Below, one piece after another: positions 1 through 64,000 of a DNA stretch of 64,000 nt (the stretch's first letter is position 1; each line of letters begins with the position of its first letter). Origin of the DNA: Physcia stellaris (lineage: Eukaryota; Ascomycota; Lecanoromycetes; Caliciales; Physciaceae); assembly GCA_018902385.1 (NCBI GenBank), contig JABSSW010000019.1:1-64000 (forward strand), given 5' to 3'. The notes beneath the pieces are model-generated. The model saw nothing but the letters and a program-made list of their open reading frames with translations, searched no databases and had not been told where the DNA came from. The position numbers and the translations under genes were made by a program.

Positions 1-1760
1 GAAGTTTCGATTTTAATAAAAATACGAAATTCATGTTCAACATGTTGCATACAAATTGCGCAATTTTTTTTATCAATGAAAAGATAATCAATTGCATCAA
101 CGTTTATTAAAATTTCTAATTTATGTTTATTATCGTTGAATGACAACGTACAATTGATAATTAAAAATCGTTTGACAAAAAAATCAAACAATTCGTCATA
201 ATGAATAAAGAAAATTTTTAAACATTCATCAATCGCGTTTTGATGTTAATTATCAATTTTTCGAATCAAATTCGCTCGATTCGTTGATCATGTTCATGTA
301 AAACATTTGCATTTTGTGTCAAATGACGCTTTTGATGTTTGTGAACGTTCGAACATTTTTTTCATACGTGATCGATTTTATCACATTTTAAACATTTTGT
401 TCGTGACGATTAATTTGTCGATCATCGAATCACGAATTTTCGAATTCAATAACGTTGAAACGAAATGAACTGTAAATTTCACGAAAAAGTCGAGATGACA
501 AATTTCGTAAAAACATCGAAATCGAAACGACAAAAATTGATTTGAATTAAAACAATTCAAAACGTTGTTGACGTGTCGCGATTTTTTTTTTTCGAAAATT
601 CGATTGTCGATTGTATATTTGTTGCAAAATGATTCGAATTTCATCGAACGTGATGAATTCACGTGAATATACATTCATCGTTTTTTTCAGATTTCAGAAA
701 ATTTTGTTCATCAATTTTTCGATTTTGATGATTTCGTTATAATCAATTGAATTGCTAAGACGAAAAAAAATGAAATAAAAAAATTGAAAATTTTGAATAT
801 TCATGATCAATGTTCGAAATTGATTACGCATATTGCGTTTGAAATCAAAATTTTCGTAAATAATGTTCAAGAATTTCAACATTATATGTCAAATTTTGAA
901 ATGATTCATATCAATATCACGAATCGATTGTATGTGATCATCAATATCATTTTCAATTCAGTCAATCACAATAATGATTGCGATCATGTTCGTGTCGTAA
1001 TGATCAACGTTGATCGTCATTTTATCGTGTATTTTTGTTTTTCAAACACGTCAAATGAGTTTCATTTCATCGATGAATTTAAAAGAATTTGAATGTGCTT
1101 TGAAACGTCGTTTGTTTTTTTGAGAAAAATTAATTACGTTGATTTTATCGTCGTTTTTTTCATCGTCGACGTCAAAATTTCGTGCACGATCGCGAGTTTT
1201 GATCAGCAAAACGTCGTGATTTTTTTTCAAAAAAATGTAATTTTTTTGTTTAGTCAGAAATAAATCATGTTGTTTTTCGTATTCGTTTTTCAGAATATTC
1301 AATTTTCGACGAATTTCATTTAATTCGACATTCGTATTGATTAGTTCGTCACGATCGACGCTGACAATATTGTACAAATTTTGATATTGAATCAGAACGT
1401 TCAAATAATTGTCACGATCGATGCGTAATCGATCAAATTTCTTTAAAAAATCGACGATTTTATGATTGACTCATCATTTCAACTGATCGATGATGACGAT
1501 ATTCAGAAAATGAATGATTTCGTTATTTTTCATTTTTATGAATTCGATCGTTGATACAAATCGACGACGTTTGAATTGATCAGCGAAATTTTCGTCAAAA
1601 AAATTGTCGTTAATTTCATGCAACATACGATTCACATTGACGTGTAACGTTTTGAGACGTTGTTTCATCGAAATAGAAAATTCGAAAAGAATTGTTTCGT
1701 GATGATTTCGAATCATAACTGAAAATGAAAAATTGAAAATGATAAAAAAGAAAAAAATTA
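1..1760 (-). mobile_element. Ty3/Gypsy-like remnant A, gag-side end, runs off the left edge
   Basis: AT-rich sequence with minus-strand open stretches at 1474-1716, 1051-1404 and 381-674. The 1051-1404 stretch reads as a coiled-coil-like, charged segment (QYQNLYN, ERD/KNEYEKQHD-type heptads) resembling the N-terminal part of fungal Ty3/Gypsy gag proteins, and 381-674 ends in DKLIVTNKMFKM. None contains Pro, Gly or Trp, the result of the context-specific C-to-T erosion described in the findings. Because gag-like material appears here after the integrase-like end of the next element, this is best read as a second element in the same orientation, truncated by the window edge. The assignment rests on weak residual similarity and orientation. 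Confidence 0.4.
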
Positions 1761-2186
1761 ATCGTGTTAGTTTTCGTTTTCTATCGTCGATTGCGTGAAA
1801 ATTCGATTTGTTATTTCACGATTTTCGTCAAATGTCTCGTCAGGAAAATTTTTGAATCGTTTGCTTGATCAGCAGAATTTTTCGTCGTTTGTTTCGTCAA
1901 AAAAACTTAATCGATTTGAGATTTTATTTTTGAACGTTCGCGTATCACGACGAGCGATAGAAATTGAAAATTTATTGTAATATCATGAATCGTGTTTGAA
2001 TAAACGTATTATTGATTAATTAAACGAAAACAATAAATTTGCAAAAACAAATAAATACAAAATGTTGAAATTGCAAACAATGTGCGACGTCAAATTTCAA
2101 ATCACGTTAATTTCAACGTAAAATTAAAACATAATTCGTTGTTCGATCACATATTATATCAATTATTTATCTATCAAATCTATTTG

Positions 2187-3141
2187 TCAGACATGTTCGT
2201 AACAACTTAAATGTTTCACATAACGTTCGTTGCATGTCGATGCAATTTTTTTCAACGTATCGATAAAATTTTTATTTGAAAATGTTATTTTGTTCATTAT
2301 CGTTCGAAATGTTTTATTATTTCGTTTTATAATTTTCAATGATTTATGCGATTGATTGAAAACGATGATACAAATAATTTCTAATTCGTTAAATATTTTT
2401 TGCATTTCGTTCGATCTGAATGCAATATTTGCGTTTTAATACATTGCGACGAACAAAAAATAATCATTGAATTTATGATATTCAAATGATTGTTTCACGT
2501 TTGAAATTTTCGTATTCATTGTTGAGTACGAAAATAAATCGTTCGAAAAATAATTTATTATGTTACAAATATTCTTGAATTCATATTTCGAAAACGTGAA
2601 TCAATTCATGAAATCGATATCGAAAAAATCGTAAAATTGATAAATCTGAATAAATGACAAAAATACGTGTCGATCAACGATGATTCATTTTGCGCAAAAT
2701 AAACATTTTTGTATGTATGATTTGATATTCGAAATCATGAAAAATCAAAAAATTTGATTTTTGATTCGATTGAATATGATATTTGACGAAAAATGATCGA
2801 TTTCGTCATGTGATTTTTGCAACAAAAATGCGATTTTCTTTTTCGTGATGCAAATATTTCATTTATCGTTGTTTTGATGCAATAATCGTTCGAAAATTTC
2901 GTTTTATCGATATTTATTTATTTTACGTTTGAATGCGATCATTACGATTTTGTTCGCATTTGTTGAAATTTTTTGCTTTGCGTAATAGTCGTAAATATTT
3001 GAATATTATTTTTTTTTGAATGTAATTTGATCGAACGTCGATTTTTTCGCTCAATTGAAATGTTCGTATCGTTGTTTGAAAACGAAAACAATTATCATGA
3101 CATGATTCGATGAAACAAATTTCAAAATTTTGTTTTTTCAC
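2187..3141 (-). pseudogene. Probable integrase-region remnant
   Basis: Open stretches 2923-3141 and 2187-2405 lie downstream of the RNase H remnant, where integrase sits in Ty3/Gypsy elements. The second reads IVFNQSHKSLKIIKRNNKTF, compatible with an integrase core in which a strand ending in D precedes N-G-x-x-F, but the catalytic DDE residues cannot be assigned with confidence. The call depends mostly on position. Confidence 0.35.
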
Positions 3142-3438
3142 ATAAAAAAACGTTCATTCGATTTTGATTATGATTTTCTCATCGTATTTTTCGATTTTTC
3201 GCTTTTCGTTTTCGATCGATAATTGTTTCAAAATATCACGATGATTTTTTTTGTCAATCTTTCAAAATCATTGAATATCGTTTTTGTGATTTTTGACTTT
3301 CTTGTACAAATTTTTGATTAATTGATTCGATTCGCAATTTTTATCGTTGAAAATTACGCGTGAAAAATCGTCGATCATTTGATTTTTTTTATTCTCGATA
3401 TATTTGATCTGAATATTGTGATTTCGAAATTTGTTTGT

Positions 3439-4336
3439 TCAACGAACATATATATTTTCGTGTTTTTGAACGTTGATGAAATTCATCAAGAATTTATGAT
3501 TCGTGTATATCGTATTGCGTTTCAAAAAGTCAAAAATGTGTTCGTGTTTTTTAATGAAATGAACAATGATATACAATTTTCGTTTGTATGTATCGTAATT
3601 GCGTTGCGTGACGTTGAATGCAATACAATTATAAAAAATAAATCGCATTTTATTTTTTTGCAATTGACGAATGTAAATATTTTTATCATATGTCGATGCG
3701 TCTGTGTATGTTTCGCAAAATAACGAAAAATCATAATCGAACATATTCATTACGTTAAAACATAATTGTTTCAATATTTGAAACGACAAATTTTTTGATT
3801 TTGATCATCGTCATTCGATTTTATTGTCGCACAAACGTTGAAATGATTTTTGAAATTCATCGAAATTCAATATTTAACGTCTCGTAAATTGTATTGTTTC
3901 GAGAAAATTTCGTAATGCAATAACATTTTGAAAAATTGATCAATTGCGTATTTTATCGATGAATTTTTGTTTAACGTTCAATATTTCATCGATTCGATGT
4001 ATTTGATCGAATGTTTTGAATTTTGTGATTTCGATTTTTAGTTTGAAAAATGAAATTTTCATTAATGATCACAATAATTTTAAAAAAATGATATTTTAAA
4101 AAATAATATTGTTTTTCGAAAATTTTATGATCGTCAAAAATATCGTCGATGTAAAAAAATATATTTGACGACGTCGTATGCATTATCGCATGTAATAATG
4201 ACGATTTTGAATACGATTTCGATATGAATTTCAATACGATATTGATTAATTCGATAAATGTAAACGAAAACGTTTTGATATTTTGTGACATGCGAATTGA
4301 TTGTAATTGATCGATTTCAAATACGTGAAAAATCAA
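3439..4336 (-). pseudogene. Retrotransposon reverse transcriptase / RNase H fragments
   Basis: Two adjacent minus-strand open stretches. 3986-4336 carries NIFFYIDDIFDDHKIFEKQY, matching the fungal Ty3/Gypsy reverse transcriptase region in which an [F/Y]xDD catalytic motif is followed by an E-Q-Y-x-F-L-x-x-H-F-F segment; YFLKYHFF follows here. 3439-3789 carries YTDAST, then YNCIAFNVTQRNYDTYKRKL and NTIYTNHKFL, the order of RNase H motifs (TDAS, the E-x-x-Y-D region, TDHK) in this family. Stops separate the two parts. There is no Pro, Gly or Trp in either. Non-functional. Confidence 0.7.
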
Positions 4337-5764
4337 ATAATGACAATTTTCGAAATGAATTGTTATATTTTAATAATCATGTTTCATATTTGTCGCAAAG
4401 AATATTCGATGATTTGAACGATTTAACAAATCGTGTGTACGTTATGTTAATTTTATCATATTTTCGACGAATTTCTTATACACGAAATGATAATTGAACG
4501 TGAATTTCGATTTTGTTTAATTCGATTTTGATATCAATACAGATGCGATTTTTCATTGTGAAATACAATCATTTGCGATGATTGTACGTTCGTACATATC
4601 GATTTCGATATTTTTCTGAATAATAATTTGATATCATCATTTTTTATCTGAAATAAATCGATGTTGTTTTGTATTGTAAAATTTCAAATTAAAACGAAAA
4701 ATGATTCGATGTACGATAAAATCAATAATCGATATTTTTTTCAGTTTTTTCGTTTCGACATCACGATAAATTCATATAAATTGTAAAATTTTAAAACGAA
4801 ATGCAAAATTTGAAATTGCAAATTTCAATGTGATTTTTTCGTTTTTGATTCATTTTTTCAACAATTCGTTGAATTGATTGATATTCAATTTTCGTCGAAT
4901 TATTCGTCGAATTGTAAAAAAAGTTTTGAAATTTGCTGATTTCATTGAAATAAAATTGACGTTGTTGATTCGTCATAAAAAAAAAATTCGACTTTATTTT
5001 TTTGTTCGTTTCAATGAAATATACATGTTTTATCGTTTGAACATTTGTAATCATATTTGATATTTGTATTTTCAATTTGTTTGAAAATCGAACGATAAAA
5101 AAATAAATTTTCTTGATTGTTTCAATGCAATAAACAAACGTATTCAATATCACAACGACATTGCGAATTATTTTCGAAATTTTGAACAATGTTAAAAACG
5201 ACATTAAATATTCGAATGTTGTTTTTTATTGATCATTTCATCGAAACGAAAAATTACATGATTCGATATTTGCATTGATATAATCGATGCAAAAATCAAC
5301 GAATTGATATAACGTTTTTTTTGAAAATGTTGTAATGTTTTTTTTTTTAATTTTACACGTGAATTTTCTTTAAAATCGTTAGCAAAATTTATTGAAAATT
5401 TTCATAATCATTTGATTTGATAATTTTATTTTTCGTATTTGATTTCGATATATCGTATTCGTTTGAATTTAATTTTTCATCGATATTCATATTCATAACA
5501 CGTTGCATCGTTGATTTAAATTTTTTGATTATGTTTTTGAAAAATTTTTTTGATCGTTTTGTAATGTTATTTTTTTGCATAATTCGAAGAATTTTTCATG
5601 TGTTGTTCAATTAACTTTGAAACATTGACAAATTTTGTTGTTTTATTCGTAGTTTTGTCATCAATGATGATTTTTTTCTGTATATTTATCATTGTTGAAA
5701 TCGAATGCAATCATAAAAATTCGAATAACAATTGAATTTTATTATGATTCGAATTGACGAAAAT

Positions 5765-6061
5765 TCAGATTTTTCGAATGATTTTCTTCACATGAACGTG
5801 AAAAATGACGAAATAATGAACTTTATGATAATTATCATTGATCACGATCATTCGAATATTTCGAAAATCGATTTTGATAACAAAATTCATTTTTAAATCT
5901 AAATTATTTATCAATTTTTGATTGATTATAATCAAATTCGATTTTTGATCAATTTTGATCATATCGAACGATATTTTAATGATTAGAAAATTTTTCTTGT
6001 CAAATTTATTGCAATTGATGAACACATAAAAAACGTTAAATGATTCGTTAATTGTTTGCAA
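5765..6061 (-). pseudogene. Retrotransposon aspartic-protease-like remnant
   Basis: A 98-codon minus-strand frame between the gag-like and RT remnants. It reads SNLIIINQKLINNLDLKMNF followed by a strand pattern ending FVIFHVHVKKI, the layout of retroviral-type proteases of Ty3/Gypsy elements (a D-[ST]-G strand, then LAxxLGL, a flexible basic stretch, and a V-x-F-x-V strand). The DTG motif itself is not intact, consistent with loss of GGN codons. Supported by position and pattern only. Confidence 0.4.
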
Positions 6062-7131
6062 ATACTTTTAGTAATTTATTTGTTGTTTTTGCTTTTATCG
6101 ATTTCGACGAAATTCGTATTGACGATTTAAACATTTATGATTTGAATAATTTTTTTTTTCGTGCGTGATTTTCGATAAACGATAATAAAACGTTTTGATT
6201 CGTCACGAAAATAAAATGAAAATTGATACAAATGCATAATCAATAAAATAATCATGTTGTTCATGAAAATGTTTTTTACATTGATTTTTGATTTTTTTTT
6301 CATTTTCGAAATCGATTTCATCATTTTTTTTTTTTTTTTGAATTGATCGACGAAAAAATCGACAATACGTTTTTGTTGAATGTTTTCATCAATATTTGAA
6401 TTGTTGTTTTTTTTTTGACGTTTGCGTGTTTTCATAACGTTAAATAACACGATCGAATCATCGAATTTTTCGTGAAATAAAATGACGAGATTAATTTTGT
6501 TAATTTCGCGAAATGTGAAAATTTTTATTTCAAAGTCGTCGTAATCGAACATTTCAAATAAACGTTTTGAATCAAACATTTCAAAAACATATTTCAGTAA
6601 ATTGCAATTAGAATCGTGTTTCGTTTTACATTGTTTGAATTGAAACATACGATCAATATATTTTAATAAAACAATAAATGTTAATGCAAATATTACAATT
6701 TCAAAATGAAAATCACGATCATAAATTTCGTTGTAATACGTGATTTGATTCATTGCAAATTGCGAAAATGATTGAATTATATTTTCGTTGTTGATTGATG
6801 ATTACGTTCGATATTTTGTTGTTTTTGAAACGATCGAATTGTATATTATTTGAAATGAAATTAAAATCGTATAGATTTTTTTAAATGTATTACGAAATGT
6901 CGAAAAATTATAATTCGTTGTTTTTCAAATAAAACGTCGTTTTGCATGAATTATTTGTTGATAAATCGAACAATTATATTGATTTTCATGATAATTAAAT
7001 AAATCGCATTTGAAACATCAATAATTGTGTTTTTTCTTGTTGTATATTTGAATTTCGTTGAAAAATGAATTCGAATATTGATGTTTATTCGTTTTGAAAT
7101 TTCGATTTTTTTGCGCACGTTACTCGTCGAT

Positions 7132-7742
7132 TCATTTTTTCGATTGATAAATGTTTGTAATTGAAACAAAAAATGAAAATTGATTATGTTTTTGTTCGAA
7201 TCGAGAATTTTGTGAAAAAAAATTTTGTTGATGTCGAATCATCGAATTTGTTGCAAAATCATTGATTACATTTTGAATTCGATTATTGTTTCGAATACGT
7301 CGAAAATTCGAAAAACGATTATTCGAAAAAATAAATTCGATAACATATTTCAATGTGATCATTTGAAATTGTAAAATTTGAATCGATATATTCGAATTGT
7401 AATTTTCGATTTTGATGATCATGAATTTTTTATCGAAAAATGTCAATTTCTCGTTGCGTTTTTTTTCGATTTTTTTGATTTGATATTTTTTTTGACGTTT
7501 TTGAATTCGAAAATTTTTTTTTGCAAACGTGCAAATTTCATAAAAATTACGAATTTCAATGTTTTTGTCATGTTTGACATAAATTTTTGTTTGCAATTTT
7601 TCGTCACGTATGTTTTTGATGTAATACGCGATAATATTTTTGAAAAAAAAAATTTCAAAATATTCAATAATTTCACGATCGAAACGTTTTTGTCGTCGAA
7701 TTTCTTGAACAACTCGACTGTACGTTTGTAATAATTTTTCAA
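7132..7742 (-). pseudogene. Retrotransposon gag-like remnant
   Basis: Overlapping minus-strand frames 7443-7742 and 7132-7596, upstream of the protease-like remnant. The first opens YYKRTVELFKKFDDKNVS and reads like the distal half of fungal Ty3/Gypsy gag; the second continues NFRIQKRQKKYQ. Rich in Lys, Asn, Ile and Phe with no Pro, Gly or Trp. The 208-codon frame at 6127-6753, also free of those residues, lies in the gag-to-protease interval and is probably part of the same polyprotein region. Confidence 0.35.
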
Positions 7743-7756
7743 AAATTTTTTTTTTC

Positions 7757-9011
7757 TTGTTGAATCGATTGAAATTTCAAATTGTAATCGTGTTCACGTT
7801 TTGTTTTCGTTGTGTTTTTTTTTTGTCGAAATATTCGTATTCAATAAAACGAATGAATTCGATTTTATCGATTGCAATAAAATTTTTTTTGATCACGATG
7901 TTTTTAACATCGTCGTTGATATTTGTTTATTTTTTTGCATCGTTTTCGAACGATGTTTAAACTGTTTCAATTCATTTTTTATTCGAGAAATTTTTAGAAA
8001 ATTCGTTTTTGAGTTTCGCAATTCAACGTTTTTCGTTTTTTTTTTCGTCGAAAATGATATATTTGAATTTGATCGACATGATGATTGCGTTGTTTGTGAC
8101 GAATTTTGACGATGTAAATTTCGAAAAAATAAAAATAAAATTTGAATTATTGACAAATGTAATATGAAAATCGTTGAATTGAATTGTGAATCGATTCGAA
8201 TTTTGTTTTTCGTTTTCGTTCGAATGATAAATTATATCGTATGTTTTCGATCACAAATCACATTTGATACAATGAAATCGTTGATTGATATCGATTTCGA
8301 ACGATTTTCGATAATCGCAATTCGAACAATGAACGTGTAAACACAAAAACAAATTGATTGAATGTCAAATAATATTTGATACAAATATCGAAATAATAAA
8401 TGATTTGAAACGTATGAAATGTTGAAATTTTGATTTCGAATGTTTGATAATGTTTAACGTTTCAATCGAATGATTTTGCGTTTTCGCTGTTTTATAATTT
8501 TAATTTTATTTGATGTTTAATATGCGTTCGATTTTTGCGTTTTATAATGATTGATTTACATCATTTGATAATGTAATATTGAATTTTCTGATATTTTTGA
8601 TTTGAATTGAATGTTGAATTTAAAATTTGATATGTTCGTTTCGATATTTTTTTCAAATAACATTTTGAATGTTTTAATACGTTGTTTGAAACAACGCATT
8701 TTTATGATTTTGTATAGTTTTATAATTCGATATTTTTATTCGTTATGTGTTTTGAATGTTTGATGTTGATTTTCGATATTCAATGAAACGTGATTGTTGC
8801 GTAATAAAATGATCGATTTTGCTGTTTCGATCGAAAAACTAAAAAAACGTTCAACGAAAATTTCTTTTAGCAATTTTTTTTTCAGAATGATCATCAGAAA
8901 ATGAAATTTCTAGCAATGCGCAGAGATTGCAAAATAAATCACTAATAAAAAATGTAACGTGAATTTGATCGAATGATTTTGAAAATGTTTGTTATGATTT
9001 ATTTGCAAATG
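7757..9011. repeat. AT-rich, mutated right part of element B without recognisable coding
   Basis: Extremely T- and A-rich sequence with C confined to CpA and CpG contexts, like the rest of the block. Apart from short chance frames up to about 8.16 kb no coding similarity was seen. It presumably corresponds to the 5-prime untranslated side of the minus-strand retrotransposon. Confidence 0.5.
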
Positions 9012-9119
9012 TGTTACGAGCGATTTTCTAGTAGATTTATTGTTAAGCAATTAAGATGCGTCACGTGACGTCTCGTTTATTGATCAATTATCAGTTTTCT
9101 CGGTTCTTCTCTCTAACAG
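9012..9119 (-). repeat. Possible short LTR at the right edge of element B
   Basis: Read on the minus strand this 108-bp stretch begins TGTTAG and finishes GTAACA, the short inverted termini typical of LTRs, and it marks the switch from AT-rich eroded sequence to ordinary sequence. It also contains a CGTCACGTGACG palindrome. It keeps CpT and CpC dinucleotides, unlike the adjacent block. No second copy was found at the other side, so this is a suggestion. Confidence 0.25.
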
Positions 9120-9359
9120 TATTGCCGAGGATTAACTTCAAGTGAAGTACGGTGATCATCTCATTATTGAGGATTTCGGTGCTTCATAAATCCGAGTCAG
9201 CTTAGACTTGAGCAGATATTCGATAATTGGAAAGAACAAGTCAATGTGGCTGTTCCTATATCTCAAGCCCAAAAGCGATCTGAAGGACTATGGGAGGATT
9301 AGGAGGGTGTCTATATTGTCAGATAGCGCTTGAGCTCGGGGTATTCTCACATATGAGCT

Positions 9360-11296
9360 CTAAATTTCTCTAGCGTATCTGCGGTCCTCAATCCATACAT
9401 AGTGAGTGGTCCAATTTCTCGTGAGAGTGGCCAAGGCAAGTAGGATGAGCCTGAGCAGACTAAGGCTGGTTACGTCGATATTTTGGGAATCATCATTCAC
9501 CCTCACATCGATGCCGTTCTCCCTGAAAACCACCAACATTACTTCTCTAAGATCTTCGGTGCTTTGTATCTGTGCGCAGTATGATGGCAATAGATATTTC
9601 CTCGGCAATGGCTTCATGCTGCGTGAGACTTTGATTTGCACCTGCTTCACGATGAAGGCTGCTTCTTGCCCTGTCGCCAATGCATAAGTTTGCCGTGCCA
9701 CTTCAACGACGTCGATGTCTGCGTCCGTGAGGGCACTGAGCCAGGGAGATAGATGACCTCCGAGTAAGGCATGCAATGTGGGCTTGAGGTATTTCTCTAC
9801 ACAAGATCCAGGATGTGGTGGGCTATCTCTCCCCTGTTGGGTATCGTATCGGATCAATTCGTCAAACCAACCCTTGAAGTAGGTGAACTTCGTGTTCGTT
9901 CTCAACTCATCATACCAGCAATTTTTCAAACGGGGTACACGGCTCCGTGTCGGACCTTTAGACCAACACTCGTCGAACCATATCGAGTATTTGAGGGGAC
10001 CGTCGAAATACAGCACCCCATTGTTCAGATCTGCCCCAAGCTTGAGCTTGCATCGAAGGGCAACATTGACAAGTTGACTTGTCCACCTCTTCACATCTAG
10101 CGATTCAGCGTGTGTGTATAATCCGTCTCGGAAAGCTTTCAATAAAACATCCAAGCCTACGTATTGTCGGAACGTCGGGTCAGTTGTGCTTCGGGATGAC
10201 GTTTGGTAGACTGCAAGTGCCTCCTCGAGGTTACATGGGCTTTTCATCCAAGAGCGAAACAGGCCTTGATAATCACATCGAAGCCTGGAACCTGCATCGA
10301 CGAGCTCCTTCAGTTTATCAAGACGCCCGTGCCACATTCTGGGTGGTCTGCATTCAGGTTTCCAAAAAAGCTGTAGGTCATTAGCCTGACAAAGGCCTTC
10401 GCTTGGGTTGATGGCGTATTTGTATTGATAGGAAAGCCGACATCGGATGCTTGGGTGCTATTATATGCCACCTGACAGTTCAACCACCTTTAGTTGATTC
10501 TCTCTTCTACAAGGTAATGCACGAAAACGTCAAAATGCTAGCCAGAGTAATCAAGAACTCACATCAGTTTTTGAGCTGTATTCCCAGATGGAAGGACGAG
10601 GGTCGCTATTTACACGCTTTGGCGCCGTGATGAGGATCCTCCGTTGAGGCGTAGCGGTGAGTTCACGATGTTCGCGGTTTTTGTCCAGGACACCAATGAT
10701 TTGATCCAAACGCCAGGCGATTGCTCCGAAATCAATTTTCTGCGATTGCTCCATCGATGCTACGCGATCTGAGATGTGCGTCGTAACCTGGTACTCCTGA
10801 AGAGAGATTTGGCTAGTACTCAATTCAGCCATGAAAATTGATTATGTTTATCAGCTTTATACCTTGAGACTTCTTGATGGGCAAGGCTGAGGTCTTTCGT
10901 GCAATGATCGATCTCAGATTTTGACCTCTGGAAAGCTTCAGAGTTGAATACTGCGCTCAAGACTTCAATCCGACTTCGGAAAGATTTTCCTTTGATCTTG
11001 TCGAGTCTCTCGTCGATCTGTTTCTCGAGATCCTGCACTAACGAACTACAGCTATTCACGCGGTCCTCAAGAAGGTCGATGTTGACTTCCATAATCAAAT
11101 ATTGCACTTGCCGGCATGTAAACTCAAATCTGAGCAAAACTTCTCTGAGGTTTCTCAGCCAGTCAAGCTCTTTCGCCAAGCTTTGCGGTAATCCCTTCAC
11201 TTCGCTGATGGTTCTACATAATTTGGATGTAGTTCGACACGCGATCTCAACCAGAGGGAGAACCCCAATGATAGAGGTCACAGGCTCCATTGCCAA
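9360..11296 (-). CDS. PigL_N / STAND-type N-terminal domain protein with uncharacterised C-terminal half
   Basis: Three exons fit exactly: 11296-10863, 10812-10563 and 10457-9360, giving 593 aa. Introns start GTATAA and GTGAGT and end ACTAG and AATAG, and the reading frame is kept across both. The first 150 residues open MAMEPVTSIIGVLPLVEIAC and are helical, resembling the PigL_N-type domain that often precedes STAND/NACHT or ankyrin modules in fungal NLR-like proteins. No P-loop is visible: after the helical region comes a WKPECRPPRMWHGRLDKLK segment, faintly like the turn entering an ankyrin repeat, then about 320 residues with no domain recognised. The protein is therefore either a standalone signalling/adaptor member or a derived relative. 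It sits between a transposon block and a fold-back repeat, typical of fungal NLR-like genes. Confidence 0.7.
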
Positions 11297-12921
11297 TTTA
11301 TTAGCTCCGACGGGGTATTAGATCTTCTAGGATATTTTTCCGGCGAAGAGTGTCTCAGGCCTTCCAAATCTGAGCCGTTCGAAGGTGGGAAGAATACAAA
11401 ACGAAGTTCAACAACAACATACGTCCTACAAGCAGGTGTAAGTTTGCTGATCAAGTACAGTCGATGCTGAAAATGCTTTAGGAGCGCGGTACTGATTTAA
11501 CCCACGGATACTGAGCGATTCCAAGATCAAGAGACGGAATGGTGCTCACGTACTAAATTCTGACAGCGTCATTAGCGTCATGATATCACTCGGGGAATGA
11601 ACGAACTCATCTATCATTTGCTGCATCTTCTTGCATGCAAGTATCCTTGAGCATTTTCAAAGCTTGGGCATCAATTTTGCCGTCATATTGCGTCCCGGAC
11701 ATATATCAGTAAACAGATAACCCGAGTTCTTACGCTCGGCGATGCCCAACATCTCCGATGTTGGCGCGCGGCGCACAGCCCGTAAGATGTTTCGAGCACT
11801 CTAAAGATAGAGTTGCGTTATGCTCCTCTCATTCAGGGACTTTGGGCAGCAAAACAATGTCGCACAACCTCCGGCAGCGGCAACTCGCATGATCTTAGAA
11901 CAATCCGCGGTACACGTCAGAATGTATCTTTGTAAAGACTCGAAGTGCTTTACAGAAGTCACGGAATTCTTTGAACAGTCGACATACATTCTTGAGAAGT
12001 TCGTGAAGTATATACCCCACGGTGGGCTCACTTTTAACTAGCGCCCAAGCGGGCCGCTCCCCGGAGCAGCCCCGGATAAGCCGGCACCTGCTCCCGGGGG
12101 CCGTACCGCCCAAAAGTGAGCCCTGCCAGGGCGTGGGATGATGTCAGTAGTCGTTAGCCATCGATCCATGGATTAGCGATTCCGAGCAGCGTTGGAATTG
12201 GACTATAATAGGCAGCTTGCAGCAAACGATAAGTTTCAGCTAATCCGTTGGACCGAGCATGTTACACAATGGGTTCCCGTTCTAGGGAGGAACAAAGATC
12301 CGCAGCTGAAAACGTGAAAGATTATGCAGCCGTCACCCCATCGAGCTGCTGCAGTCTGACGTTCAGCGAAGCTGAGGAAGCGCATCTGACACTCTTAGAA
12401 GATGACTTGCCGCGGGGTACTCTCCATGAATGTTGCTGGTTTATGATGGTTGGATGCGGAGTGGTTCGTCCCCGGATTTGTTATTTGTGCTGGATTAAAG
12501 CGTCTTGTACAGCGCTGCAGCTGTGATTTACCATTGAGATCCAGTGCCTGCATCACAGTATGCCAGTTGGGTAACTGCTTGAAAGTCCGGAAAATGTAAC
12601 CGATCGCCTGGGTAACAGCCCATGAGGACTCGCAGACTTGAACAGCACCTCTCCTAATCGTTAAAAGTCCTAGCCACTTCAGGATCGAGCTTCTGAATAT
12701 ATTTGTCCCCTTTATAGATGCATCCATATCATATTGCTAGTGAAATTGCAATAGTGAAAGACGTGAAATAGGACTCGACAAAGCCAGGAACGCTCAAAGA
12801 AACATAGGTCAAAACTGAATGGTCATCAGATCACGAACCTAGCTACAGCTTCTTTAACCAATATTCGTTTAGAAATGACCGAGATCAATCCGCCTCCATG
12901 TAAAGAAGATCCCAAGTACAC
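11297..12921. other. Intergenic stretch, 1.6 kb
   Basis: No convincing gene was seen. Small frames at 11801-12041 and 12248-12727 lack homology, splice continuity or codon bias. The notable feature is the GC-rich fold-back repeat at 12015-12138. Confidence 0.5.
12015..12138. repeat. GC-rich fold-back (inverted-repeat) element
   Basis: A perfect 12-bp inverted pair, GGGCTCACTTTT at 12024-12035 and AAAAGTGAGCCC at 12112-12123, is enclosed by an outer pair, CCCACG (12016-12021) and CGTGGG (12132-12137). The interior, about 75 bp and very GC-rich, is itself partly self-complementary (GGGCCGCTCCCCGGAGCAG against CTGCTCCCGGGGGCC). The whole can fold into one long hairpin, like a fold-back MITE. 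No clear target-site duplication was found. Confidence 0.55.
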
Positions 12922-13739
12922 TTACCCCGACGAGCAATTTCCAGCTTTGCAAACGAAGGGGTCAGCACAGTCATTGTAAGTCTTACAAGACGCTCCCAGA
13001 CAATGGCCTTCCCACGCGCACGATGTCGGTCCTGGCCCACTCTTTTTCGTGGTACTCGTCAATAGTGTTGTCGCCGTTGTTGATAGTGAACTTGCCGCCG
13101 TCGAGCTTACTGGCGTGCTACTTCCCGTGCCGGTACACAAGTCGCCTCCTTCACCGATCTCATATGTTTTCTTGTTGCAAATTCCGTCCGAAAAGAAGGG
13201 TGTCGTATCAGTGGGTAGGTCCTTAGCCGGGTCTCGGACTATAGTTTGTGGGCCTCCGGGAAGGCTGTTCTCACAGTCTATTTGGGTGTCCCCGCCATTT
13301 GAGTAAGTCGAGCCAGTCCAAAGATCGATGTGATACTCTTTGCTCGAGTCCCAGTCTTCTTCTGGATAGGGTCTTAGCACCTTTGAACATCCTCCACTTT
13401 GCAAGTGAGCGGGTAAATGAATCAAGACTTACTGCACTGCTCACAATCATCCTCATATCGGGCGTACTTTCTCAGATAAGGTAGATACACCACGTCGCAC
13501 ACCTTGAAATCCCCATCGGTAGCGGTAGCAAAGGTTATCGGGTCATCGTAGGAGCCTGTTCCTCCAGCAAGGGAATGGCCGCAATTGGACCAGGCTATGC
13601 CGGCGCCTGGAGGGGAGTTGTCCGGGTAGCCAAAGAAAGTGATCTTAACATTATCAAGAGGAGAGCATGATTCAGACTGTGAAGGGAGTACGCCTAGAAA
13701 GCCAGCGACGGCGAGGACGACGATTGGAGATGCTTTCAT
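12922..13739 (-). CDS. Secreted double-psi-beta-barrel-like protein with cysteine-rich C-terminal module
   Basis: Two exons, 13739-13433 and 13391-12922, encode 258 aa; the 41-nt intron starts GTAAGT. The start was chosen at MKAS because it gives a clear signal peptide (hydrophobic VVLAVAGFLGVLP, cleavage near QSES). The mature part has NCGHSLAGGTGSYDDP, then a D-D-C-x-x-C pair followed after the intron by EYHIDLWTG. This resembles the arrangement in double-psi-beta-barrel (barwin/expansin/GH45-like) proteins, where D-C-x-x-C-G precedes HxDL. A Ser/Thr linker leads to a terminal six-cysteine module spaced C5C4C5C5C4C that could bind a carbohydrate. Likely extracellular; enzyme activity not established. 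A GTAAGT overlaps the stop region, so a further 3-prime exon is possible. Confidence 0.7.
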
Positions 13740-14785
13740 TGTGGAAAGTGAAGGATTTGCAGCGTTTACTTTCGTTCCACGTGAAGCAGAGAAGTGTTTG
13801 GATAGTAAAAGTAAAAGCAGGAGAGAGAAATATATACCTACCGTTCTGGGGCACAAGTTAAGCCATCGTTGCGCCGGCGTAGCAAGGCTTCTGGATGTAC
13901 AGGAGCCAAAGTCCAGGTAAGCATTGACATGAAACAGCCTCGTTACCGTAGTCTCTTTGGGGAGTATGTCCGGTACCCTTAAGTTGTTCGACGCCTTTCG
14001 GCCTAACACTTGATGAACAGCGCCCCTTGAGAAGATTTTCTGTCCGACGTGGGGGCGTTTCAACGCCCTCTGGTCACACCACACTCATTCCGCAGGACTC
14101 AGTCAAGGGTCAATGGGTCATTGTATCATCGTCAATAGCTCGGTAACCCTTTTAGAGCATAGTGGAGGTGTCAACGTCAAATTAAGGTGAATCTCCGATG
14201 ATCATTTGATGACAGTGACGTTCTTTGGCCCCATCTTGTGGAGGCACAGCCAATGTTGGCTGTTTCACCTTCAAAGAGCTATAACCCTATATCACGTGAG
14301 TGAATGCAAGCCCTAAGGTTGAGGCCTTGAGAGAAGTTGGCAGTTCGGGCCGAAATTCCAGCGATTTGCTTAGGGAAGTACTTTGAAAACTCTGGACCTT
14401 GCAGATTAGAAGAGCAAGGCAGATTGAAGCCGCGAAGCTCGCGTTGACTTGCACGCTGGAACGGGACTGTCGTGAAAAGTCTGATTATTCCATCTGATCT
14501 TAGTTTGGGTATACGATGTACCACTGGTTTGCTACTTTTTCATCCGTAGAAGTTGGTCATCTTGCAATTCAATCGGCAGCTTGGGATTGTAAATTGTATA
14601 CAAACACGCCGAGAAATTTACCTTTAATCCAAGATTGCCGCTTCTTTGTCTAGGACGGACTGGTGGAACAGACCCCGAAATGCGCAGATCATACGGAGAA
14701 AGGAACAACGACTCCCGAACTTTGCCACAATATCTGAAATCGTGTGGGTGAGAAATTCAGATGGTTGGCTACAAGTGTTAGTATC
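13740..14785. other. Intergenic stretch between divergent genes
   Basis: This about 1-kb interval lies between the minus-strand secreted-protein gene and the plus-strand HET gene and probably contains both promoters. Small frames here (for example 14279-14524) have no support. No repeat or RNA gene was seen. Confidence 0.5.
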
Positions 14786-16609
14786 ATGACAGATTCAAAA
14801 GGAAAGTCTGCGAAGGAGAGACATGATTTCTGCTACGGCAGCATCGAGTCGAAGGAGAGATTGATTCGAGTCGTCCAGGTGAAGCCAAGCCTCACTGTGG
14901 ACGGATTGCTACAATGTCGACTAGACACCGTCAGACTGGACAGCCAGTATTTCTGTCTCTCATATACATGGGGCTCCGCAAAGCCGAGAAGGCAAATACA
15001 AGTCAATGACCATCGCTTTTACGTGCGACGTAATCTATGGAAATTTCTTCATATCGCAAGGCAGCGTGAAGAGATACAGCCTCTATGGATTGACGCAATC
15101 TGTGTCGATCAGAGCAATGTGAAGGAGCGGAATCAACAGGTTAGTATGATGGGAGACATATACCGAAACGCGAAAGAGGTCATCGTCTGGCTTGGTGAAG
15201 GCGATTCCGGCCTCGAAGCGGCTTTGGACATGGTAGGTGAAAAGGCCACGTTGGGACCAAAGCTCGAAAGTACTGACAGAGAATTTCGCTCTCGACTGGG
15301 TCTTCGCCGATCTGATACCCAGTCGTTTTCTTCGGCCATGGACAAAATGACCACTTTGCCTTATTGGGATCGCGTTTGGATAAAACAAGAGCTTATGCTC
15401 AGTCAAAATCTGCGGTTCATGTACGACCGAGCCGAGAGCTGCTTTCTCCATACATCATTATGCCAGTGTAGAGGCTCAAAGTGGTGCTCAAAACATGATG
15501 CTTGGGGAGTGGGTCCAACAACATGCACCAGAATATTCGATTACTGTGCCAATAATCCACATTCGACTTATCGACGCCCATTACAAGATTTGATTAGGCT
15601 CTTCGCGGACTCTACTTGCTCTGAAGTCCTTGATCGTGTCTACGGATTGCTTTCTATGGCTATCGAAGGGGAAGCATTCGAAGTTGATTACGGGATTTCT
15701 CCCATTGAGCTATTCGTGCGAACGCTTAGTATTGCCCAGCCTACATCAGTCACAACCAAGTTCAGATTCATGTGGGAGCTCTTCAATAGTCTCCGACTTT
15801 CTTATTTGGATATTAGAGAAGGTTGTCTCAATCCGTTGGTAGAAAAATATGCAATGAACACCTGGTCGTTCCTCGTACCACTCAATCCTTATGCTGTCAT
15901 CAAGCAGTCAGAGATGACCCACAGTAACGCGATAGCTGGCCGTTTAGGAGCACGGGATCGTTACACACTGAGTGGGACGCTCAACCTAGCACCTTATTAT
16001 TCTCAACGAGTGAATCACGAGGGTTCCTCAGAGCAATCATTGGTTGTTCTACGCGGCAAAACGCTAAGAAATGGCTTCATGGTTTATGTAGAATATACAA
16101 CCTCTGACAAAGATACTGAATTCCGGGCGGACGACCTACTTCTTACCTTTGCACCAAGCCTGGGATTCTCCAATATTTTCCTAATTGGTCGGCGCTACAA
16201 AGATTCGGGCTCTAGTGTTGAGATCGTAGCTGTCGCAGAGTCAGATCGTCCAGTACAGTGGTTTAATGGCAATCTCCGTCGGACAGCTTCCACTAATAAT
16301 GAAGGACGGATCACCCTCAAGATTTACGACCCGCCAACGTGCGTCAAGGATGCCCCTATCTCTTTTCAGGTTAGTCAGAGCCAGCCGGCAAGTATAGTCA
16401 CTGCCAATATACGCTTTGATGTCTCTTCCGTTGCGCATATCATTCGACTGCTGGTTCCAGAACCAAACAGTGGAGATGATATGTGGAATTGGAGAGTTGA
16501 GAGAATGTCCCTGATGCACGAAGCTATCGTCTCGCACTCCCGGGCTCTCCATGGTCGCCCACGAAAGAGAGAGAAGCCTACCAAAGGTCCAGCAGCTCTC
16601 AGAGGATGA
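14786..16609 (+). CDS. Heterokaryon incompatibility (HET) domain protein
   Basis: Single-exon gene of 607 aa from the first in-frame ATG; the frame is open further upstream, but only from a GTG. The HET domain spans about residues 55-205 with the family blocks in order: YFCLSYTWGS, then LWIDAICVDQSNVKERNQQV and MGDIYRNAKEVIVWLGE. HET domains mediate non-self recognition and programmed cell death in filamentous ascomycetes, usually as polymorphic members of large families. The C-terminal 400 residues have no recognised domain and end in a basic tail (GRPRKREKPTKG). Neighbours are other accessory-type genes. Its partner or recognised allele cannot be inferred. Confidence 0.9.
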   Translation: MTDSKGKSAKERHDFCYGSIESKERLIRVVQVKPSLTVDGLLQCRLDTVRLDSQYFCLSYTWGSAKPRRQIQVNDHRFYVRRNLWKFLHIARQREEIQPLWIDAICVDQSNVKERNQQVSMMGDIYRNAKEVIVWLGEGDSGLEAALDMVGEKATLGPKLESTDREFRSRLGLRRSDTQSFSSAMDKMTTLPYWDRVWIKQELMLSQNLRFMYDRAESCFLHTSLCQCRGSKWCSKHDAWGVGPTTCTRIFDYCANNPHSTYRRPLQDLIRLFADSTCSEVLDRVYGLLSMAIEGEAFEVDYGISPIELFVRTLSIAQPTSVTTKFRFMWELFNSLRLSYLDIREGCLNPLVEKYAMNTWSFLVPLNPYAVIKQSEMTHSNAIAGRLGARDRYTLSGTLNLAPYYSQRVNHEGSSEQSLVVLRGKTLRNGFMVYVEYTTSDKDTEFRADDLLLTFAPSLGFSNIFLIGRRYKDSGSSVEIVAVAESDRPVQWFNGNLRRTASTNNEGRITLKIYDPPTCVKDAPISFQVSQSQPASIVTANIRFDVSSVAHIIRLLVPEPNSGDDMWNWRVERMSLMHEAIVSHSRALHGRPRKREKPTKGPAALRG

Positions 16610-16739
16610 TTAAAATGTGAGACCGACATCACTTACCTTGCCAGAGATTCTAGTCGGAATTCTGCGGAGCATCGGAAATCATATTTTGCTGACTGGAGTG
16701 CATAAGCAGAGTTGAGAGCAGAATTCGTGTTTAGCGGGG

Positions 16740-17414
16740 TTATAATATCTCTGGGCAGGTGATGCCTCGTCCAAAATTGAGGGTGGAGAGGGCACCCTTG
16801 ATTCCGCGGTGATCGCTGGCACTTTCATCACATCTGCCAGACATGATTGTCTGATTGAAAGGATGATCTGCATACAGGCGGTGAAACGGCTTAAGACTTG
16901 TGACTGACGCTGTGAATACGACACGCTTCATGGAAGGCGTCGCCTGAGCTGCTTCGAGCACTGCCTTAGTTCCTGCAAGCGCTGCAGATACTAGATCACG
17001 TGGTGTTGTCGTCCCTAGCGGAGATGCCACATGGATAAAATAAGAGCAATGCTTGACTGCTTCAAGATGGGCACCTCTTCCGGTGTTGTCCGTAACAATA
17101 GCAAAATTCAAAGCTCCACTTGACAGGAACTTCTGGATTGAAGGACCCCTCGAGATTGTGTCAACAGCATCCTGGCAGCGGACCACCGCTCGGACATGAT
17201 ACTGGATAATTGATTCTTTAGCAAGACGAGCGGTCACGCCTTCCGCGGAGGGAACTCGCGAATGGAGATTGAGAGCTAGCAGGAGCATGCTAGCTGTCAG
17301 AAATATGTAGCGAGATGTTGAATCTGTCACCTACTCCGGCTTAAGTGTACCAACGAGCACGGCATATCCGATGAGCCCAGTTCCACCAGTTAAAACTAAT
17401 GGAGGAGATGACAT
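16740..17414 (-). pseudogene. Truncated NAD(P)-dependent epimerase/dehydratase (extended SDR)
   Basis: Minus-strand sequence begins at 17414 with MSSPPLVLTGGTGLIGYAVL, the Rossmann GxxGxxG start of extended SDRs of the ketoreductase/dihydroflavonol-reductase type. After a stop/splice ambiguity at about 17334 it resumes YHVRAVVR, then CSYFIHVASPLGT and RVVFTASVTS, the family motifs up to the active-site Ser region. The frame then loses homology and ends at 16740, so the catalytic YxxxK and the substrate-binding half are absent (about 200 residues against 320-350 in the family). A 45-nt GTAGGT-to-GCTAG intron can bridge the first gap but leaves about 30 residues not found in relatives. Probably a decayed copy. 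Confidence 0.6.
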
Positions 17415-17960
17415 GGCGATACACGAATCAAACCGAAGAACTACAGAGATAATGTTGAGATGGTACCGAGAGATTATTAGTGATACGGCGCAGCATAATA
17501 CCCTCTCAGTAACACGTCAGCAACCTCGGAACGAGTGAGACGGTTGCTGGCGTGAGCTGACGTGAGCTTCGATCCTGAATTGATGTAGTCCAGAAGTCGA
17601 TCCAGCTTTCTAGAATAGTGCACCTGTCGTTCAGCCCTGGCTCTACTACTGGAAGTCTCTTGCAGTCTTTAGTTTCGTCCAGTTTCCAAGACAGGCCGAT
17701 CCCATCATTGCGTAAGAGCCAGTAATTCCAAACGGCTTCCAGCATTAAGGCGGACATTCGTGCTGACTGGTTCATCATATCTGCATGCAAGCTCCACCCG
17801 CCCAATTGAATCGGCCAGACTTTCAGCAATTTGTCGGTCATTCACATAACCCTTCAATCCTCGGTCATTCTCGTTATCGCCTGCGCCCTCGCTGCTTCTT
17901 TTACCTTCGATAGGCGCCAGTATATACCCGGCTCTCAAATTCTGCCTTGTTTCCATCATC
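17415..17960. other. Intergenic stretch
   Basis: Small frames on both strands (17506-17841, 17705-18001) show no homology. Presumed promoter of the rhodopsin-domain gene and of the truncated epimerase. Confidence 0.4.
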
Positions 17961-19274
17961 ATGGGCGCCGTCACTGCTACGGCTACGTCTATGATATCCA
18001 TAACTGCCGTAGAAGTTCTGGTTGCTTCGGCTGCAGTCCTGCTACGAGCATTTTCTATACGTATCAGACGCCGGCCATGGAAGGTCCACGATTTTTGGTG
18101 TTTGGGCTCACTGGTAAGTCGCAGAACGAGCGTCCTACGGATTGTGTCTTGATGAACCTATTAGCTCTGCTTGATCGCTCTTGCTGCCGATATCGCATAT
18201 GGTAGGTGGTATAGATATCGACATTGAAAGACCTTATTGTGTAACACTGCTTACTCGAGAAAGGCTCCGTAAAGGGTGGAGTGGGTAGAGACGTAGATGC
18301 GTCTCGACCTGAGAACGTCACAGTCGCGCTCAAGGCGATCCATTACTGAGTGCAGAGGTAATCGAAACGCGAGAATGACCCTGATAATCTTTCGAAGACT
18401 GACTTTGCTGGCCACTTTCCTTGGGCTATTGGCACCGCCTGCTTCAGACTTTCCATCCCCATCCTCAACATCGAAATGTTTCCTGTGTCGGCTTTCTTCA
18501 GATGTGCAACTACAACAGCAGTGATAGTGGTTCTCAATTGCGTGATGACTATCTTGGTGGCTTGCTTGAGTTGCGGGCCCATCGAATCCATATGGGATCA
18601 ATCAAAGGGCGACTTTGACCTAACGCATGTTTCGACGTTCATCATCAATTCTGTGAATACGTTGCTAGACATTTGGGTCGTCTGCCTGCCGCTACCCGTC
18701 GTCTGGGGATTACAAACGTCGATCCCAAAGATGATTGCAATAAGCGCGACATTCGCACTCGGGCTTTTGTGAGTCCATCTGCTTGCAAAGCATACATTGA
18801 ACAGACGCTGAAAGGCTCTTTGATAGAATGGCGGGCATAAACCTTAGCCGCATTATAATGATCAAAAGGTGCGGCGAAGATTTGTATTGCATCTTGCCTT
18901 TTACGACACTGGCGGGGAGTGAAGTGACCGTTGGTATTCTAGTCGCCTGTGTGCCTACCCTCGCGCCTGTCTTCCATCCGGAACAGTTCGGACGTCGCGC
19001 AGTCGCTCTTCGCCAGCGTGAGAATAGTCGCCAGCGTGAGAATAGTCGCCAGCATGAGAATAGTCGCCAGCATCTCCTAGCGGCCCGTGGCAGGCAGCCC
19101 AGCCATAATCTTCTTCCAGTCAGCGATCCAACTCCGGCAAATAGAAGATCATTTAGGATTGAAAAGCCACGAAAAACCGGCGAGTGTCTTCCAAGCGTGT
19201 CAGAATTCAAGAGTTGCTTCGACTTGAAAGTAACAGAAAAACCTGACCATGTACAGCTAAGCGAGTTCTCCTAG
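17961..19274 (+). CDS. Fungal rhodopsin-domain (PTH11-related) integral membrane protein, exon structure partly unresolved
   Basis: Several coding blocks follow each other. Exon 1 (17961-18113) has a first membrane helix and KVHDFWCLGSL, before GTAAGT. Exon 2 (18165-18201) reads LCLIALAADIAYG. Exon 3 begins near 18256 with GGVGRDVDASRPENVTVALK. A larger block, about 18400-18772, holds AIGTACFRLSIPILNIEMF and further helices up to LPLPVVWGL, with donor GTGAGT. The last exon (about 18831-19274) holds MAGINLSRI and GILVACVPTLAPVF. This order matches the seven-helix fungal rhodopsin domain. Between VALK and AIGTACF two in-frame stops lie in a stretch with no convincing intron, so the gene may be damaged. 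The cytoplasmic tail carries an 18-bp coding minisatellite. Confidence 0.6.
19011..19074 (+). repeat. 18-bp coding minisatellite
   Basis: Three and a half tandem copies of CGCCAGCGTGAGAATAGT (later copies with CAT for CGT) encode RQRENS/RQHENS repeats in the tail of the rhodopsin-domain protein. The unit is a multiple of three, so copy-number change keeps the frame. Confidence 0.85.
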
Positions 19275-19522
19275 CCTAGCGTCACGTAGAGGCACGATGC
19301 TCAACGGCATCACTGCGGACTTATGGTCTGAACGATAGCAAGACAAAGGTAGAGACTGTTCGTTCTGCCTAAAATGCTGACAATCTCTGGCTGGCTTTAC
19401 CGATGGTCTCAGGACGGGGTTGTGTCGAATCATTCAAATCATATACCTCTAGAGATATGTATTTAGCCTCGCAATCCCATCTTCCAAAGAAGAATGTGAG
19501 ACGTCAAATATTCGTGAGACAT

Positions 19523-20621
19523 CTATGCTGCAAGACTTGTCTGCTCCTGCCATCGTTGCATCAGCGCTTTGAGCTCCTCATCCTGAACATCAATCGAGAA
19601 ATCAACATCACTTGTAATCTCCGCCACCATCTGATCCGCATCCCAGCTTGAAAATTGTGCTTCGGAGCCGATCTTTCGACCTTCTTCAGTCCTAGTAAGT
19701 TCACACCACAAGGCCTGGAGCTCAACCTCCCAACCGAGCGCTGCAGCAAGTCTTCGAACCCCATCGTCGCAGTCGCCGAGAAGTACGACGTCATCTGCGC
19801 GACTTCCTAGCGTTGTCACATGTTCCTGATTGATCAATAGCCTCGGAACGCCTTGGGGACAGCGCTCTGGGAGGCAGGCAAAATTGCCCGCAGTCAGACT
19901 AGTTCCCATCACGATGCAGAGATCGCTTTCGGCGGGGAGCATCTCGTTCTGGGTGAAGGCTGTCGGTAACTCGTCGCCGTACATCATGATGTCCGGCTTC
20001 ACGAACCCATGGCATTGCTCGCAACGAGGGATCTCGCGACCCAGGATCGCTTCTCGCATCTTGGCGCTCGGGTAGGAGCTCTTGCAATCGATGCAATGCT
20101 GATCTGCATAGCTTCCGTGGCCTTCTACAATCTTATCAACCGGCACGCCGGCCAAAACCGATAGCCTGTCGTTATTCTGCTCAAAGAGCTTCAAGAGTAG
20201 CCCTTTGTCCGAGAGAAGTCGGATGAAACAGTGGGCAATGGTCGGCTGGAAGAGACCTGTGTAGAGCTCGCGTATCAAGCTGTAAAATGGCTTTGGATTC
20301 ACCCGGAAGTACGAGATATGGAAGACGGCTTCCATGAACGGTGAAGGGGGCAGATTGAGCCGAGCCAGACGCGCGTAAAGGCCAGTGTTGGGAGACTGAA
20401 TGTCGGGTATCCCGGCGCTGGTACTGATTCCGGCACCATCCTGTGGTCCTCCGCTTAGCATGTTTCCTTGATGCAAGATGGGTCCGGTAGTTACCTACCA
20501 CAACAATGATTTTCTTGGCTCGTCCGTCGTTGACATAATTCGCGATTGACTCCAAGGATCTATCCTCCAGGGTTAGGGGCGGAGGGTCCTTATCCAACCT
20601 AGCGGATTGATCCGAGAGCAT
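19523..20621 (-). CDS. Sirtuin (Sir2/Hst2-type) with substituted NAD-pocket residues
   Basis: Exons 20621-20499 and 20440-19523 give 346 aa; the intron starts GTAGGT and ends CCACAG, and joins IIVV to DGAGISTSAGIPD. Order of motifs: GAGISTSAGIPD near residue 43, YFRVNPKPFYSL typical of class I Hst2 relatives, a zinc knuckle CIDC...CEQC, the catalytic His in EGHGS, and MGTSL. Sirtuins remove acyl groups from lysines using NAD+. Two otherwise near-invariant residues are changed: PDFRSP of the family reads PDIQSP, and the QNID region reads EQNNDR. The catalytic His and the zinc ligands remain. It may be a specialised or weakly active enzyme. An upstream TTG in frame is not used as start because the ATG at 20621 gives the usual N-terminus. 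Confidence 0.85.
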
Positions 20622-21771
20622 TTTCAATGTGTCATGAGTTCTAACGCCTTCACTCTACTGAGCGAGAACTGCTAGGGCAACGACTTCTGCGACCGTTGAT
20701 CGGATAGCTTAGTGGCTTAAGCTATCGGAATTTTGATCCAAGTGTACGTCTCCAATGGAAGGCATTGCCAAACGTGTGTACATCAGATAATTATTGCTCA
20801 TACGACTCTGATCTTATCCGAGGGGAAACCCATTCTCTCGTCCATCGTGCATTAATAGTAATGTCAAGTCATTAGCTCATGCAAGTAGATAGAGCGCATC
20901 CTAAGCTCCTGCCAGTCGGTCGAATTCGGGCCACCTCCACGGCTTACTCGACGTTCTAGTATTCGGCGACAGCGTCCCGGTCCGAGGCTTGACCATAGAA
21001 TTTGCAGGATGCGGGCCGGGCCAGTCGTGGCACGTGTGACCCCAGGTGGGGACCGTTGTATGAAAGAACTTCTATGATGATAAGGGTGGACGCGGGGTAT
21101 CAGGAATAATGCGGCTTTTAACTTTATGATGGTGACAAGGCTTGTGCTTATCCGAGGCGTACTCAGTACTAGAACTTTCATCTCCTTTTGCGGGCTGGCG
21201 GGCTGTTGCTCTGGGGCGAGGAATCCGTCTTCTTCGTTGGTCGCGCGGGATGGGATCATCCTGGGCAGGCCGAGTGAGATTTCGCGTTTCGCTCATCTGT
21301 CTGAAAAATTAAAATTGATAATGCTTGCCTAGGACTTGGGATGTTCGAACATCCCTGGGGTTGGAAAAAGTGAGGTGGACCGGGGGCGGAGGACGAAACA
21401 ATGGAGATCAGCTCATGTATCGAGGCGATCTGCAATCACTGCATATCTTATGATCTTCATCCACGCCTTGAGATAGAGCGCTAGATATGGAATAGTACTC
21501 CGAGCCACACATTTGATGGTATTCGCATCTTGATAGACTCTACTGCAAGATGCATTCTCTAGCCGAGCATCATCCATGCATGGCTGCAGAATGCACCATT
21601 AGCAATTCCCCGCATCTCGCTCCCGGAGAAAGAGATGCGAGACTCAGCGGCCAGGGTTTGAGGAAATTGAAAATTGATCCCAAACCAGGATAAGTGCCCA
21701 CATGTGCATGATAGCATGAGGATCTAGATCATTTCCCACGAACCACAGGATCCGCATTAGAATTCCTGTTA
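20622..21771. other. Intergenic stretch, 1.15 kb
   Basis: No supported gene. A basic 74-codon minus-strand frame at 21072-21296 (MSETRNLTRPAQDD start) and an overlapping one at 20864-21259 lack recognisable domains. Confidence 0.4.
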
Positions 21772-23426
21772 CTAGACCTTCTTGACCTGAAAGAGCCGAC
21801 GAGGAGTGAGCGATAAAGACGTTCCCAATCGTAACGGCTGAACGTCGCGCTCTCTCCCAGCTTTGAGCTCCATCTCGCCTATCTTCCACGCACGCAAAAC
21901 CCATGTGCTTGCTGCGCCTGCAAGGAACATACTCCCGACAAAGATTTGCGTTGTCAGATACCCCGAAGTCAAAACGAGCTGCAGCGCAATAGGCTCTGCG
22001 AACGTAGTCGGCAATACAAGAGCAAGACAAATCATCGCGAACGCGGATGGGAGCCGCTGTAGTCCCACAACCTCTGCCGTCACCGGTGCTACGCAACCCC
22101 AGAAGGTCCCTGTTGCCGTACCACTAGCCAATGCGAAGATCATCAGAACGGCAAAGTTGTTTGCAGGAATCCAGACTGCCAGACAGAGTAAACCACAAAA
22201 AGCGGTTGCGGTCGTGGCCATGTTGATCCGACCGAAAGCATCTGAACAATAGCCCACAACGGGTCGACCAATTCCGATCCCGACACTGAGGACTGCTCCC
22301 ACTAATGAACCTTGCCGTGGATTAAGACCGATCGATGCCGCATAATTCGGTAAAGAGTATAGCAAAGCGATGTACCCCAGTTCCGTCAAGAACCCCCAGC
22401 AAACCACCAGGATAACCTCGATTCGACCATACTCGCGATAGTCGAATGCGTAGGTGTTTGGCTTGACTCTTTCATTACGATCCCTGGACAGGATTGAGCA
22501 CGTCAGGTTTACTACCAGGGTGCACATTGCTAGCAGGCGGTAAGTCCATTGGAGCCCAAGAGATTCAATTGCAGCACCAGCGACCAAGTTGTAAACAAGG
22601 CCGCCAAAGCCGGCACCTGACGAAGCGAACCCAGGTGCCAAGCTTCGTCGCTGTAGAAACCATTGCGGCAATACTGATGTTGCGGTAACGTATAAGAAGC
22701 CCATTCTGAATGAGACCTTAGCGTCAGCTTTGCCCATTTTGGGTAGGTGAGGTTTGTAGGACGTCTCCCTCGTGCAAAATCTCCTGCACAAAGAGTATCG
22801 AAGCAAGAGAATCAAAATTAGAGGGACAGACTCACCCATATCCAAAACACAGTCCCTGACTAAGAAAAAGATGCCAAATATCTGTAGCAAATGATGCGCC
22901 TAGCAGAGATAGAGATACGAGAGCGGTGCCTATCAGCAAAGTGATCCGAGTGCCAAATCGGAGATTGGAAGAAGCAACGAGAGGGGATACCAGCAAAGCC
23001 TGGGAAATTGAAAGGCCGCCAATGAGGGCATATTCCAGGTGGGTTGTCCCAGGAAAGGTCGAGTTGGCCAAATAGTAGGCGAGGAACACACCCCATGCCT
23101 GGCTAGCATTAGTCTTGTATATGGAAATGTATGGTGAGAACATACAGCGTTTACGCCCCATGTGTGAGCGTTGATGAGGAAAACGCATAGACATACCACC
23201 CAGCCGTAACCGCCATCTGTAGTATATCGAAGTCAACATTCCCATTATTCATATGCGCGTTGAGCGAAGAGACGTGTCTCCTCACTGATGGATACCGACA
23301 GGTAACTCATTGCATTGAAGACATACCTGGAGGGACGTCTTCTTGATTTACCACATTTAAAGTTGCACCTTCTGGGATCGTATCCATCTCGAGTGTTGCA
23401 CCTTCGCTTGTGGTAAGGCGCTGCAT
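21772..23426 (-). CDS. MFS transporter of the monocarboxylate transporter (MCT-like) family
   Basis: Four exons keep one frame: 23426-23327, 23216-23146, 23098-22836 and 22705-21772, total 455 aa. Donors are GTATGT, GTATGT and GTGAGT. The N-terminus ends VPPDGGYGWVVCLCVFLIN, the DGGYGW signature in TM1 of MCT-type porters, followed by NAHTWG and GVFLAYYL. Later segments include YGMGFLYVTATSVLPQWF and RRSLAPGFASSGAGFGG. About twelve hydrophobic segments are expected. Fungal members move short monocarboxylates or nicotinate/riboflavin-like compounds across the plasma membrane; the substrate cannot be told here. It lies in the accessory part of the window without pathway genes next to it. Confidence 0.85.
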
Positions 23427-25802
23427 GGCTAGATTGTGGTCGGAAATCGAATAAGATTCTCCGCTCTTTCGAGCTGCTGTCTCTCTCGTTGATTCTTGAG
23501 TCAGACTTTACAAGCTTCAATCTTGCATACTAGTTAGGACGATAGAGTGTATTAGGACTAAATTGCTTAGAAGTAAAATCCACGGCTGGAAAGATGTTCT
23601 CAAGGATATTGGGGTCATGCATCAGACGATTATTGCACGGAGCCAAACTATTGATTAGTCATACTGAAAGTCCAGGCTCAAAATCGTAAAGGCATAATTA
23701 ATTAGTTAAACCACAAGATAACGGTTGCTGAGCTGATAGAGTCTCGAGTAAAGTTGACGTTTCGACATGATACGATATGACGTTAGAGATCTCCGTTGAG
23801 CGAAAAGATGAAAGCTGATTGAATTGCTATAACATGACTGAGGGCTAGATATTTTTGAGTTGTTTGCAATCGGCCCAGCTATTCTGTAATCTACTACGTA
23901 GAGTAGAGTACGAGTAGACCTGGATGAGGTCAGAAAGCAACGGGTGACTAAGAACCGGGATTGACACGTCATCATGGGGGTACCCACCAAGTCCAATGGG
24001 TGCATCAAAATCATTCTGCACCCAAACACGATAAATTGATGACGCCTCACCTCAAGACGGCCGCCTGCAAATCGCCACTACTCGTGTTTCTGTAAGGAGA
24101 TACTGTATCGCCTGCTCAATCTTTTCGCTGGAGCAACATCTCAAGACGAGGAACTCCGTACCCGTTCCTGGAAATATTTCCAATCTTTGTTGATCTTTTC
24201 CGGCACGCTGCAGCTGTGGATGTCATACCAGCAGATCAGCGACTGGGCTGGAGCACCCGGTCGTAGCGGGATGGTTCAAACTTTTAGGCCTGGTGGAATG
24301 GATCTATTGAGGGACCATGCCGGGAAGGCCTACCATCGTGACCGATGCGCGAGAAAATAAATGAGGAGAAAATGCTCCCTTTGCTGATTAGATCTGCTGA
24401 ATCGTGCAATCGGTCCGATATCATTTGATACTGTCAGACCCGTATTCTGAGGTCAGCGCGGCGAACTGGGTTTGACCATGGAGAAAAGACTTTGCCGAGA
24501 TGAGCATAATACTCTCACAGTAGTAAGAAGAGGCGGAATCTTGATCATCTGAGATCACGAAGGTTCGATGTTTAACGGTGTATCTTAACCCAAATGTCGA
24601 TCCCATAAGCATTTCTTTGCATAAACGACGAGGATCTCCTTGGGATATTATTGCAATCAGCTTGGCCCATTTTATCTTTATCTTGAGAAATATGTTCTGT
24701 GATGACCCTGGCGCCACAACAAGGATTGAGAAGACGTGCGAACGAGCAGACTTTTGAATCATGCATATGATACTTTAGAATAGAGACAAAGACAGCAATC
24801 GTTGAAAGGACAAACACGTTCGAGGAACGCATAAGATATATCAGGACACAAAATCCGTTCTTCTTATCGCGAAATCGTTATACAGGTGCTCTTAGTCCTA
24901 GAGAAGAGCTGCACTGAAGACTTTCTGTAATTAGTCGAATGGTGAAAATGATAAGAGAAGAAAAAAGTGAGAGAAAACTGTAAAAACAGGAATACATTGC
25001 ATATATCCAACGGACTTATCCGTCGCGATGCAGCAAACAATTTCCTTCCTCCCCATTGCTACCCCCTCGACGACGCAACATAGAGCGTCAAAGCTTCACC
25101 TCTCTCACTCTCCCTCGGCCCAACCACAGACCAAACAACATGATCCGCCACACGCGCCGCATCTCGTTCATTCCACTAGCTTGGATAGGGATCGCAATTC
25201 GTGATGGGGAAGGTCCCATAAGCTAGTTTCCCAGATTCCTGTACTCCTGAGCTCTGGGTTGGCTATCTCGCTACTATCAGATGTAGTGTGATGTTGAAAC
25301 GCCTTTTGGTGATATCAGACGGTGGGGTGGTCCTAAATTGCTCTCTCGGGGGTATCAGACGTGGAAGAGAATCTCCTAGATCATGTAGGATACCTTGATA
25401 GAGGAGTAGAGAGTTTGTGATGGAAGAACGTATGAATTGATATGACTTTTCTATTCATGAAGGGTATGGCTTAACGGTTGGGAAGCCGAGTTCGTGTCTA
25501 GTGGGGTGAAGAATAGTTTCATAAGTCGTGGAACAGATGTAGTTGGGCATGTGATCAATGCTTTGACCCCCATACCTAAGTTTACGGGTTGACACATTGA
25601 TATGTCCTTTGTACTGGAAAATTTTAGCGGCACTTAGTCGCACTGCCAGGATTGTCTTCTTCTGCCATGGAGTAAGATCATATTTACTCTCTGCTATGAG
25701 TTCGGACTTTATGATCATCTGATGGCAAATCTCATCTTACGTGCCAGTCACGGGGAAAACTTTCGTCATCTTCAGAAGCAAAGTCTGCAGGCCAACGGCA
25801 GG
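23427..25802. other. Intergenic stretch, 2.4 kb, with one weak candidate ORF
   Basis: No gene with homology was seen. A minus-strand frame, 24832-24572 (86 codons), begins with a hydrophobic MRSSNVFVLSTIAVFVSIL segment and contains four or five cysteines (NPCCGARV), so it could be a small secreted protein, but nothing else supports it. Frames at 25451-25718 and 23706-24050 are unsupported. Confidence 0.35.
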
Positions 25803-26059
25803 CTAATACCTCGCTCTGTCCCGGAATAACTTTCTTTGTTGCAGCCTGTTGAGTGTAAGGAGCGAATTTTGAAGTACAGCTATCGCGGTGACTCCAAAGA
25901 ATATTGCCAGTGGTGCTAACATAGAGAAAATGGTGAATATAAAAGAGGCCCTGTTAAAAGTCTCGTTGCCACCGAGTTGGTCTGTTGCAAGACCCACCTG
26001 CATCGCAGTAAGAACAATAGTGAGGTAAACGAGCGCGTCTATAAGCCATTTAGTTTTTT

Positions 26060-26067
26060 CTTCGATG
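26060..26067. repeat. Left target-site duplication of the hAT element
   Basis: CTTCGATG directly precedes the element; the same 8 bp follow it at 29716-29723. An 8-bp duplication is diagnostic of hAT-superfamily insertion. Confidence 0.85.
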
Positions 26068-26082
26068 CAATGTTCGCAAATG

Positions 26083-26179
26083 TGCACTAGTGCAGTTTTT
26101 GGCCCAGAACTGCACTGCACTAAATCATTTTTGTAGAAAACTATTAGTGTTTATCTAGAAATTGCACTGCACTAGTGCA
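26083..26179. repeat. Left subterminal palindromic repeats of the hAT element
   Basis: TGCACTAGTGCA occurs at 26083-26094 and 26168-26179, with ACTGCACTGCAC between. Related motifs (TCACTAGTGCA, GTGCACTAATAGTGCAC, AACTGCACTGCA) occur in the last 130 bp of the right end. These are probable transposase-binding repeats. Confidence 0.6.
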
Positions 26180-26418
26180 CATCGATAAAATGTATGATTT
26201 TCTTGATGTTTTGTTTGATATGCATGTATTCTAGTAATTTTTTTTTTTTCGTCGTTTTCGTCGTTTTCATTTGTTTCAACAATTGTTTTTCGAATTTTTT
26301 CGTCATGATTGCGTTAATTGAATTTTCGATGAAAATTTCTGTTCGAAATCAAAATTTGCAACATTTCAACGTCTCGATAAATCGAAATTTGAATTTAGTT
26401 TTTTCTAGACTGATCGCG

Positions 26419-26836
26419 TCGAGTCAAGAGCTTGAATCGAATCAAGAACTTGATTCGAAAAAATCGAATCAAGTTTAAAATCTTGAACTTGAAACTTGTC
26501 TTGACATCAAGTCAAACTTTGTAATTGAGTTTGAAGTTTGAACTTGAAAGTTTGATTTGACTTGATTTTTTTTAAAAAATGATCAAATTTGAAATAAATA
26601 TTACGTTTTAAGAAAAAATAATGCAAAAAGATAATGCATTTATTAATAACTTTTTATTATTAGAACTTTTTTTACTATAATTAGTATATGATGTCATTTT
26701 CAAATCAAATTCAAATTTCAACATTGAGTTTGAAACTTGATCAAGTCAAATTCAAATTTTAAATGAAAAGTTTGAATTTGAGTCAAATTCAAATCAAATT
26801 CGAACATGTCGACTTGAAATTTGATTCGACGATCAA
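26419..26836. repeat. Nested low-complexity insert within the hAT element
   Basis: About 420 bp dominated by variants of TCAAG, CTTGAA and TTTGAA, with frequent CpT/ApG, in contrast to the surrounding eroded sequence. It is flanked by similar direct repeats, TTTAGTTTTTTC...TGATCGC, at 26394-26418 and 26837-26860. This looks like a separate later insertion, or a locally expanded repeat. Confidence 0.5.
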
Positions 26837-27610
26837 TTTAGTTTTTTCATCGATGATCGCATGTTTGATTTTTGAAAACACACGTTCGAATTTTGCGAAC
26901 ATATTAAAAATCGAAAATACGTTCATGATCATACGTGTGAATTTAAAAAATCGTTCGTTTTGATTTTTTCAATAAGCGATGATATTTTTTAAATCGCGTA
27001 TTTTGAATTTTAATAAATATTGATTCAGTTCGTTTATTTCAATTGTTTTTTTTTGATATTTAATCATTCATTGCATGAATTCAGACATTTTTGTTTTTTC
27101 GTTGAATTCAGAAATTGCAATATGTTGAATCGTTGTTGAAAAATTGTTGTATTTGATTCAAAATTTATTCAACGAGAATTTGATTTCACGAATCACGTCG
27201 AAATTTCAATGTTGAATATAATTTCATTTATGTCGAAAATTCAATACAATGACGACGATATAAATAGAATTTCGATCGATGATGATATTTCAATATTTGC
27301 GCAATTTCTTGAAATTTGATTCGATAGATAAATTCATAAAAAAGTCGAATTGATGATTTCGATTTTCAGTTTCGAACTTATGCATCAAAAAATTCAACAT
27401 AAAAAATATTCTGTTGATCGTGATTTCACGATTTTCGATAAAATTGATAATATCGTGAAAATTTTTCAAGAAATCACGCATTTGTGTAAATATTTCTCAA
27501 TCAAAAATCAACAATTTATCGTTTTTCAATTCGAATTTTTCGTTGACGAAAACGTTGATAATCGATTTTGTTTTTTTGAATGTTCAATCAATCATATCGT
27601 ATCATGAGTT

Positions 27611-28141
27611 TCATTTTGTAAATTGATTTCGTTTGAACATTACATTATCAAGATTTTTTTCAAGTTTTAAAAATCGTTGTACGCGTTGCGAAAAATATAA
27701 AATGTACGTATTGATATTGTGAAATTTGCTTTGAAATTCAAATTTTCGATATTTTTGCAAATTATCGTTCAACTTTTTAACAAAAAATGTATTAACAACA
27801 ATGCGATATTTCACGACAAAATGTTTTTCAAACAAATAAATTTGCATTGTCAAATTGATTATGTAATTCAAACATCGTAAACGATGTTCAACGAAATCGT
27901 AATCAATGTCGTGTTGTTTTCGAAAAATATCGAATATATGTTTGAACATGATATCATTCGAATTCAAATTATTTTTTACGAAATAATTCAAATTGTTTCG
28001 TATTTCGTATTCGTCGAAAATTTGAAACATGATGTGATTCATATTTTCATCAAAATGTTGTTTTTTGATTTTTTTCAACGCGAAAAATAAAATTTGTTGT
28101 TGCATATTTTCGATGATAAAATGAACAACAACGATCAACAT
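27611..28141 (-). pseudogene. hAT transposase remnant
   Basis: A 176-codon minus-strand frame reads LIVVVHFIIENMQQ, then FDEYEIRNNLNYFVKNNLNS, NDIMFKHIF and HRLRCLNYIINLT. This follows the conserved hAT transposase stretch in which a Y-x-I-x-x-[KR]-[IL]-x-[YW]-F-x-x-D-N-A-x-x-N-D block precedes R-x-R-C-x-x-H-x-x-N-L. Asp of the DNA motif reads Asn and His of the CxxH motif reads Asn here. No Pro, Gly or Trp is present. Further short frames on this strand (28598-28786, 28783-29427) are probably other parts of the same gene. Confidence 0.7.
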
Positions 28142-29715
28142 GTTTAAATAATTCGAAAAAATTCAAACGTCACACGTTATGTGAATATTTGACACGAAAT
28201 TTCGAAACACATAACGTATTTGTGAAATGTTATGCAAAAATATAATATTATTACATAATTACACGAAAATATCGAAATGAAAAACAAATACATGAAATTT
28301 GCAAAAACATATGTAAAAAATTTGATTTTTTGATTGCGTCAAGTCGAATTTCGATTTTAACATTCGATGTGATAAAATAACGATGTTAATTCGATATTAA
28401 TTTTGTCAAATGTTGAATTCGATGTACGTTCGTCACAGTATTCGAATTTGATTTTTTTTGAAAAATTCAAATATTCGTGCTTTGATGATATTATCAATAT
28501 AAAAAAGCATAACGTTGATCGAAACATTGAAATAATAAATAAAAAAACGAAAATTCTCGTTGACGATTTGATCGAATGTGATGTTTGCGACAATGATTCA
28601 TCGAACGTACAAATATTCAAACATTTTTTTGTCGATTGAATGAGTTTGAAATTTTTGTAATTGACGATTTTTTCGTTGTTCGTTTAATTCGAATTGACGA
28701 TTGAATGTTGTTTCGATGTTGATCGCATAAAATTGATTTTTTTTTTCAATTTTGTTCACAATGATTATTTCATGATTTTTTTTCAAATGATTAATCGTAA
28801 ATCGATGTTTTGAATTTTATTTGTAAATTCGAAAACAAAAATTGCATTTATGAAATTTCGCGTCTGTAATAAAATCATTGATAATATAAATGTAATTGTG
28901 AATTTTTGTTGTAAAACGTTTGTTGTTTGTTGCAATAAAAAAAAATCGAAAAATTGTTGTATTGAATTTCTGAAAAAATTTTGTAATGATTGAAATTTCT
29001 GAAACAAATTCGATTTTTGTTTTTGAATTTTTCACGTCAAAATCGTTTCATGAATCAGAATCGTTCAAATTTGACGCACGAAATATTTGAATATTGATAA
29101 TTTTTGACGTTTTGCTTTAGAAAATTGCGATACAAATTTTTGATTGAATTTGAGTTGAATCGAAACTTTTTGACGAAAAACGTATTCAAATTCAATTGAT
29201 TTTTTATTTTGAATTTCACGCGTGTGTTTATCAACAAAGTTTTCGAAAACACTTGAAATTTTGCGAAAATAAATCGTAATACTGTTCGATGCAATTTGTT
29301 GATCAAAATCGAAACTCATAATAACGTCGCATTGAAATAAATGAATGAAACAAATGCAAAATGTAAAAAATCTTTGATTTTTGCGAAAATGAACGATTTC
29401 GACATTGCGAATTTCGTTCGATTTCACGCATTAATTCGTTTTTAAATTCAAATTATTTTCACATGATTTGTTTTTAACGAATTTCAAAATTCATTCGAAT
29501 GACAAAAACTCAACATCATTAACAAATCTCGATAAAATACTTTTTTCGACGTATTTCTCGATTTTTTCTGTAATTACATATTTGCATTAGTGCAATTCAT
29601 TTCAGAACTGCATTGCACATGTGCATAATTTTCGAAAACTGCACTGCATAATTTGCAAGAACTTCACTAGTGCACATTGTGCACTAATAGTGCACGTGCA
29701 CATTTGCGATCATTG

Positions 29716-29723
29716 CTTCGATG
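29716..29723. repeat. Right target-site duplication of the hAT element
   Basis: CTTCGATG, identical to the left copy at 26060-26067. Confidence 0.85.
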
Positions 29724-30526
29724 TATCTCCATGAGCTGAAAGTGAATCCGATAAAATGTGACATGATGTATTTTAGTCTGAATGTTTCAGGGGAAAGCCG
29801 ATAAATCCAGGTCAGGCGAAATTCATCAAGAGGCCCAAACCAATATCGAGGATTGCATAAGACGAGATGGCAACGAGGAAGACAACTGCATGAGAATGAT
29901 GACCACTGATGCCATGTTATCCCAGCTGGCATTAGGTGGTTGTCCTTCGCAATATTGAAATCGCTCTTTGATCTAACGAGGATCAAGTAGGAACGCAGCA
30001 AGCCAATAGCGTTAGCATATAGTTCGTCGTCTCTACACAAGTAGTAGTCCCACATAGTATGTGACAGCAAGTACTCGGGCAATGGCTTGAAGAAAACTAT
30101 CTCGCGTTTACACACTTGATGTCCGATGTGGTCTTCTGTCAGGCAAATCGAGATCCTTCTGATTGGGTACTCATGAAGGGCCGGCTGGTCCGTGCCATAG
30201 CTAGCCCACCATAGGTATTTCTCTATGCTGTCATAGGTACTCAGATCAAGGTCATATTGGAAGTATTCGGGTAGTTTAAGCATGTCGATAATGGATATCT
30301 CTGATTCGTCATCCCGATCATCAATGTAACAAGCCGGTAAGGACCAGGACAAGCGCATTCTGGCGTCGACCCGAGGTTGACTCAAACTGGCAGTACCGGA
30401 CTTCTGGCTTTGGAAAGTAGGAATATCGTCCACGAGGCTTTCATTTGGTCCAAACGGGGGAAGTTTGCGTTTTCTAGATGAGCCTTCGACAGGCACAGGT
30501 GTGCTCTGCTCATTTGAGTAGGCCAT

Positions 30527-31181
30527 TGATGCTCACTCAAAGCATGTAACAATCATGACAGTCGCGCGAAACGATGTAAGCCGTCCTGAAGCAAGACTGG
30601 TTAAACCAATAAAAACCCAGTATAGATGAAACCCATTCTCTTAGGAAATGTTTAGGTTAAACTTTGAGCTTAGAAGGAATGATCAGACGCCAGGTCTGAA
30701 TTTTGGTACTTAACGATGATTTCTTGGTGCCGTGGATGACAATAATATACAGGCAATGGTCCGGTCTGATGGCGAATGTTTTCTCCAGATCGTGTTGACC
30801 ACAGCTCTCAATCACGCTGAAAGATTGTAGGATTGAAAAAGACACATTGCGAGGGTGGCAGCGCATTACCTCGTTCCTCTCAGCCTTGCTTGAGATGCAG
30901 GTTTTCTCGCTAATTCCTGCCTTCAACAAAAGGTCACAATTTTACTGGACCTATGGCGGTCACGTGATCATCTATTCAGATCCTACATCAGAGTAAAGAG
31001 CAAACACTCAGGTTTAGAGGTAGATCTCCATTACAGAGTAGTCTTACAGAAAGTTGGAGAGCTCTAAACACCACTAATAGAACAAGTCTCAACAAGCGTC
31101 CATAAACCCCCTGCAAAACAGTTATTTCAGTGCAGATCGACCAGTAGTGTATTTGAAACCCCAACCGACTATCAACGCAGC
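30527..31181. other. Intergenic stretch
   Basis: A 90-codon minus-strand frame at 30657-30929 has no recognisable domain. Nothing else was seen. Confidence 0.4.
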
Positions 31182-31577
31182 TTAAAAGCCCATCTTCGCC
31201 AGAAACGCATGCGCCTTCACGAATCCCGCCGCAGCCGTGTTGTGAAGTTGATGACAATGTCCCGCATTCGGCTGTGCATAGTAATCGAACTTATTCCCAG
31301 GTACAGGTGGCTAGAAGAGCTTTGTAGTGGGCAACTCTTCCTTACAATCAGGCGTACCCAACAACCTAGATCCATTGCTGCAAAACTTAGCGTCTTGCTT
31401 CCCAGTCAGCACGTAGACTGGGTTCGCATAAGAGGTACTGTTATATAGATTCTGCGTCAGTGCATCGCCAAGGGATAGGATATCCTTCTTTTCAAATTCG
31501 CGATCATACAAAGCGAGAGAGAAATCGATGATGGGGTTGCTGGAGAAGGTATTCAAGTGCTGCCAAGCTGGAACCAT
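31182..31577 (-). pseudogene. C-terminal relic of a secreted alpha/beta-hydrolase-type gene with an in-frame stop
   Basis: One 132-codon minus-strand frame from 31577 to 31182 matches the end of an ascomycete alpha/beta-hydrolase family: LALYDREFEKKDILSLGDA and NPVYVLTGKQDAKFC, then after an in-frame TAG at 31311-31313, KFDYYAQPNAGHCHQLHNTA and GFVKAHAFLAKMGF, with a His in the GHC position expected for the catalytic triad. The N-terminal two-thirds, including the nucleophile elbow, is missing upstream. Truncated and interrupted, so non-functional unless the stop is a sequence error. Confidence 0.6.
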
Positions 31578-32246
31578 GACCTAGTTGCACCGTCGAAACT
31601 TCTTTAAAGGCCACGTCGTTGCTGGTCCCTCGTGTTCGATGTATGGCTGGCTGACATGGCATTGCAGCGTTGTATTCCACGCACTCCTTACTGCACTAGT
31701 CGACCTTGATCTAGTGACCAGTAATGGGGGATATACTTATCCTTAACTTTGATATACCGTGCAGTATGTGTAAGATATCAGCGTGGTTGCGATTCAACTC
31801 GTTGCGGACCATGAGATACTGAGAGAGACTAATCGTGTTTGTGGGCGCCAGACCCAGCTCCTCGTATTGGGAAATAGCTCGCCTATGGGTCGAGAGCAGC
31901 TTATGGGAGTTAGAACACCACTGTGGTGGTGTGTGAGTGCTGCTAAATCACAATATTCGAGCCATGAGCTTGTATTGTAGTATATGGTTAGCGCTCAAAG
32001 GCTGATTTCCTTAATGCTAGACTTTGAAAGGTAAAGAGCATGCTTTAGAAGCAAAGATCAATGTCCTGAAGGTGACCAAAAGGATGACAGCAGTGTCTTT
32101 GCATATGAAGATGATACTCACAGCAACTCCAACGGACGCCTGCCGGATGATAGCTGATGTGGATGACTGCTAGCAGTATCTTCTCACAACCTTAAGAGCG
32201 GTAGGATCATAATGTTCTGGTATAACAGAATACTAGGCGATTTGTA
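31578..32246. other. Intergenic stretch
   Basis: No gene, RNA or repeat recognised. It marks the passage from accessory genes to conserved genes. Confidence 0.4.
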
Positions 32247-33569
32247 TTATTTCTGAGTTTTACGACTTCTACGGCTCTTCTTCCCATTAGCCGATGGCTG
32301 AGGATTGAGCGTCTGGGTTGCATCCGCGGACGCATTCACTTCGCCTTTGCCCACTGTTCCCGCTGGCTTCTCCTTTTGGCTCCTCTTATCATCCTCGTTC
32401 TTCTTTTCTTCTTCTTTCTTAGCGAGTGCCCTTTTCACGGCCCCTTTTTTCTCCAAAGCTTCGATTTGCTTTTCGCTGAAATTCCACAGCTTCTTCGCCA
32501 CATTCTCATCTCTAACCTCTGGCCTCATGAAATCCACTTCCCGGCACTCCTTGAGTAGTCTGCCTCCTACCCCTTTTCCAAGCTCAGCCTCCATGGCTGC
32601 ACGTAGAAAAGTTTGTGCGCCCTGAAGAGGAGATTTGAGGACAAGCCACCAAAGCGGCCACATTAAGAGGTAAATCAATAAGCCCCATAACGAGCCCATA
32701 GTGAGCCACCTTCGCATTCCAGGTGTACGCGAGAAACCTGGATCAACAAGTACGACGCGGGCATTGTTCGGCTGCTTATCAGGTCTCTGGTAATTATCCA
32801 GATGTTTCTGAAAAGCTTGGGCGAAAACCATCATTGCCAGCTTGCTCGTTCCGTACTCCTTCCCAGGTGACAACGGAGTATGTGAGTCCTTCAACGACTT
32901 CAGATCACCGCCGATGTAGCTTGAACAAGTCCCGAATATGATTCTTACGTCTCTGTCCGGTGGCTGAGCTCTGAGTGCAGGGCTGAGAATGCTTAGCAGG
33001 TGGAAGTTGGCAAGATAATTAATCCCCCAATTCACCTCTAGCTTGTCATGGGTAGTATCCAGTTTACCAAAGCGAGGAGTTATGGTATCAGCACAAAGGA
33101 TCACCATGTCTAAACGGCGTGGTGGAGCGTTATCGACCCATTTAGTGGCGAAGAGACGGATTGAATGTAGAGAGGAGAGGTCTACTTGCTCGGCATATAT
33201 AAGCTCGTTATTGGTAGTCGTTCGCATATCATCAATGTAGTCTACGAGAAAGGGGTCCGACTGAGCATAACGAGTCAAGAGGATGATTTGCGCGCCGCGT
33301 GCTGCCAGCGAATGGGCTACCTCAGCACCAATGCCAGAGGTTCCACCCTTACCAAAATTAGCAGGGGAATGGTATGATATTACGAAACTTACCGTGATCA
33401 TGACGACTTTGGAACGCATCAACCGTTCCGAAGTATTAGTCGCTCCGCTGAAGTAAAGCTTTAAAAAGTAGAGTAGGACGAGCCATGGCGTAGTTTTGAC
33501 AATGGCCCAGCCATAGGGTACTGAAGAGATGCCTTTGAAGAGTACTTCACCAAACAAGGGAATAGGCAT
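32247..33569 (-). CDS. Env9-like membrane-anchored short-chain dehydrogenase/reductase
   Basis: Exons 33569-33393 and 33347-32247; the 45-nt intron (GTAAGT...GGTAAG, with TGCTAAT branch sequence) is a multiple of three and therefore also reads through in frame. The spliced product is 425 aa. It has an N-terminal hydrophobic helix (PWLVLLYFLKLYF), GGTSGIG at residues 60-66 for NAD(P) binding, CADTITPRFG in place of NNAG, and YGTSK with Tyr and Lys near 224 and 228 as catalytic pair. A second hydrophobic stretch (GLLIYLLMWPLWWLVL) and a Lys/Glu-rich tail follow. The architecture matches fungal Env9-type oxidoreductases, associated with lipid droplets and vacuolar morphology in yeast. Lipid substrate unknown. 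Divergent from the G-patch gene. Confidence 0.85.
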   Translation of the reverse strand: MPIPLFGEVLFKGISSVPYGWAIVKTTPWLVLLYFLKLYFSGATNTSERLMRSKVVMITVSFVISYHSPANFGKGGTSGIGAEVAHSLAARGAQIILLTRYAQSDPFLVDYIDDMRTTTNNELIYAEQVDLSSLHSIRLFATKWVDNAPPRRLDMVILCADTITPRFGKLDTTHDKLEVNWGINYLANFHLLSILSPALRAQPPDRDVRIIFGTCSSYIGGDLKSLKDSHTPLSPGKEYGTSKLAMMVFAQAFQKHLDNYQRPDKQPNNARVVLVDPGFSRTPGMRRWLTMGSLWGLLIYLLMWPLWWLVLKSPLQGAQTFLRAAMEAELGKGVGGRLLKECREVDFMRPEVRDENVAKKLWNFSEKQIEALEKKGAVKRALAKKEEEKKNEDDKRSQKEKPAGTVGKGEVNASADATQTLNPQPSANGKKSRRSRKTQK

Positions 33570-33883
33570 GATTAGAGATGGTTGATGCTCAATTGACCAG
33601 ATCTTCGAATTTCAGTATGTAGGTGGAGAGGCTCAAACCTAGTCAAAATTGAGCCGACATTACGAATACAGAAGCACTGGATTTCAGGAAGGCTCCTTTG
33701 GTTTCAATCAGTAAGAAAACCCAAGCAAATTGACAAGTACATAATTTGTTCATGATCAGGCAGGGACGACGATTTCAAGTGAACAAACTAATCTCCGTTA
33801 ACGCCGCTATCTTAACAATTCATGTCTACCTCGTCTGCTCCAACCATCTGATTGACTCTTCTCGTAGCAAGCATTGCACCAAC

Positions 33884-34589
33884 ATGGACCAAGAAGAAGA
33901 ATACACCATCCCCCTCCAAGACCAACGCGTCTTCGGCGCCGGCATAAAACGCAAACGCATCGCCTTCGTCCCCGCAGCCACCTCCCCCACAGCCAGCACC
34001 CGCATCCCACCCCTCCACCAAAACCGCAGGACAACGCTACCTATCCATAGTACTAGGCGCCACCTCCACCACCCTCGAAACCCAAGCTGATGAAAAAGCC
34101 ACAGCCGTACCCGATCCCCCAACACCAGCCACACCCACAGCAACGAATGAAGACGCCCTCTGCGAGATATGCAGCCTCCCAGTCACATCCGTCCTAGATA
34201 CGGCGACTGGGGATAGGAAGCCCCACGAGACGTCGCTAGTGCACCAGGTATGCCTCGCGCATTCTCACCCGCCTTCTCATCTGGATCGGAACCGCGCCGG
34301 GGTGAAATATCTATCGTCTTATGGGTGGGATCTAGACGGTAGGCTTGGGCTTGGGGCGAAGGGGGAGGGGGTCAGGGTGCCGATCAAAGCTAAGCTGAAG
34401 AATGACACCGTGGGATTAGGGGTAGAGAGGGCGATCAGCAAAGGACAGGTGGTTGCCAAGAAGGTGGAGAGGTTGGATGCGAAGGGGGTGAGGCGGAAGG
34501 AGCTGGAAGGGAAGAAGAGGGAGAAGAGGCTGCAACAGATGTTTTATGGGGCGGATGATGTGGAGAAGTATCTAGGTACAGAAGGATGA
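33884..34589 (+). CDS. G-patch-like protein with an apparent frameshift
   Basis: The N-terminus MDQEEEYTIPLQDQRVFGAG, continuing IKRKRIAF, is in one frame. The remainder, from a Pro-rich stretch through GQRYLSIVLG, CEICSLPVTSV, and the G-patch-like block DLDGRLGLGAKGEGVRVP and VGLGVER, is in the next frame up to the stop at 34589. The change falls at about 33960-34000, where no GT-AG pair gives an intron of usual length (the only in-frame one would be 25 nt). A one-base indel, real or from assembly, is the simplest reading. G-patch motifs activate DEAH RNA helicases or act in RNA processing, so a nuclear role is likely. Lys-rich C-terminal helix (KKREKRLQQMFYGADDVEKY). Not a confident named orthologue. 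Confidence 0.65.
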
Positions 34590-34787
34590 TGTGGTGGTAC
34601 AGAAAGACGGTAGAACAGTGTCAAACAGTTTCTCTGTGCTTTATCCAAGATAAAGAGCAGACTGGGTATATCCATATGCCGCCCCTAATGGTATCCTTTC
34701 TAACATGCATCACTCCAGACGCCCAAAAATGCCGTTCAAATGCAGAAGGCGGCCGCTAAAATGCAGGACAAGTCGATGACAAACATC

Positions 34788-37211
34788 CTAGCGATCTTTC
34801 CGAGAGCTGAAGAAATGATGCTTCTTCTTCTTCTCAGGCTCTTTCTCCTTACCAAGCTTGATAGTGGCAGATCCAGCTGAAGATTGCGGAGGTGTTGGTA
34901 ATGGATGGTTATTCGCTGAACCGTTTGCATGACCACCACCCACACTCAGCGAGGCCATGCCAGCCACAGGAGGCTGTTGATTCTGCCGCGGTCCTTGCGG
35001 CAAGCCAGAAGCCAAGGGTTGAGTTGGGCGTGGGGCTGGTGGTTCTCTTTCAAACAGATGATCAGGGGCTCTTGGCTTTGGTCGTTCAACAGGAAGATTC
35101 AATCTCCGTCTATCGACGCTCAAGTCTCCAACCTGCCTCAGGAACAGACTCGGTGTCACCATGTGCGATGTAGCTAAGAAAACATCCTTGTTAAGGGCTT
35201 CAGAAACCTCGTAACACGCTCTAGATTCGGAATAAGTCGCTCCTCCTGCCATAAAGACAATGATCCGTTGCTGTGGCTCTCTTGTTGAGGGACGCGTCCT
35301 CGCCCATGTAGGCTTTGCGCTTCTCAAGGACGTCTGAGCCAAAGTCTCGCCACCTGCAAGGCCTTCGCTGGCGTCAAGATGAGGCTTTGTAAAGGGGAAA
35401 TTCAGCTGGTCTAGCTGTCCACGGATGTAATCCTCGAGCATCGTTTTCAGGGCTGGCTCATACCTGGACAAGCCGCTATCATCAGAATCCGGCGGTGGGG
35501 GTTGCATTCGACTTGCGCGTGTGGTCGCAACGGGTCTTGGATCTTTCAACACCCTGGTAATGTGAGCACCCAGTAAGTCCAAGTTGTGGATCACCTCTCC
35601 ATCCTGAGCTGGTAAACCGGCGTGAGCGAGCAGTTTCTGTGTATCTGCGGGAAGAAGTCCGTCTCTATAGAGCAGATATTGTATGATGATGCGCAGGCGA
35701 TCCGAAGCAGATACCCCTTCATCGTCTAAAAGTCGCACCACCTGGTCTGCAAGGTTTTTGGGCTTCTTGTAATCCTCATCTAGACCTGTAGCCAATGACT
35801 GTTCAACGGAAGCTATGTCTCCAAGTCTTCGAGCCTGAAACATGTCCATTGCATCCTGGGCCATACCTAGGTGTAGTGCATAAGCTTCCTTACCAGCTTG
35901 AAATTGCGGCAGACCAGCTAGCATGTCTTTGATATTGTTGATACTTCCAATACTACTTTGTCCTTGGGCAGCACTGGTTTTGTTGTCAGTAAACGTAGAG
36001 TGCGTTATGATCGGTGACTTACTCTTCTTCGAATTGAGGATTCTCTGCTCTGAACTTTTTAAAGTCTTCGACTAATTTTTCTAAGAGATCTTTCATATGT
36101 AAATGGCGGTTTGTAACCCAGATTTTGTCCTTTTCACTGATTTCGCTCTCTTTCGTAGCTCCATTGGCCTCGTCCTTGTTTGCATTTTTGTAGAAAACTT
36201 TATCCCCTTCTATGATCGGTAAAAGGTCATGTATCATTGCCTGATAAGTGAATTCATGCAATACAGGAGCGAAAAGATCCATGGACCGATCTGTGATGAA
36301 TAATGCACCGCGTGGTCGATTGGATATAGGTGGGAAGTCTTGATGGAATTTAGCGTACTGATCTAGTTCTGTCTGTACAAATCGGGCAAGATGCGAACAA
36401 AGCACCCTTGCTTCATGTGTTGCGTTTTGAGGATGATGATATCGAATGGTAGGATATTCTCCTAACGATACACATAATGCCACTATCTTCATTATCTAAA
36501 TCAGCTCCCGGATATCCAAGGATTAGAGAAGACAGATGTTGCTACCTTCTGAGTCAGATCATCCATATGTTTGCGGACTAATTGATTACAAGCAGGATGG
36601 AACAACATGGGAAAACTCCATGGATCTCTGAACGTAATAAGGTGTGACTCTCGCGGGAAGAAGTCGATGTTTAACACTCGTAGTTGGGCAATCTGCTCTC
36701 GCGCCATAGCAGAATTATCAATTCTGCTCCGTTGGTCTGGAGAGAGAACTGTATACTCAGAAGATCAGCATAGCCAATGAAGTGTTTTCCCACCATTCGA
36801 GGGGATGCTAACCTGATGTCCATATCAGAAACGATCTCCTGTAACGCCGGCGCTCAAAATCCGCCATCACACAGTCAACAATATGTGGTAAGGGGGAAAG
36901 AATGTAAACCGCATCCATATCTTTGTTCATAGGTCGTCGCTCCTCAATTTGCTCCACGTCTGCCTTCTTCAGTTTTCTGTAGCCAATTCCACATGGTCTC
37001 GAGACCTACTTGTGACGTTGAGTTCCAGTATATCATCCTCTTTGACGACAGCGTCTATTAACTTCTTGCTGCCCTCGTCTACCACCAGGACCTTCCACTG
37101 TAGCGAGATATTAGCCGCTTAAACATCCATCGGTTCGCTGAAGAGTTCGCCTACTTCTCCCGGAGCGGTGCTACGGACGGTCTGAAGAATGACTGTGACT
37201 GTGTCAATTAC
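34788..37211 (-). CDS. SEC1: Sec1/Munc18 family SNARE regulator
   Basis: Multi-exon gene. Recognised exons are about 37211-37155 (N-terminal, true start not located), 37097-37009, up to about 36990-36813, 36748-36546, 36495-36023 and 35973-34788. The protein carries WKVLVVDEGSKKLIDAV, IEERRPMNKDMDAVYILSP, FLIWTSVLSPDQR, RPRGALFITDRSMDLFAPVL, MLAGLPQFQAGKEAY and RIIVFMAGGATYSE, the order seen in Sec1/Munc18 proteins. They bind syntaxin and assembled SNAREs to promote vesicle fusion at the plasma membrane. The tail is Pro-rich and ends in a basic KKKKHHFFSSRKDR, a usual extension in filamentous fungi. The second intron junction (near 36995-37008) could not be resolved in frame with strong splice sites. 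Head to head with SUV3. Confidence 0.9.
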
Positions 37212-37639
37212 CCTAAAAATAACTACCTCATATGCTGCTTACTCTCTTCTAGAATGGATATTGCTGAAGTTCCTCCCATATTGCCAGCAATCGGCGCCGC
37301 TGCAGCGTACTTAAGGCCTGGTCACCATACGGGAAGTGTAGAGGGTATACAGTCTGTCTCGGTCAAGTCGTATCGCGAACAAGGTGGAGGAATCAGTGGA
37401 GTAGGAACACAGGTTTGCGTCTACGTGTTTCAACGATTGTGCGAGACTTGTGCTAACACGGCGGGGAACAGGCCGAGGGGGGGTTCTGAAATGCCAAGGC
37501 CGGAGCGGAGCTTTGGCCGAGTCTACTAGTCTACTTTGCCCCTTCGGAAAATTCATTCTTAAATTTGCTACGCAAAGCATGGTCTACAACCTCCATTTCG
37601 AGGTAGTTTCAAAGGAGTGAGGGTATCTACTGCCTGGGC

Positions 37640-40259
37640 ATGCGCTTGTCTGGCCAGACACTGGCCCAACGTTTATTTCTGCCGCAAGATCAGGCGTTCC
37701 TTGTCTTCAAGAAAACAGCTGGACGCGATTGCAGCCACCAACTCCGAGCTCAGCGCTTCTTCTCAGCTTGTCGACCACAGTGGAGAAGAAACAAACAGCC
37801 AGGGCATGGCGTCAGCCAACAAAATTCAGTTAGCGTATGTGCACCCCTATCATCGATGTTATAGACATGGCTAATCCCCATTCTAGGCCCGTGGCGGGGG
37901 TTCGTTGACTACCGACAAAGCCCACCAGTCAGCCTCAGAATACCGGATAAAACACATAGGCTCCTACAAGGATGTTTTGGAATCAATCCTCCATAGGCTT
38001 GCGGTACTGGCCAACAAGAATGTGGGGACGGAACTGTCCTCCTTAGCAAAGAAGGTCATATCGCACTTTCAGGCTGGGAAGTTTCGACAAAGCGATGACT
38101 TCGGACATCTTTTTGCCAAATTCCGTCAAGCTTATGTCGATGAGGGTGTGGCAGGGCTTGATTCACAGATCACATATGAATTACATGGATGCATAGCAAA
38201 TCACAAAATCAGTGAGGTGACTGTGGAGGATCAAACAAACCTTGCTGATCTTCGATATCCCCTCGAGTGGTATCCCGGAACTCGGGCATTGCAGCGTACC
38301 ATCCACCTGCATGTCGGGCCTACCAATTCAGGCAAAACTTATCATGCGCTGAAGCGGCTCGAGCAAGCGAAGACAGGCGTGTATGCTGGACCATTGCGTT
38401 TGCTTGCCTATGAGGTATATACGAGGTTAAATGCTTTAGGAAAGAAATGCCATCTGATTACCGGTGATGATCGAAGAGTCAATGAGGAGGCGAGTGAAGA
38501 TACTGAGTCGATGATCAGCTGTACCGTCGAAATGGTCCCAATCAACATCACGGTTGACGTAGGAGTCATCGACGAGATTCAGATGATCGGCCACAGCGAG
38601 CGAGCGTGGGCTTGGTCCCAAGCTTTGCTAGGTCTAAAAGCAAAAGAACTACACCTCTGTGGGGAGGCACGAACCGTTCCTTTAATTCGGGAACTTGCGG
38701 CTGCTATGGGTGACAAGCTGGTCCTTCACAGTTACGAACGACTGAGCCCTTTGAAAGTGGCCACGAAGAGTTTGTCCGGAGATTTGACACAGCTTAGGAA
38801 AGGTGATTGTCTGGTTGTATTCTCAAGAAAAGAAATTCACTCTTTCAAGAATCAGATTGAGAAGTTGACAAACAGACGAGTCGCCATTGTCTATGGCAGC
38901 TTGCCGCCAGAGACTAGAGCACGTCAAGCCAGCCTTTTCAATGATCCGGACAATGATTACGATTACCTCGTAGCTAGCGACGCAATCGGAATGGGGCTGA
39001 ATCTGTAAGTTGATCTGTTCCCTGATCACTGTATTTTGCATAGCTTCTCTCCTTACTTCTTGGCTTTGGATAGCTAATGTCTACAAAGGGACATTAAGCG
39101 CATCGTCTTCGAGTCGACCTTCAAATTTGATGGCAAAAAATTCGAGCCGATCCCCGCACCCCATCTCAAACAAATCGCTGGTCGTGCTGGCCGTTATCGC
39201 GTAGCTCCCCAAGTCAAAGCTTCGTCGGCTCCTTCCGAGAGCATAGGTGATAACGTTGGTGATGGTCTTACTGGTCCATCAAATGCCATTCCCTCCGACC
39301 GACCATCCCTTAAAACGGTTGGACTAGTCACCACACTCGAAAAATTGGATTTTCCTCGTATTCAACGGGCAATGGAAGCAGAAGCCGAGCCTGTAATGTC
39401 CGCTGGTATCCTTCCTCCGGCTTCAGTGTTAATCAAATTTGCTACTTATTTTGCTCCTGGAACGCCCTTCTCTTACATCCTGCAACGACTCCACGAACTG
39501 TCATCTTTTCATCCCCGTTACCACCTATGTAGCCTCAAAGACAAGATTGACATCGCGGATATCATCGAGCCGATCAAAGAATTGTCCATTGAAGATCGCA
39601 TAATCTTCTGTGCTGCGCCTGCATCGGTCCGTCACCCAGGATTTGGCGACATAGTTGCTAGCTTTGCTCAATGTGTCGCAAATAGCAAAGACTTCTCCTC
39701 CAATCTTCTCGACATTCCAACTATACAGCTTGAGGTTCTAGATAGAGAAGTCACAACAGATCGTCAATACCTTTCTCAATTGGAAACGCTGCACCAAGCA
39801 TTGATTCTCTACATCTGGCTCTCTTACCGCTTTGCAGGAGTTTTCAGGACCCAGGCAATGGCAGTCTATGTCAAAGAAATGGTGGAGGAAAGGATTGACA
39901 AGGTGCTTGCTCAAGTATCCTATCAACGGAAACAAAAGCTCAAGAGCTTACGGCAGCTTGCCATGCTAGAGGAGATGGGCGATGCTTTTGGGGGTGAAGG
40001 TGAAGGAAAAGAGATAAAAGCTGAGCCTCGCGACCAAATATACCGCGGGGGTCTATATTTCGGTCCTAACGGAGCGAAGATTGGCCGGGGAGATGAAGAC
40101 AATGAAGGACAATCACCACCAGGATCGGAGGAAAGTGACATCGAGCTGGACCGCTTACCTGCACCGCAAGCCAACCTGGGCTGGCAGCCATCTTTCCAGA
40201 TGGCGAATCATGAGCAGGAAGACGCCAGAAGCGAGTCGGCTATTGCAGGCAGTAATTAG
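37640..40259 (+). CDS. SUV3: Mitochondrial ATP-dependent RNA helicase Suv3
   Basis: Three exons, 37640-37834, 37887-39004 and 39089-40259, encode 827 aa; the introns start GTATGT and GTAAGT and the frame is continuous. Exon 1 encodes an Arg-rich, acid-free leader (RAQRFFSACRPQWRR), fitting mitochondrial import, which decided the start. Helicase motifs: GPTNSGKT near residue 209 (Walker A), DEIQM near 293 in place of a DEAD box, LVVFSRKEI, ASDAIGMGLNL, and QIAGRAGRYR near 466. A C-terminal SUV3 domain follows (LYIWLSYRF). Suv3 unwinds mitochondrial RNA and feeds the exonuclease of the degradosome. The C-terminal tail is acidic and low in complexity. The gene is divergent from SEC1 with about 430 bp between them. 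Confidence 0.92.
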
Positions 40260-40458
40260 AGAGTTTCCGCTTTCAGCTGAAAGCACAATGCAATGGAACT
40301 TGCGTATGTAAACAGTGTACACATAGGTAAGAGCTGTTGTATATAGGAGCATGTCTACAACATATCGCGGTGGTGTTTGGGGCCGGTTAAGTAACCCGTC
40401 TGGTGCGGTTGGAGGAGCTTTGTACGTACCGCTCGAAAGCAGTCCTCGAGTATCGCTA

Positions 40459-40651
40459 TCCCATGGTCTGGTGTGGTGCTATCTTGCCTCTGATCCATCG
40501 TCAAAGTTACATTCATCATTGTGGCAAAACGAGTACCCGTGTTTGGCACAAAGCATATGAAGACAGCATGGAAAATGACTTCATCTTTAATTCCGTCCCA
40601 AGTCGGGTAATGCATCATCAATGCACCACTACTCATTACCAGATTACGGGA
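40459..40651. mobile_element. Short TIR element (MITE), copy 1
   Basis: 193 bp between TA dinucleotides (40457-40458 and 40652-40653). The left end TCCCATGGTCTGGTGTGGTG has a degenerate inverted partner ACCAGATTACGGGA at the right end. About 20 kb away at 63105-63312 a related copy lies in the opposite orientation and shares ends and interior blocks (for example TTTGTGCCAAACACGGGTA on the minus strand). TA target duplications and about 15-28 bp TIRs suggest a non-autonomous Tc1/mariner-type element. Confidence 0.7.
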
Positions 40652-40894
40652 TACTAGAATGTTAGAGACCAGTCTCATCCCCAACTCACGACTATTCGAG
40701 GAACTCGACAAAGAGTGACGAAGCATATGTGGGCGTTGTCTTGAAACAGCTTGATGCCATGGCTGCCTGCGAGCCTGATCTTGGCAAAGTCTCGGTTGGC
40801 ACTTCCTGCTCGCTCGACCTGCACCCATCAACCAATGTCATTAAAAGTGATATTCAAACATTTTCAGGAATCTTTCTGGTGAGATCTCGAAATC

Positions 40895-42465
40895 ATGGGC
40901 TCTTCTAGTAAATTCTACGATCTGTCAGAAGAGCTCCTGACTGCCATCACGAAAGAACTGATCCCGAAGCCAATTCCGCCAGAGTCAGAGTCGAGAAAGT
41001 ATGTCGGTTTCCCTGTATATGTTCTCTAAGTGTGCATGGATCTGCGCTTTCCCCGTATTTGTTCGCTCAGTACGCATGGATATTTCCAGAGATTGCTGCC
41101 AACCTCGATTGACTCTACTAACAAGCTTCGAGGGCCTTTTTCTACGCCCTCAAAACTTTGAGGCTGACCAACCCACGCTTCACGTATCTGAAATTCATCC
41201 AGCAAACCCTCTTCAACGCCATAGATTTCACCCCAGGTCCTTTGCATGTCGAGCGGCTTACACAATCCAGTATTCGGCGGATTGCGCCATTCGTAAAAAC
41301 GGTCAATTTTGTTGCGCCCTTGCATAGCTGGGCTCTCCCCTTCGATGACTTCAAAGAAATCATCATCACTCAAGCGATCCAGAAGCACAGATATGATCAT
41401 GGGCTTCTCAATGTCGAGCAAAGCCATCGGGACTTTATCCAGCAGCATTGGAGTGGCAAGAATGCGCTCTCGGATACCGAAATCCAACGAGGCTACAAGA
41501 AATACTGTAGCGAAGCTCTGGCTGTCAAAGAACTTTTGTCTGGTGAAACTCTTCCAGAAGCTTGGGCTAATACGTTTCGTGAACTATCTAATCTTCGGGG
41601 CGTAAGATTCATCAGCATCGATATAGAAAAAACCGGCGGCGAACATCTCCCCGCGCAGCCAGCGTGTATAGTGCACCCTCACCATCACGTCAACCCTCAC
41701 CACTACCACCATGTCTGCTGGCGAGCCGTTGAACCTGTCGGCGATGCGCTGTTCGCAGCAGGCATTTCGTGTCTATCTCGAGCCGGATCGCAGATCCAAA
41801 GCTTGGAAGTTGCCTGTGCAATGACGGGCTCCTTGAACTGGGAATGCTTACCCAACTGGAAAGATCTCAATCTCAGCCAGCTCAAGAATTTTGATATGCT
41901 GCCTCTTTATCCGCAGGGTAGGGAGCCATACACAGCCGAGGAAGTTGCTCAAAGCGCAGCCTCAGCCGCTGATGCGGTGCTACACAAATGCAACCATACC
42001 CTCGAGGCATTGAGTCACAAGCGTGATTATCTGATGAAATGGCCCAGCGACGAGATCATTAGACTACCCAGCCTCCGCTCACTCTCTCTAGGAAGGGGCC
42101 CCCTCGAGCCTCACAACCTTCGGGCATGGATGGCCGAAATGCCTTCTCTCGAACATATCGAGCTGCAGAGAACAAGCTTGTCCGAAGTAAATTCGGAGCC
42201 CGAATGTTATCGCTGGCGCCAAGTTTTCGACGGCATACGAGAACACAAAAATGATATGTATGTCTGCTTTCTGGAAGTTGAGGTGAACTGTGACAGCTTC
42301 CTGTCACTGGAGTACGACACCTCCGATCTTGAAGGATATCTAGAGGAGTTGGAGGCACGGGATTATGGCTGGGAAATAATTGAGAAAGATTTACCGTCAT
42401 ATCTCAGTGGTGAGATTGAATGGAACGATGATTTGGAAGAGTATTTACAGGAAGATTACTGGTGA
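40895..42465 (+). CDS. F-box-like protein with leucine-rich C-terminal half
   Basis: The main exon is open from about 41126 to 42465 (SRAFFYALKTLRLTNPRF onward, about 446 aa). A first exon is likely at 40895-40998, reading MGSSSKFYDLSEELLTAITK, a typical F-box opening (LP/S-x-E-[IL]-[LI]), before a GTATGT donor. The only acceptor free of stops (ACAAG at 41125) is one base out of phase with that donor, so the junction is unresolved. The C-terminal region has LRR-like pieces (LPSLRSLSLGRGPL, MPSLEHIELQRTSLSE). F-box proteins are substrate adaptors of SCF ubiquitin ligases. Ends in an acidic tail. Family known only by fold; no named orthologue. Confidence 0.6.
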
Positions 42466-44653
42466 TTAAATCCTCTACCTCCAGTTGCCTCGTTTAAGCA
42501 TGAGCACCGACAGCTATTTCGACGTTCCTTTCATATCACATACAGTCATTTACTGTCCACAGCATTGATCCTTGTCCACTTCCCTTCGGTGCTCAGGTTT
42601 GACTGGGGGATTGTCTCAACAAATAAAGTCCTCGACATGGAGCTACTAGGCCGACAAATGAAGCACTCTCTCGCTCCACAGCTTATAATGACATTATTAC
42701 GGCAAATTTCAGTGATCTGGATTCGTGGATGCTCTGTGCGACACTTCAGAATATAAGCCCAAGAAGTATCATTTTCTCTACTTTATCGAGCTAGAGATGT
42801 GAGCCCGATCGTCAACTCGAGCCTGGAACAGAGAAAGAGAATAGCTGAGGGATCGAAGCAAAGAGCCTGATCAATTGATGCATAGATAGTCGAAGAATAA
42901 CTTACAGAGTCTGGTGTGTCCAACTAGAAATCTATGGGGATTAAGCCATCTAATGAGCTACAATACAATATCCTCCAAACCAAAAAAATCATAAAAAGAA
43001 CGCGAGAGATTTCCCCCACGCATCTCGTACTTTGGTACCACAGAGATCTTATCATTATACTCCCAAGTCCCGATTACTCTCGTGAGGGGTTCTAGAACAT
43101 CTTCACCAATCTACATGATCGCTTGACAGACCTAAGCACAGTCTTCTCTCATTCTCCAATACAATCCCATCCCTTCCCACATGTGACCAGCTTCTTCTAG
43201 CTACAAACACATTACACCTTCTCCGCCCCTTATCTCTCAAGGACCCATTAACATCAGGGAAGACCCACAAGAATGACAGATGCAGACTAGACTCCTTCTG
43301 CCAACTCCTACCTCTAACATTCATCATGATGCAGTGTATCCATCTGTCACGATAGGAATTGGACAAAACCGGAGGAAACCCTTCTTCGTCAAAGTTGATT
43401 TTTCTTTCTCAGCGAACGCGGAGGACTGGCGACTTAACTCGGATCCCAGATATGATAAATAACCTTCTTTAACGGTTTTCTCTCTGCAAATTTTTACACC
43501 TTCTCCTCCTCTTCCCCCTTTTCTCCCATGTCCCCCCCCTTTTTCCCCCTCGTCCCCTCTCTACATCCCAATTCTCTCCTTCCCATATCATTGCCCCCAC
43601 CCTCCCCATCTCTCTCCACATCCCTTCATCCCCATCCTCCCATCCTCCAACTCAGGAACATTGGTTCACGAGCAATCCTACAACTTCCCAACCCCTCCTT
43701 TCCCGCCCTTCTTCCAGTCCCACAAGTTCTAAGGGTGCCGTGAGACCAAAAAAGAAAAAAGGGGGGGCAGGATGGGGGGCGCGGGGGAGTAAAGTGAGGA
43801 ACTAAATATTGAATTCTTGCCCTTATATGTAGATCCCCCTAGAAAACGAGTGAATCCCCAATTTCGGGCAATTGGCGTAGTCATTGCGGTTTATTTATGT
43901 TGGCACTGACTTTTTGGGCGGCGCTGACATGGGAGAGTACCGATGCTGATGTTCGTATTGATATTTCATAGTTTTCTTGGGGATTGGCTGTATATATAGA
44001 TAGATGATGGTGAGAGTGAGGTTTCCTGAGGAAGTACGATAGTAGTGGTTTGGAGAGAAATGCAAGAAACTGAACCCGAAGGCCGGGGTAGTCGGAAGCT
44101 GAGAAGAAGAAGAACAAAATAAACACTACTCATATTGTGATCTTCCCAATGACATGCTAATTGGAGTGTCCGAAGGATTTAGGGCTGCTCTGTTGTTCGA
44201 AATGAAGCTTGGCTTTGCGATTGGCTTGCATGGTCGTTTTGGCGTCGTTGCGGAGTTGAGTTGAGGTTCGGAGAATCTGCTTTTATCCACCCCGGTTGTT
44301 AGCCCTACAATCCCAGCCAGAACGAAATTTATAAAAAGTCCAAGTCTCTTAGCTACCTCAGTACTATACGAGAGCTTCAGCCGCTTTTCTCAGCAAAAAA
44401 AATCTATGAGTGGAGATCGCCGCGCGAGATTCTACTATCATACATATCTCTCAGAGATAAGATATTTTCCCCATCCCCAGCCCGTCGTACAAAGTCCTGT
44501 TACGCCGCCCGCTCAACCGTAGTATCGATACAGGAGCCCCATTCTGACGCCCGCCTGCCTAAGATACCTGCAAGAGAATAGAAAGAAAAAGAAAAACGCC
44601 GACCATGGGGTATCGACAACAAACATCAAGACACCACCACCCCCACAACCACC
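42466..44653. other. Long intergenic stretch, 2.2 kb
   Basis: No gene was recognised. It contains the pyrimidine/purine tract at 43495-43800. Short frames such as 43528-43743 are translations of the CT-rich tract. Confidence 0.45.
43495..43800. repeat. Polypyrimidine tract followed by a purine-rich tract
   Basis: From about 43495 to 43735 the plus strand is overwhelmingly C and T (runs such as CCCCCCCCTTTTTCCCCCTC). From 43745 to 43800 it becomes G and A rich (AAAAAAGGGGGGGCAGGATG). Such mirrored tracts may form triplex or hairpin DNA. No function is shown. Confidence 0.6.
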
Positions 44654-47600
44654 CTAAGCAATCCCAACCCCCACCCCCAACAAATCCATAACCTTCCCCC
44701 CCACGGCAGCCGGATACCCCCGTCCCATCATCTCGCCCACGACGCGTCCAGCCTCCTCTCTCTCGCCAACGGTCAAATACGCCCTCGTCATAGCCTCATA
44801 CGTACTCGGTTCGCGCTTCTCCACGCCCACGGCTTCATACACCTTCTTCGCCTTGCCGATATCGCCCTCGCTAGCCCATCCATGGATCAATGTATTCGCG
44901 ATATACGGCGTCATGGCCACACCGTTTTCCGTCATCGAGCCAAGGACCGGCTCGGTCTCGCCGACCACGTGGTTGGCGACCATGGATTCGAAGAGGGCTT
45001 GGTAGAGGCATGCTTGTGGGCGGATTTCGCCGGCCGCGAGGACCAAGTCGAAGGTGGCGCGCGCGGCGGGCATGTCGTGCAGCGTGCAGCCTTTGGCGTG
45101 GATGAGGGAGGCGTAGTGGACCGCTTCTGGCTTGAGGCCTGATGCGCGGATGGTGTCCAAGACTGCTTCCGCGGCGGGGAGATTGATGGGGTCGAGGGTG
45201 GCGTGGGTGTCGATAAGGAGCTTGTAGGTGTGCATTGTCGGCTGGATGTTGAGGGAGCGCATACGGTTGTAGTAGGCGAGGACTTTGGCACTGTCGCGCT
45301 TTGTGGTGAGGAAGAATTGCATCAGGCTGTTGTAGGGTGCTGGGCGTGGTTTGTAGTTTGGCATGCTTTCCATTTCGTCGAAGAGTTGTTCTGCAAAGAC
45401 TTGGTCACTCACGCGGCAGCAGGCATTGACTATTGTGCCGTAGGTTACGCTTGTAGGACGGATGCCTCGGGCGCGCATCTCCGAGAAGTAAAACATGCAG
45501 TCGTCGATACGGCGGGCCTTTCCAAGCTTGCCGATCAACGCGTTGTATAGGAAAGACGATGGCTCGACACCTTCGGACACGGCACGCTGGAAGATCTTGA
45601 CTGCTTCGGACGCCTCATCAAAGGTTTTGGTTGAGTCCTTGAGCGTAGTAATATAAAGACCAAAAGTGTTTGCTGTAGGAGCGCATCCGATGTCAAGCAT
45701 CTCCTGATGAAATCGAGCAGCCAAATTGCGGTTACCGACTGAAAGACAAGCTCCAACCACTGCATCCAAGATTGAAGACCAGCCATGCCGGACCATCGAG
45801 TTTCCCGGTAGAAATGGCATATCGTCTCTGGCCATGCCTAAAATGTCATGGACAATGTTCACTCGTCCTTCCCTTGCTGCAGCCGTAATGAGTTTGGAAT
45901 AGATTATATACCTCGGATGACGACCAGCACGACGCATGTTCCTGAATCGAGTAAGACCGTTGTTAAGAGCTGTTGCGGAGTCTCCTCGGTGACTATCAAG
46001 CTCTTCAGCAATGATATTAGACCCTCGGAAATCCGTGGTAGCTGCGTATGGATCGAAATTATCTGCGAAAGGAGCAGCTGCAAGCGCAGGAGTACTAGGC
46101 TGTGTTGTATAGGAGACAGGAGTATATACAGCTTTAACAAACGAGTTCAGATAATTTTGCCATTGGACGATGAGATCGGTACGTTGCGGGAGACTTTGCG
46201 GGCTGCGCGCTCAACAATCACTGAGAGCTCTTTTGGGGCAGAATACCAGTAGCCACGACAGTGTCCATCATGTGGGCAAAGCGTTCAACATGAGCGACAT
46301 CAAGTACTGCGCTGCCTTGACTGAGAATATCAGATTCGACTTGTAAAGCCAAATACAGATCTTCCAAGCTAAGACCAAGGACATCTTGAGGACCTAATCC
46401 AGCAATCAATTGTTCGGTGATTGGCGAGACTAGTCCACGGTTCTCTGTCATTGCACGCAAGAAGCTCATGGATGCTTGAGGGGACGGAATCACCCCTCGC
46501 CTGGCAATTTGAGAGCCAATGTACTCGATTGCTTCGTCAATCTTCTCTACTGCTTCGTAGGCTTTGTTGGTAGGGAAGCTGTTGAGCGGATACGAGCAAA
46601 AGCCTCCCGTGACTGCACGAGCCCATCATCGACAAGTCCTTGGTTTATCAGAGCTGTAGCATAGTGCGCTGTCGCTTCAGCGAAAGAGGAATCTAGCTGC
46701 GGTGCATTGATAAGTAAAGACCAATTCTGCTGTGCCTGAGCAATCTCGCCTCTACGTATGTTCAGAGCCAGCATCGGTACGGCTGCTGTGAACTTGGAGG
46801 TGCTTGTTACGTCTATCTTCTCAAAGGCCTGAGTTGCAATATCGGCGTGGCCACCGTCCGCTGCAGCGATGGTGATCTTCAACATAACTTCATTGAGAGC
46901 CTGCGGTGTCAATTGCTCTTCTAGCGCGACTTGCATCGCCTGTGCAAGGTTTCCACGATTGATGTGATCAGTAACTACAGCACCTTTGACGACTGCATCG
47001 GATAGTGCACTCTGGAGCTCCTGCTGGCGATCAACGTCATCGTAAGAGGAACGTATTTTGCTCCAGAATTTCCAACCATCTGCGTGACGACCGCAGCTTG
47101 CATAAGCCTTGACGACCGCTGCATAGACTTCGTGATCGTCGCGATCTTTGATGGCAGGCTGCCCGTGATTTTCGAGAATTGCGAGGGCTTTGTAACCATT
47201 GTAACACTCGACTACACTTGCCAGATCCCCTTGAGCCGCGAAGGCGTCGATCATTGGAGGATAAATTGAAGCATGAGGTGCAACACCGTGAGTGTCCATA
47301 TGGGATACAATACGAATCATGTCATCGACTTTTCCATAGAGCGCGCAAGTTTTGATCAGAGAGCGATACATCTCGGAGGAGTACATTCGACCAATCCCAG
47401 CAGAAATGGAAGAATCAAAGATCCGGATAGCGTTAAGCAGCGAGTCATCCTCTGCGACGATGTCGTACTCAGTCTCTTGAGATGCGAAAAGAAAGTGGCC
47501 TTGGGTATCCCCATAGCGGATACGTTGCCGGTCGAGAGCCTTCTTTGATGCCAGTGAGTCAAGAGCGCGCGTTGAAAGAAGGCCAATGAGTGCAGCGTAG

Positions 47601-48622
47601 AATGTCGTGTCCGGTATTACTTTTCGTCGAAGCAGATCAGTGTAGACGTTCAGAGCTTTTGGGACTACCTGATGAGGAGGCGCGATAGGAAGATGAATGA
47701 CAGCCGACAGAAGGCCATTGTAAGCTTTGATAGTCGGACGCACGCCATTCAGCAGCATCGCCTCGAAGACTGGAGGAATTTCTGCATAGCGCTGCTCATC
47801 ACTTAGTCTGGCGACTTGCTCCGAAAAAGCATTCTGATCAAGGCCATCCTGCGAAGTGGCAGCTGTAAGATCTCCAGTCAAGTTAGAATATGTAGATCTG
47901 ATAGGTGTCGCGATCGATTCCGTCGAAACAGCAGGCGACTCTACATCGACTGGGCTGGCTTTCCTAGACACGGAAGGAGCAATCTCATCGGTTTGCTGGT
48001 ATGCTGGGTCTTCTGAGACCTTAGAGTCCTCAAGCACGGCGGCTTCTTTGAATTGAGTAATCTCGCTGGCGATGGCCTCATCCACTCTTGCCAAAGCTTC
48101 AGCTTCAGCTTGGGCATCGCCAGCCTGTTTAAGATCTTGCACCGCGCTCTCAGTGAGAGCCCGATTCAAAACGCCATGATCCAATCGAGCCTCTGGTCTC
48201 AGACCGAGCTCTTCGATCTCCTTTGCTCGACCTGCGAGTACGGCAGCGGTAGGTGCTTTCCACCCTATCCGCTTCGTGAACTGGAATTGCTTCCATTCTT
48301 TATCGTCAGCACCAGGCTGATGCTGTTTCTGCCATGCATCGTAGTACGCGGTCAGACCGCTGTCTTCTTTCTCCGCTCCATGGGAGCTACCTGGAGCTGC
48401 CTTGCTCTTGGCTGAGGCAGGGCTCGAAGGGTTCTGGAACGATGTATGTAGATGTGCATTTCCTGATTTTCCAAACTTTCCGGCGACGTGATTGTTGAAG
48501 GAAAAAGGGGTGCCTGTGGATGCGTAGGATGATTGTGTACCGGCAACGACGGTTTGAGGGAGGTGTGTAAGTGTCTTTCCGAAACTTGTACGTGCGAGAT
48601 GTCCTATTTTATTCAGGACCAT
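44654..48622 (-). CDS. Large mitochondrial-type pentatricopeptide repeat (PPR) protein, frame interrupted
   Basis: Minus-strand coding runs in three blocks, 48622-46547, 46600-46218 and about 46212-44654, that read as one protein of about 1,300 aa. The first block opens MVLNKIGHLARTSFGKTLTH, an organelle-targeting-like leader. Many PPR-like 35-residue helical pairs follow: FEAMLLNGVRPTIKAYNGLL, MDTHGVAPHASIYPPMIDAF, EMRARGIRPTSVTYGTIVNA and RMRSLNIQPTMHTYKLLID. The breaks near 46560 (ARIRSTASLPT against FPTNKAYEAV) and 46195-46225 (through VIVERAARKVSRNV) change frame without introns of normal length. One-base indels, real or from assembly, explain them best. PPR proteins bind organellar transcripts for processing and translation. 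Divergent from ERG8. Confidence 0.75.
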
Positions 48623-49485
48623 TGAGTAGAAGGATTAGCTCTTCAAATCGGAGCTTCGAGGCTAGATCCATGTCAGTCGCGATGGACTCAGGATTCTCTG
48701 CGCTTATGGCAACTAGCGAAGCTTACATTGAAGGGGAATAAGAAGAGGAATGCAGGTTCATTGACGACTCGGAAGTCGTCAATGAACGCGCTATGAATGG
48801 TATTGAGGCGATTGAGGCGAATGTTCAATCGAACAGGAAAGCCAAGACTGCACCGAGAGGATGCAGCTATGGCAATGGTCGCTGTAGATTTTCAGTGTCG
48901 ATTGACTCGAACGGATATCGAAGCTGCTCTAGCTTGTGAATTGTTGATGTGGGTAAGAAGAAAAAGGGTGGGAGGTTGGTAAGGTATTGTGGTGCCTGAA
49001 GGACTCGATGACGAGGCACGAAGCGGTCTAATATTCAAGCGAATGTAAATGCCTCAGTGAAAGGAAGGCAGCGGAATCAACGAGCGGTCAGCTGCGCATT
49101 CAATCCGAATTGAAGCTCTCAATTGGTGACTTGAAAGAGAGGTGATGCCACTCGAGGCTTAAGCCGTCATCTTGCTGATGTGATTCACATCTCAATCCCG
49201 ACAAATTTTCTTGCATTTGACGGCTTATTTTCGCCGCACGGCAGATCTAAGCTGATAGTGGTTAGACCAGAATCCAAGGCGGAAGCTCTCCCGAGTCTCC
49301 CGAAGCCATCCTTCTTTGGCAGCCATCTCTCCTTTCGGGCTCCGTGCATCCTCATAGGCCAAAACACTCAGGATCAATTGCTGACATGATGCTGGAAGAC
49401 GACTGCTCGCAGCCCGTCCATCCTCCACATCTGCATTCATCAGACAATGCCATTCGTCCTCCCAAAACGAAGGTATAACGTCGAC
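48623..49485. other. Divergent promoter region between the PPR gene and ERG8
   Basis: Contains the perfect hairpin at 48756-48787. Small frames here (48797-48982, 49180-49389) are not supported. Confidence 0.45.
48756..48787. repeat. Perfect 14-bp inverted repeat with 4-nt loop
   Basis: GTTCATTGACGACT, loop CGGA, then AGTCGTCAATGAAC. Every stem position pairs. It lies 134 bp upstream of the PPR start codon, within the shared promoter region. Confidence 0.8.
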
Positions 49486-51152
49486 ATGTCCACCGTAGCC
49501 ATCTCCGCTCCAGGAAAAGTCCTGCTGGCCGGTGGATATCTGGTTCTTGATCGAGACTATACTGGACTGGTCTTTGGACTTGATGCGAGGATACATGTTC
49601 ACGTTCAGGCATTGTCTGCCTCGTCGGGAGTAGCGCCGTCTGAGATCATTGTCAGATCGCCCCAGTTTAGGGATGCGGAGTGGAGGTATGGGTATAGGGA
49701 GACGGAGAATGATGGGGGCGTGGAGGTCACGCAGTTGATGGGGTAAGTAGGTTACTGTAGGGAATCTCTCTATTTTACCTCGCATGGGTCGTAGAATAGA
49801 AGACATTTTTCTCATTAAAAACCTCACAATCTTCATTCCATTTTCAACTATTCCGTTTCCAAGAAAGACTTCAATCCTTAGCAGTGACGATGGATGTTTG
49901 ATCTACTACCATGTCGTACAAAGCAAGACTCTACCGAGAGCATACATTGCCATATGTCCCGTCGCTGAAGTACAAGTCCCACGGCTGCCCTGACACGAAA
50001 AGCAGGCACTCCACCGGCCCACAACCCCGCAACAAGTTCGTCGAAACCGCTCTCGCCTACGCCCTCAGCTACATCACCTCCATCACCAGCACCGAAATCG
50101 GACCAACCCTCATCACGATCCTAGCAGACACGGACTACTATTCCCACGGCTCCTCTTCCACTTCTCCAACCACGACCACCCCCTCCAGCCGATTCCTCGA
50201 CTTCAACGTCGCCTTAACCTCGGCCCATAAAACCGGTCTCGGCTCCTCCGCCGCCCTCGTCACAGCTTTCACAACCGCCGTACTAACCTACTACCTCCCC
50301 CCGGGAACCCTCGACATCGCATCCTCAGCCGGCAAAGCCTGCCTGCACAATCTGTCTCAAGCCGCCCACTGCGCCGCCCAAGGGAAAGTAGGCTCGGGCT
50401 TCGATGTCGCGGCCGCGGTGTACGGTTCCTGCGTCTACCGCCGCTTCTCGCCCTCCATCCTCGAAGGGCTTGGGGAGATCGGCGCGCAGAGCTTCGCCAG
50501 CAGGTTGCGAGCTGTTGTCGATGGTACCGGGGAAGGGGAAGGAAGCGCCAAGAAATGGGACACGGAGATCGATAAGTCGGCCGCGATCATGCCCAAGGGA
50601 ATCAGGTTGGTGATGTGCGATGTGGACTGCGGTTCCGAGACCGTGAGTCTAGTGAAGAAGGTCCTTGCGTGGAGGAAGGAGGAGCCGCAGGAGGCGGCGC
50701 TGCTGTGGGCCACGTTACAGAAGGGGAACGAAGATCTGGCGAGGGAGCTGCAGAGGTTGGCGCTTGCGCCTGAAATGGAGAAGTCGGCTGGATATGAGAA
50801 TTTGAAGAATGTCATCTTGACGATTAGATCGCTGATTCGAGAAATGTCGGCCAAGGCGGGGGTACCGATTGAGCCGAAGGTGCAGACGGATTTACTGGAT
50901 GCATGCTCCAAGGTGCAGGGCGTTGTTGGGGGAGTCGTGCCTGGGGCTGGGGGGTTTGATGCAATTGCGCTGCTGGTGCAGGACGATGATGCGGTGGTGC
51001 AGGAGTTGCGCACATTGCTGGATACGTACAAGGTAGATGCGCAGGATGGTGATGGCGCTAGTATTGGTAATGTCCGTCTGTTGGGGGTCAAACAGGAAAT
51101 GCGAGGCGTTGTGTTGGAGGACCCAGGGATCTACTCAGACTGGATTAAATGA
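49486..51152 (+). CDS. ERG8: Phosphomevalonate kinase
   Basis: Exons 49486-49742 and 49928-51152 encode 493 aa; the intron starts GTAAGT, and exon 2 is joined at ...GCAAG/ACTC with the frame kept. The start MSTVAISAPGKVLLAGGYLV was preferred to an upstream ATG because it gives the usual GHMP N-terminus. The GHMP motif TGLGSSAALVTAF and the C-terminal VPGAGGFDAIALLV glycine-rich motif are intact. The enzyme phosphorylates 5-phosphomevalonate to 5-diphosphomevalonate in the mevalonate pathway to sterols and isoprenoids. Length and motif order are normal for ascomycetes. The first exon overlaps nothing; the 5-prime neighbour is the divergent PPR gene. Confidence 0.93.
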
Positions 51153-51629
51153 GACATCAAAATCTTGCCAACTCACACGATTCCCTCGTCTCCGATATCC
51201 ATGGATTAGAACAGCATCCTCACAGGGTGATTAGGAAGGCGTCAAGGCCTGCATAAACCTCGTAGCCATCATGGTACAGTCGCTCGAGTCTCGCAGACAG
51301 CGGCAGGCTTGAGTAACGAGCAATTATGTACTTTATCATATCCGAGCCTCGTCCTGTTGAACTCCTATAAATACATGCCAGGGAAGCCAACACCATAAGC
51401 CATGAATGTACACGTATCCTCTGAGCCTGTACCTTAAGCGCTTTGCCGTCCATTTGTCCTAATATTGAGTGTCAACTGCAAAACACCATGCTCCAAGCAT
51501 ATTAACGCCAGATATGCAGAATGAGCATTTGCCTCTTTTGTGTGGGACTAAATTCTTCCCCCAAAACCTTTCTCGTGCCCGTGGCATCTTGTCGCTCTTG
51601 TTTGCATTTTCATAGGCAAAGCATTTGCT
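51153..51629. other. Intergenic stretch between convergent genes
   Basis: 3-prime regions of ERG8 and of the UBL3-like gene. No feature seen. Confidence 0.4.
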
Positions 51630-52639
51630 CTACATGACGTTGCAGCATCGACATCGCGGACTCCTTTCTAGGTCGTCACGATCTCGACCGCCGCTTTTCC
51701 CAGCTTCTTCGTCATCAATGAAGTCTTGCGGTTTGACGGTCATGTGTACGACATGGGGGGTAGCTCCAAGCGAGAATTTACAGTCTGTGAGCACGCTTGC
51801 AGTCAGTACCGATATATGTTTACCTCTATGGGGCTGGAAGTACTGACCTCCTAATTTTGAGCTGTCACCTGGCATGTGTCCCGCATAAATCAACCGTATT
51901 GATGTTGGGTTTGTAGGTCGCGCTTCCCATTCTGCAATTGTACACATGAGTCTGCCACTTTCCTCTTTCAGAGGATGTGTTGCCCCTCACCTTCTCGCCA
52001 TTCCCTCCATATCAGATTCTTCAGATCGTAAATACTCAAGTTGATGGGATTGTTCCCTTCGACGTTGACGTTCCGCTTCTTGAGGTATTTGTCGTCGATC
52101 TTGTACGGATGCCTCGCGCCATTCGTCAAAAGTAATGTGATCATCAAGACACCGGCCAACTCTGCTTCCTTTGGTAGAGGGGTTGGTTTATCGGATGATG
52201 GGCCGATGGCTGGAGCTGTTTGCTCCCGTTTGAGGGGTGGTGTTGGGGCTGGATCTATTTCTTGAGTCGATGGCATGCTCAGCCCATGTTGTATTGACTG
52301 CGACTTTTCCGGCGACGTCTGCTGGACTGTAGCCGAATCTTGGTGTAGTGGAGCGGATAGTTGTTCTTCCCTCGTTAAAGGTTCTGAGGTGGCGGTAGGT
52401 TCTGGGGGATCGCCTGTTGTATGAACACCAAGGTTGCTCATTTCTAGCGGCGTTGATGAAGCAGGTGTGTTGTCTGCTGGCTGAGCATGAGATGCTAATG
52501 GGTTCGGGACATTGACCGGGTTGGTGGAGGTGGTGTCTGCTAGAGCTCCTGATGGGCCTGCGTTTGGCAAGGCCATGTTGAACGCAAGCGCGATCAACGG
52601 ATCAAACGAATGGACTGCTGAAGAACCAGCTAGGAGCAA
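51630..52639 (-). CDS. UBL3/MUB-like membrane-anchored ubiquitin-fold protein with CaaX end
   Basis: Exons 52639-51991, 51931-51848 and 51784-51630 keep one frame (295 aa, or 274 aa from the second Met at 52576). Donors are GTGAGG and GTCAGT. A long Pro/Ser/Thr-rich N-terminal region precedes a C-terminal ubiquitin-like domain (VLMITLLLTNGARHPYKID, SIRLIYAGHMPGDSSKL, then HVVHMTVKPQDFIDD) matching the Rad60-SLD_2/UBL3 family. The protein ends CRCCNVM, a CaaX-like prenylation signal with neighbouring Cys for palmitoylation, as in UBL3/MUB proteins, which sit at the plasma membrane and act in protein sorting or E2 recruitment. No diglycine end, so it is not a conjugated modifier. Confidence 0.85.
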
Positions 52640-53258
52640 GTGCTTTATGGAAGAAGAGGCTGGGAAGTAGACGTCATAACACGGACGACAATCAACGGAG
52701 ACAGAAGGAAGAAATCAATCAAGATGGCGGGACCGGCTTCCGATGGGAAACGATCGATAGGAGGTCAATCATACAAGGTCAAATAAGCAGCAAATGCCAT
52801 TGATAAAAATATGAAGGTTGTAAAAGATCCGATCTGAAGTAATAATAATCTCTGATGCTTGAGGAGCATTTCAAGATGTGGAGTCCGCTGTCTCTTGGCA
52901 CTGGTGCGGGATATTAGAGTACCGTCGTACGCCTCTTTCAGGGTCCAGATCTGATAAGGCTGCCGTCATGATGCGAACGAAATATACGAGTACGTATATG
53001 TAAGGTACATGTACTTACCTTGGGAAGTGCCAGCTAGAGAAACTGACTAGCATTCTAATAGTTTCATGGAGCATACTGCATCTCAACATCGTCTGGATTA
53101 CTTCTGGAAGCTGGTGCCCAAGCTCAACTAGTTCTCCTAGTTGTTCTACAGGGTGAAATGCACGAGCTGGAACATTTCTCCGATGGAGTCTTGATGTTAA
53201 CATCCATACCGTGTTGATGCCGCAAGCCTCACCGGTACTATCTAACACACTATCCTTT
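52640..53258. other. Intergenic stretch
   Basis: Upstream region of the UBL3-like gene and 3-prime region of UMP1. A frame at 53015-53248 is not supported. Confidence 0.4.
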
Positions 53259-53853
53259 TTACCAATTCATCTTTGCCCTTGCCTCCATCTCAGCATGAAA
53301 GTCGCCGTCCCGTAGCTCGTTGCCTCCAAACACTCCCTCCCACCCACCAATTTCTCCATCCCTCCCCGCCAACACATCCTCAGCTACGCTCACAGCTTTC
53401 CCCCGCAAGAAGCTGGCCCCAACTGCATCACCCGTGCGCACGTCTTTGAGCTCCATTTCCCTCCTCACCGGCTCAGCGATCCCGTATGTACGCCGCAAGC
53501 CCTGCATCTTCAGTTCGTTCTGGGTGCTTTTCCATGCTAATAATCGTGCTTCTAGGGGATGCGAAGAAGATGGCACTGGCGCAGTATTTGACTCCGGGGT
53601 GGAGGGAGATGGTGAAAGGGTAGAGCGGAGAGTATCAGGAAGACCGGGTGCAGAGGGGGCGGTCGTGGAGTTGGTGGAATGTGTGGTGAGGTTGCTTGCA
53701 GATGTTGGGTGCGCTGGGAGAGGGGCGATTCGAAGAGACTATGAGGGTGAAGAATGGTTAGCCGGCAAGGAACCAGGTGACGAAAACGTCGTGAATTGGA
53801 AAGAAGTATGGGGTAGACGATGGAAGCGGAAACAGAATCAAGAGACTGACCAT
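53259..53853 (-). CDS. UMP1: Proteasome maturation factor Ump1
   Basis: Exon 1 seems to be the start codon alone (53853-53851), followed by GTCAGT. The intron ends CTCATAG, with GGCTAAC as branch sequence, and exon 2 is 53738-53259, giving 160 aa starting M-SLRIAPLP. Without that intron the conserved N-terminal SLRI would have no Met in frame. Ump1 features: GLPDTLRSTL, HPLEARLLAWKSTQNELKMQ and LRRTYGIAEPVRREMELK, then a C-terminal HAEMEARAKMNW. Ump1 binds half-proteasomes, coordinates beta-subunit maturation, and becomes the first substrate of the finished 20S particle. An extra Ser/Thr/Pro-rich insert separates the N-terminal motif from the core, as in many filamentous fungi. Confidence 0.9.
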
Positions 53854-54974
53854 TTCTAGGTAGATCTCAGTGAGGCTTGACTATCTTGTTTTTGAGAACG
53901 ACGTCGGATCGGAATATGTGGATTTGGAGTGAGTATGTGGGAAGTGAAGTAATTTTCTCGAACTTCGAAGCTTGAAACATGAACGCGAGCTCTCTGCCAG
54001 GCGGCGATTTCCACGTGTGAAATTAGCGTTCGGGTTAGTGCGTATTTTATTTTCGTTCACCAGCTACTTATCACTCATCTAAACCTCCGTGATTAAGCAC
54101 TGGATTTTGTCAGCTTGAATCTCTTGTGGCTGTCTACTTCACAGGTTAGGACCTCCTGTTCCTTGGATCTTCATGCGCCTGAGGCCGCCATGTGACCTAT
54201 TGGGTCTTGACGCCTCGTTGTCCATGAAACCACAAGGATCTGCAGACACACATAGCCCGAACTTCACGTCGTTCACAGCCATCCATTATGACGCTGACGT
54301 ATCTACAGTGTTTCCGACGCAAGCTGTTGTACGGAAATTCGTTTGGTTCTGACATCGTCACGAATCCTTCAGCATGAGCTCCTCGAGCTTTGATATTCCT
54401 TGAGACGAAACTCTGTCTAACTCAGTATCTCGTGGATTTGTTGTATCTCCACATTTCTTGCATGCACGGCATCCATTTATTGTTGATGATGGTGCACAGT
54501 TTCTTCATCTTGCTCTACGGGTTCACCGTATTGAAGTAGAAATAGATCCTTGTGATCTTGTCTCATCCTTCATCAACTGCTCGAAACGTTTCAAATTTCG
54601 ATCCAGAGGCACCTCTGGCTTACCCATAGCCTTCTCTCCCTCCACTTGACGTGTGACTTGATTATCAAGCGCTTCATTGTGAACCCCAGGGTGTTTCGAT
54701 GTGGAAATTCCATCTCACACATACTTGGCCCCCTTATCTTGTGAATGTGTCGATATCTAGAGCTAATATAAAGGCTCTGATCCACCCCCATGTTTAGAAC
54801 CATCAAGCTCCCATTCGATTCAAGACTACCCTCTTCGACAAAAATACCTTGTGCAAGCGCGGGCCCGCTTCAAACTAAATTCTCATTAATACCCAGACCT
54901 GTGCTTCGCCTCTCTCACTGCTTTGTACGCAAGAAGACTACTCATCACCTCTTCTCGCCAAACCCAAAGCGAAA
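53854..54974. other. Intergenic stretch, 1.1 kb
   Basis: Divergent promoter region between UMP1 and the secreted DPBB gene. No gene recognised; a TATA box lies near its right end. Confidence 0.45.
54777..54784 (+). promoter_or_regulatory. TATA box of the secreted DPBB gene
   Basis: TATAAAGG, about 200 bp before the ATG at 54975, in the usual range for a highly expressed fungal secreted-protein gene with a long leader. Confidence 0.5.
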
Positions 54975-55364
54975 ATGTATCCCCTTTACCTCCTCGTCTT
55001 CCTACCTGTGGCTTTCGCTATCTCCGGAAATATGACCTACTGGGAACCTTCGCTTGGCTCTTGTGGCGCTCAGTCCACCGGGGATGACATGGTGGTAGCT
55101 GTTTCAAAAGACATAATGAACAATTACAACGGTGCCAACCCCAACCATAATCCGCTGTGCTTCACCCACATCACGATCACAAATTCCGCCGGCGTCTCAC
55201 AAGATGCAACGATTGTTGATACGTGTGAGGGCTGCCTTGTGGATCATATCGAAGGAAGTCAGGCGGTATTTCAGAAATTTGATGATCCCAGCAAAGGCTA
55301 TACCTGGGTTTCATGGACTGACATCGCTTTGCATAAAAGAGATGAATTGGAAGCCGCCGTCTAA
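54975..55364 (+). CDS. Secreted RlpA/expansin-like double-psi-beta-barrel protein
   Basis: Single exon, 129 aa, with signal peptide MYPLYLLVFLPVAFA. The mature part has MTYWEPSLGSCGAQSTGDDM, then NPLCFTHITI, ATIVDTCEGCLVDHIEGS and KGYTWVSW. This is the RlpA-like double-psi-beta-barrel pattern in which G-x-C-G opens the barrel and D-x-C-x-x-C precedes D/H-x-[DE]-[LI]-S; here DHIEGS replaces the usual DLDLS. Fungal relatives are secreted, small and often induced in the host or at the cell wall; catalytic activity is unproven. A TATA box lies upstream and the gene is followed by an AT-rich 3-prime region. Confidence 0.8.
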   Translation: MYPLYLLVFLPVAFAISGNMTYWEPSLGSCGAQSTGDDMVVAVSKDIMNNYNGANPNHNPLCFTHITITNSAGVSQDATIVDTCEGCLVDHIEGSQAVFQKFDDPSKGYTWVSWTDIALHKRDELEAAV

Positions 55365-55938
55365 GACCCAGACATTAAACCACGCTCAACAAGTCTGCCG
55401 CAAAGTCAAATTCAGCATTGAGGGCGGTGGATGGGAGGATGGTGAGGATTGGGGATTTGGAAAACAGATTGACTGAATGGGGACTCAACAACTGTTGATG
55501 AGCTAGATGCTCAAAGATATTCTGTTACAAAGAAGGCTGGCCTCACTCGATAAGGCTTGGACCACCCTGTATTTTCGATTCATAATGACAAAAACATTTT
55601 ACCCATGATCGATTGACAAGGTGATAGAGTTGGTGAGCTTCTGTTAGTCAATTGTGTATTCGGTACTGTATACATGTAACTTTAAGATTGACTCTGGGCT
55701 ACCTTCATAGATAGACAGATATCATGAAGAGATATGTTTCAACGTCATGAAATCGCTTTTTTACTCGAGAGCGAAAACAGCTGAAATCGGTAAGCGTAGT
55801 GCGGAATTTTTCCACGGCTCGATACCAAATTCTTACACCTCGGCAGAATTTATGATACTACGAGAGCTAGCTACATAGATAGCGGTTTCATTTCACCCTT
55901 TTCAAGACTCTCTATTATTTGTCGAACCGTTGTGCGTG
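55365..55938. other. Intergenic stretch before PRP22
   Basis: 3-prime region of the DPBB gene and promoter of PRP22. No separate feature seen. Confidence 0.4.
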
Positions 55939-58900
55939 ATGGATGATCTTGCATCCTTCGAGCTCCTCTCGCTTGTTCAGAAAGTGACGTCCGAGCTTCA
56001 AAACCATCTTGGAATCAGCGATAAAACCCTCGCCGAGTTCGTCATTGCTCAGCACTCAAAATGTCACTCACTTCCAGACTTCAAGACGCAAATGGCCGGC
56101 ATGGGTGCCGAATTTCCGCAAAGCCTAGTCGAGAGCATCGACCGCCTAATCCTGACCATGCACCCGAAACACAGAGGTAAATCAAAAGGCAGCGATAGAG
56201 GGAATGGTACTGTGGGTGACGGGGATGGGGGTGAATTGAACGAGGTGGAGAGAAAGACGAGGATATTCAAGGGATTAGCTGTGCCAGACAAGGAACAGCA
56301 GTGGGATGACGCGGAGGCCGATGCCCAAAATGGAGTGGCTAACGGAGGCTATGATGATACATTCGCTATGCTGGAGAGTCTTGCAGGAAAACCCAAAGAT
56401 CCGCCACCCACAAATGGCCGGAAAAGAAGTCGAAGCACTGAAGATGATGGAAGGGGTAGGAGGCGTAAAGAGTTGCGCCGGTCAAGGTCGAGATCTTACA
56501 GTCGGGAAAGGCGGCACAAACGCCGGAGACAGAGGAGTAACTCCTACGATGACGAGTACAGGAAGACTACGAATGGGAAGGGCGAAAGAGAGCAGGGTCA
56601 CCGCGATGGTCATAGAAGCAGCAGGAGAAGGTATCGGGATGAAGAAGATGACTTCTTCAAGCGGCCACCTACACCGGAGATAGATGATGCTCCGAAAATG
56701 TTCAAGATCTATCATGGGACGGTTACGGGTGTCAAGGATTTCGGTGCGTTTGTCAATTTGCAGGGCGTTCAAGGGAAAGTGGATGGGCTGGTACACATTT
56801 CTGCGATGCAGGAGGGAGTACGAGTGAACCATCCATCGGATCTCGTCGCTCGTGGGCAATCAGTCAAAGTGAAGGTCATGACTATACAAGGATCTCGAAT
56901 AGGGCTGTCAATGAAGGAAGTGGACCAGGTCACTGGTCGAGATCTTGTTCCGCAGAAAAGATTAGCATCGGGGGCTAACATGGAACGGTTGGATGGTATG
57001 GGTCCTGAAACAAATGGAAATGATCGATATGGTGTCATGGCGTCTGACGTACCAGTCATTGAAGGAGATATGAATGGCAATAAGCGGACCAGGAAACGCA
57101 TGACCTCTCAAGAGAGATTTGAAATGAAGCAACTGATTGCCTCGGGTGCTATTTCGGCGCTAGAGTATCCAGATATCGATGAGGAGTATAATGCAACTCT
57201 CGCTGGAGAAGGCGAATTTGAAGAAGAGGAGGATGTCGATATCGAGGTTCGTGAAGATGAGCCACCGTTCCTTGCAGGACAGACCAAGCAATCCTTGGAG
57301 CTATCCCCAATCCGAGTGGTCAAAGCGCCAGACGGATCACTCAACCGTGCTGCAATGTCTGGCACTTCGTTAGCTAAAGAGCGACGAGATCTACGAGAAT
57401 CAGAAGCTCGAGACAAGGCGGCAGAACAGGCTTCTCAAGTGGACCTAAACGCGCAGTGGCAAGATCCGATGATGGCTCCTGACCAAAGAAAGTTTGCGAG
57501 TGATTTGCGCAACCCCCAAGCCAACAAAGCCCCAGATGCGGTGCCGGAGTGGAAAAGAATTACCCAAAGTAAAGATCAGCCTCTGGGGAAGCGGACGTCC
57601 ATGTCGATCAAGCAGCAAAGGGAGAGCTTGCCTGTTTATAAGTTCAGAAAGCAGCTGTTAGACGCGGTCAAGGAGAACCAGCTGATGATTGTTGTTGGGG
57701 ACACTGGCTCTGGAAAGACGACACAGTTGACTCAATTCCTCGCTGAAGGCGGATTTGCAAACAATGGCATGATCGGATGCACACAGCCAAGGCGTGTCGC
57801 TGCAATGTCTGTTGCTAAGCGCGTCGCTGAGGAAGTTGGCTGCAAGCTGGGTCAAGAGGTTGGATATACAATCCGATTTGAGGACTGTACCAGCCCAGAA
57901 ACCAAGATCAAATATATGACGGATGGCATGCTAGAGCGAGAAGTGCTCCTAGATCCAAATCTTAAAAAGTACTCGGTAATCATGCTTGACGAGGCTCACG
58001 AGCGTACAATAGCGACCGATGTCCTGTTTGGTCTTTTGAAGAAGACTTTGAAACGAAGGCCAGATATGAAAGTCATCGTAACATCAGCCACCCTTGATGC
58101 CGACAAATTCTCAGAATACTTCAACAAATGTCCCATCTTCACCATTCCAGGGCGTACATATCCTGTGGAGATCATGTATTCGAGAGAACCAGAATCTGAC
58201 TATCTTGATGCTGCTTTAGTTACGGTTATGCAAATCCATTTGACGGAGCCAGCAGGTGATATTCTCCTGTTCTTGACAGGACAGGAAGAGATTGACACTA
58301 GTTGCGAGATACTCTTTGAGAGGATGAAAGCGCTAGGGCCGAGTGTCCCAGAGCTAATCATCCTACCAGTCTACTCTGCTCTGCCAAGCGAGATGCAGAG
58401 TAAGATCTTCGACCCTGCGCCACCTGGAAGTAGGAAGGTGGTCATTGCGACAAACATTGCAGAGACTTCGATCACGATTGACCAGATCTACTACGTTATC
58501 GACCCAGGCTTTGTAAAGCAGAATGCATATGATCCGAAATTGGGTATGGATTCTTTGGTAGTGACACCTATATCGCAAGCACAAGCCAAACAACGAGCCG
58601 GACGCGCGGGAAGAACGGGTCCTGGGAAGTGTTTCCGACTGTACACAGAGGCTGCATTTCAATCTGAGATGCTTCCTACCTCAATACCTGAGATCCAGCG
58701 GCAGAATCTATCACATACAATTCTGATGCTGAAAGCAATGGGGATCAATGATCTCCTCCACTTCGACTTCATGGATCCTCCGCCCACTAATACCATGCTT
58801 ACAGCACTGGAAGAGCTCTATGCGCTCTCTGCGCTAGACGACGAAGGTCTCCTGACTCGTCTAGGTCGCAAAATGGCCGACTTCCCCATGGAACCCGCTC

Positions 58901-59686
58901 TCGCTAAAGTCCTAATCTATTCCGTTGACATGGGCTGCTCTGACGAAATCCTCAGCATCGTAGCCATGCTCTCAGTGCAAACCGTCTTCTACCGCCCAAA
59001 AGAGAAACAGCAGCAAGCCGATCAAAAGAAGGCTAAATTTCACGACCCGCACGGCGACCACCTTACACTCCTGAATGTCTACAACGGTTGGAAACAATCC
59101 AAATTCAGCAATCCGTGGTGCTTCGAGAACTTCATCCAAGCGCGCAGCATGCGCCGTGCTCAGGATGTTCGACAGCAGCTCGTGTCAATCATGGAAAGGT
59201 ACAAGCACCAAATCGTATCGTGTGGGCGAAACACCATGAAAGTGCGGCAGGCGCTATGCTCCGGCTTTTTCCGGAACGCCGCTCGGAAAGATCCGCAAGA
59301 GGGTTACAAGACGCTGATCGAGGGCACGCCGGTGTACATGCATCCGAGCAGCGCACTGTTCGGCAAGCCGGCCGAGCATGTGATTTTCCATACGCTGGTG
59401 CTGACCACTAAGGAGTATATGCAGTGTACGACCGGGATTGAACCTAAGGTATGTTCATTCATCTCCCGTTCTGCCCCTTTTCTGGAGGAGAGGAGCTGAT
59501 GTAGGGCAGTGGCTTGTCGAGGCGGCGCCCACGTTCTTCAAGGTCGCGGCGACGGATCGGCTTTCGAAGAGGAAGAAGGCGGAGAGGATCCAGCCGCTGT
59601 ATAATCGGTTTGCGGGCGAGGACGATTGGAGGTTATCGGCGCAGAAGAGGCAGGGGAGGGGTGGTGGTGGTGGGACTTGGGGGTAG
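55939..59686 (+). CDS. PRP22: Pre-mRNA-splicing DEAH-box ATP-dependent RNA helicase Prp22
   Basis: Exons 55939-59448 and 59510-59686 encode 1,228 aa; the intron starts GTATGT and ends GGGCAG, joining GIEPK to [10 protein letters not shown]. The start [10 protein letters not shown] was preferred to an ATG three codons upstream because it matches the family N-terminus. Domains: N-terminal helical part, an RS/RK-rich stretch (about 157-234), an S1 RNA-binding domain (about 254-330; [17 protein letters not shown]), Walker [11 protein letters not shown] near 586, DEAH near 684, SAT, and [11 protein letters not shown]-terminal winged-helix and OB parts follow. Prp22 releases spliced mRNA from the spliceosome and proofreads exon ligation. 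A Gly-rich tail ends the protein. Confidence 0.95.
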
Positions 59687-59963
59687 GGTTTTGCATAGCG
59701 TGGATCGTGAATACAGATCTTTCTGGACTTCTGATATGCAAGCAAGTTACAATCTCTGTGACCTTGTGAGCACAAATTGTAAAGCCATGAGATGTGAAAC
59801 CATGTCCTACCCTGTGTCCCTGACTCCTCTCCCCCATCTCCACGCTGGACTTGTATACTGTGTCAAGCTGCAGAATTTAGATATTCCTCTAATTCTGGTT
59901 TGATAACATCAAATTAGATGGTAGACCGGCTCAAAAAACCTCGCAAGCCAAAAATCAACAAAA

Positions 59964-60048
59964 GGTCTTGCCCGGATTCGAACCGGGGTTATTCGGACGT
60001 TCGGATTGTTATCAGAACCGAATGTGATGACCGCTACACTACAAAACC
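59964..60048 (-). tRNA. tRNA-Gln (anticodon CUG) with a 14-nt intron
   Basis: On the minus strand the sequence begins GGTTTTG and ends CAAGACC, forming the acceptor stem. It has a D-arm GTGTAGCGGTCATCAC and the T-arm CCGGTTCGAATCCGGG. The anticodon loop reads TTCTGA, anticodon CTG, and is followed by a 14-nt intron (TAACAATCCGAACG) directly 3-prime of position 37, the standard eukaryotic site. The mature length without CCA is 71. The plus strand carries the matching A- and B-box promoter elements in reverse complement. Confidence 0.93.
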
Positions 60049-60911
60049 GTGTATCGAAAATTTGCTTATTTTAACAAATAATAATAAAATAGTTCATCAG
60101 TAAATAAAGTATTTGGAGAACTCTATCTGAAATGCGCGCAAGACTCGAAGTCATTCAACGTCAATCAATATTCTTGTCATGTTTATCATCAATCGCTCTC
60201 GGTCTCATTAATTTAGTGAATGCTTATGACAGCTTCCTGGCTACTTTGGAACGGTTGCATCCGAGCGGTCAGATTAATGCACCTGGCTGACAAACTTCTG
60301 GTGGTACCTCGTCTCCATCGCCCGATGCTTCCATTCCGAGCGGGGAAGAGACGTCTCTAGGAGAAAAAACCGGAATCGTCCAGCAGCATTTGATCTACCA
60401 CCACTGAGGCGCACCGCTATACTTCCTGATTCGCTGTTGGTGCAAAACGTCGCAATCGCATTCGGACGAACAACCTGTACTCGCTATGTACTTCGTACCA
60501 TTCGTTGGCCATGTCTTGTGGCTGCATCGGGCCCTGACCTTGACAGGGTACGCATGGTAAGAACTAGCATAAGTCCGATCGAAAAGAGGAAATTCCCATC
60601 CAAGGGCTTATCATTCCAGCCACTCATAGCGATGCGACGCACGAGCCTTGCGAATCAAGTTTGCAGCTCTCCACGAAGTGGAATATTCCGAGCCGCTCCT
60701 CGTATCCAAAAGCCTAAAGCTCATGCAATATGGGCGAGACTCGAGGTCGGCTTGCCACAGACAGTATATAAGATCCTAACTTTTTCGTTGCCAGAGCAGT
60801 ACCCTCGTTCAACTCGAGAATCCGCAGCTGCGCTCACTTCTTCCAAGCAAAAGACTCATTTGGCTCCTTGGACCTGCCGTATCGCATCACAATCTCACAT
60901 CTTCAGACTAG
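60049..60911. other. Intergenic stretch
   Basis: Promoter side of the But2-like gene; the long frame 60437-61117 overlaps the real gene in another frame and is rejected. Confidence 0.45.
60765..60772 (+). promoter_or_regulatory. TATA box of the But2-like gene
   Basis: TATATAAG about 140 bp upstream of the ATG at 60912. Confidence 0.5.
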
Positions 60912-61677
60912 ATGGCTTCAAGCATCTCTTTTCTCCTAAAGTCCGCTTTGATCCTCGGGGGTCCCGCCCTCGCCCTCGCGTCCGTACTCCCCTGCGGAGA
61001 CCAAGTATCTCTAAAGGCACTTGCCAGTGGCGTTGTTGTTCCCTCCGGCTTCTGGCAGATCTACCAGCAAGACACCCAACGCTCCACCAATCTCTTCCCC
61101 AACGCCCCCAACGGTAGTGCTGAGTTCGCTGTCAGTCAGGGTTCCAGTGCTACGAACCAGCTCGACCTGATCGCTTCCTTCACCAACATCCCCTCGGGCC
61201 AGGGCCCTTATCAGATTGAGTTTATGTATTCGAATCCGGCCAGGGCGGGCTATGGGTCTGGTGGGAATGACGTGATTGATATGTTTGCTGTCACGGGGAC
61301 GCTTCCAGTAGGTCACTCTGATACTTGCGTATGCTCATTGAATATGAATGTACCAGAAAGAAAGAAGTCCCTCCGAGCAGATTCTTTCCTTGCATTTTCG
61401 AGAGATCACTAACAAATGATTTCTGTAGACCAAGCCAACATGGAACAACGTGGATAAGCTCAAAGGTAGCCTGATCGGCACGTTCCACTTGCCCCGAGGC
61501 GACGAGGATCCAGCTCATTCCAAGGAGATCTTCATCAATTCTGTCACTTGGAGTTCGACGATTAGTCTCCGCTTCAGTATCACGAACGACAATTCCAACG
61601 CCGGATTCGTGCGATGGACGCAGAATGATGATAAGGATTTCTTTGTGCCTGGGTTGAGGATCAAGTATGGTGGTTGA
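60912..61677 (+). CDS. Secreted But2-like C-terminal domain protein
   Basis: Exons 60912-61307 and 61429-61677 encode 214 aa; the intron starts GTAGGT and ends TTCTGTAG, in phase 0. The product has a signal peptide (LLKSALILGGPALALA, cleavage near SVLPC). It is followed by a beta-rich region: SGFWQIYQQDTQRSTNLFP, QLDLIASFTNIPSGQGPYQI, GTFHLPRG and SLRFSITNDNSNAGFVRW. This pattern corresponds to the fungal But2 C-terminal-like domain found in many secreted or wall proteins of unknown activity. It is single-domain, without the N-terminal extension of larger relatives. A TATA box lies upstream. Confidence 0.75.
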
Positions 61678-62724
61678 GGGCTCAAGGTAGCGAGTTTTGA
61701 CGGCGTAAGAACGTTGGTAATAACCTGGCTGGATTGGGTAAGTCATTGGGCGATCTGGAAATGGGGGATTTTCTGTGGGAAGCCCGCACCGATGATTTTA
61801 CGACTATAACGATCCCACATATTTATGATATCTAACGAGGATGACGAAAGTAAGAGAAGCTTCAGGGGGATAGCGCTACAATAAATGAAGAAATCCCACT
61901 AAACAGTGATTATCTCCCAGCGAGTAGATGCTTCAAGCAACACTCACCGCAACTCACGTTCACTGCAAAAATTTTTCTCTTTATTTTTTTCCCAGTAAAC
62001 GCTTGTACCTCTTCTCCGACATTCCCGAAACCCATTTTTCCCTGTCTACAATTGGTTCATCTCAACAGTAAACGGCGGGACGAATTACTCACTAGAGCTC
62101 GGACCCAGCTTTGATGTCTCTGCGATCGATGCGTGTATATTACGTAGCTAAACAAATTTGAGAATTCTGATAAAACGTCATGCAAGTGGATCATGCCCAT
62201 GCCGCAGTGGCGGCCCACTTTCCTTGAACACCAAGGCTTCGAGCGCAGTGTCAAGCCATTGAAAGACGATGATTTTGTCGGAGCTTGATACGTAAAAATC
62301 ATTATCGGGTCACGGAGCATGCGACAAACTTATCCAAGATTGTACACGAACAAGACGCCTTAGGAGACAAGATTCCCTTGAAGGTGGCGGCGACTAGAGC
62401 AGTCTTACACCCTCTGGTATCTTGCATCGATACGGTGCCATCGATTCCGAGCGATTCCAACGAGAAATACCATGCGCAGACCCTCCGACACCAATTCCTT
62501 AAATTCTATCAGTGGTGGAGCCCAAACTTAGGTAGCTTACACTTTTCTCACCCCCGTTTTAGTTTGCCTGAGCTAGTCGCCGTAGAACCCGCATCCCACA
62601 TCGAAGCTGACGATCCGAGCTTCTGAGCTTTATTCATTGTTATCGTTAGTCCTCACAGTCTCTCATACCCCAGCGAAGGACATAAAATTAACCGTACATA
62701 CTGCTCACACTGTAGCCGAAAACT
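61678..62724. other. Intergenic stretch with an unsupported 113-codon frame
   Basis: The frame 62285-62626 has no homology I recognise. No RNA gene or repeat seen. Confidence 0.35.
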
Positions 62725-63120
62725 GTGCGCATGCCCTCTATCTTCCACGACAGCAGGACCAAACCATTCTCGAGCGAGGATAAGCTGGTAACGTTGCTGC
62801 AAGCAATTTATTGTCTCATACTTATGGCACTGACCTCGTTCGACATCTGGATCGTTACGCCCTCAAATGGTCACTTTATACGTTTCAAAGATCAAATAAC
62901 AGAGCTCGATCTCAGCGATCTTTCGCCAAGGCTACGAAAAATTCTAGTCAACTTTTTCCGCTTCTCCGGCTTTCTCGTGGCTTGGATAGTAGTCACGCAG
63001 ATGTCAGTACTCGAAAATCACCACATTATTCTGTTCTGGCTGATAGCTCCTATGTTCAACCCGCTCGTCGACCGGGCTAAACATGGTTCCCGTCTCCTGA
63101 AGTATCCCATGGTCTGGTAA
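62725..63120 (+). CDS. Small three-helix membrane protein of unknown function, stop codon inside a MITE
   Basis: 131-codon frame with three hydrophobic segments: LLQAIYCLILMALTSFDIWI, FFRFSGFLVAWIVVTQMSVL and HHIILFWLIAPMFNPLV. An amphipathic DLSDLSPRLRKIL lies between the first two. The last five codons (YPMVW) and the TAA come from the left terminal inverted repeat of the element at 63105-63312. With the element removed and one TA kept, the frame would stop at TAG immediately after RLLK, so the insertion hit the stop codon itself and added five residues. Coding status is moderately likely from the hydrophobic pattern; no family recognised. Confidence 0.45.
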   Translation: MRMPSIFHDSRTKPFSSEDKLVTLLQAIYCLILMALTSFDIWIVTPSNGHFIRFKDQITELDLSDLSPRLRKILVNFFRFSGFLVAWIVVTQMSVLENHHIILFWLIAPMFNPLVDRAKHGSRLLKYPMVW

Positions 63121-63312
63121 CAAGTGGTGCTAATTTTAGGATACACTGACAGATCTACGATTACCCGGCTTGGAACGAAATCAGAAGATGATGTTGTGTT
63201 CATGTCGTTTTCATGTCGTCTTCATATGCCTTTGTGCCAAACACGGGTAAGCGTGTTATCATATTGGGTGTATGCATGGGAGGCAAGATTAGCACCACAC
63301 CAGACCATGGGA
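63105..63312. mobile_element. Short TIR element (MITE), copy 2
   Basis: 208 bp flanked by TA (63103-63104 and 63313-63314). The left end TCCCATGGTCTGGT is a perfect inverted match of the right end ACCAGACCATGGGA, and the similarity continues inward (GTGGTGCTAAT against ATTAGCACCAC, with a small insertion). It is related to copy 1 at 40459-40651 in the opposite orientation. No coding capacity. Confidence 0.75.
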
Positions 63313-63314
63313 TA

Positions 63315-64000
63315 GTAAAAAGCCCGGAGATCCTGTGCTCATTGGTTTCTGGTCCTCATACGAAGAGTGTTGTTCCTTCAAAGAGCGCTATTGGTGCTGA
63401 TCCAGTATAAAGCGTCCTACGTCCCCGACTAGATTGCTGCTTTATCTGGAGTTTTGAATAGATAGTGTCTTCGCATCCACTGGCTAGCTTCTCCGATTTG
63501 GTCACCAGAGATATCGATAATCAGCGCTCTTGGCTGGCAAACACATGTATGAGTTAGCTCTAGGTCCACTGGTGCCCTCATTTGAGACTATGACGAGGGG
63601 CAGCTTGGGTCTTTGCCAGATCCTTCTTACGCCACCTAGCAGATCTCATGGAAAATGCATCTGGTTCTCCGCCTTGTCTTGTCTGTTCTGTATGTCCTTC
63701 AAATCACAAGCTTTCCTCCTTGACAAATACCCCAGACACAGGAAGGTCGATGCAATGGATGCCCTGGTCCACTCTGTAGAATCAGTCTTAAGCCAATATC
63801 GCTGGAAGATTATTTCACCGTGAGATCATGGCTTGTGAATTACCAAGACGAGCTTCCTTACCCCCGACCCTTCGATTGTCCGGCTGGTCAGTGGTGCTAT
63901 AATGATACTCGGAGAGTGACCGAAGGTTTAGTATGAGGGCTGTCAAGAAATTGTTTGATGCCCGCTTGTACTGGCTAGTGGGATGGAAGTTCATTCCGAT
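63315..64000. other. Right-hand end, no feature recognised
   Basis: A plus-strand frame at 63530-63823 has no recognisable homology. The window ends without a clear gene boundary. Confidence 0.35.

Follow-up and report, generated by a model that had tools for sequence, protein, structure and literature searches.

The window, a 64-kb stretch at the start of contig C19, belongs to the 44-Mb genome of Physcia stellaris, a lichen-forming fungus of the Lecanoromycetes. Two eroded, AT-rich blocks were found in it (both given without strand): remnants of Ty3-like retroelements at the contig start (1..9101), recognized from dinucleotide counts and copies elsewhere, and a hAT element (26062..29723), whose ends were set by copies on contigs C41 and C16.

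The contig start is occupied by a 2.2-kb repeat unit (3..2204, inferred minus strand), for which 38 other copies with 86-96% identity were found among 40 scored candidates. Judged by its position beside pol in other copies, this unit probably represents the gag/5' region of such an element, of the Ty3-like kind. A second eroded element follows (2211..9123, minus strand from the RNase H frame); its copy on contig C14 is 92% identical and aligns from 2211 through 9118, and a match on contig C97 covers window positions 5-6922 at 96%. This element carries an eroded RT_RNaseH domain on the minus strand (3439..3804; PF17917, E 3.2e-11; PF17919, E 1.1e-9) and ends in an LTR-like repeat (8893..9123, no strand assigned), which also occurs solo at several other places. 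In the hAT element, an eroded dimerisation domain with one in-frame TGA lies on the minus strand (26831..27031; PF05699). The C41 and C16 copies are without 26417-26834 and 28221-28437, the latter being an inserted LTR-like repeat of ~217 bp (no strand assigned), several other matches of which are paired ~7.3-7.4 kb apart.

Dinucleotide composition of the two blocks

The first-pass annotation had described loss of CpC and CpT with survival of CpA and CpG in 1-9011, on the basis of a hand count over positions 1-360 (27 CpA, 17 CpG, 3 CpT and 0 CpC) that was exact on recount. Over 1-9011 (GC 0.253), the pattern was stronger than had been claimed, with 430 CA, 0 CC, 517 CG and 64 CT, and symmetrised odds of 0.00 for CC and 0.15 for CT vs 1.31 for CA and 3.58 for CG. 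The counterparts on the other strand were 686 TG, 1 GG, 517 CG and 66 AG, so that GpG and ApG were indeed rare on the same strand. After base shuffling, a mean of 292 CC+GG was obtained (minimum 248, 500 shuffles), against the 1 seen. The annotated pattern in the hAT element at 27300-29400 was likewise present (CC 0, GG 0, CT 17, AG 15). Its extent and the end of the first block needed correction: the hAT block spans ~26.1-29.7 kb, and the first block runs not to 9011 but to ~9101, near the repeat end at 9118-9123. Flanking genes were normal, as had been stated; the rest of the window had odds of 0.90 (CC) and 1.02 (CT) in 9012-27299, a span that takes in 1.2 kb of the second eroded block, and of 0.96 and 1.06 in 29400-64000.

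No CC or GG occurred across 7259 bases in a row in the first block (1843-9102) and across 3625 in the second (26104-29729). At the edge of the first block (9102..9123), the first CC/GG lies at 9102, CT/AG are at gene level from 9101, and repeat copies stop at 9118-9123; at the hAT element, repeat ends at 26062 and 29723 have their nearest CC/GG at 26104 and 29729, respectively. Thus, at the three edges examined, CC/GG loss ceases within ~50 bp of the repeat ends. Standard RIP indices scored both blocks as unaffected (0.43 and 1.45 for 1-9011; 0.41 and 1.53 for 26300-29500); the context is reversed relative to textbook RIP, so the usual tests miss these regions.

Direction and context of the changes in aligned copies

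Two open, unmutated Ty3-like copies (L074 and L075; GC 0.51-0.52, 96% identical over 2 kb) served as the ancestor for a 2-kb pol piece, and 19 eroded copies were compared with them; these are not all independent, as L081/L082 and L085/L089 share most sites among nine copies compared pairwise. Results showed that C had changed to T at 3982 of 4148 CpC (96%) and 3890 of 4807 CpT sites (81%), but at only 251 of 4448 CpA (5.6%) and 95 of 4593 CpG sites (2.1%), with no effect of note of the 5' base. The first-pass annotation had proposed a C-to-T process favouring a 3' pyrimidine and had named changes mostly at CpA as the outcome that would speak against it; CpY accounted for 7872 of 8218 context-scored changes (95.8%). 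Substitutions in the eroded copies comprised 8617 C>T/G>A vs 82 T>C/A>G and 49 transversions, and this excess over 131 others indicates a process that is fast relative to ordinary mutation.

Erosion increased by degrees across the copies, from untouched to saturated. L074 and L075 hold 257 and 239 CC and 279 CT each, so that less-mutated copies do not share the CpY deficit, contrary to the other outcome named beforehand. The partly eroded L063 retains 35 CC and 154 CT, and the fully eroded L099 retains 0 CC and 1 CT, with changes at 215/216 CC, 252/253 CT, 25/234 CA and 9/242 CG. In the least eroded copy, L081, hazards were 1.80 (CC), 0.61 (CT), 0.017 (CA) and 0.004 (CG). A second test, with the half-eroded L063 as reference for 16 other copies, gave 546/560 CC, 1947/2429 CT, 541/4793 CA and 336/4626 CG. 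Among the most eroded copies, some reached 10-12% change at CpA, which points to a small CpA component. Normal CC and CT in intact copies and the C-to-T excess in eroded ones indicate a mutational process rather than native composition; that L074 and L075 are essentially unmutated means that the process sometimes fails or that both copies are new.

Both strands were mutated in the order CpC>CpT>>CpA>CpG, whatever the 5' base. On one strand of L081, 43 consecutive CpY sites were unmutated over 295 alignment columns, and on the opposite strand of that tract 21 of 27 CpY sites were mutated in one 250-column bin. The strands are thus hit autonomously.

Genome-wide spread and methyltransferase genes

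Erosion was spread over the genome and confined to repeats, with single-copy genes spared. In a random sample of 20 places, 15 of 60 half-kilobase windows had GC<0.36, and these pooled to 27 CC, 257 CT, 930 CA and 874 CG, vs 2504, 2987, 3076 and 2390 in the remaining 45. Eroded coding sequence loses its Pro, Gly and Trp codons, and stops are mostly TGA: 250 TGA, 33 TAA and 3 TAG in 150 RVT_1 (reverse-transcriptase) domains, and 19 TGA and 2 TAA in 13 hAT domains, an excess that is predicted by TGG-to-TGA change. Similar Pro/Gly-free relics occurred among unnamed public proteins, although the query, itself Pro/Gly-free, favours such matches. These protein relics are what suggests occurrence in relatives; a viral_contigs search for relatives returned 58 stretches with the pattern, no relative among them.

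The check for Masc/RID and Dim-2 genes proposed in the first-pass annotation yielded three C5-methyltransferase genes, two of the RID/Masc1 class and one DIM-2-like. One RID-class gene, on contig C5, carries an EQT motif, and the other, on contig C6, an EET motif; sections of PMC6709928 give the meaning of these motifs for Rid-type proteins. In the C6 gene, an open frame was seen only over the domain's first half, and the whole domain match holds two in-frame TGA, which we take for an intron. The gene on contig C3 has a 1001-aa open frame with an ENV motif and is called DIM-2-like from motif and length, having been dropped from the tree. Input to that tree was 30 of 194 listed proteins (74 from one search, 120 of 657 from another) plus the three genes; four of the 33 rows lacked a core recognisable by the pattern used and were dropped (P0005, P0035, P0189 and the DIM-2-like gene), leaving 29. 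A tblastn search of plasmids with the C5 enzyme gave 519 records, all below 60% identity.

Candidate mutators and known systems

The best reading is RIP with a changed 3'-base specificity. The AT-rich blocks would be transposon relics left by a repeat-directed mutator of the RIP kind that converts C before a pyrimidine to T on either strand, and we give this reading a probability of roughly 0.6. RIP in the strict sense is premeiotic and homology-triggered, and the action here would presumably be both. The agent may be a C5-methyltransferase whose recognition of the 3' base has changed. One or the other Masc1/RID-class protein is the likeliest candidate, and the DIM-2-like protein is a possible helper or alternative. 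Hallmarks of RIP were seen, namely C-to-T changes far above other changes, restriction to repeats and a RID/Masc1-class gene; its CpA preference was absent, CpA being changed so rarely vs CpC. Because reported contexts vary by species, however, a CpA target is a usual rather than a strictly defining feature.

A doubtful extension of this reading is that Physcia and other fungi possess a second RIP kind with its own methyltransferase, for example an EET-type RID paralogue, which acts on CpY but not on CpA or CpG. It would be widespread in public lichen or fungal data yet have been overlooked, as searches for RIP rely on a loss of CpA, and relics with its TGG-to-TGA changes would resemble genes of a code with TGA for Trp. 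Rather unlikely, and a little more so, is that the DIM-2 branch acts instead of a RID-class protein, through heterochromatin-directed methylation or deamination with a CpT preference stretched to CpY. That branch is known to extend into flanking DNA, whereas at the few edges covered, three in all, CC/GG loss halted within ~50 bp of the repeat ends; CpC as first choice would be left unexplained. In its favour are the DIM-2-like gene with its long open frame and, in parts of a 2026 review (PMC13297926), the statement that DIM-2 of Neurospora methylates cytosine in every CpN context, with CpT preferred.

Slow spontaneous deamination of 5-methylcytosine at CpY in silent repeats, with no active mutator, would put C-to-T changes into the methylation context and leave genes unaffected. 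We rejected it as improbable, since the excess over reverse transitions and transversions requires a far faster process, L099 has 467 of 469 CpY sites changed, and unmutated and saturated copies of one family coexist. An APOBEC-kind cytidine deaminase, favoured by the C-to-T direction and the strand-separate tracts, is highly improbable: APOBEC contexts are 5', whereas in the aligned copies the 3' base sets the context and the 5' base hardly matters, which also speaks against UV. A search with PF08210 (APOBEC_N) gave no match, but its control also matched nowhere. Least probable of all is native element composition or an assembly or polishing artefact. A CC-free stretch of 7 kb looked suspicious, but no support for an artefact was found; intact copies have normal CC/CT and the polarised comparison gave C-to-T at CpY, the stops and lost codons mark decayed coding sequence, erosion is graded and limited to repeats, and similar relics appear in other datasets. 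An artefact of a single family was rejected because the same pattern holds in hAT domains, at LTR-like loci and at random places.

The proposed RIP with a changed 3'-base specificity differs from known systems in its context. RID-dependent RIP in Neurospora crassa shares both-strand C-to-T change, repeats hit and genes spared, a RID/Masc1-class gene and an AT-rich end state, but its order in the relevant part of PMC5496416 is CpA>CpT>CpG>CpC, so that its last choice comes first in P. stellaris. Trichoderma reesei has the RIP kind in common with P. stellaris and, in the same part of that source, a different order (CpA~CpG, then CpT>CpC). Passages on Botrytis, Sclerotinia and Magnaporthe (Amselem 2015, PMC4352252) and on Anisogramma (PMC10998396) give signatures of CpT plus CpA, so that CpT is a main context there too, and the Rid of B. 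cinerea belongs to the EET type like one P. stellaris gene (sections of PMC6709928); CpA accompanies CpT in those fungi, whereas P. stellaris spares CpA and CpC leads. The term CpC is absent from the available sections of Amselem 2015, which report for Tuber and some basidiomycetes C-to-T change in transposons with CpG, best preserved in P. stellaris, as main target. Among lichen-forming ascomycetes, Cladonia rangiformis also has AT-rich or RIP-positive repeats (excerpts of PMC12542154, which name no context). Repeats of Endocarpon pusillum count as RIP-affected by the classical CpA indices (1.47 and 0.70; excerpts of PMC3897900), unlike the P. stellaris blocks. According to the part available of a 2025 survey covering 1,239 fungi, a CpA preference is common to RIP-like defences (PMC12543289). 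The RIP enzyme shows a readable trait in the base after each mutated cytosine, and codon effects differ from usual RIP in the loss of Pro, Gly and Trp codons and in stops that are mostly TGA. With the preference overturned near completion, P. stellaris offers a natural experiment on RIP context and the acting methyltransferase.

Erosion of CpC and CpT in the window and its borders

The first-pass annotation had proposed, from a hand count over positions 1-360, a loss of CpC and CpT with CpA and CpG retained. The count was exact and the pattern held throughout 1-9011, where CC was absent and GG occurred once, with 64 CT, 430 CA and 517 CG on the plus strand; 500 shuffles of the same bases gave a mean of 292 CC plus GG and a minimum of 248. 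The longest CC/GG-free runs in the window were 7259 and 3625 bases. The same erosion was found, as claimed, in the hAT block (no CC or GG between 26104 and 29729) and was absent from genes, the remainder of the window having ordinary dinucleotide content. Seven of the eight long frames tested in this remainder had Pfam matches (HET-domain, Sir2, short-chain dehydrogenase, two PPR/TPR, GHMP kinase and DEAD/DEAH-type helicase). Frames of at least 90 residues in 1-9011 contained no Pro, Gly or Trp in 2076 residues; frames of at least 300 residues in 30001-64000 contained 261 Pro, 329 Gly and 47 Trp in 4929. A tRNA gene lies at 59963-60048 on the minus strand (Rfam, 54.1 bits), to which ARAGORN assigns an odd four-base anticodon.

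Usual RIP cut-offs make 1-9011 look less RIP-affected than genes: TpA/ApT was 0.43 vs 0.65-0.67 in gene parts, and (CpA+TpG)/(ApC+GpT) was 1.45 vs 1.28-1.33. The ratio (CC+GG)/(TC+GA) was 0.001 vs 0.72-0.79, and (CT+AG)/(TT+AA) was 0.040 vs 0.97-1.01. CpY erosion could be missed by the usual indices.

The first 2.2 kb of the window is a repeat with 38 further copies at 86-96% identity (among 40 scored of 455 candidates). We take it to be part of a Ty3-like retroelement, because elsewhere (C1:622113-624101 and C1:624420-626615) it and a reverse-transcriptase region lie side by side in one orientation. A second element, with an eroded RNase H domain (3439-3804) and an LTR-like end repeat (about 8893-9123), ends at 9118-9123, where its copies stop. 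The second eroded block is a hAT element (26.1-29.7 kb; dimerisation domain at 26831-27031), whose copies on contigs C41 and C16 start matching at 26062-26069 and stop at 29715-29723. Both copies lack a 217-bp LTR-like repeat (28221-28437) and about 418 bp inside the eroded block (26417-26834). Palindromic GTGCACTAGTGCAC-like words, possibly subterminal repeats, occur near both block ends (26080-26200 and 29640-29760). The first CC/GG beside the repeat end at 9118-9123 is at 9102, and those nearest the hAT ends (about 26062 and 29723) are at 26104 and 29729; therefore, at each of the three edges examined, erosion halts no more than about 50 bp from where the repeat does.

Direction and context of the changes

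Searches covered 43.97 Mb in 147 contigs, with the window at positions 1-64000 of contig C19; for comparison, the P. stellaris genome was published at 46.57 Mb, spread over 184 scaffolds (PMC7513301). Ten of 150 scored RVT_1 domains (of 527 candidates) had no internal stop. A stop-free pair on contigs C12 and C5 had uninterrupted frames 1151 and 1024 residues long, GC of 0.52 and 0.51, and 96% mutual identity over 2 kb, and kept full CC/CT content, so that the less-mutated copies have no native CpY deficit. Sites at which these two agree were taken as ancestral and compared with 19 further copies of this 2-kb piece (identity 71-81%), drawn from 38 found among 40 scored of 193 candidates. Tabulated by 3' base, C-to-T changes affected 3982/4148 CpC, 3890/4807 CpT, 251/4448 CpA and 95/4593 CpG sites. 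The 5' base had little effect (0.95-0.97 within CpC, 0.75-0.86 within CpT). In total, 8617 C>T/G>A changes (8218 with a scorable 3' base) were counted vs 82 reverse transitions and 49 transversions. Hazards in the least eroded copy were 1.80 for CC, 0.61 for CT, 0.017 for CA and 0.004 for CG (about 3 : 1 : 0.03 : 0.007); in the most eroded copy, 467/469 CpY and 34/476 CpR sites had changed. The copies are not fully independent: among nine compared pairwise, L081/L082 and L085/L089 have most sites in common. With 19 eroded vs 2 intact copies, the reading of a RIP-like C-to-T process preferring a 3' pyrimidine stands. The intact copies (C12:59600-61600 and C5:1165800-1167800) persist open and essentially unmutated despite an otherwise near-complete defence; 40 of their 58 mutual C/T differences are at CpY, perhaps early hits.

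With L063 as reference, which is itself half-eroded and alone cannot fix the ancestor, 16 copies of the 2.2-kb unit showed C-to-T at 546/560 CC, 1947/2429 CT, 541/4793 CA and 336/4626 CG sites, and nine additional copies were consistent with these rates. CpA mutation turns CAA/CAG into TAA/TAG, and CpY mutation turns TGG into TGA. Stops were 250 TGA, 33 TAA and 3 TAG in 150 RVT_1 domains, and 19 TGA and 2 TAA in 13 hAT domains. In a random sample of 20 places of 1.5 kb, half of the 40 picked across 36 contigs whose lengths were known, 15 of 60 half-kilobase windows had GC <0.36 (pooled: 27 CC, 257 CT, 930 CA, 874 CG), and thus about a quarter of the sample was eroded. Across all fetched loci, which were picked for repeats, 408/537 half-kilobase windows had GC <0.33; 362 of the 408 had no CC or GG, and three had at least eight. 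GC fell to 0.17 in C4:1333278-1333777, about 5 kb from the contig end, below other sampled eroded windows.

In L081, the least eroded copy (G000:C95, G000 being the P. stellaris genome), one strand kept 43 consecutive CpY sites intact across 295 alignment columns (1235-1529); on the opposite strand of this tract, 21/27 sites were mutated in one 250-column bin, and there was a mutated run of 13 consecutive sites at 1312-1397. One strand being untouched while the other was mutated indicates that strands are hit separately, in tracts. The tract may instead have originated as a patch from another copy; in L082, a sister otherwise much alike, both strands were partly mutated there (23/33 and 18/27).

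Candidate methyltransferases and relics in public proteins

The proposed check for Masc/RID and Dim-2 genes found both classes: a PF00145 search of the genome gave four matches in three genes, a DIM-2-like one on C3 (motif ENV), a RID-class one on C5 (EQT) and a second Masc1/RID-class one at G000:C6:791557-792528 (EET). The C5 gene best matched P. stellaris G7Y79_00005g016670, with 96% identity in the compared region, which we think extends into an intron, and an identical 130-residue catalytic-exon stretch. The C6 match, with close homologues including Heterodermia, has an open frame spanning the first half of the domain and two in-frame TGA, which we take to be an intron. Available portions of a Podospora study give two Masc1/RID motifs: EQT, in for example N. 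crassa, A. immersus and P. anserina, and EET, in for example B. cinerea and P. destructans (PMC6709928). Among the hits looked at, EET occurred in 38/39 of the C6 kind and EQT in 117/120 of the C5 kind; a 29-row tree split the two kinds with 100/100 support, with a warning that long branches join there. By these motifs and the split, P. stellaris carries both types. B. cinerea shows CpT signatures in the accessible text of PMC4352252, and their coincidence with its EET motif is a lead on a possible connection between EET and context.

A stop-free eroded reverse-transcriptase frame matched 109 public protein clusters at 32-87% identity. Seventy-three contained no Pro or Gly in a total of 24554 residues, among which were 903 Gln and 639 His, although a Pro/Gly-free query favours such matches and some source datasets may be Physcia itself; the yardstick, 159 methyltransferase hits, had 6.0% Pro and 5.8% Gly in 120084 residues. 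The remaining 36 held some Pro/Gly (Pro+Gly+Trp 6.4% in one). These proteins show the existence of such relics in other datasets, as distinct from their frequency or their species. Trp was present in 47 of the 73, though GG loss should remove TGG. In these relics (within P0195-P0303, e.g. P0226) Trp likely reflects gene prediction reading TGA as Trp, the finders presumably picking that code because TGG became TGA. Pro/Gly-free relics with Trp could pass for recoded genomes.

Comparison with known RIP

In the available parts of the published sources, RIP context is CpA>CpT>CpG>CpC in N. crassa and CpA~CpG, CpT>CpC in T. reesei (PMC5496416), and a kingdom-wide survey describes CpA preference as common to the fungi surveyed (PMC12543289). 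A ten-genome study has signatures at CpA, CpT and CpG, 'CpC' being absent from its accessible text (PMC4352252). RIPCAL recorded frequent CpT changes for the Tad1 family of Neurospora and for some Stagonospora repeats, CpC among depleted dinucleotides, and dominant CpA in Stagonospora (PMC2621366). Excerpts likewise give CpA together with CpT in Anisogramma (PMC10998396), CpA plus CpC-to-TpT double changes in Monilinia (PMC8959702), and 'CpY' for the less mutated class in Sclerotinia (PMC4188875). In the text seen of the P. stellaris genome paper, 'repeat-induced' was not found and 'rip' begins three words, not all displayed (PMC7513301). The first-pass annotation knew of no ascomycete with CpY described as the main RIP context. 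CpT as such is not new, because, according to one survey, LARD elements of its RIP-capable control genomes had CpT-to-TpT as the dominant form (PMC7882544, in part); CpC-led or CpA-sparing RIP was not reported in the visible text of the literature matches listed, mostly non-subscription papers.

In its association with repeats and its C-to-T changes, the CpY process works like RIP; premeiotic, homology-driven action is putative. It differs from RIP as usually described in that the P. stellaris blocks lack the usual context and index features.
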